Positions 1 to 21,162 of a stretch of DNA of 21,162 nucleotides are shown one piece after another (position 1 is the stretch's first letter; every line of letters starts with the position of its first letter). Source of the DNA: an uncultured Taibaiella sp. Lineage in GTDB: Bacteria > Bacteroidota > Bacteroidia > Chitinophagales > Chitinophagaceae. Position numbers and translations under genes: made by a program. The DNA lies in NCBI GenBank assembly GCA_946886975.1, contig CAMPJV010000009.1, positions 1 through 21,162 on the forward strand, in the 5' to 3' direction. The notes under the pieces are model-generated. The model made no database searches and was not told where the DNA came from. It worked only from the letters and a program-made list of their open reading frames with translations.

Positions 1-2
1 GA

Positions 3-518
3 GACGCATATAGGTTCTATTACTATCCAAAACTCAATACCTATTACGACTTTCAGAATGGTGATTTTGTATATACCATGGATGGTGGGGAACACTGGCA
101 AAAAAAGAAGCCCAAGAATGCAAAGTTGCCGGAAAAGTTAAGCCAGAAGGTCTTGATCTCAGGGCCTGTTCCTGATATCTGGCGCTTTAATGAAGAGCAT
201 CGGAAAAAACACAATGGCGTAAACACTAATTATCTGAGTAAGGAAAGCTCCGCCCAACAGACAGAAATAAAAGAAACTGCAAATAAATCCCCAAACACAA
301 GTGAGACCGCTGGTCAGGAACAAACGATAACCACCCCGCTGGTGAATGAAGAGGAGCCTCTCGTTTCTGTAAAGGAAGTAAAGATCAAAAGGAAGCCGGT
401 TCAGCAGCTCCCGGAGGATGAATGGGAGGCTGATATGCACATAGAAGCAGAAAAGCTGCTAAACAAAGGCAAAAAGGTCTTCTTAAAAGAAGTCATTGAG
501 GTAAGCGATTCTTTATAG
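3..518 (+). CDS. Hypothetical protein, 5'-truncated by the window edge
   Basis: The reading frame is open from the first bases of the window through an internal ATG at 78, with no stop, so the gene probably begins upstream of the window. The stretch before that ATG reads as ordinary protein rich in aromatic residues (RFYYYPKLNTYYDF) and continues into TMDGGEHWQ. Tyr-rich segments of this kind recur in uncharacterised Bacteroidota proteins. The remainder (from about residue 50 of the visible part) is hydrophilic, rich in Lys, Glu, Thr and Ser and probably disordered, with a charged C-terminus. No signal peptide or membrane segment is visible in the part present. It converges on the kinase gene and their 3' ends overlap by 6 bp (513-518). 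No terminator lies between them. I do not recognise a function. Confidence 0.7.
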   Translation, partial: DAYRFYYYPKLNTYYDFQNGDFVYTMDGGEHWQKKKPKNAKLPEKLSQKVLISGPVPDIWRFNEEHRKKHNGVNTNYLSKESSAQQTEIKETANKSPNTSETAGQEQTITTPLVNEEEPLVSVKEVKIKRKPVQQLPEDEWEADMHIEAEKLLNKGKKVFLKEVIEVSDSL

Positions 519-2393
519 TCCTGAGTCTCTGCTATTGTATTCATCCAGGAGCCTTTGTGCGTCAGGGTCCCCTTCGAGGGAGGCATCGACAAGCAGAGCC
601 GATCCTTTCTCAACATTCTCAGAGATCTCACATCGTGAATAGCTTTCAGCTTTCAGCCTGTCAGGATCGTCGGCGAACAGCAGAAGAAAGCCAAGCGTCT
701 TCTTTGCAGGCGTATAACCTTGCTCAGCGGCCGAATTGAGCATTTTAAGTGCTTCGTCACATGAAAGCTTATTGTTCTGATCCTGCAGGGCCAGCGTGCC
801 GGAGTAATACAAGGCCTCTGGAACGTTTTGCTTTATGAGCACATCGTAAATAGCAAGGGCGTCGCTCGTCTTCCCCTTTGAAACCAGAGTGCGTGCCTCC
901 TTAAGCCGATCGCGGATGTCGTCAATGGAGAGTGTTACATCCTCCTCCTTGTTCGTCTTCTGCCATTCGGCTAATGGTTGTAAGTCCTTTTTCAATACCC
1001 ATCCCTTAGAGCTCTCGCCGCTGCTATTCGTAAACTCCGTATATATGAAAGTGCCTTCTTCATCCAGAGCCTGTATTACTTCATTGGAAGGGATCAGGTA
1101 TGCCGCCCGACGTGTGGCTGGGTCTGGCTTATTATGAAAATAAGCCCGCGACGCGATTACCTTATACTTGCCAAACTCCTTTTTAGCGACCGTTTTAACC
1201 GCAGTAGTTTTGTCCGAAGCGGAGGGGCTGTCATTCTGCAACGATTTCACAAGGAAGTAGCCTCCGATCAGGCCACCAAGGATAACTGCGGTCAAAAGAA
1301 GGCCTGAGGACTTCTGCTTTGGAGCCGGTTTTTGCACAGGTGGTGGTACAGACGTCCTGCTGTCCCTAAGGGAATAGGAGCTTGCAAGCGCCTGTTGATG
1401 TAGCTTCTCATTTTCCTCCTTCAGCCGTCTGTTTTCATCCATCAGTCTTGAAAGCTCTGCCTCCTTTCCTCCTTCAATGGCAGTAGTCGATGTGCTGTTG
1501 TGCAACACGTACTGGTGAAGCTCTGTACCGTTTGCAAAGCGCTTCTGAGGTTTTTTGTCCAGGCAGCGGTACACCAATGCAACTAACCATTGGGGTACGT
1601 TCATTTCCCGTTCGCGCTGTTCTTCAGGCCAGGAGGATGGAAGATTCTGTCGGCGTAGCGCCAGCATATCAGGTGGAGGTGTCTCCATGTGGGCCACCAT
1701 CGTCTGGTTCCTTGCAGTTTCGCTCCTGTCCTTCAAAGGGAACGGCACCTGCCCTGCCAGCAATTCGAAAATGATCACTCCGAAGCTATATACATCGGTC
1801 TGGAAAAGAGTTTCCCCATTACCCTGCTCGGGCGCCATAAACTCTATTGCCCCCGCATGCCGAAGGCTGGTCCTCCTTTGCTCGTCAGACATTATCGCAA
1901 GGCCAAAATCCAGCAGCACATAATTGCCTGTGTGTATGTTGAATTTTACATTGTTACTCTTAATATCACCATGCTTGATGTCTGCCTTATGACAATGCTC
2001 AAGGGCATGAGCCAGATGCTCAGCCAGCTTAATGGTTTCCTTTAAAGTAAATACCGGATCGTGAGGAGGCCTAAGAAGTTCCTCCAGGTCAGGACCCTCG
2101 ATGAACTCCATCTCTATGAATGGAAATGAGCCTGTTTCGGTAATGCCTGAACTGAGTATGGTCACTACGTTCGGATTCGGCTCCTCATTTACCCTTTTCA
2201 GCTTCTGCACCTCGTTCTGGAAGTCGGTAAAGTTCTTGTCCGCCGGATCTTCACTTAGTATGGGAGTTGGTAGAAGCTTTACTGCAGTGATGATCGTTCC
2301 GGTTCGCTTCGCCTTATACACTGATCCCTGACCCCCTGTTTTCAGGGCGCCCATATTCTCGAGTCCTTCCGTAATAGTGAATACTTTACTCAT
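513..2393 (-). CDS. Transmembrane Ser/Thr protein kinase with SH3-like and Sel1-like C-terminal region
   Basis: Hanks-type kinase of 626 residues, last gene of the FHA/PP2C/SEDS-PBP operon. The kinase domain covers about residues 10-295: Gly-rich loop GGQGSVYKA (20-28), ATP lysine K39 in AVK, catalytic loop HGDIKSNN with D143 and N148, DFG at 162-164, APE at 187-189. All catalytic residues are present, so it should be active. HGD replaces HRD, making it a non-RD kinase, a class that usually does not depend on activation-loop phosphorylation. A short coiled coil (about 307-336) precedes a single membrane helix (363-383). The extracytoplasmic part has an SH3-like segment (about 408-472) and then alpha-helical Sel1/TPR-like repeats (about 490-615) with motifs such as ALYYSGTLAL and SAAEQGYTPAKKTLGFLL. 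PASTA repeats, usual in PknB-type wall kinases, are absent. The ATG overlaps the stop of the upstream FHA gene by 4 bp (ATGA), implying translational coupling. Likely partners are the FHA proteins and the phosphatase of the operon. Confidence 0.93.
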   Translation of the reverse strand: MSKVFTITEGLENMGALKTGGQGSVYKAKRTGTIITAVKLLPTPILSEDPADKNFTDFQNEVQKLKRVNEEPNPNVVTILSSGITETGSFPFIEMEFIEGPDLEELLRPPHDPVFTLKETIKLAEHLAHALEHCHKADIKHGDIKSNNVKFNIHTGNYVLLDFGLAIMSDEQRRTSLRHAGAIEFMAPEQGNGETLFQTDVYSFGVIIFELLAGQVPFPLKDRSETARNQTMVAHMETPPPDMLALRRQNLPSSWPEEQREREMNVPQWLVALVYRCLDKKPQKRFANGTELHQYVLHNSTSTTAIEGGKEAELSRLMDENRRLKEENEKLHQQALASSYSLRDSRTSVPPPVQKPAPKQKSSGLLLTAVILGGLIGGYFLVKSLQNDSPSASDKTTAVKTVAKKEFGKYKVIASRAYFHNKPDPATRRAAYLIPSNEVIQALDEEGTFIYTEFTNSSGESSKGWVLKKDLQPLAEWQKTNKEEDVTLSIDDIRDRLKEARTLVSKGKTSDALAIYDVLIKQNVPEALYYSGTLALQDQNNKLSCDEALKMLNSAAEQGYTPAKKTLGFLLLFADDPDRLKAESYSRCEISENVEKGSALLVDASLEGDPDAQRLLDEYNSRDSGL

Positions 2394-3184
2394 TTGCTGT
2401 TGTCTCCTTCCGTTGCATAGTTAAAGGCCAGTAATGCGGAATCTCCCAACATTATCTGATCGCCGTCATTGAGATGGTGGCCAATCTCCGTAGTCTGTAG
2501 CTTTATGATTGTTCCGTCAGGTCTCCGCACTTTGATCTTGTTGCGCGGAGGAACTCCCCCCTCGTCAGCATAAAGGTAGAAGCATGCCTCAGCCGGATTC
2601 CACTCAATATGAGCGTGCTGACGGCTGACGAACTTGTTCGTATTATTCTCGTTGCCGGAAGGAAAGGCTATCGTGTTTACCCGCATAAAGCCATCTGCCG
2701 TCTGCGCGTTCTTCTCACGACCAATAAAGATCTTTTGATTGCCTGAAGTAATATGATACTCTGCCTGTTCAGCTTCACCAAGCAGAACCTTTATGATCGC
2801 CGCAGTATGTTGCTGACTAAGCGAATGTTTCCTGGCGGAAATGAACAAGGCGACCGGTATACTTTCGGCCCTTATTGCTTCAGCGGGTAGCGTCTCTTCA
2901 AAAAGAACATCCATCTTCCATCCATCAGGTAAGTCAATAGCGTAATCATCTGCTATCTTCTGCACTTCTTCTCTGAAGCGCAGGGGCTGGTCAACAAAGA
3001 CTGCTCCTTCGTACAGGTGGCGGTCCTCCGGTGTTGGTGCGACGATTAGCTGCACATTACGGATGGCGCTCCCCTCCCCGCCTTCTGACCTCTTAAGCTG
3101 GTCCTTTATAAAAAGCAGCAGGTGATTACGGATACTTTTTGCATCTGTAGGCGCTTCCTGCTTATTCTGAAAAAAGTCAAACAT
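2390..3184 (-). CDS. FHA-domain protein (phosphothreonine reader)
   Basis: Soluble protein of 264 residues with a canonical C-terminal FHA domain at about 140-255. The strand IFIGRE gives the conserved GR (155-156), and SRQH (187-190) followed by AHIEW gives the Ser and His that shape the phosphothreonine pocket. LNDGDQIMLGDSALLAF matches the last FHA strands. Residues 15-115 form a separate N-terminal domain with no signal peptide or membrane helix. Its pattern (LIVAPTPEDR, then an amphipathic helix, then LPDGWKMDVLFEE) recalls the N-terminal domain of actinobacterial FhaA, but only as a structural guess. It lies 3 bp after the SEDS-PBP stop and overlaps the kinase start by 4 bp, so it is co-translated with both. 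Probable role: a cytoplasmic adaptor that binds proteins phosphorylated by the adjacent kinase. Confidence 0.92.
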   Translation of the reverse strand: MFDFFQNKQEAPTDAKSIRNHLLLFIKDQLKRSEGGEGSAIRNVQLIVAPTPEDRHLYEGAVFVDQPLRFREEVQKIADDYAIDLPDGWKMDVLFEETLPAEAIRAESIPVALFISARKHSLSQQHTAAIIKVLLGEAEQAEYHITSGNQKIFIGREKNAQTADGFMRVNTIAFPSGNENNTNKFVSRQHAHIEWNPAEACFYLYADEGGVPPRNKIKVRRPDGTIIKLQTTEIGHHLNDGDQIMLGDSALLAFNYATEGDNSK

Positions 3185-3187
3185 CGC

Positions 3188-6100
3188 TTATTGATTTACA
3201 GTATCCTGTTGAGGTGTTGCCGCACTATCAGCAGGAATATTAACTACATGTACCATACCCGTGCCAGTATCCTGAACGGGCACACCATCAAATCCTTTAA
3301 TATAACCCATTTGCCTGAGAATAGGTATCACGTTGACCCCTGCCAGATTAACCGCCACACTGGATCCTTTTGTGTTTTCTATTCTTATGCAGGTCACTAT
3401 ATGTCCTGAACCGTTCGTCTTAGGGGCAAAAAACACATACCATCCATCGTTCATCCGCCGGTTCCTCGCTATACGTTCAGGTGTACCCGTTTTTCCTGCA
3501 ACAGCAATGCCGAGCTTAGCCACTTTAGGAGCGCTCTGCTTCTTCATGTAGTCGGTCATAAGGGCCGCTGCTTTGGGGTCTTTTATGATCTGGACTCCCT
3601 TTTTGGTAGGAAGCATTGAATCTGAGACTCTGAATATGTAGCGGTTTGGCATCATGACTCCGCCGTTTGCCACCGCCGACACAGCCCGAGACATAGCGGC
3701 AGGGGAAGCGATAAGTTCTCCCTGTCCCCAGGCCATGCCAGAAATACCTCTGCCTCTTGTTCTTACAATATTGTTCGGGTTATAGGATTTACGACTTTTA
3801 AACTCAGTCTCTCTCCAGAAGTCCATCCATTTATCCTGCTGAACGGTGTTACTCAGGTTACCTTCGAAATAGTAGCCGCCCACACCACGAAGGAACATCC
3901 CGGTTTGCATATAAAGCAATGCCATCTGTTCCTCTAATTGAGTTTCGTTGGCAAGACGAATAAAGAACGGGTTGTTGGAACGGACAATTCCTCTCTCTAT
4001 ATTGATCACTCCTGCCTCATCTGGTTCATAGCCACGGGTGCGAATGAGGTCACCGGGCCGTACTACTATGTTCTTCTTAGCCGCGGCGAGTCCTAACTTA
4101 TTGAACGCGGCTAGAGCGGTTATGATCTTCGCTGTAGAACCTGGCTGGGTCGCATGAGTGAAACCTATATCAGAGGTAGTGATCCAGAACGGAAGTCTGC
4201 TTTGCTCTGAAGCAGTCAGCAGCATCTTTTCTGGTTCGTCTAAAGCAGGCAGAGGATAGGCTGCAGAAGCCAGGACGTCACCGTTGGATGCATCCATCAC
4301 GACCACAGATATTCGGCTGTTCTTCAGGCTGTCCAGGTTCTGGAGTGAGGTGTTGAGCCTGGTCTGAAGGGTTGCATCTACAGTCATCTGCACATCCCTG
4401 TTCCTTTTCTTGAACTCTTCAACCTCATGGCTGTTGATGCCGGCGAGAAGTAAAGGAGCTAGTGCGCTGTAGTCCCTTTTCAGTACCGTCATTTCGGTGG
4501 TCTGGGGAGGCAGGAATCGCTCCTTACGAAACTTCGTGGCTGTTACCTGGAAGTTTGTCTCTGGTGTTGGGAAGCCGCGAAGTTCTGCCAGGTGCTCGTA
4601 TTCCGCGAAGTAGCCATTGGTGCCACCCATAAACATGCCGGTATTCAGATCTCCTACCCAGAAGAACATCTGTTCTGCAAACGGATAGAACCGGTCCAGC
4701 CTTTGATGAATCATCGCATCCAGCTTTCTTGCATCAATGCCGAGGGACACCAGCGTTGCCTTCTGAGCAGCGACAAGCTCCTGCTTGCTGGTGGCGAGTA
4801 TCTTCCCTGTACGGTCATACAAGGTGCCGGCGCCAAGTCGGTTCATAAGAATTGCAATACGCGGATTGTAACTGAAGATGCGAGCCCCGCTTCTGTCTGC
4901 TACGAGGGCAGGCCGTACGATCCACTTCTCACTATTGAACAGGTAACGTGAGATGTTAATGCCTAACAACATAACACCGACCAAGGCTGCCGCAAGAGCA
5001 GGCACCAGGTTTACATCCTGCTGTTTTGAAATGTATTGCATCTGGACCTCCGATCCACGTATATGGGAGGCGGAAAGCAGAAAGCCGGCGGCAAGCATAT
5101 TCAGAATTAAAGACGAGCCCCCGAAACTCATGAAGGGCAACGAAACTCCAGATAATGGCAGGGCACCAATGGAACCACCAGCTATCAAAAGGAACTGGAC
5201 AAAAGTCGCAATGCCTATACCTGAACATAGATAGAAGAGGAATGACCTGCCCGTTTGCCTGCCGATGATTATTGACCGGTGCAGGTAAATAAGGAACAGA
5301 ATAAAAACGCATAGTATACCTGCCCAGCCAAATTCCTCACCAACAGCAGGGAGGATCATGTCTGTATGCGCTTCCGGAATAGTCTTGGAAAAACCTTCAC
5401 CTATACCCTGCCCTGACACCCCGCCACTCGACATGCCCCATATAGCATTGGCAATGTGGTCACCGCCAAATACCTCATTGTTCCAGGGGTCCTGCCAGAT
5501 AGCTTTACGATCAACCAGCCGCTGCATAGGACCTGGAATCACGCGCGCGAGGAAGGGCATTTTGTCCAGCAGCAGAAAGCCTGCCATAACTACAAGGATC
5601 ATCACAGACGACTCGCTTAAACCTTTGCGAACGAAGAAGGAAGTCAGGAAGACAAGCAGCACAACAACCCCGGTAGCAATCCAAACATTTTTCAGTATCC
5701 AGATGGCAAGCACATAGAGAACTACCGTGCCTATGGCATAGACGAAATCTCCTCTCGAGAAGGAGAAAAGTATGATGAAGGTAAAGCAGCACACCATTGC
5801 CGGACCGAGGTCGCCAAGCGTTAGGTAGAGAAAGATGGCCACGAGAATCGCAATAAGCGCAAACCGAAAGAACGACCAGCGTCTATGCCAGTGGGCGTAC
5901 TCTGAAATGAACTTTTCATTAGTAGTCAGGAAGCCCGCAAGAAATATAAGGAGCAGAAACTTAACCACCTCGCTGGGCTGGAAGCCGAATAGATTGACCT
6001 TTACTCCGCTTCCTTCAGGACCTGTACCGAATAGTATGGTTAAGATCAACAGACCTGCAGCAATGATCGCCCAGGGGAAGCCATTGGCGGCGCGGCGGTG

Positions 6101-7345
6101 ATCCTTCAACACAAAGAGCCGATACACGGAAGAGTCGGTTGTGAATATCCGCAGGTCGAACAAGAGGATGACAACTATGCAGGCTATGCCGCCGAGGAAA
6201 TAATAAAATGTACTCTGTGCAAGAAAACGGTCACGTAGAGGGTCTTGCAAACTGAAAAGTGTGAGGATGGATATCCCGGTAAGGAGCATCAGCACTGGCA
6301 GGATGAGCTGATCTGCCTTAGGGAAAGGGAAGGTACGGATCAGGTGCAGTAGTAAAATGGCGACGAGGAAAGTGAAAGCAATGATCGGGTACCACTTAAT
6401 CACCTCCTCTGGCGTCCTGACAATTAGCGCCTTTTCCCGCTTGAGGTTGTTGAAATCGCGGGTGGCAAATAATCTAAGGGTGTGAGGCGCCTGGCGAAAG
6501 GTAAGCTCTGCATCATCGTCGAGCGCCTGAACGCCTTTTGAGGAGCCGAACTCAAATCCCGGCTTCAAAGGCAGGACTTCATACCCTTTGCCATCAGGCA
6601 AATGATCAAAACTAAACTCACCCTTACTGTCCGTACGGGCGTACACGGTAATGGTTTGGAGTTTTCGCCGACCAGACGAGTCGAGGAGATAAAGCTTTTT
6701 TACTTGTCCCTGCACGTCCGTAGCGAACCTAACCTCTTCTTCGGATGTTTCACCACTGTAAAGGCTGTCCTCAGGGACAACCATGTTCAGGCGAAGCAAT
6801 ACGCCCGCTACAGGATCATCTTCCTGATCGAGAATTTCGCCGCTAATGCTATACTTGCCCATTCCTGCGTCAGCAGATGCAGTCAGGGCAGCAGGTGCTT
6901 TGGCTTCCTTTTCATAGAGCAGAGAGTCATCACCAGTGAAACCGATAAGATACCGCGACAGACGGGCTCTTTTCTTATAGGAAATACCTCCTTTTGCGTA
7001 TGCTTCATCTGCATTTACAAAGAAGCGCTTCTTGTTAAGTTCACCTATGTTGTCGATGAATACATCTCCAGAAGCAAAGCCGTTCTGAATAGCCTTGCCG
7101 GCTAGTGCAACGTCGACCGGATCTTCAAAGTAGTATCTGGAAAGCAACAATTCCTGCAGACGCTTCGCAGGCTCGGGGCCATTGATGTTGACCATGCTGC
7201 CATCCCTGAGGCGTGCGGGGACTTCATCAAAGTTGACCTTCTCAATACTGTAAAGCCTGGTGAATAAAAGCGTAAGGATGACGCCTGTCAGTATCAAAAA
7301 TATCCTCTCGAGATTCCGTTCTTTCAGTCTTTCAATTAACGCCAT
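3188..7345 (-). CDS. SEDS glycosyltransferase (FtsW/RodA family) fused to class B penicillin-binding protein
   Basis: A 1385-residue protein combining both activities of a SEDS-bPBP pair. Residues 13-30 are a membrane anchor; 31-317 are predicted periplasmic and include a carboxypeptidase-regulatory-like beta module (about 165-265). After an extra helix (318-337) the SEDS core runs from about 346 to 762 with family signatures: FQPSEVVKF (455-463), the big periplasmic loop with IPEAHTDMILP whose D662 matches the catalytic Asp of RodA, and LPLSGVSLPFMSFGGSSL (729-746). A second anchor (781-803) leads to the PBP. Transpeptidase motifs are complete: STAK (S1070-K1073), SNN (1123-1125) and KTG (1285-1287). 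It should polymerise lipid II into glycan strands and crosslink them by DD-transpeptidation. RodA or FtsW alone is about 370-420 residues and PBP2/FtsI about 550-650, so this is a fusion plus an added N-terminal domain. Whether it serves division, elongation or a specialised wall cannot be told. Its start overlaps the PP2C stop by 10 bp. Confidence 0.93.
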   Translation of the reverse strand: MALIERLKERNLERIFLILTGVILTLLFTRLYSIEKVNFDEVPARLRDGSMVNINGPEPAKRLQELLLSRYYFEDPVDVALAGKAIQNGFASGDVFIDNIGELNKKRFFVNADEAYAKGGISYKKRARLSRYLIGFTGDDSLLYEKEAKAPAALTASADAGMGKYSISGEILDQEDDPVAGVLLRLNMVVPEDSLYSGETSEEEVRFATDVQGQVKKLYLLDSSGRRKLQTITVYARTDSKGEFSFDHLPDGKGYEVLPLKPGFEFGSSKGVQALDDDAELTFRQAPHTLRLFATRDFNNLKREKALIVRTPEEVIKWYPIIAFTFLVAILLLHLIRTFPFPKADQLILPVLMLLTGISILTLFSLQDPLRDRFLAQSTFYYFLGGIACIVVILLFDLRIFTTDSSVYRLFVLKDHRRAANGFPWAIIAAGLLILTILFGTGPEGSGVKVNLFGFQPSEVVKFLLLIFLAGFLTTNEKFISEYAHWHRRWSFFRFALIAILVAIFLYLTLGDLGPAMVCCFTFIILFSFSRGDFVYAIGTVVLYVLAIWILKNVWIATGVVVLLVFLTSFFVRKGLSESSVMILVVMAGFLLLDKMPFLARVIPGPMQRLVDRKAIWQDPWNNEVFGGDHIANAIWGMSSGGVSGQGIGEGFSKTIPEAHTDMILPAVGEEFGWAGILCVFILFLIYLHRSIIIGRQTGRSFLFYLCSGIGIATFVQFLLIAGGSIGALPLSGVSLPFMSFGGSSLILNMLAAGFLLSASHIRGSEVQMQYISKQQDVNLVPALAAALVGVMLLGINISRYLFNSEKWIVRPALVADRSGARIFSYNPRIAILMNRLGAGTLYDRTGKILATSKQELVAAQKATLVSLGIDARKLDAMIHQRLDRFYPFAEQMFFWVGDLNTGMFMGGTNGYFAEYEHLAELRGFPTPETNFQVTATKFRKERFLPPQTTEMTVLKRDYSALAPLLLAGINSHEVEEFKKRNRDVQMTVDATLQTRLNTSLQNLDSLKNSRISVVVMDASNGDVLASAAYPLPALDEPEKMLLTASEQSRLPFWITTSDIGFTHATQPGSTAKIITALAAFNKLGLAAAKKNIVVRPGDLIRTRGYEPDEAGVINIERGIVRSNNPFFIRLANETQLEEQMALLYMQTGMFLRGVGGYYFEGNLSNTVQQDKWMDFWRETEFKSRKSYNPNNIVRTRGRGISGMAWGQGELIASPAAMSRAVSAVANGGVMMPNRYIFRVSDSMLPTKKGVQIIKDPKAAALMTDYMKKQSAPKVAKLGIAVAGKTGTPERIARNRRMNDGWYVFFAPKTNGSGHIVTCIRIENTKGSSVAVNLAGVNVIPILRQMGYIKGFDGVPVQDTGTGMVHVVNIPADSAATPQQDTVNQ

Positions 7346-8769
7346 AGTCTGGAGGTGCCTGAATCGTTCTGTGACAAAAATGAGTCATTCATTAACCCGC
7401 TAATGCTTAGGTCCTGGGGCAGCAGGAAATTGTACTGGACAGGCACATCGCAGTTCTGGAACTTTACATTCCTGAGATGTAAGCCCTTGCTACCCGAAAT
7501 GATCGCTACTGAGAAATCCCGGAAAATGATATTCTCCAATACTACATATTGAGCGCCCGGAGAAAGTAAGAATACGGGTCCGCGGAAGGAAGAATCAGCA
7601 TCAAGGATGATCCCATTGCCATTTATAAGCAGTGAGTCGCGATCAATAAGAGTAGTGTCTGTAATGTTGATGATGGTATCGCTGGCTGCTGCGCGGAGAT
7701 AAAGCAAATTGCCGCCATGTGCCACACTATCCTGCAAAGCGGACTCTAGTGGACTCTTCTCTACCGGCGCCACCGCAGCAGGAACAATAATGTCCTGTTT
7801 CTTATCTCGCGTAAAGTACCAGACTACTACCGCTATTATGATGAGGAGCACCAACAAAGCTGCACCCAAAAGCAAGGGGTTCGGTTTCTTCCTGACTGCA
7901 CCCTCAGCACCATGGGCTTCCTGGGTCGGTTCTATCGGCGCTGGAGTTGCTTCTTTGTGATCGGGCTGTTCTCTGGCTATCTTCTCTACGATTGGCCTGG
8001 TGGCATCGTGCTTAGTGCGTTCTTTGTCATTGTGAACAAGCACCACGGTTATGTTATCCTTTCCTCCGGCATCATTAGCGGCCTTAATAAGCCTAGTAGC
8101 CTTTTGCTGAAGGGAATCCGCGCTTGTGAGCGTAGATACCATCACGGAGCTATTCACTAAATCGCTCAGGCCATCGGTGCAAAGCATCAGGATATCGCCA
8201 GGCAGGAACGGAGAGCTATCTATATCAAATGAATCAGGTTTGTTGTGAAGGTGGGGATCGAAGCCGAGGGCTTTGTTGATCTCATTTCGCTTGGGGTGGT
8301 TCATCGCGGACTCCTCCGTGAGCCTGCCGGAGTCTTCAAGGTAGCCGACAAAGGAGTGATCTTTTGTGACCTTGACGAGGGATTGATCCCGAAGAAGGTA
8401 AAGCCGGGTATCGCCAATATGGGCGTAATGGAACTTATTGTTCGCGAGGTCGGCGAGGACGACTGTGAGGACGCAGGCCATATGGGCATTGCCATTGCCC
8501 CTCTCCTTCTCCTCGGATATGCGGGAGTTGGCAAGACGAAGGGCGGCGTGAAGCGTCTGCTCAACATCTTCGAAGGGGGACGACAGAACCTCTATGATCG
8601 TGTCCCTGGCGAGAGCGGCTGCTATCTCTCCACCCTCATAGCCGCCCACTCCATCTATGGCGCAGGCAAGGATGTACTTCCCATCAAGAATATGCTGCGC
8701 TATAAAGGCATCTTCGTTGTTATCCCTGACTCGGCCGGTATCTGTAGCACCAAAGAAGTTGTCAGCCAT
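7336..8769 (-). CDS. Membrane PP2C-type Ser/Thr phosphatase with periplasmic beta-helix-like domain
   Basis: Protein of 477 residues. The PPM/PP2C catalytic domain fills residues 1-247: RVRDNNEDAF (E19, D20), CAIDGVGG (D39, G40), HIGDTRLY (117-124), KDHS (136-139), CTDGLSD (D199, D203) and GGKDNITVV (D238). All metal-binding aspartates are present, so it should be an active Mn/Mg phosphatase. A Pro/Glu/His-rich linker (250-297) leads to one membrane helix (299-319). The C-terminal 155 residues are predicted periplasmic and show short beta repeats (INITDTTLIDRDSLLINGNG, VFLLSPGAQYVVLENIIF, GLHLRNVKFQNC) spaced like the rungs of a right-handed parallel beta-helix; that fold is my inference. Actinobacterial PstP has the same catalytic-TM-exterior plan with a small exterior. 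It sits 92 bp after the degenerate FHA gene with no visible terminator, and overlaps the SEDS-PBP gene by 10 bp. It most likely reverses the action of the operon's kinase. Confidence 0.93.
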   Translation of the reverse strand: MADNFFGATDTGRVRDNNEDAFIAQHILDGKYILACAIDGVGGYEGGEIAAALARDTIIEVLSSPFEDVEQTLHAALRLANSRISEEKERGNGNAHMACVLTVVLADLANNKFHYAHIGDTRLYLLRDQSLVKVTKDHSFVGYLEDSGRLTEESAMNHPKRNEINKALGFDPHLHNKPDSFDIDSSPFLPGDILMLCTDGLSDLVNSSVMVSTLTSADSLQQKATRLIKAANDAGGKDNITVVLVHNDKERTKHDATRPIVEKIAREQPDHKEATPAPIEPTQEAHGAEGAVRKKPNPLLLGAALLVLLIIIAVVVWYFTRDKKQDIIVPAAVAPVEKSPLESALQDSVAHGGNLLYLRAAASDTIINITDTTLIDRDSLLINGNGIILDADSSFRGPVFLLSPGAQYVVLENIIFRDFSVAIISGSKGLHLRNVKFQNCDVPVQYNFLLPQDLSISGLMNDSFLSQNDSGTSRLWR

Positions 8770-8861
8770 CAGATCTATGGGATTTTCTTATTTCTCCAAA
8801 GTGGGCCAGCAGCAATAAGACGCAAAGCACCAGAAGGGAAATGGACAAGATTTGGGACATG

Positions 8862-9818
8862 CTATGCTTTAAAAATATTTATGCCAACAATGCCGTTGAG
8901 TACTATGTGAGAGTTGATAGGCAGTTCTGTCCAGGAGGGTGCTTTCTCATCACTGCGCTGGATTTCCTTTTCATTCAGAATAGTCTTCTCCCCGAAAGAC
9001 GAGAGATAAAACTTGCTATCGCTGCGATCGAAGCGGATCTTCAGGTGAGGAGTGTTGACCCAGTCGGAGGGTATCCTGAACAGACGCGGAGCTCCGGTCT
9101 CGGCTTCGTTGCCGGATATCGTGATCTCATCATCGTTAATGATGTATTCGAGCTTTTTTCCCGTATAGGACTTATCAGGAAGTATGGTCTCTAACCTTGC
9201 ACGGCCTGCCTGGGCGTTCTGGTTCTGCCAGGTGGAAGCCTTTGGCGCAGCTACGTCAACGTAGGGCAATTCGTAGTAGCCTTCGCTGTAATAGTGGAAT
9301 GCCTGCAGTACGTCCTGGTTGATATCGAGCGTCTGGGCTATACCCGTCTGGCGAGGTATGTAGGTGACGCGGAGGTTGTCCTGCTTTTGGATATTGGTGT
9401 CGGGCAAGAGCTTTCCTATAAAGCCTTTGTCCCCACGATTGTAGTCTGGGTGGGAAACGAAGCGGAACACCCACTTATTTGAAGAAGGAACTACGTTCTT
9501 GCCCTTAGCCCGATAGTCCTGCAGGAGTTCATGAAACTCTTTTACAGACTCCTGAGTAATAAGGCCGAAGAGGCCTTTCTTCTTTTCCATGAAATCCTTG
9601 TAGTCCTCGGTGTTGAAGCAAATAATATACTCGTGGTAGAAGACTACGCGATCTGCAAAGGAGAGCTCCTTGATGGATTCGTGGAACTTTTCGATGATAT
9701 AGTGGTAGACCTCGTCGGGAGTGAGAGATGGCGGCAAGTCATCCTTGGGGGAAACATCGTCCTTGAGGAACCATTGATGCATGCCTATGCGCTGCCAAAA
9801 AGTTTTCTCTGGTTTCAT
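8862..9818 (-). CDS. FhaA-like protein with degenerate FHA domain
   Basis: First gene of the minus-strand operon, 318 residues, soluble, without signal peptide. Residues about 33-130 form an N-terminal domain (helix IIEKFHESIKEL, then HEYIICFNTEDYKDF, a helix, and WVFRFVSHPD). This layout is similar to the N-terminal DUF3662 domain of actinobacterial FhaA, a resemblance I cannot test here. A variable middle (about 135-215) follows. Residues 223-318 look like an FHA beta-sandwich: ITISGNE where GR is expected, NTPHLKIRFD where SRxHAxI is expected, FYLSSFGEKTILNEKEI matching the usual NG-type strand, and LPINSHIVLNG as the last strands. The Arg, Ser and His of the phosphothreonine pocket are missing, so it probably does not bind phosphothreonine in the usual way. 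The ATG is preceded by A/T-rich DNA without a Shine-Dalgarno sequence. It may be a scaffold between the signalling proteins and the wall synthase. Confidence 0.75.
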   Translation of the reverse strand: MKPEKTFWQRIGMHQWFLKDDVSPKDDLPPSLTPDEVYHYIIEKFHESIKELSFADRVVFYHEYIICFNTEDYKDFMEKKKGLFGLITQESVKEFHELLQDYRAKGKNVVPSSNKWVFRFVSHPDYNRGDKGFIGKLLPDTNIQKQDNLRVTYIPRQTGIAQTLDINQDVLQAFHYYSEGYYELPYVDVAAPKASTWQNQNAQAGRARLETILPDKSYTGKKLEYIINDDEITISGNEAETGAPRLFRIPSDWVNTPHLKIRFDRSDSKFYLSSFGEKTILNEKEIQRSDEKAPSWTELPINSHIVLNGIVGINIFKA

Positions 9819-10253
9819 ATTGAGGTCTTAAATTAATATTATAACTTATAGCTTGAGCTTCCTATTATTTATTGGAATTATTGTGCCAAGGTAAGAAGCG
9901 GGGGTAATTGCCGGTCCATATTGTGTGGAAGGGCGGCCAAAGTTGGATGGAGATAAACCACCGCGTCGAAAAACACCCTACCTTATAGAGACCTTATAGA
10001 GACCTTTTAGAGACATTATAGAGAGGTAACTCCAATGGTACTTCAGTGTATCTTCATGAACAGTAGCAGGTAGCTTTTGTAGCAAACGCAGTCGTACTAC
10101 TCATCCCAACGGTCGGAAAAGGGGGATAGGGCAAGGCGAACTTTACAATAAATTGATATATAATAGCGGCGACCACTTAATTTTTTTCTACCTTGAGCTA
10201 ACAATTTTCCGTAAAAGACCGTCTTACAGTTAGACAATCTCCAAAACTATTTT
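9819..10253. other. Divergent intergenic region, 435 bp
   Basis: This stretch separates the minus-strand FHA operon from the plus-strand PKD protein and must hold promoters for both. I see no convincing gene. Both gene-proximal ends are A/T-rich. TACCTTG, a near match to the Bacteroidota -7 element, occurs on the minus strand at 9893-9887 and on the plus strand at 10189-10195, but neither has a -33 element at the right distance, so I do not call promoters. The one clear structure is the 11-bp tandem array at 9981-10024. Confidence 0.7.
9981..10024. repeat. Tandem array of four 11-bp units
   Basis: Four directly adjacent units: CCTTATAGAGA (9981-9991), CCTTATAGAGA (9992-10002), CCTTTTAGAGA (10003-10013) and CATTATAGAGA (10014-10024). 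The first two are identical and the others differ by one base each. The 11-bp period is close to one DNA helical turn, so each copy would face the same side of the DNA, as in cooperative protein-binding arrays. It lies about 160 bp upstream of the FHA operon start and 230 bp upstream of the PKD gene. A regulatory role is inference; polymerase slippage alone could also make such an array. Confidence 0.85.
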
Positions 10254-12077
10254 ATGAAAAAACTATTATCTACATTAATTATCCTGCTGGGAGTGTACGG
10301 AGCTTACGCTCAGATCGTGCCCTGTAACATTCAATTTACTGTTAGTTCACAGCCGGGCGCCACGCAGGTAGTGACTTTGACCAACAACTCGACCTTTACG
10401 ACCATACCGGGGTCAAATCCTTCTATGTGGATCCAATGGGGGGATAACATCACGCAATCCATTTCTCACACGAACGGATTGTCCTTTAATCACACATATG
10501 CGAGTGCGGGCAACTATATTATTACAGTAGGAGCGACGCATTACGATTCAATAAACAGTGTATTGGTTTGCAGCAGCACTGACACACAACTCATTAGCGT
10601 TGCAGCGCTACCGTGCTCCACTTCTATTACCAAGGTTAACAATGGCGGCGGATCATATACGTTTACAGCCAACAACATAGGTGGCGGTACCGGCATTTCG
10701 TATACCTGGAATTTTGGTGATGGATCGCCGACGGTGTCAGGTTCGCCCGTGACACATACGTATACCACTACCGGAAACTATACCGTACACGTGACGTCGA
10801 CAAGTGCGTCCTGCCAATCAGGAGCGAGCACTACAGTGCAGCACTTTAATGGCACGCTGAACTGCGCCCAGCTAAATGCGACATTCACTACACTCGGAAC
10901 CGGCTTTACACGCAACTTTGCTAACAACTCCACTCCGACGAACAACATTCCGGGAGCTTCAATAATCAAGGTTGGACACTGGAACTTCGGAGATGGCGGT
11001 ACTGCTGTGAGCAGTGCATACCTGACCCCACATACTTATGCTTCCACGGGCACTTATCTTGTGAAACTCGTAAACAACTGGGTGGATAGTAATACGAATG
11101 TGGTGTACTGCACAGACAGCTTTACACAAACAATAACAATCACAACGCCTCCGCCGCCACCAAACGTGATCTCGGGCTATATACTCTGGGATTCAACTAT
11201 TGCACCTGTAATGAACCAAGCAAGTTTTAAAGTATGGCTTATCACATTTGATGCGAATACCAATATGCTAACAGCCGTTGACTCTCAAACGGTGAGTGGG
11301 TATTTTGCAGCACCTTATTCTTTCTCTGGGTATCCAGCAGGAACTTACAGAACAAAGGCTGCAGTGTTGGCTGGTACACCGGCTGCGGGCACATTGATGC
11401 CAACATATCATGATTCTTCACTGTTCTGGAATACTGCATTGCAGATAGCGCATACGGGAGCAAGTTCTACAAACAAGAACATTAAGATGAAGACAGGTAT
11501 TAACACAGGAGGCCCTGGCTTCATAGGAGGCAATGTAACCCAAGGTGCTAACAAGGGAACTGGTGCGGGAGTGCCAAATCTGCTCGTGGCACTACTTAAT
11601 ACATCTTTTAAGATTGTGGACTTTACCTATACAGATGCTAACGGAAATTATAGCTTTGCCAGCGTTCCACTGGGAGACTATATAGTGTACCCGGAGTCTA
11701 TGAACTATACTACTACACCGTCTTCGGCTATTAACCTGACGAGCGGCCAGATGGTTGTGAATGGCATTGACTTCAAGCATACTCCAACTGATATCAAGCC
11801 TATCCCTGCGGGTATTAATGACCTTCCAAACAGTGACTTGTTCACCGTTTATCCTAACCCATCCAAGGGGAATGTTCAGATCAACTGGACCTCAACCATG
11901 ACTGGAAAGGTAAATATCAGTGTAGTGGATATTACCGGCAGAGAGGTTATGACCCAGGAAGCTAAGACAAGCGGCGCAACGACAATCAACCTTGGTCACT
12001 TGCAGAATGGCATTTACTTCATTAAAGTAGCCGGCAATAATGCTCAACACACAGAGAAGATCGTATTGCAGCATTAA
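10254..12077 (+). CDS. Secreted PKD-domain protein with T9SS type A sorting domain
   Basis: Protein of 607 residues with a Sec signal peptide (1-20, MKKLLSTLIILLGVYGAYAQ). Three PKD-type Ig-like beta domains follow: about 22-116 (IQWGDN, then FNHTYASAGNYIITV), 120-196 (TWNFGDGSP, then THTYTTTGNYTVHV) and 203-297 (HWNFGDGG, then PHTYASTGTYLVKL). After a Pro-rich linker (298-303) comes a beta-rich region (304-412), then a carboxypeptidase-regulatory-like module (about 421-508, with DANGNYSFASVPLGDYIVYP). The end (about 524-607) is a type IX secretion sorting domain: LFTVYPNPSKGNVQI, then VVDITGREV, then LQNGIYFIKV. The protein should cross the inner membrane by Sec and the outer membrane by T9SS, to be released or anchored at the surface. 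No catalytic domain is visible; adhesion or matrix binding is a guess. It is followed by a strong terminator, so it is probably a single-gene unit. Confidence 0.93.
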   Translation: MKKLLSTLIILLGVYGAYAQIVPCNIQFTVSSQPGATQVVTLTNNSTFTTIPGSNPSMWIQWGDNITQSISHTNGLSFNHTYASAGNYIITVGATHYDSINSVLVCSSTDTQLISVAALPCSTSITKVNNGGGSYTFTANNIGGGTGISYTWNFGDGSPTVSGSPVTHTYTTTGNYTVHVTSTSASCQSGASTTVQHFNGTLNCAQLNATFTTLGTGFTRNFANNSTPTNNIPGASIIKVGHWNFGDGGTAVSSAYLTPHTYASTGTYLVKLVNNWVDSNTNVVYCTDSFTQTITITTPPPPPNVISGYILWDSTIAPVMNQASFKVWLITFDANTNMLTAVDSQTVSGYFAAPYSFSGYPAGTYRTKAAVLAGTPAAGTLMPTYHDSSLFWNTALQIAHTGASSTNKNIKMKTGINTGGPGFIGGNVTQGANKGTGAGVPNLLVALLNTSFKIVDFTYTDANGNYSFASVPLGDYIVYPESMNYTTTPSSAINLTSGQMVVNGIDFKHTPTDIKPIPAGINDLPNSDLFTVYPNPSKGNVQINWTSTMTGKVNISVVDITGREVMTQEAKTSGATTINLGHLQNGIYFIKVAGNNAQHTEKIVLQH

Positions 12078-12105
12078 TTAAAGCAATTATTAACACATGT
12101 GAATA

Positions 12106-12142
12106 AAAATGGGACCTGCAGAGGTCCCATTTTGGTTTTTTT
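12106..12142 (+). terminator. Rho-independent terminator of the PKD gene
   Basis: A perfect 12-bp stem, AAAATGGGACCT (12106-12117) with AGGTCCCATTTT (12122-12133), closes a 4-base loop GCAG and is followed by GG and seven T. It begins 29 bp after the PKD stop codon. The A-run on the left also makes the hairpin partly usable on the other strand, but no minus-strand gene ends here. Confidence 0.93.
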
Positions 12143-12167
12143 AAGAAAACCTTACTATTGTAAATCT

Positions 12168-12175
12168 TATATTTG
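12168..12175 (+). promoter_or_regulatory. Candidate Bacteroidota -7 promoter element (TATATTTG)
   Basis: TATATTTG matches the Bacteroidota -7 consensus TAnnTTTG exactly. It lies just after the PKD terminator and 58 bp before the L,D-transpeptidase ATG, where a new promoter is needed. No clear TTG/TTTG -33 element sits at the usual 19-23 bp spacing, so confidence is moderate. Confidence 0.45.
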
Positions 12176-12233
12176 CTATAGCTGTACCTGTTGCAGCTAT
12201 CAGAGGATATATCACTATTTCAAGAGACTAATT

Positions 12234-13010
12234 ATGGCAGGGAAGCTGTTCCGATATGTGTTAATGAGCTGCATAATCTTACTATCAGGTATTACTGCCT
12301 CATTTGCGCAAGACGATGCACAAACCTTCAGGAATTTCCAGTTTTCGTTCAACCGGGTGAGCCAGGCGTGGATGACTTACAACGATACTATCAGCCGCAC
12401 TTTCAAGCAGAAGGGGCTTGCGTACCCACCACATCAGATTTACCTCAGGTCCTTCAAAAGTAACAACGAAATGGAGCTTTGGGCAAGGGACAATGACACT
12501 GCAGCCTACACTCTTGTGAAGACATACCGTGTTTGCGCACTATCCGGAATACTAGGCCCTAAGAGGTATGAGGGAGATCGCCAGGTGCCTGAGGGGATGT
12601 ACTTTATTGATGACTTTAATCCCAAGAGTGACTTTTACCTGTCAATGCTTCTGAACTATCCCAACTACTCCGACATGGTACTGGGAGACAAGAAGAAGCC
12701 GGGCGGTGATATCTATATTCACGGAGGTTGCGTAACTGTTGGTTGCCTGCCATTGACGGATGTATTTATCCAGGAACTCTATGTCCTTTGTCTTAATGCC
12801 AAACTAAACGGGCAAAACTATATACCTGTTCATATCTATCCTACAAGGTTTAATCGTACAGGTCTGAACTTCCTAGGCAGGAGCTATAAGGATGATGTAG
12901 AAAAGCAGAAGTTTTGGGTGAACCTCAAGGCGGGCTATGACTACTTCGAAAAGACCCATAAGATCCTTCCGGTGATGTATTCCTCTGACGGGAAGTACGT
13001 ATTCCAATAA
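12234..13010 (+). CDS. Secreted L,D-transpeptidase, YafK/YkuD family
   Basis: Protein of 258 residues starting at ATG 12234. An in-frame ATG at 12099 would give an N-terminal extension, but it lies within the PKD terminator region and upstream of the likely promoter, and the later start gives a clean signal peptide (MAGKLFRYVLMSCIILLSG, cleavage near SFAQ, residue 26). The YkuD-type catalytic domain includes LRSFKSNNEMELW (71-83), GPKRYEGDRQVPEGMYFI (108-125, typical of YafK-type proteins) and the active-site segment YIHGGCVTVGCLPL, with H163 and nucleophile C171 in the conserved GC pair. Members of this family form 3-3 peptidoglycan crosslinks, attach proteins to peptidoglycan, or, for YafK/DpaA, cleave such attachments. 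Which reaction applies is not visible. The neighbouring operon encodes a DD-transpeptidase fusion, but the genes are on opposite strands and separated, so a functional link is only possible. Confidence 0.88.
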   Translation: MAGKLFRYVLMSCIILLSGITASFAQDDAQTFRNFQFSFNRVSQAWMTYNDTISRTFKQKGLAYPPHQIYLRSFKSNNEMELWARDNDTAAYTLVKTYRVCALSGILGPKRYEGDRQVPEGMYFIDDFNPKSDFYLSMLLNYPNYSDMVLGDKKKPGGDIYIHGGCVTVGCLPLTDVFIQELYVLCLNAKLNGQNYIPVHIYPTRFNRTGLNFLGRSYKDDVEKQKFWVNLKAGYDYFEKTHKILPVMYSSDGKYVFQ

Positions 13011-13069
13011 GCCATTACCTGCGATTGCTTTAACTTCGTGCTAATAGAGAGACTTAAAGGGCAGGAAGG

Positions 13070-13999
13070 GTGAAAAGCATCATAAAGCGAATCAGGAGCA
13101 GGATTTTCCTTGCGGTAGCATTTCTTACGCTAAGCATATTTTACATTTCCTGTGAGAAGGAAGTCAATATTGACCTAAATACGGGGGAGCCGAAACTGGT
13201 GGTTGATGGCCAGATTGAATCAGGTGGGCCGCCAGTGGTAATACTCACTAAGTCAATTGGATACTTTTCAAAAATTGATCTGTCTACCCTGGAGAACGCG
13301 TTTGTGCATGGCGCAGTGGTGAAGGTTTCCGATGGAAATACAACCATAACCCTGAAGGAATACTCGCTGGACACGGGGGTCAATGGATTTAATAAGTTCT
13401 TCCTCTATTCCATAGATACGGCTGATTTTACGGCGCTAAACTTCAAGGGGGTTACGGAGCAATACTATAAGCTAAGTATTGAATATGAAGGCAAGACGTA
13501 TGAAGCCACAACGAAGATTCCGAGGGTGCGGCCGATTGACTCTATGTGGTTCAGAAAACCTGCCGGGGAGCCTAAGGTGGAGACGGCGGTGTTGATGTAT
13601 ATCAAGTTTACTGACCCAGACACACCGGGGAACTATATCCGCTACTTTACCAGGAGAAATAATGATCTATATCTGCCAGGATTTAACTCTGTATATGAAG
13701 ACGATATAGTAAACGCTACGACTGTAGATAGCCTTAACCTGTCTGCAGGCTACAACAGAGCGAAGGAACCCAACTTTGACTCATTAGGATATTTCTTCAG
13801 GGGAGACACTGTATCGCTGAGATGGTGTGCTATTGACCGGGGGGTATTTGATTTCTTCAGGACCTATGAGTATGCCACGGGAACAGTGGGCAATCCATTT
13901 GCCTCTCCTGTTAACGTTATCTCTAACATAAGAGGAGGAGCTTTAGGCGTGTGGGCAGGGTATGGCGCGTCGTATGCTGATATTATCATATCGAAGTAG
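13070..13999 (+). CDS. DUF4249-family lipoprotein
   Basis: Protein of 309 residues with a lipoprotein signal: basic N-terminus (KSIIKRIRSR), hydrophobic core and lipobox FYISC with C28 as the lipidated cysteine. The mature start CEKEVNIDLN, followed by KLVVDGQI, is typical of DUF4249 proteins, which are predicted outer-membrane or periplasmic lipoproteins often found next to TonB-dependent receptors. No receptor gene is present here. The start is GTG at 13070: an in-frame TAA at 13055-13057 and the signal peptide leave no upstream ATG. A purine-rich AGGAAGG directly abuts the start codon, an unusually short spacing for a Shine-Dalgarno site. It follows the L,D-transpeptidase by 59 bp on the same strand and may be co-transcribed with it. 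Molecular function unknown. Confidence 0.85.
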   Translation: MKSIIKRIRSRIFLAVAFLTLSIFYISCEKEVNIDLNTGEPKLVVDGQIESGGPPVVILTKSIGYFSKIDLSTLENAFVHGAVVKVSDGNTTITLKEYSLDTGVNGFNKFFLYSIDTADFTALNFKGVTEQYYKLSIEYEGKTYEATTKIPRVRPIDSMWFRKPAGEPKVETAVLMYIKFTDPDTPGNYIRYFTRRNNDLYLPGFNSVYEDDIVNATTVDSLNLSAGYNRAKEPNFDSLGYFFRGDTVSLRWCAIDRGVFDFFRTYEYATGTVGNPFASPVNVISNIRGGALGVWAGYGASYADIIISK

Positions 14000-14086
14000 C
14001 GGCTATGCGCATATAACTGTTTTCTAACGCAGTTTGCTGCTACGGTAATTCTTTTGCATTTTTACAGGTTATAACCAAGAATAAAG

Positions 14087-15058
14087 ATGGCTGAAAACGA
14101 AAAAGTTCATTGTCTCATTATAGGTTCAGGACCAGCGGGATATACGGCTGCGATTTATGCTGCGAGAGCAGGACTTAACCCTGTATTATACCAGGGGCTG
14201 CAGCCAGGAGGACAACTGACCATTACGACAGATGTTGAGAATTACCCTGGCTACCCGGAAGGGATCATGGGTCCTCAGATGATGATAGACTTTGAAAAGC
14301 AGGCACAGAGGATGGGAGCCGATATCCGATGGGGGTATGCAACTAAGGTCGATCTTTCGAACCGTCCGTATAAGGTGGAAATAGATGAGGAGAAATGGGT
14401 GGAAGCAGACGCGCTAATCATTGCAACAGGAGCCTCGGCTAAGTGGCTAAATATACCATCAGAGCAACGTCTGAATGGGCATGGTGTATCGGCCTGTGCT
14501 GTCTGTGACGGATTCTTCTTTAAGGGACAGGAAGTCGCTATAGTGGGAGCTGGAGACACGGCATGTGAGGAGGCATTATATCTTTCTAAGCTGTGCAGCA
14601 CTGTGCACATGATCGTACGGAAGGGAGAGGATGGCATGAAGGCCAGTAAGGTGATGCAGGACAGAGTAAAGAAAACTGCCAACATAAAGGTGTACTGGCA
14701 CAGCGAAACGGACGAGGTGATAGGTGACACTAAAGTGGAGGCAGTAAGGATAAAGAACAATAATACGGGAGAACTGACAGAGATACCTGTGAAGGCTTTC
14801 TTCGTGGCGATCGGTCATGAGCCGAACTCTAAACTCTTCCAGGGATGGCTGGAGATGGATGAGGCTGGCTACCTGATCACTCAGCCAGACTCAACAAAGA
14901 CTAACATAGAAGGGGTATTTGCCTGCGGAGACGTTCAGGATAAGATATACCGCCAGGCAGTGACTGCGGCAGGAAGCGGATGTATGGCTGCACTTGATGC
15001 TGAGCGATATTTAGGAGCGCTTGAGCATGAGTTGGCAGAGCTGCACGCTGCTAAGTAG
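14087..15058 (+). CDS. trxB: Thioredoxin reductase
   Basis: FAD-dependent thioredoxin-disulfide reductase of 323 residues, normal family length. The FAD-binding motif is GSGPAGYTAAIYAARAGL (13-30), the redox centre is CAVCDG (C137, C140, D141), the NAD(P)H-binding motif is GAGDTACEEALYLSKL (154-169) and the C-terminal FAD motif is FACGDVQDKIYRQAVTAAGSG (278-298). It passes electrons from NADPH to thioredoxin in the cytoplasm. The usual HRRxxxR segment that binds the 2'-phosphate of NADPH is altered: residues 177-185 read VRKGEDGMK, keeping basic residues R178, K179 and K185 but not the classic pattern. It is 87 bp from the DUF4249 gene and ends at its own terminator. Confidence 0.96.
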   Translation: MAENEKVHCLIIGSGPAGYTAAIYAARAGLNPVLYQGLQPGGQLTITTDVENYPGYPEGIMGPQMMIDFEKQAQRMGADIRWGYATKVDLSNRPYKVEIDEEKWVEADALIIATGASAKWLNIPSEQRLNGHGVSACAVCDGFFFKGQEVAIVGAGDTACEEALYLSKLCSTVHMIVRKGEDGMKASKVMQDRVKKTANIKVYWHSETDEVIGDTKVEAVRIKNNNTGELTEIPVKAFFVAIGHEPNSKLFQGWLEMDEAGYLITQPDSTKTNIEGVFACGDVQDKIYRQAVTAAGSGCMAALDAERYLGALEHELAELHAAK

Positions 15059-15082
15059 CCTCTTGTTCTTTAATACATAACT

Positions 15083-15111
15083 AAAACCTGGCCTTTGCCA
15101 GGTTTTTTCTT
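15083..15111 (+). terminator. Rho-independent terminator between trxB and the radical SAM gene
   Basis: A perfect 10-bp stem, AAAACCTGGC (15083-15092) with GCCAGGTTTT (15097-15106), has a CTTT loop. Including the stem end there are six T, then CTTTT. It starts 24 bp after the trxB stop and lies 3 bp before the stop of the converging radical SAM gene. On the minus strand it is followed by four T within the stem, so it may act in both directions. Confidence 0.92.
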
Positions 15112-15113
15112 TT

Positions 15114-16187
15114 CTAAAAAAGCGGCAATTGACCGTTCCTTATTCGTCTGAAATCGCTTGTGTTCCATTCCATTTCAGTCTGATTAAGTCCATACTTGCG
15201 GCAGTACAGCTGAAACTGAGTCTTGATAAGCTCGGCGAACTTCCCGTCTCCTACGATACGATTGCCCCAACGACTGTCATTCACACTGCCTCCATGACAT
15301 TCGCATATCTGGTGCCACACCTTGTCTGCTCTGTCTGGAAAGGCTTTGTATAACCAGTCTTTGAAGATGTCTCCAATTGCACCATTCAACCTTACTACGG
15401 TGTACCCCGCCCATCTGGCCCCGGCTTCCGAAGATGCTCTTAGGACATCATGCATGTGCATATCATTTAAGCCGGGAATAAGGGGAGCGTTCATAATACC
15501 TGTCGGCACTCCGTTCTTTGCAAAGGTCTCTACTACTTTCAGGCGCGACTTATAGGATGCAGTCCGAGGTTCAAGTACTCTTCGAAGATCTTCATCTACT
15601 GATGTTATGGAAGTGAATATCCGAACGAGATTGAACTTGTTGAGCTCCTTTATTATATCCAGGTCGCGAAGTACCAGCGCATTCTTTGTAAGTACACCGA
15701 CGGGATTGCGATACTCAAGACATATCTCCAGGAGCTTGCGGGTGATCTTCATCTTCCTTTCTATGGGCTGGTAGCAATCGGTGTTACCAGACAAGGATAT
15801 TACAGCCGGTTCCCAGTTCTTATTCTCAAAGAGCTTCTTAAGCAATGCGGGTGCATTCTTCTTTACTATTATCCTGCTCTCAAAGTCAACACCTGCGCTA
15901 TAGCCCCAATACTCGTGTGAATTACGTGCATAACAATAAATGCAACCATGCTCACAGCCCTGGTATGGATTGGCGGAATACATCATGCCCACATCCGGAC
16001 TGGTAACTTTATTCACCAAGGTCTTGTTGTCGTCATAGATGTATTCGGTCTTTCTCGTTTCCTTTTCCCAATCATCTATGGACTCTATGTGCTCCTGCAC
16101 ATACTCTCCTTTAAGGAAACGATTCTTTGGGTTGAATTGGGCTCCCCTTCCTTTGTCAAACCTGTCGTCTGATGTCTGATTAACCAT
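15114..16187 (-). CDS. PA0069-family radical SAM protein (SplB-like)
   Basis: Protein of 357 residues with a radical SAM iron-sulfur motif CEHGCIYC (C78, C82, C85), i.e. CX3CX2C, in the context NPYQGCEHGCIYCYARNSHEY. This spacing and context mark the PA0069 family, distantly related to spore photoproduct lyase. Further segments are VISLSGNTDCYQPIERK (129-145), VLTKNALVLRD (165-175), IFTSITSVDEDLRRVLEPR (190-208) and APLIPGLND (234-242), all typical of the partial TIM barrel. It would cleave S-adenosylmethionine to a 5'-deoxyadenosyl radical; the substrate is unknown. It is the last gene of the dinB-dnaE operon, 15 bp after the dnaE stop, with an AGGAG sequence 4 bases before the ATG. The context suggests a role in handling damaged nucleic acid, which is inference. 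Confidence 0.9.
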   Translation of the reverse strand: MVNQTSDDRFDKGRGAQFNPKNRFLKGEYVQEHIESIDDWEKETRKTEYIYDDNKTLVNKVTSPDVGMMYSANPYQGCEHGCIYCYARNSHEYWGYSAGVDFESRIIVKKNAPALLKKLFENKNWEPAVISLSGNTDCYQPIERKMKITRKLLEICLEYRNPVGVLTKNALVLRDLDIIKELNKFNLVRIFTSITSVDEDLRRVLEPRTASYKSRLKVVETFAKNGVPTGIMNAPLIPGLNDMHMHDVLRASSEAGARWAGYTVVRLNGAIGDIFKDWLYKAFPDRADKVWHQICECHGGSVNDSRWGNRIVGDGKFAELIKTQFQLYCRKYGLNQTEMEWNTSDFRRIRNGQLPLF

Positions 16188-16202
16188 AACTCTCCTTTCT
16201 AT

Positions 16203-19136
16203 TTAAGCTCTCGGATCAGGTTTGATCGGAACCTTATCCATTCTCTCAACTTCTAAACTCGGGAAGCCAAATTCCTCTACTACTTTGCCCTGAATCAGAT
16301 AAGTCCCTTCTCCCTTAAAGGGTGAATGAGCAAGCGAAAGAGGGAAGTGGGTTGTATCAAAGAAATCATTATTGACATCTATGAAGGTGCCGAAGTTCAT
16401 GGTTTCACCTCTTGCCGTACGTGTGTACTTTAATGCTACAAAATGTCCTATCATCCGTACTGTTTCACCTATATGATCCATCATATTGAGTGCAAGAACA
16501 TCGCCCCGATAGTCAGTTCTGAGAAGATCAAACGGAGTGACTGAGACTGGAAAACCTAAGAGTTCTATTTCGTCGTAGGCGTCCTCTACCGGGTCTCTGT
16601 TAAAGGCTGGCAACAGGTATTCCTTTGCTTTTTCCTGAAAGAGCGTAACACCTTCCAGAACTCTATGCTGCCTGCCCAGCAGCATGTGAGATTTCCAAAG
16701 CAGCTCCTTCTTATTGTTCCCAGTAAAGCGCAGCGCCCCGATACGTATCAGTATGCTCAATTGCTCAAGCCTTATGTGGGTACGGGCAATAAAGTCTTCG
16801 AGGCTTAGGTATGGACCACCGCTCCGCCGGTCTAGAAGTATGGTCTTTACCAAACTCTCGTCAAGGTTCTGAACGTGTACAAAACCAAGGTAGATGTCAG
16901 TACCATAAATAGCCGTCATGTATTCGCTCGTATTGATGCAGGGAAGGTTTATGGAAGCGCCAGCCCTGCGGGCTTCATTCACATAAACGCGCGTGCGGTA
17001 GAAACCGCCGAAGTTATTGATGACGGCTGTCATGAACTCCAAAGGGTAATGCGCCTTCAGATAGAGGCTCTGGTAGCTCTCCACCGCGTATGAAGCAGAG
17101 TGGGCCTTACTAAAGCTATAGCCCGCAAAGCTTTCGATTTGACGCCACACCTCTCTTGATACCTCTTCAGGGTAGCCTTTCTGTTTGCAGTTGCTGAAGA
17201 ACTTATTAATAATCTCTTCCAGTACCTTCCGCTTCCGGGCCTTTCCGCTCATCAGCCTTCTTAGCAGGTCAGCATCTGCAAGATCAAGCCCGGCAAAGTG
17301 GTGACATATTTTCAGCACATCCTCCTGGTACACCATCACACCATAGGTCTCCCTTAGCTGTTCCTCCATAACAGGATGTAGGTACTCAAACTTGTCAGGG
17401 TTGTGGAAGCGGTAAACGTACTGTCTCATCATGCCGCTCTTTGCTACTCCCGGCCTGATAATAGAGCTGGCGGCCACGAGCGTGAGATAGTCACTACACT
17501 CCAGCTTCTTCAGCAAACCTCTCATGGCAGGGCTTTCTATATAAAAGCATCCTATGGTGTCCGCACTCTTTAACTGTCGCTTTACCTTCTCGTCCTCCAT
17601 GAACCTGGTGGTCGCGTGGATGTCTAGACGCTGGCCGCGGTTCTTCTCAATGATCTCTACAGCTTCATTTATATGGCCTATTCCCCTCTGACTTAATATG
17701 TCGAACTTTTCAAAGCCTAACTCTTCTGCGACATACATGTCTATCTGTGCAGTTGCGAAGCCTTTTGGCGGCAGGTCGAGGGCGGTGTATTCGGTTATGG
17801 GCAGTTCCGAGATAAGAACACCACCGGCATGGATTGTTCTCAGATTAGGAAAGTCGTCGCCAAGGTTATTACATACTTTCAGGATAAGATCTGTGATCTC
17901 ATTCTTATTGATCAAGCTTTCGGGATCGTTCACCAGCTGGTCTATCTCTCTTTTGGGCAGACCGTATACCTTTCCAAGCTCCCGCACCATACTCCTGTCC
18001 TTAAAAGTGCTCATAGCCCCAAGCAGCGCTGCATGTCTGCGGCCATACTTTCTGAGGATGTAGTCGAACACATCGTCCCTGTCCTTCCAGCTGTAGTCTA
18101 TGTCAAAGTCCGGCGGGGAGGAACGCTTTGGGTTCAGAAAGCGCTCGAAGTACAGGTCGAGCTTTATGGGGCATACATCTGTGATGCCAAGGCAATAGGC
18201 CACCACACTATTGGCGCCACTACCCCGCCCCACATGGAAGAACCCCCGTGACTGACTATAGCGTATGATATCCCAGGTAATGAGAAAGTTTGCCTCAAAG
18301 CCCAGCTGACCGATGATAGCCAGCTCCTTCTTTACCCGCGCGAGGCCTTCTTTACTGTCGACACCGTACCTGACACGGCAACCATCCACGGCGAGCTTCT
18401 CAAGCAACAGCTTGTCATCATACCTGCTTGCGCCGTATATCTTCTTATTCTTAGGCGTGCTAAAGTCGAAGTCGAAGCTGCATTGCCCGAGTAGCTTGCT
18501 GGTGTTGGCAATGATCTGAGGAAAGGCTCTATACTGCTCCAGCAACAGGTGACGTGGTGAGATCACCTCGTCGCCCCGAGCTACCTGGCCGGGTTGCAGC
18601 TGAGATAGCAAAAGATTATTGTTGATAGCCCGCAGCTGCCGGTGCAGTTTAAAGCCTTCCTCGTTTTCAAAGCTTACAGGGTTCAGCATCACACAGCGGT
18701 GGATAGCCTGTCCGCTGGTTTTCCATAGTTGATTGAGTTCAGAGGGGCGTACTCCGATGTATTCGTATTCTTTTAGTGATGCTGCATCCTTTGTGCCGTA
18801 GGGATATACTACAAATACATGCTCCAGGCCATCCGCAGTGACAGGAGTATTGTCAAGATTGAAAGCTGTTATCAATTCATTCAGCTCACGGAAGCCATGG
18901 TTGTTCTTTGCTATTCCTATGAACTTTAGCTTATCGCCGTCGCGAAACTCTATGCCGACCAGTCCGTTGAAGCCTCTTTCCTGCGCGGCTTTTATAAAGT
19001 CAAATACTCCAGAGCTGTTGTTGATATCAGTCAGCACAGCAGTGTCGTAACCCTGCTCCATCAGCTTCTCCACTAAGGCTGTTGGACTGAGGGTACCATA
19101 CCGCAGGCTATAATAACTATGAACATTCAACAACAT
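16203..19136 (-). CDS. dnaE: Short DnaE-type DNA polymerase III alpha subunit (DnaE2/ImuC-like)
   Basis: C-family DNA polymerase of 977 residues, shorter than a replicative DnaE (about 1160) and lacking most of the C-terminal region that binds tau. The N-terminal PHP domain is degenerate: VHSYYSLRYG (5-14) lacks the first His of the usual HxH pair, and LTDINN (35-40) has Ile where LTDH is expected, so a PHP exonuclease is unlikely. The polymerase site is intact: GRGSGANSVVAYCLGI (303-318), PPDFDIDY with D343 and D345, and KFDIL with D479. HAGGVLIS, VMVYQEDVLKI, MSGKARK and YSFSKAHSASYA are further conserved blocks. An OB-fold-like segment lies at about 890-965. It should copy DNA without intrinsic proofreading. 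It starts 14 bp after dinB, with a strong AGGAGGGG overlapping the dinB stop codon (TAG), which suggests coupled translation. A second copy besides the housekeeping DnaE is expected but cannot be seen here. Confidence 0.92.
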   Translation of the reverse strand: MLLNVHSYYSLRYGTLSPTALVEKLMEQGYDTAVLTDINNSSGVFDFIKAAQERGFNGLVGIEFRDGDKLKFIGIAKNNHGFRELNELITAFNLDNTPVTADGLEHVFVVYPYGTKDAASLKEYEYIGVRPSELNQLWKTSGQAIHRCVMLNPVSFENEEGFKLHRQLRAINNNLLLSQLQPGQVARGDEVISPRHLLLEQYRAFPQIIANTSKLLGQCSFDFDFSTPKNKKIYGASRYDDKLLLEKLAVDGCRVRYGVDSKEGLARVKKELAIIGQLGFEANFLITWDIIRYSQSRGFFHVGRGSGANSVVAYCLGITDVCPIKLDLYFERFLNPKRSSPPDFDIDYSWKDRDDVFDYILRKYGRRHAALLGAMSTFKDRSMVRELGKVYGLPKREIDQLVNDPESLINKNEITDLILKVCNNLGDDFPNLRTIHAGGVLISELPITEYTALDLPPKGFATAQIDMYVAEELGFEKFDILSQRGIGHINEAVEIIEKNRGQRLDIHATTRFMEDEKVKRQLKSADTIGCFYIESPAMRGLLKKLECSDYLTLVAASSIIRPGVAKSGMMRQYVYRFHNPDKFEYLHPVMEEQLRETYGVMVYQEDVLKICHHFAGLDLADADLLRRLMSGKARKRKVLEEIINKFFSNCKQKGYPEEVSREVWRQIESFAGYSFSKAHSASYAVESYQSLYLKAHYPLEFMTAVINNFGGFYRTRVYVNEARRAGASINLPCINTSEYMTAIYGTDIYLGFVHVQNLDESLVKTILLDRRSGGPYLSLEDFIARTHIRLEQLSILIRIGALRFTGNNKKELLWKSHMLLGRQHRVLEGVTLFQEKAKEYLLPAFNRDPVEDAYDEIELLGFPVSVTPFDLLRTDYRGDVLALNMMDHIGETVRMIGHFVALKYTRTARGETMNFGTFIDVNNDFFDTTHFPLSLAHSPFKGEGTYLIQGKVVEEFGFPSLEVERMDKVPIKPDPRA

Positions 19137-19150
19137 TTCTTTCTCCCCTC

Positions 19151-20338
19151 CTATGCTCTTATTCTCACCTTACCATTTTCATCTATCTCATTATTCCTCA
19201 GCGTAGACATCCTCTTCACCGACTCCGATCCGAAGCGCATCCTGATCCTGTCCATGGCCTGACAAAGGTTTATCTGGGTGAGGGTGTCGTTGAAGAGATC
19301 TATCTGGTAGCTGCCGGATACCAGGCTGCTGAACCTGACGCCGACGAGCCTGACGAGCATTCTCCTGGAATACAGCCGCTGAAACAGCTCCATTACCTTC
19401 TGCATGATGGCGTTGTCTGACGACGTGGGCGCTATATGGCACTGCCTGACATGGGTATCGAAGTTGGAATACCTGATCTTGAGCGTGATGCAGGAAGTCA
19501 GCCTTTGCTCCTTGCGGAGGGTAAATGCCAGCTCATCTACCATTGCGGCAAGAACACGCCTCAGCATATCCATATCCGTTGTGTCCTTGTCAAAGGTATT
19601 TTCTGTACTCATGGATTTCCGGTCGTGGTAGGGCACTACTGGTGTGTCGTCTATGCCGTTGGCTTTCTTCCAGATGATCCGTCCATTGTCGCCGAGGGCG
19701 CTTTCCATAAGCTCCACAGGCATCTGCTGAAGCGTCTGCACTTTGTCTATGCCCATGTTGCGGAGCAGTGTGTAGGTCTTGTCCCCAATCATAGGAATCT
19801 TCCTGATGGACAAGGGAGCCATAAATGCCCTTTCGGCTCCTTTCTTCACTTCCAGCTCCCCGGACGGTTTCGCCTGACCGGTAGCCACCTTCGACACCGT
19901 CTTATTAGCGGAAAGCCCAAAGGATATGGGGAGTCCGGTCTCTTTAATTATCCTTTGCCGCAGTTCGCCCGTCCATTTAAAGCAACCGAAGAACTTGTCC
20001 ATTCCTGTCAGATCAAGGTAATGCTCATCTATAGAAGCCTTTTCCACCACGGGCGCTCTTTCGGAGATTATGTCGGTCACCTCCCTGGAAAGCCTGCCAT
20101 ACTCATCCATGTCACCCCTAACCACCTCGGCATGCGGACAGAGCTGCCTTGCCAGTTTCATGGACATAGCGCTGTGAATGCCGAACTGCCTTGCCTCATA
20201 GCTACAGGAGGCCACCACTCCCCTGTCTGATAGTCCCCCAACTATCACAGGCCTGCCATTCAGATTCGCATTCTTACGACGCTCTACGGACACAAAAAAG
20301 GTGTCGAGGTCCAGATGAACAATATGCCTTTCCATCAT
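19151..20338 (-). CDS. dinB: Y-family DNA polymerase IV
   Basis: Translesion polymerase of 395 residues. Catalytic residues are all present: HLDLDTFF at 8-15 (D10; F15 at the steric-gate position) and ASIDEHYLDL with D104 and E105. VVASCSYEARQFGI (41-54) is the conserved finger segment, and GLSANKTVSKVAT followed by IPMIGDKT marks the thumb helix-hairpin-helix region. The little-finger domain occupies about 240-345. QIDLF at 345-349 fits the beta-clamp binding motif QxxLF and is followed by about 46 further residues. It inserts nucleotides opposite damaged bases at stalled forks. It is the first gene of an operon with a DnaE-type polymerase and a radical SAM protein. The intact active site separates it from ImuB proteins, which are inactive. 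The start is one of two adjacent ATG codons; expression is probably controlled by the inverted repeat at 20354-20370. Confidence 0.95.
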   Translation of the reverse strand: MMERHIVHLDLDTFFVSVERRKNANLNGRPVIVGGLSDRGVVASCSYEARQFGIHSAMSMKLARQLCPHAEVVRGDMDEYGRLSREVTDIISERAPVVEKASIDEHYLDLTGMDKFFGCFKWTGELRQRIIKETGLPISFGLSANKTVSKVATGQAKPSGELEVKKGAERAFMAPLSIRKIPMIGDKTYTLLRNMGIDKVQTLQQMPVELMESALGDNGRIIWKKANGIDDTPVVPYHDRKSMSTENTFDKDTTDMDMLRRVLAAMVDELAFTLRKEQRLTSCITLKIRYSNFDTHVRQCHIAPTSSDNAIMQKVMELFQRLYSRRMLVRLVGVRFSSLVSGSYQIDLFNDTLTQINLCQAMDRIRMRFGSESVKRMSTLRNNEIDENGKVRIRA

Positions 20339-20350
20339 TGACGCTTTTTA

Positions 20351-20358
20351 CAAAGATA
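20351..20358 (-). promoter_or_regulatory. Candidate -7 element of the dinB promoter (TATCTTTG)
   Basis: On the minus strand TATCTTTG is an exact match to the Bacteroidota -7 consensus TAnnTTTG, 12 bp upstream of the dinB ATG. Transcription would then start within a few bases of the ATG, giving a very short leader. A TTG lies 24 bp further upstream, somewhat beyond usual -33 spacing, so the -33 part is uncertain. Confidence 0.55.
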
Positions 20359-20370
20359 CTAAAAGTATCT
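20354..20370. promoter_or_regulatory. Perfect 7-3-7 inverted repeat overlapping the dinB promoter (operator candidate)
   Basis: AGATACT (20354-20360), spacer AAA, AGTATCT (20364-20370), a perfect dyad of 17 bp. It overlaps the candidate -7 element and begins 16 bp from the dinB start, the position expected for a repressor site. LexA or another damage-responsive repressor is the natural suspect because it precedes a translesion polymerase operon, but this is inference: I know no fixed LexA box for this group to compare it with. Confidence 0.65.
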
Positions 20371-20427
20371 GAATAATGGTATCAATAATGGCTAAAAATA
20401 TTTGAGTACCCGGGATACACGTACGTG

Positions 20428-20460
20428 GCCTGCAATGGGAGCCGGAAAGCCTCAGCAGGC
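20428..20460. repeat. Inverted repeat in the dinB upstream region
   Basis: GCCTGC (20428-20433) and GCAGGC (20455-20460) form a 6-bp stem around a 21-base loop. Directly beside it is a 10-bp palindrome, CACGTACGTG (20418-20427). No gene is visible in 20371-20469. The structures could be protein sites or part of an untranslated RNA, or mean nothing. Confidence 0.35.
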
Positions 20461-20469
20461 GCGGGGAAT

Positions 20470-20499
20470 AAAAAAGCCGGTCAGTTGACCGGACTTTTA
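20470..20499 (-). terminator. Rho-independent terminator of the small hydrophilic protein gene
   Basis: On the minus strand, CCGGTC (20492-20487) and GACCGG (20482-20477) form a GC-rich hairpin with an AACT loop, followed by C and six T (20475-20470). It lies about 37 bp after the stop of the small gene at 20530, on the correct strand, and supports that this gene is transcribed. Confidence 0.8.
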
Positions 20500-20529
20500 G
20501 GAAAATAATTAAACTAAGGATGTTTTGTC

Positions 20530-20817
20530 CTATTCCTTGGAGGCTATGCCGGACCCGGCAGGATCTTCAGATACGGGGGGCGTATTGACGCCTTCGCCTT
20601 CGCGGGCTATGCGCTCTTCATTGGAAAATCCCACACCGGTCCCTTTGTCCCGGGGAGCAGCACCTGTGTTCACAGAGGATGTATCAGTACGCTCCTGGTC
20701 TGTGAGGTTACTAAGGGCCTCATCGCCGCCTTCTCTTTGAGGACTCTGATTAGGCGTGGTCTGGTTGGGGCTTTCTTTTGGAGACTTCTTTTGGTGCTTT
20801 TGAGGATCGTTTTGCAT
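20530..20817 (-). CDS. Small, highly hydrophilic (probably disordered) protein
   Basis: A 95-residue open frame from ATG 20817, beginning MQNDPQKHQKKSPKESPNQ. It contains almost no hydrophobic residues, is rich in Gln, Asn, Pro, Ser, Thr, Glu and Gly, and has a Lys-rich start and an acidic end (EDPAGSGIASKE). An upstream in-frame ATG at 20868 would add 17 mostly hydrophobic residues (MFFMPYIGTIFKL), unlike the rest of the protein; I prefer the shorter form. Support for a real gene is the terminator just downstream on the same strand and the consistent composition. No domain, signal peptide or membrane segment is visible. Small disordered proteins of this type are common in Bacteroidota, often of unknown function; a stress role would be a guess. 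Confidence 0.6.
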   Translation of the reverse strand: MQNDPQKHQKKSPKESPNQTTPNQSPQREGGDEALSNLTDQERTDTSSVNTGAAPRDKGTGVGFSNEERIAREGEGVNTPPVSEDPAGSGIASKE

Positions 20818-21162
20818 GGTGATTTGATTTAACTTGAATATGGTTCCTATATATGGCATAAAGAACATGCCAGTTAATGGTGTTTGGAGGACTTGGGTAG
20901 ATCCAGTATAGATTCAGTGAACATTCAATGGAGAAGCAGTGTAACTCCGCTTGTACTACGCTCATACTCCGATCTGACAGTAGGATTATGCCGAAATAGG
21001 TTTATACGAGAAATCGCGACCTCAGTCCAACCGGGAATGCACGGGGACTTAACCCTTCCGCCCTACGGGCACCTTCCCTTAAGACCCACCAACAAGTTGG
21101 GGGCAAGACCCACCAACAAGTTGGGGGCAAGGAAGGGAAGGAGTTTCCGACGCGAGAATGAG
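20818..21162. other. Non-coding end region with structured repeats
   Basis: I see no credible gene in these 345 bp. The part to about 21050 holds nothing distinctive and should contain the promoter of the small gene, though no TAnnTTTG element is evident. The remainder is a cluster of hairpins and repeats: GCCC-TAC-GGGC (21060-21070), then the repeat structure at 21072-21141. Confidence 0.7.
21072..21141. repeat. Palindromic 24-bp direct repeats inside a 9-bp inverted repeat (REP-like)
   Basis: Two identical adjacent 24-bp units (21081-21104 and 21105-21128) each hold an internal dyad, CCCACCAAC-AA-GTTGGGGG with one mismatch. The pair is enclosed by CCTTCCCTT (21072-21080) and AAGGGAAGG (21133-21141), a perfect 9-bp inverted repeat. 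Nested stems of this type next to another hairpin resemble dispersed intergenic REP-type elements. Only one copy of the element is in the window, so dispersal cannot be confirmed. Two units without a spacer rule out a CRISPR array. Confidence 0.8.

Follow-up and report, generated by a model that had tools for sequence, protein, structure and literature searches.

A conserved module of Bacteroidota in which a SEDS-PBP fusion is encoded with FHA proteins, a PP2C phosphatase and a Ser/Thr kinase

Introduction

How does a Gram-negative bacterium come to carry genes that resemble the wall synthesis and phospho-signalling operon of Actinobacteria, and what could they do? The question is raised by a stretch of 21,162 nucleotides from an uncultured Taibaiella sp. 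(contig CAMPJV010000009.1), which we call the window. To our knowledge, most documented cases of peptidoglycan synthesis under phospho-threonine control come from Gram-positive groups. The available part of PMC6554272 gives the order of the actinobacterial pstP locus as fhaA-fhaB-pstP-rodA-pbpA-pknA-pknB, and FhaA of this locus is treated in PMC11898655, of which we likewise use a part. The original prediction for the window was a cluster of the same content and nearly the same order, with a history shared with the actinobacterial operon as one of its possible origins. Among the titles and abstract openings listed from the openly licensed PMC literature, we found no account of such a module in Bacteroidota, although one may be published elsewhere.

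Structure of the locus

The open reading frames and their domains confirm the predicted gene set. Positions 513-9818 hold five genes on the minus strand (Table 1), which encode FHAX, a PP2C phosphatase, a SEDS-PBP fusion, an FHA protein and a Ser/Thr kinase. Among the last four, adjacent genes either overlap or are separated by 3 bp, the fusion gene overlapping that of the PP2C and lying 3 bp from that of the FHA protein. The content equals that of the actinobacterial cluster, with FHA, PP2C, SEDS, class B PBP and kinase all in one place. The similarity in order holds for FHA-PP2C-SEDS-PBP, but not for the second FHA gene, which comes after the PBP, nor for the kinases, whose positions vary. 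A promoter scan gave fewer promoter-like sites than shuffled sequences (6 against a mean of 10.6) and more terminator-like sites (17 against 9.6).

Table 1. The five genes of the module in the window
Gene product	Positions	Strand	Composition
FHAX, first gene	8862..9818	-	N-terminal alpha-beta domain and C-terminal FHA fold with degenerate phospho-threonine site
PP2C-type Ser/Thr phosphatase	7336..8769	-	catalytic domain (residues 1-256), one TM (299-317), then extracytoplasmic part
SEDS-PBP fusion	3188..7345	-	N-domain, SEDS glycosyltransferase, class B PBP transpeptidase
FHA protein	2390..3184	-	N-terminal alpha-beta domain (~15-117) and FHA domain (~124-260) with intact phospho-threonine site
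Hanks-type Ser/Thr kinase, non-RD	513..2393	-	kinase (18-287), TM (364-382), then tail

Conservation and distribution

The module is conserved across several Bacteroidota families, in genera that include Mucilaginibacter, Pedobacter, Flavisolibacter and Spirosoma. The order FHAX, PP2C, SEDS-PBP and FHA on the same strand is found in 78 of the 80 loci that were identified by their fusion. A kinase is present in 75 of these 80, and in the remaining five the module lies near a contig end. When loci are identified by FHAX instead, the whole one-strand set with a kinase is found in 57 of 62, and three of the five exceptions are cut by contig ends; the two sets have ten loci in common and so are not wholly independent. 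These counts decisively contradict the possibility that the gene order is peculiar to this genome.

The components also occur together in whole genomes. Among 117 genomes of the Cnuella family, FHAX is found in 12, and the fusion, in a frame of more than 1,300 aa, in the identical 12; two additional weak fusion matches lie in frames of 201 and 681 aa. In the family of G257 (121 genomes) FHAX is found in 30, and the N-domain of the fusion in 29 of these and in 0 of the other 91. As for deviating cases, FHAX and the fusion are on separate contigs in G667, where the 13 kb downstream of FHAX hold none of the other module genes; the G691 locus is without the FHA gene. This co-occurrence bears on the idea that a wall enzyme simply happens to lie next to the kinase, PP2C and FHA genes, which would themselves be a signalling set of a general or type VI secretion kind. 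Type VI secretion-type kinase-PP2C sets include an FHA partner, and a stretch with TagF, PP2C and kinase does exist. However, FHAX and the fusion share their genomes and, with few exceptions, a single operon, the module PP2Cs form their own 100/99 group separate from the TagF-linked PP2C, and there is no secretion gene among the five. We regard the idea as highly improbable.

Presence of the module is patchy, with 9 of 395 Bacteroidota genomes and, in the family sets, 12/117, 20/121 and 30/121. One copy is found on a Spirosoma plasmid. In relatives' genomes, to which our genome-wide counts refer rather than to that of the window, three SEDS proteins above the cut-off are found in all eight (the fusion and two others), and G001 has a fourth match below the cut-off. 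From the patchiness, the plasmid copy and the two other SEDS proteins we argue that the module may be dispensable. A dispensable module could mean that the synthase serves a specialised programme, such as envelope stress, beta-lactam tolerance, dormancy or surface growth, and that the kinase circuit mainly switches expression or assembly and not catalysis directly. On the other hand, no transcription factor is found among the five genes, and the close packing of the synthase cistron with the PP2C and FHA genes fits coupling at the protein level; we find this explanation rather doubtful.

Our protein match lists hold the best 120 of 1095, 1192 and 3686 matches, and few rows carry an organism name. 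Two close relatives, P0026 (66% identity, among the best 120 of 1095) and P0126 (69%, among the best 120 of 1192), carry the labels Candidatus Dadabacteria and Nitrospirota, respectively. We take these metagenome labels to be probable binning errors.

The SEDS-PBP fusion and its relatives

The fusion is composed of a hydrophobic segment (residues 15-33), an N-domain (about 37-316), the SEDS domain (about 313-770), a second hydrophobic segment (780-798) and a class B PBP. The N-domain is probably extracytoplasmic. The SEDS domain has Asp662, which we take to be the catalytic residue, and the PBP has S1070xxK1073, S1123xN1125 and K1285TG. All 60 fusions examined retain the eight SEDS and PBP residues that were checked, apart from five with KSG in place of KTG. 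The motifs of a SEDS-class B PBP synthase are therefore in place, and both polymerase and transpeptidase activity can be predicted from them.

In an unrooted tree of the SEDS domain with 59 rows, the actinobacterial ones solely from plasmid-labelled records, a 100/99 branch separates the fusions, actinobacterial RodA and the clostridial FHA-linked SEDS from canonical FtsW, RodA and SpoVE. Grouping the fusion SEDS with the hosts' RodA-like group is rejected (p-AU 0.001), and so is grouping it with their FtsW-like group (0.004). With six long or odd rows removed, the split recurs at 100/99 and both alternatives are again rejected (p 0.0003 and 0.003). A group of fusion and actinobacterial sequences without the clostridial row is absent from the best tree and is not rejected (p 0.2). 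Nine rows are labelled acidobacterial, three of which are so named (P0222, P0301, P0355); L125 (split frame) and P0219 (frameshift) were left out. The host labels FtsW-like and RodA-like, and PBP2-like and FtsI-like for 12 PBP rows, are our own, based on size, neighbours and grouping. Acidobacterial-type fusions are the nearest SEDS kin outside Bacteroidota among the matches listed (best 120 of 1192 and of 3686). The tree thus supports placing the SEDS half beside its counterparts in the actinobacterial pstP-rodA-pbpA cluster and in the acidobacterial-type fusions, apart from the hosts' RodA-like and FtsW-like proteins.

The PBP half is less decided. In a tree without class A and class D rows and without duplicates of the fusion, neither a group of the fusion with actinobacterial PbpA and the clostridial PBP (p 0.68) nor a group of the fusion with FtsI-like proteins (p 0.65) is rejected, and the best tree joins the fusion to PBP2-like proteins at 65/41.

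The signalling proteins

The PP2C has the motifs RDNNED, DGVGG, GDTR, DGL and KDN. Its best NCBIfam model is Stp1_PP2C_phos (1.7e-59, 201 bits, below the cut-off of 230), and its extracytoplasmic part shows a weak pectate-lyase-like resemblance. Counting PP2C_2 matches alone, the module's PP2C is the sole one in 6 of 10 genomes. An origin from PstP was tested and is not supported by the tree, in which a single clade of module PP2C and PstP is rejected (p-AU 0.015; 258 columns of a short domain with long branches). A grouping with PrpC is not rejected (p 0.52). Eight near-duplicate rows were dropped from this tree, as were L137 and L138, which fall below the profile threshold.

The kinase of the window has HGD in place of HRD, and in its lineage 45 of 50 module-kinase rows are non-RD. 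The catalytic Lys, His, Asp and Asn and the Asp of DFG are present in all 102 module kinases. No Pfam match to PASTA was found in the window's kinase, in seven relatives or in two Spirosoma kinases, and the match to the NCBIfam PASTA-kinase model stops at profile position 390 of 563 (138 bits against a cut-off of 450). The tail gives hints of SH3_3 (E 0.089) and TPR-like repeats, all below cut-off, and in three other kinase tails the best Pfam matches differ. Module loci have one to three kinases in three different positions. Every kinase match of G001 (2/2) and G007 (1/1) is at the module, as is one of the eight in G003.

The SEDS domain groups with actinobacterial RodA and the PP2C does not group with PstP. 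Shared ancestry with the actinobacterial operon is therefore supported for the SEDS half, as the original prediction allowed, but not for the module as a whole; the module kinases tested moreover show no PASTA match. This raises the question whether the module was rebuilt and not inherited: a SEDS-PBP pair of actinobacterial or acidobacterial type might have entered Bacteroidota and gained a local kinase, PP2C and FHA, so that the resemblance to the pstP locus is convergent assembly. Rebuilding would fit the PP2C result, the lack of a PASTA match in the kinases tested, the mostly non-RD character of the kinases in the window's lineage, the different place of the second FHA gene and a PBP tree that favours no single partner. 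Yet the PP2C tree rests on that short, long-branched domain, the leading order FHA-PP2C-SEDS-PBP is common to both phyla, and the fusion-identified loci almost always keep FHAX and PP2C before the fusion and FHA after it. We consider such rebuilding unlikely.

The two FHA proteins differ in their binding sites. For a phospho-threonine-binding FHA domain we assumed a binding-loop motif of GR, SRxH (SxxH for FHAX) and Asn. The FHA protein has this motif (G155 R156, S187 R188, H190, N215), and the G, R, S, R and H are found in 59 of 59 proteins and the N in 58 of 59. FHAX of the window departs from it: position 236 is Gly where Arg is expected and position 255 is Asn where Ser is expected, and His258 and Asn282 are retained. 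All 64 aligned FHAX proteins have the His, and all 64 have the Asn. Gly replaces the Arg in 29 of the 33 rows that cover the window and two families, whereas Spirosoma-type FHAX retains both Arg and Ser in 31 of 31 rows. Judged by these residues, the phospho-threonine site of FHAX is lost in the window's lineage.

A homology of the N-domains of FHAX and FHA to that of FhaA was suspected by eye, but neither Pfam nor hhalign could show it. There was no Pfam match to DUF3662 at E <= 10 in the FHA and FHAX proteins of six relatives, nor at 0.1 in those of the window, and hhalign comparison with the FhaA N-domain was weak for FHAX (E 0.0098, probability 4%) and for FHA (E 0.078, 0.7%). Secondary-structure prediction gives alpha-beta-alpha-alpha-beta-beta for both N-domains alike. 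The matches listed in PDB searches with FHA and FHAX are FHA-domain matches, and profile searches of the PDB with their alignments gave chance-level matches only.

Proposed function

We think it probable, with moderate confidence, that the five genes belong together as a single module, either mobile or often lost, in which a dedicated extra peptidoglycan synthase comes with its own phospho-signalling circuit. The SEDS half would polymerise lipid II and the PBP half would cross-link the strands, with the fusion locking the partners at 1:1 and adding the extra N-domain before the polymerase. Kinase and PP2C, both membrane proteins with an extracytoplasmic part, might sense the condition of the envelope and control how far threonines on the cytoplasmic side of the complex are phosphorylated. 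The intact FHA protein could bind these phospho-threonines and so switch or recruit the synthase, while FHAX may be a scaffold, a pseudo-FHA in the window's lineage. Phospho-threonine regulation of the synthase seems reasonable given the gene content. We infer that the kinase targets the synthase or the FHA proteins; the direction of this effect, its signal and the growth condition are likewise inferred.

A wider reading, which we hold tentatively and at somewhat less than even chances, is that besides FtsW-FtsI and RodA-PBP2 there is a third ancient class of SEDS-PBP synthase, defined by coupling to FHA, PP2C and kinase. It would be a housekeeping elongation enzyme in Actinobacteria and would survive as a fused accessory one, equipped with an extracytoplasmic sensor domain, in Bacteroidota and Acidobacteriota. 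If so, a Gram-negative phylum carries a phospho-threonine-gated wall synthase. The kinase-phosphatase-FHA wall module described here is compact, self-contained and in one case plasmid-borne, and lies outside the Gram-positive groups. It also becomes testable whether FHA-PP2C-SEDS-PBP goes back to a single old unit or came together repeatedly.

Comparison with known systems

The PrkC/PrpC-type pairs of Firmicutes likewise join a kinase to a PP2C, and the window's PP2C matches the Stp1/IreP model best. In these pairs, however, the kinase is annotated with PASTA, and the short stretches examined contain no FHA, SEDS or PBP gene.

The acidobacterial-type fusions (about 1,100 aa; acidobacterial wherever an organism is given, Bryobacteraceae among others; P0241-P0359, among the best 120 of 3686) also carry SEDS and then PBP in a single chain. 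Both halves join the Bacteroidota fusions, at 100/100 for SEDS and 100/99 for PBP. Their N-domain is shorter and gives a weak collinear match to that of Bacteroidota (hhalign E 0.0026, probability 12%). A viral-contig scan for their gene context gave no match. The available part of PMC10449877 states that examples of natural SEDS-PBP fusions exist, citing the Rhodococcus RHA1 genome; these too have one ORF for both domains, and that part of the text mentions neither a Bacteroidota case nor a phospho-module. The part of PMC8262863 available to us has nothing on natural fusions.

The closest counterpart in content is the actinobacterial pstP cluster. Both cluster FHA proteins, a membrane PP2C, SEDS, class B PBP and a Hanks kinase, share the leading order FHA, PP2C, SEDS, PBP, and have SEDS domains on the same side of the 100/99 branch. 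In contrast to the actinobacterial cluster, the Bacteroidota SEDS and PBP are fused and have an extra N-domain, the second FHA gene follows the PBP instead of preceding the PP2C, the kinases have no PASTA match and the PP2C is not the sister of PstP. According to the available part of PMC6554272, knockdown of the pstP operon in mycobacteria leads to no growth, whereas the Bacteroidota module is accessory, two further SEDS proteins being encoded in the genomes examined. If it is dispensable, as its patchiness suggests, control of a SEDS-PBP synthase by kinase, phosphatase and FHA would be genetically separable here, which is hard to achieve in mycobacteria.

Module genes and their neighbours in the window

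Five ORFs fill the module, and its kinase, PP2C, SEDS and transpeptidase domains give clear Pfam matches. In the 264-aa protein, Pfam matches the FHA domain only below its cut-off, no domain is detected by Pfam in FHAX, and neither FHA protein has an NCBIfam name. The fusion scores far under the cut-offs of the NCBIfam FtsW, RodA and PBP2 models, and the PP2C falls somewhat short of the Stp1/IreP model (201 bits, cut-off 230). Past its TM, the PP2C ends in a part that may be a glycan-binding sensor: it bears a below-cut-off resemblance (E 0.024) to a pectate-lyase-like beta-helix. Outside the module, the YkuD-like gene lies 2.3 kb away, past the divergent gene, and a row of three consecutive genes looks like a mutagenic-repair cassette.

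Features of the module and of neighbouring genes in the window
Feature	Position	Strand	Length	Order in transcription; spacing or remark
Module, five ORFs	513-9818	minus		
FHAX		minus	318 aa	1st; 92 bp upstream of PP2C
PP2C		minus	477 aa	2nd; overlaps fusion by 10 bp
PP2C, C-terminal part past TM	7339-7812	minus		
SEDS-PBP fusion		minus	1385 aa	3rd; 3 bp from FHA
FHA		minus	264 aa	4th; 4-bp overlap with kinase
Ser/Thr kinase		minus	626 aa	5th, last
PKD-domain protein, Por-type C-terminal sorting domain	10254-12077	plus		divergent from FHAX
YkuD / LdtF-DpaA-YafK-like peptidoglycan-modifying gene	12099-13010	plus		below NCBIfam cut-off
PA0069-family radical SAM gene, short DnaE-type polymerase, Y-family polymerase IV-like gene	15114-20338	minus	977 aa (DnaE-type)	consecutive

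Conservation of gene order

The original prediction, which had read an actinobacterial-style FHA-PP2C-RodA-PbpA-kinase operon from the sequence alone, named a gene order confined to this genome as grounds for its refutation; the order proves to be shared well beyond it. A search of genome contigs with the fusion gave 234 relatives, and the titles of the best 80 of these name Chitinophagaceae-type and Sphingobacteriaceae-type genera as well as unnamed Bacteroidetes/Bacteroidota. FHAX, PP2C, fusion and FHA follow in the same order on a single strand at 78 of these 80 loci; contig ends truncate the remaining two. At 75 loci the fetched stretch includes a kinase, and the other five have the module near a contig end. 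With FHAX as the starting point, it was found in 9 of 395 genomes drawn from Bacteroidota, and a wider FHAX profile found it in 12/117, 20/121 and 30/121 genomes of three families. The three family searches gave 62 loci, ten of which are DNA already represented in the set of 80. FHAX, PP2C, fusion, FHA and one to three kinases stand on one strand throughout at 57 of the 62 (47 of the 52 not shared), with kinases before FHAX, between PP2C and fusion, or after FHA. Three of the five incomplete loci are cut by contig ends, the locus of genome G691 lacks the FHA gene, and in genome G667 FHAX is the only module gene within reach, its fusion being on another contig.

The N-domain of the fusion served as a further query. 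Among the 117 Cnuella-family genomes, fusions of >1,300 aa occur in exactly the 12 FHAX-positive ones, with two more weak matches, both in short frames; in the family of genome G257 the domain is found in 29 of 30 FHAX-positive genomes and in 0 of the 91 others.

All eight relatives' genomes searched hold three SEDS proteins over cut-off, namely the fusion and two separate proteins, whose open frames measure 389-471 aa and 420-532 aa. Six of 10 genomes have no PP2C_2 match other than the module PP2C, a count that covers the PP2C_2 family alone. Every kinase match is located at the module in genomes G001 and G007, and one of eight in G003.

Relations of the module proteins

Among the best 120 of 1192 length-limited candidates for the SEDS half, the nearest named matches outside Bacteroidota are acidobacterial, with the one exception of P0126, a metagenome fragment that is labelled Nitrospirota and shares 69% identity with the window. 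This close relative of the fusion and another, P0026, which is labelled Candidatus Dadabacteria, both come from metagenome-derived records, and these labels are probably binning errors. In a second search the acidobacterial type proved to be SEDS-PBP fusions of ~1,100 aa (P0241-P0359; where named, acidobacterial, Bryobacteraceae). They are abundant, and the Bacteroidota fusions apparently have their closest kin among them.

In a SEDS tree of 59 rows the two kinds of fusion form one group (100/100). A 100/99 branch sets the fusions, actinobacterial RodA and a clostridial SEDS adjoining an FHA gene apart from canonical FtsW, RodA and SpoVE, among which are both other SEDS groups of the hosts. 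Constraining the fusions with either host group was rejected (p-AU 0.001 and 0.004), also after six long or odd rows were removed (0.0003 and 0.003), when the branch joining fusions and actinobacterial proteins had 100/99. The tree shows that the fusion SEDS was not derived from the hosts' RodA or FtsW; it has no outgroup and therefore does not show an origin of the fusion in Actinobacteria. The fusion group also includes P0186, a 653-aa SEDS protein of Niabella ginsengisoli with no transpeptidase domain, a relative that is either split or truncated.

The two fusion groups also join by their PBP halves (100/99), which take no settled place among other class B PBPs. The N-domains of the two groups give a weak yet collinear alignment (E 0.0026, probability 12%). 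For the module PP2C, a clade with PstP was rejected (p-AU 0.015) and one with Firmicutes PrpC was not (p-AU 0.52). The PP2C result is thus evidence against the operon having simply been inherited as a whole.

Probable loss and transfer

The fusion tree splits into two deep lineages. The first comprises most Cnuella-family rows, the Mucilaginibacter-family rows and the window; the other is Spirosoma-type, and the Cnuella-family genomes G462, G476 and G497 are nested inside it (SH-aLRT 95) and share its kinase position. A full module, in the order FHA-PP2C-kinase-kinase-fusion-FHA, lies on the 136.7-kb Spirosoma oryzicola plasmid NZ_CP089545.1, the sole one of 72,556 plasmid records to cover at least 80% of the fusion. 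Downstream of that copy are a two-component system, curli genes and an M23 peptidase. Patchy presence, the nested genomes and the plasmid copy together point to a history of loss and transfer. The 3.3-Mb Cnuella-family genome G277 carries a highly divergent module (fusion end branch 2.95) that is flanked by kinases at either end.

Proposed function and comparison with the actinobacterial cluster

The module holds a kinase, a PP2C, an FHA protein and a synthase. The most economical reading, in which we infer wiring, sign and signal alike, is that the first three control the fused synthase. The kinase-PP2C pair would sense the envelope via extracytoplasmic parts of both and set phospho-threonine marks, which the FHA protein would read, recruiting or gating the synthase. 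Since the module is accessory, its nature suggests that the synthase is used conditionally.

The FhaA-FhaB-PP2C-RodA-PBP2-kinase-PknB cluster is annotated in Tsukamurella and Actinomyces (with DUF3662 and FHA); in Tsukamurella the PP2C has no annotation but was found by search. In Nocardia and Nonomuraea the cluster was read from ORFs. The Bacteroidota module is without several defining features of this cluster and is therefore not classed as a member, but judged by gene content it would function similarly. Specialists would not expect Bacteroidota to carry a portable SEDS-PBP enzyme linked to a kinase, which is testable; it represents a kind of system already known from Actinobacteria.
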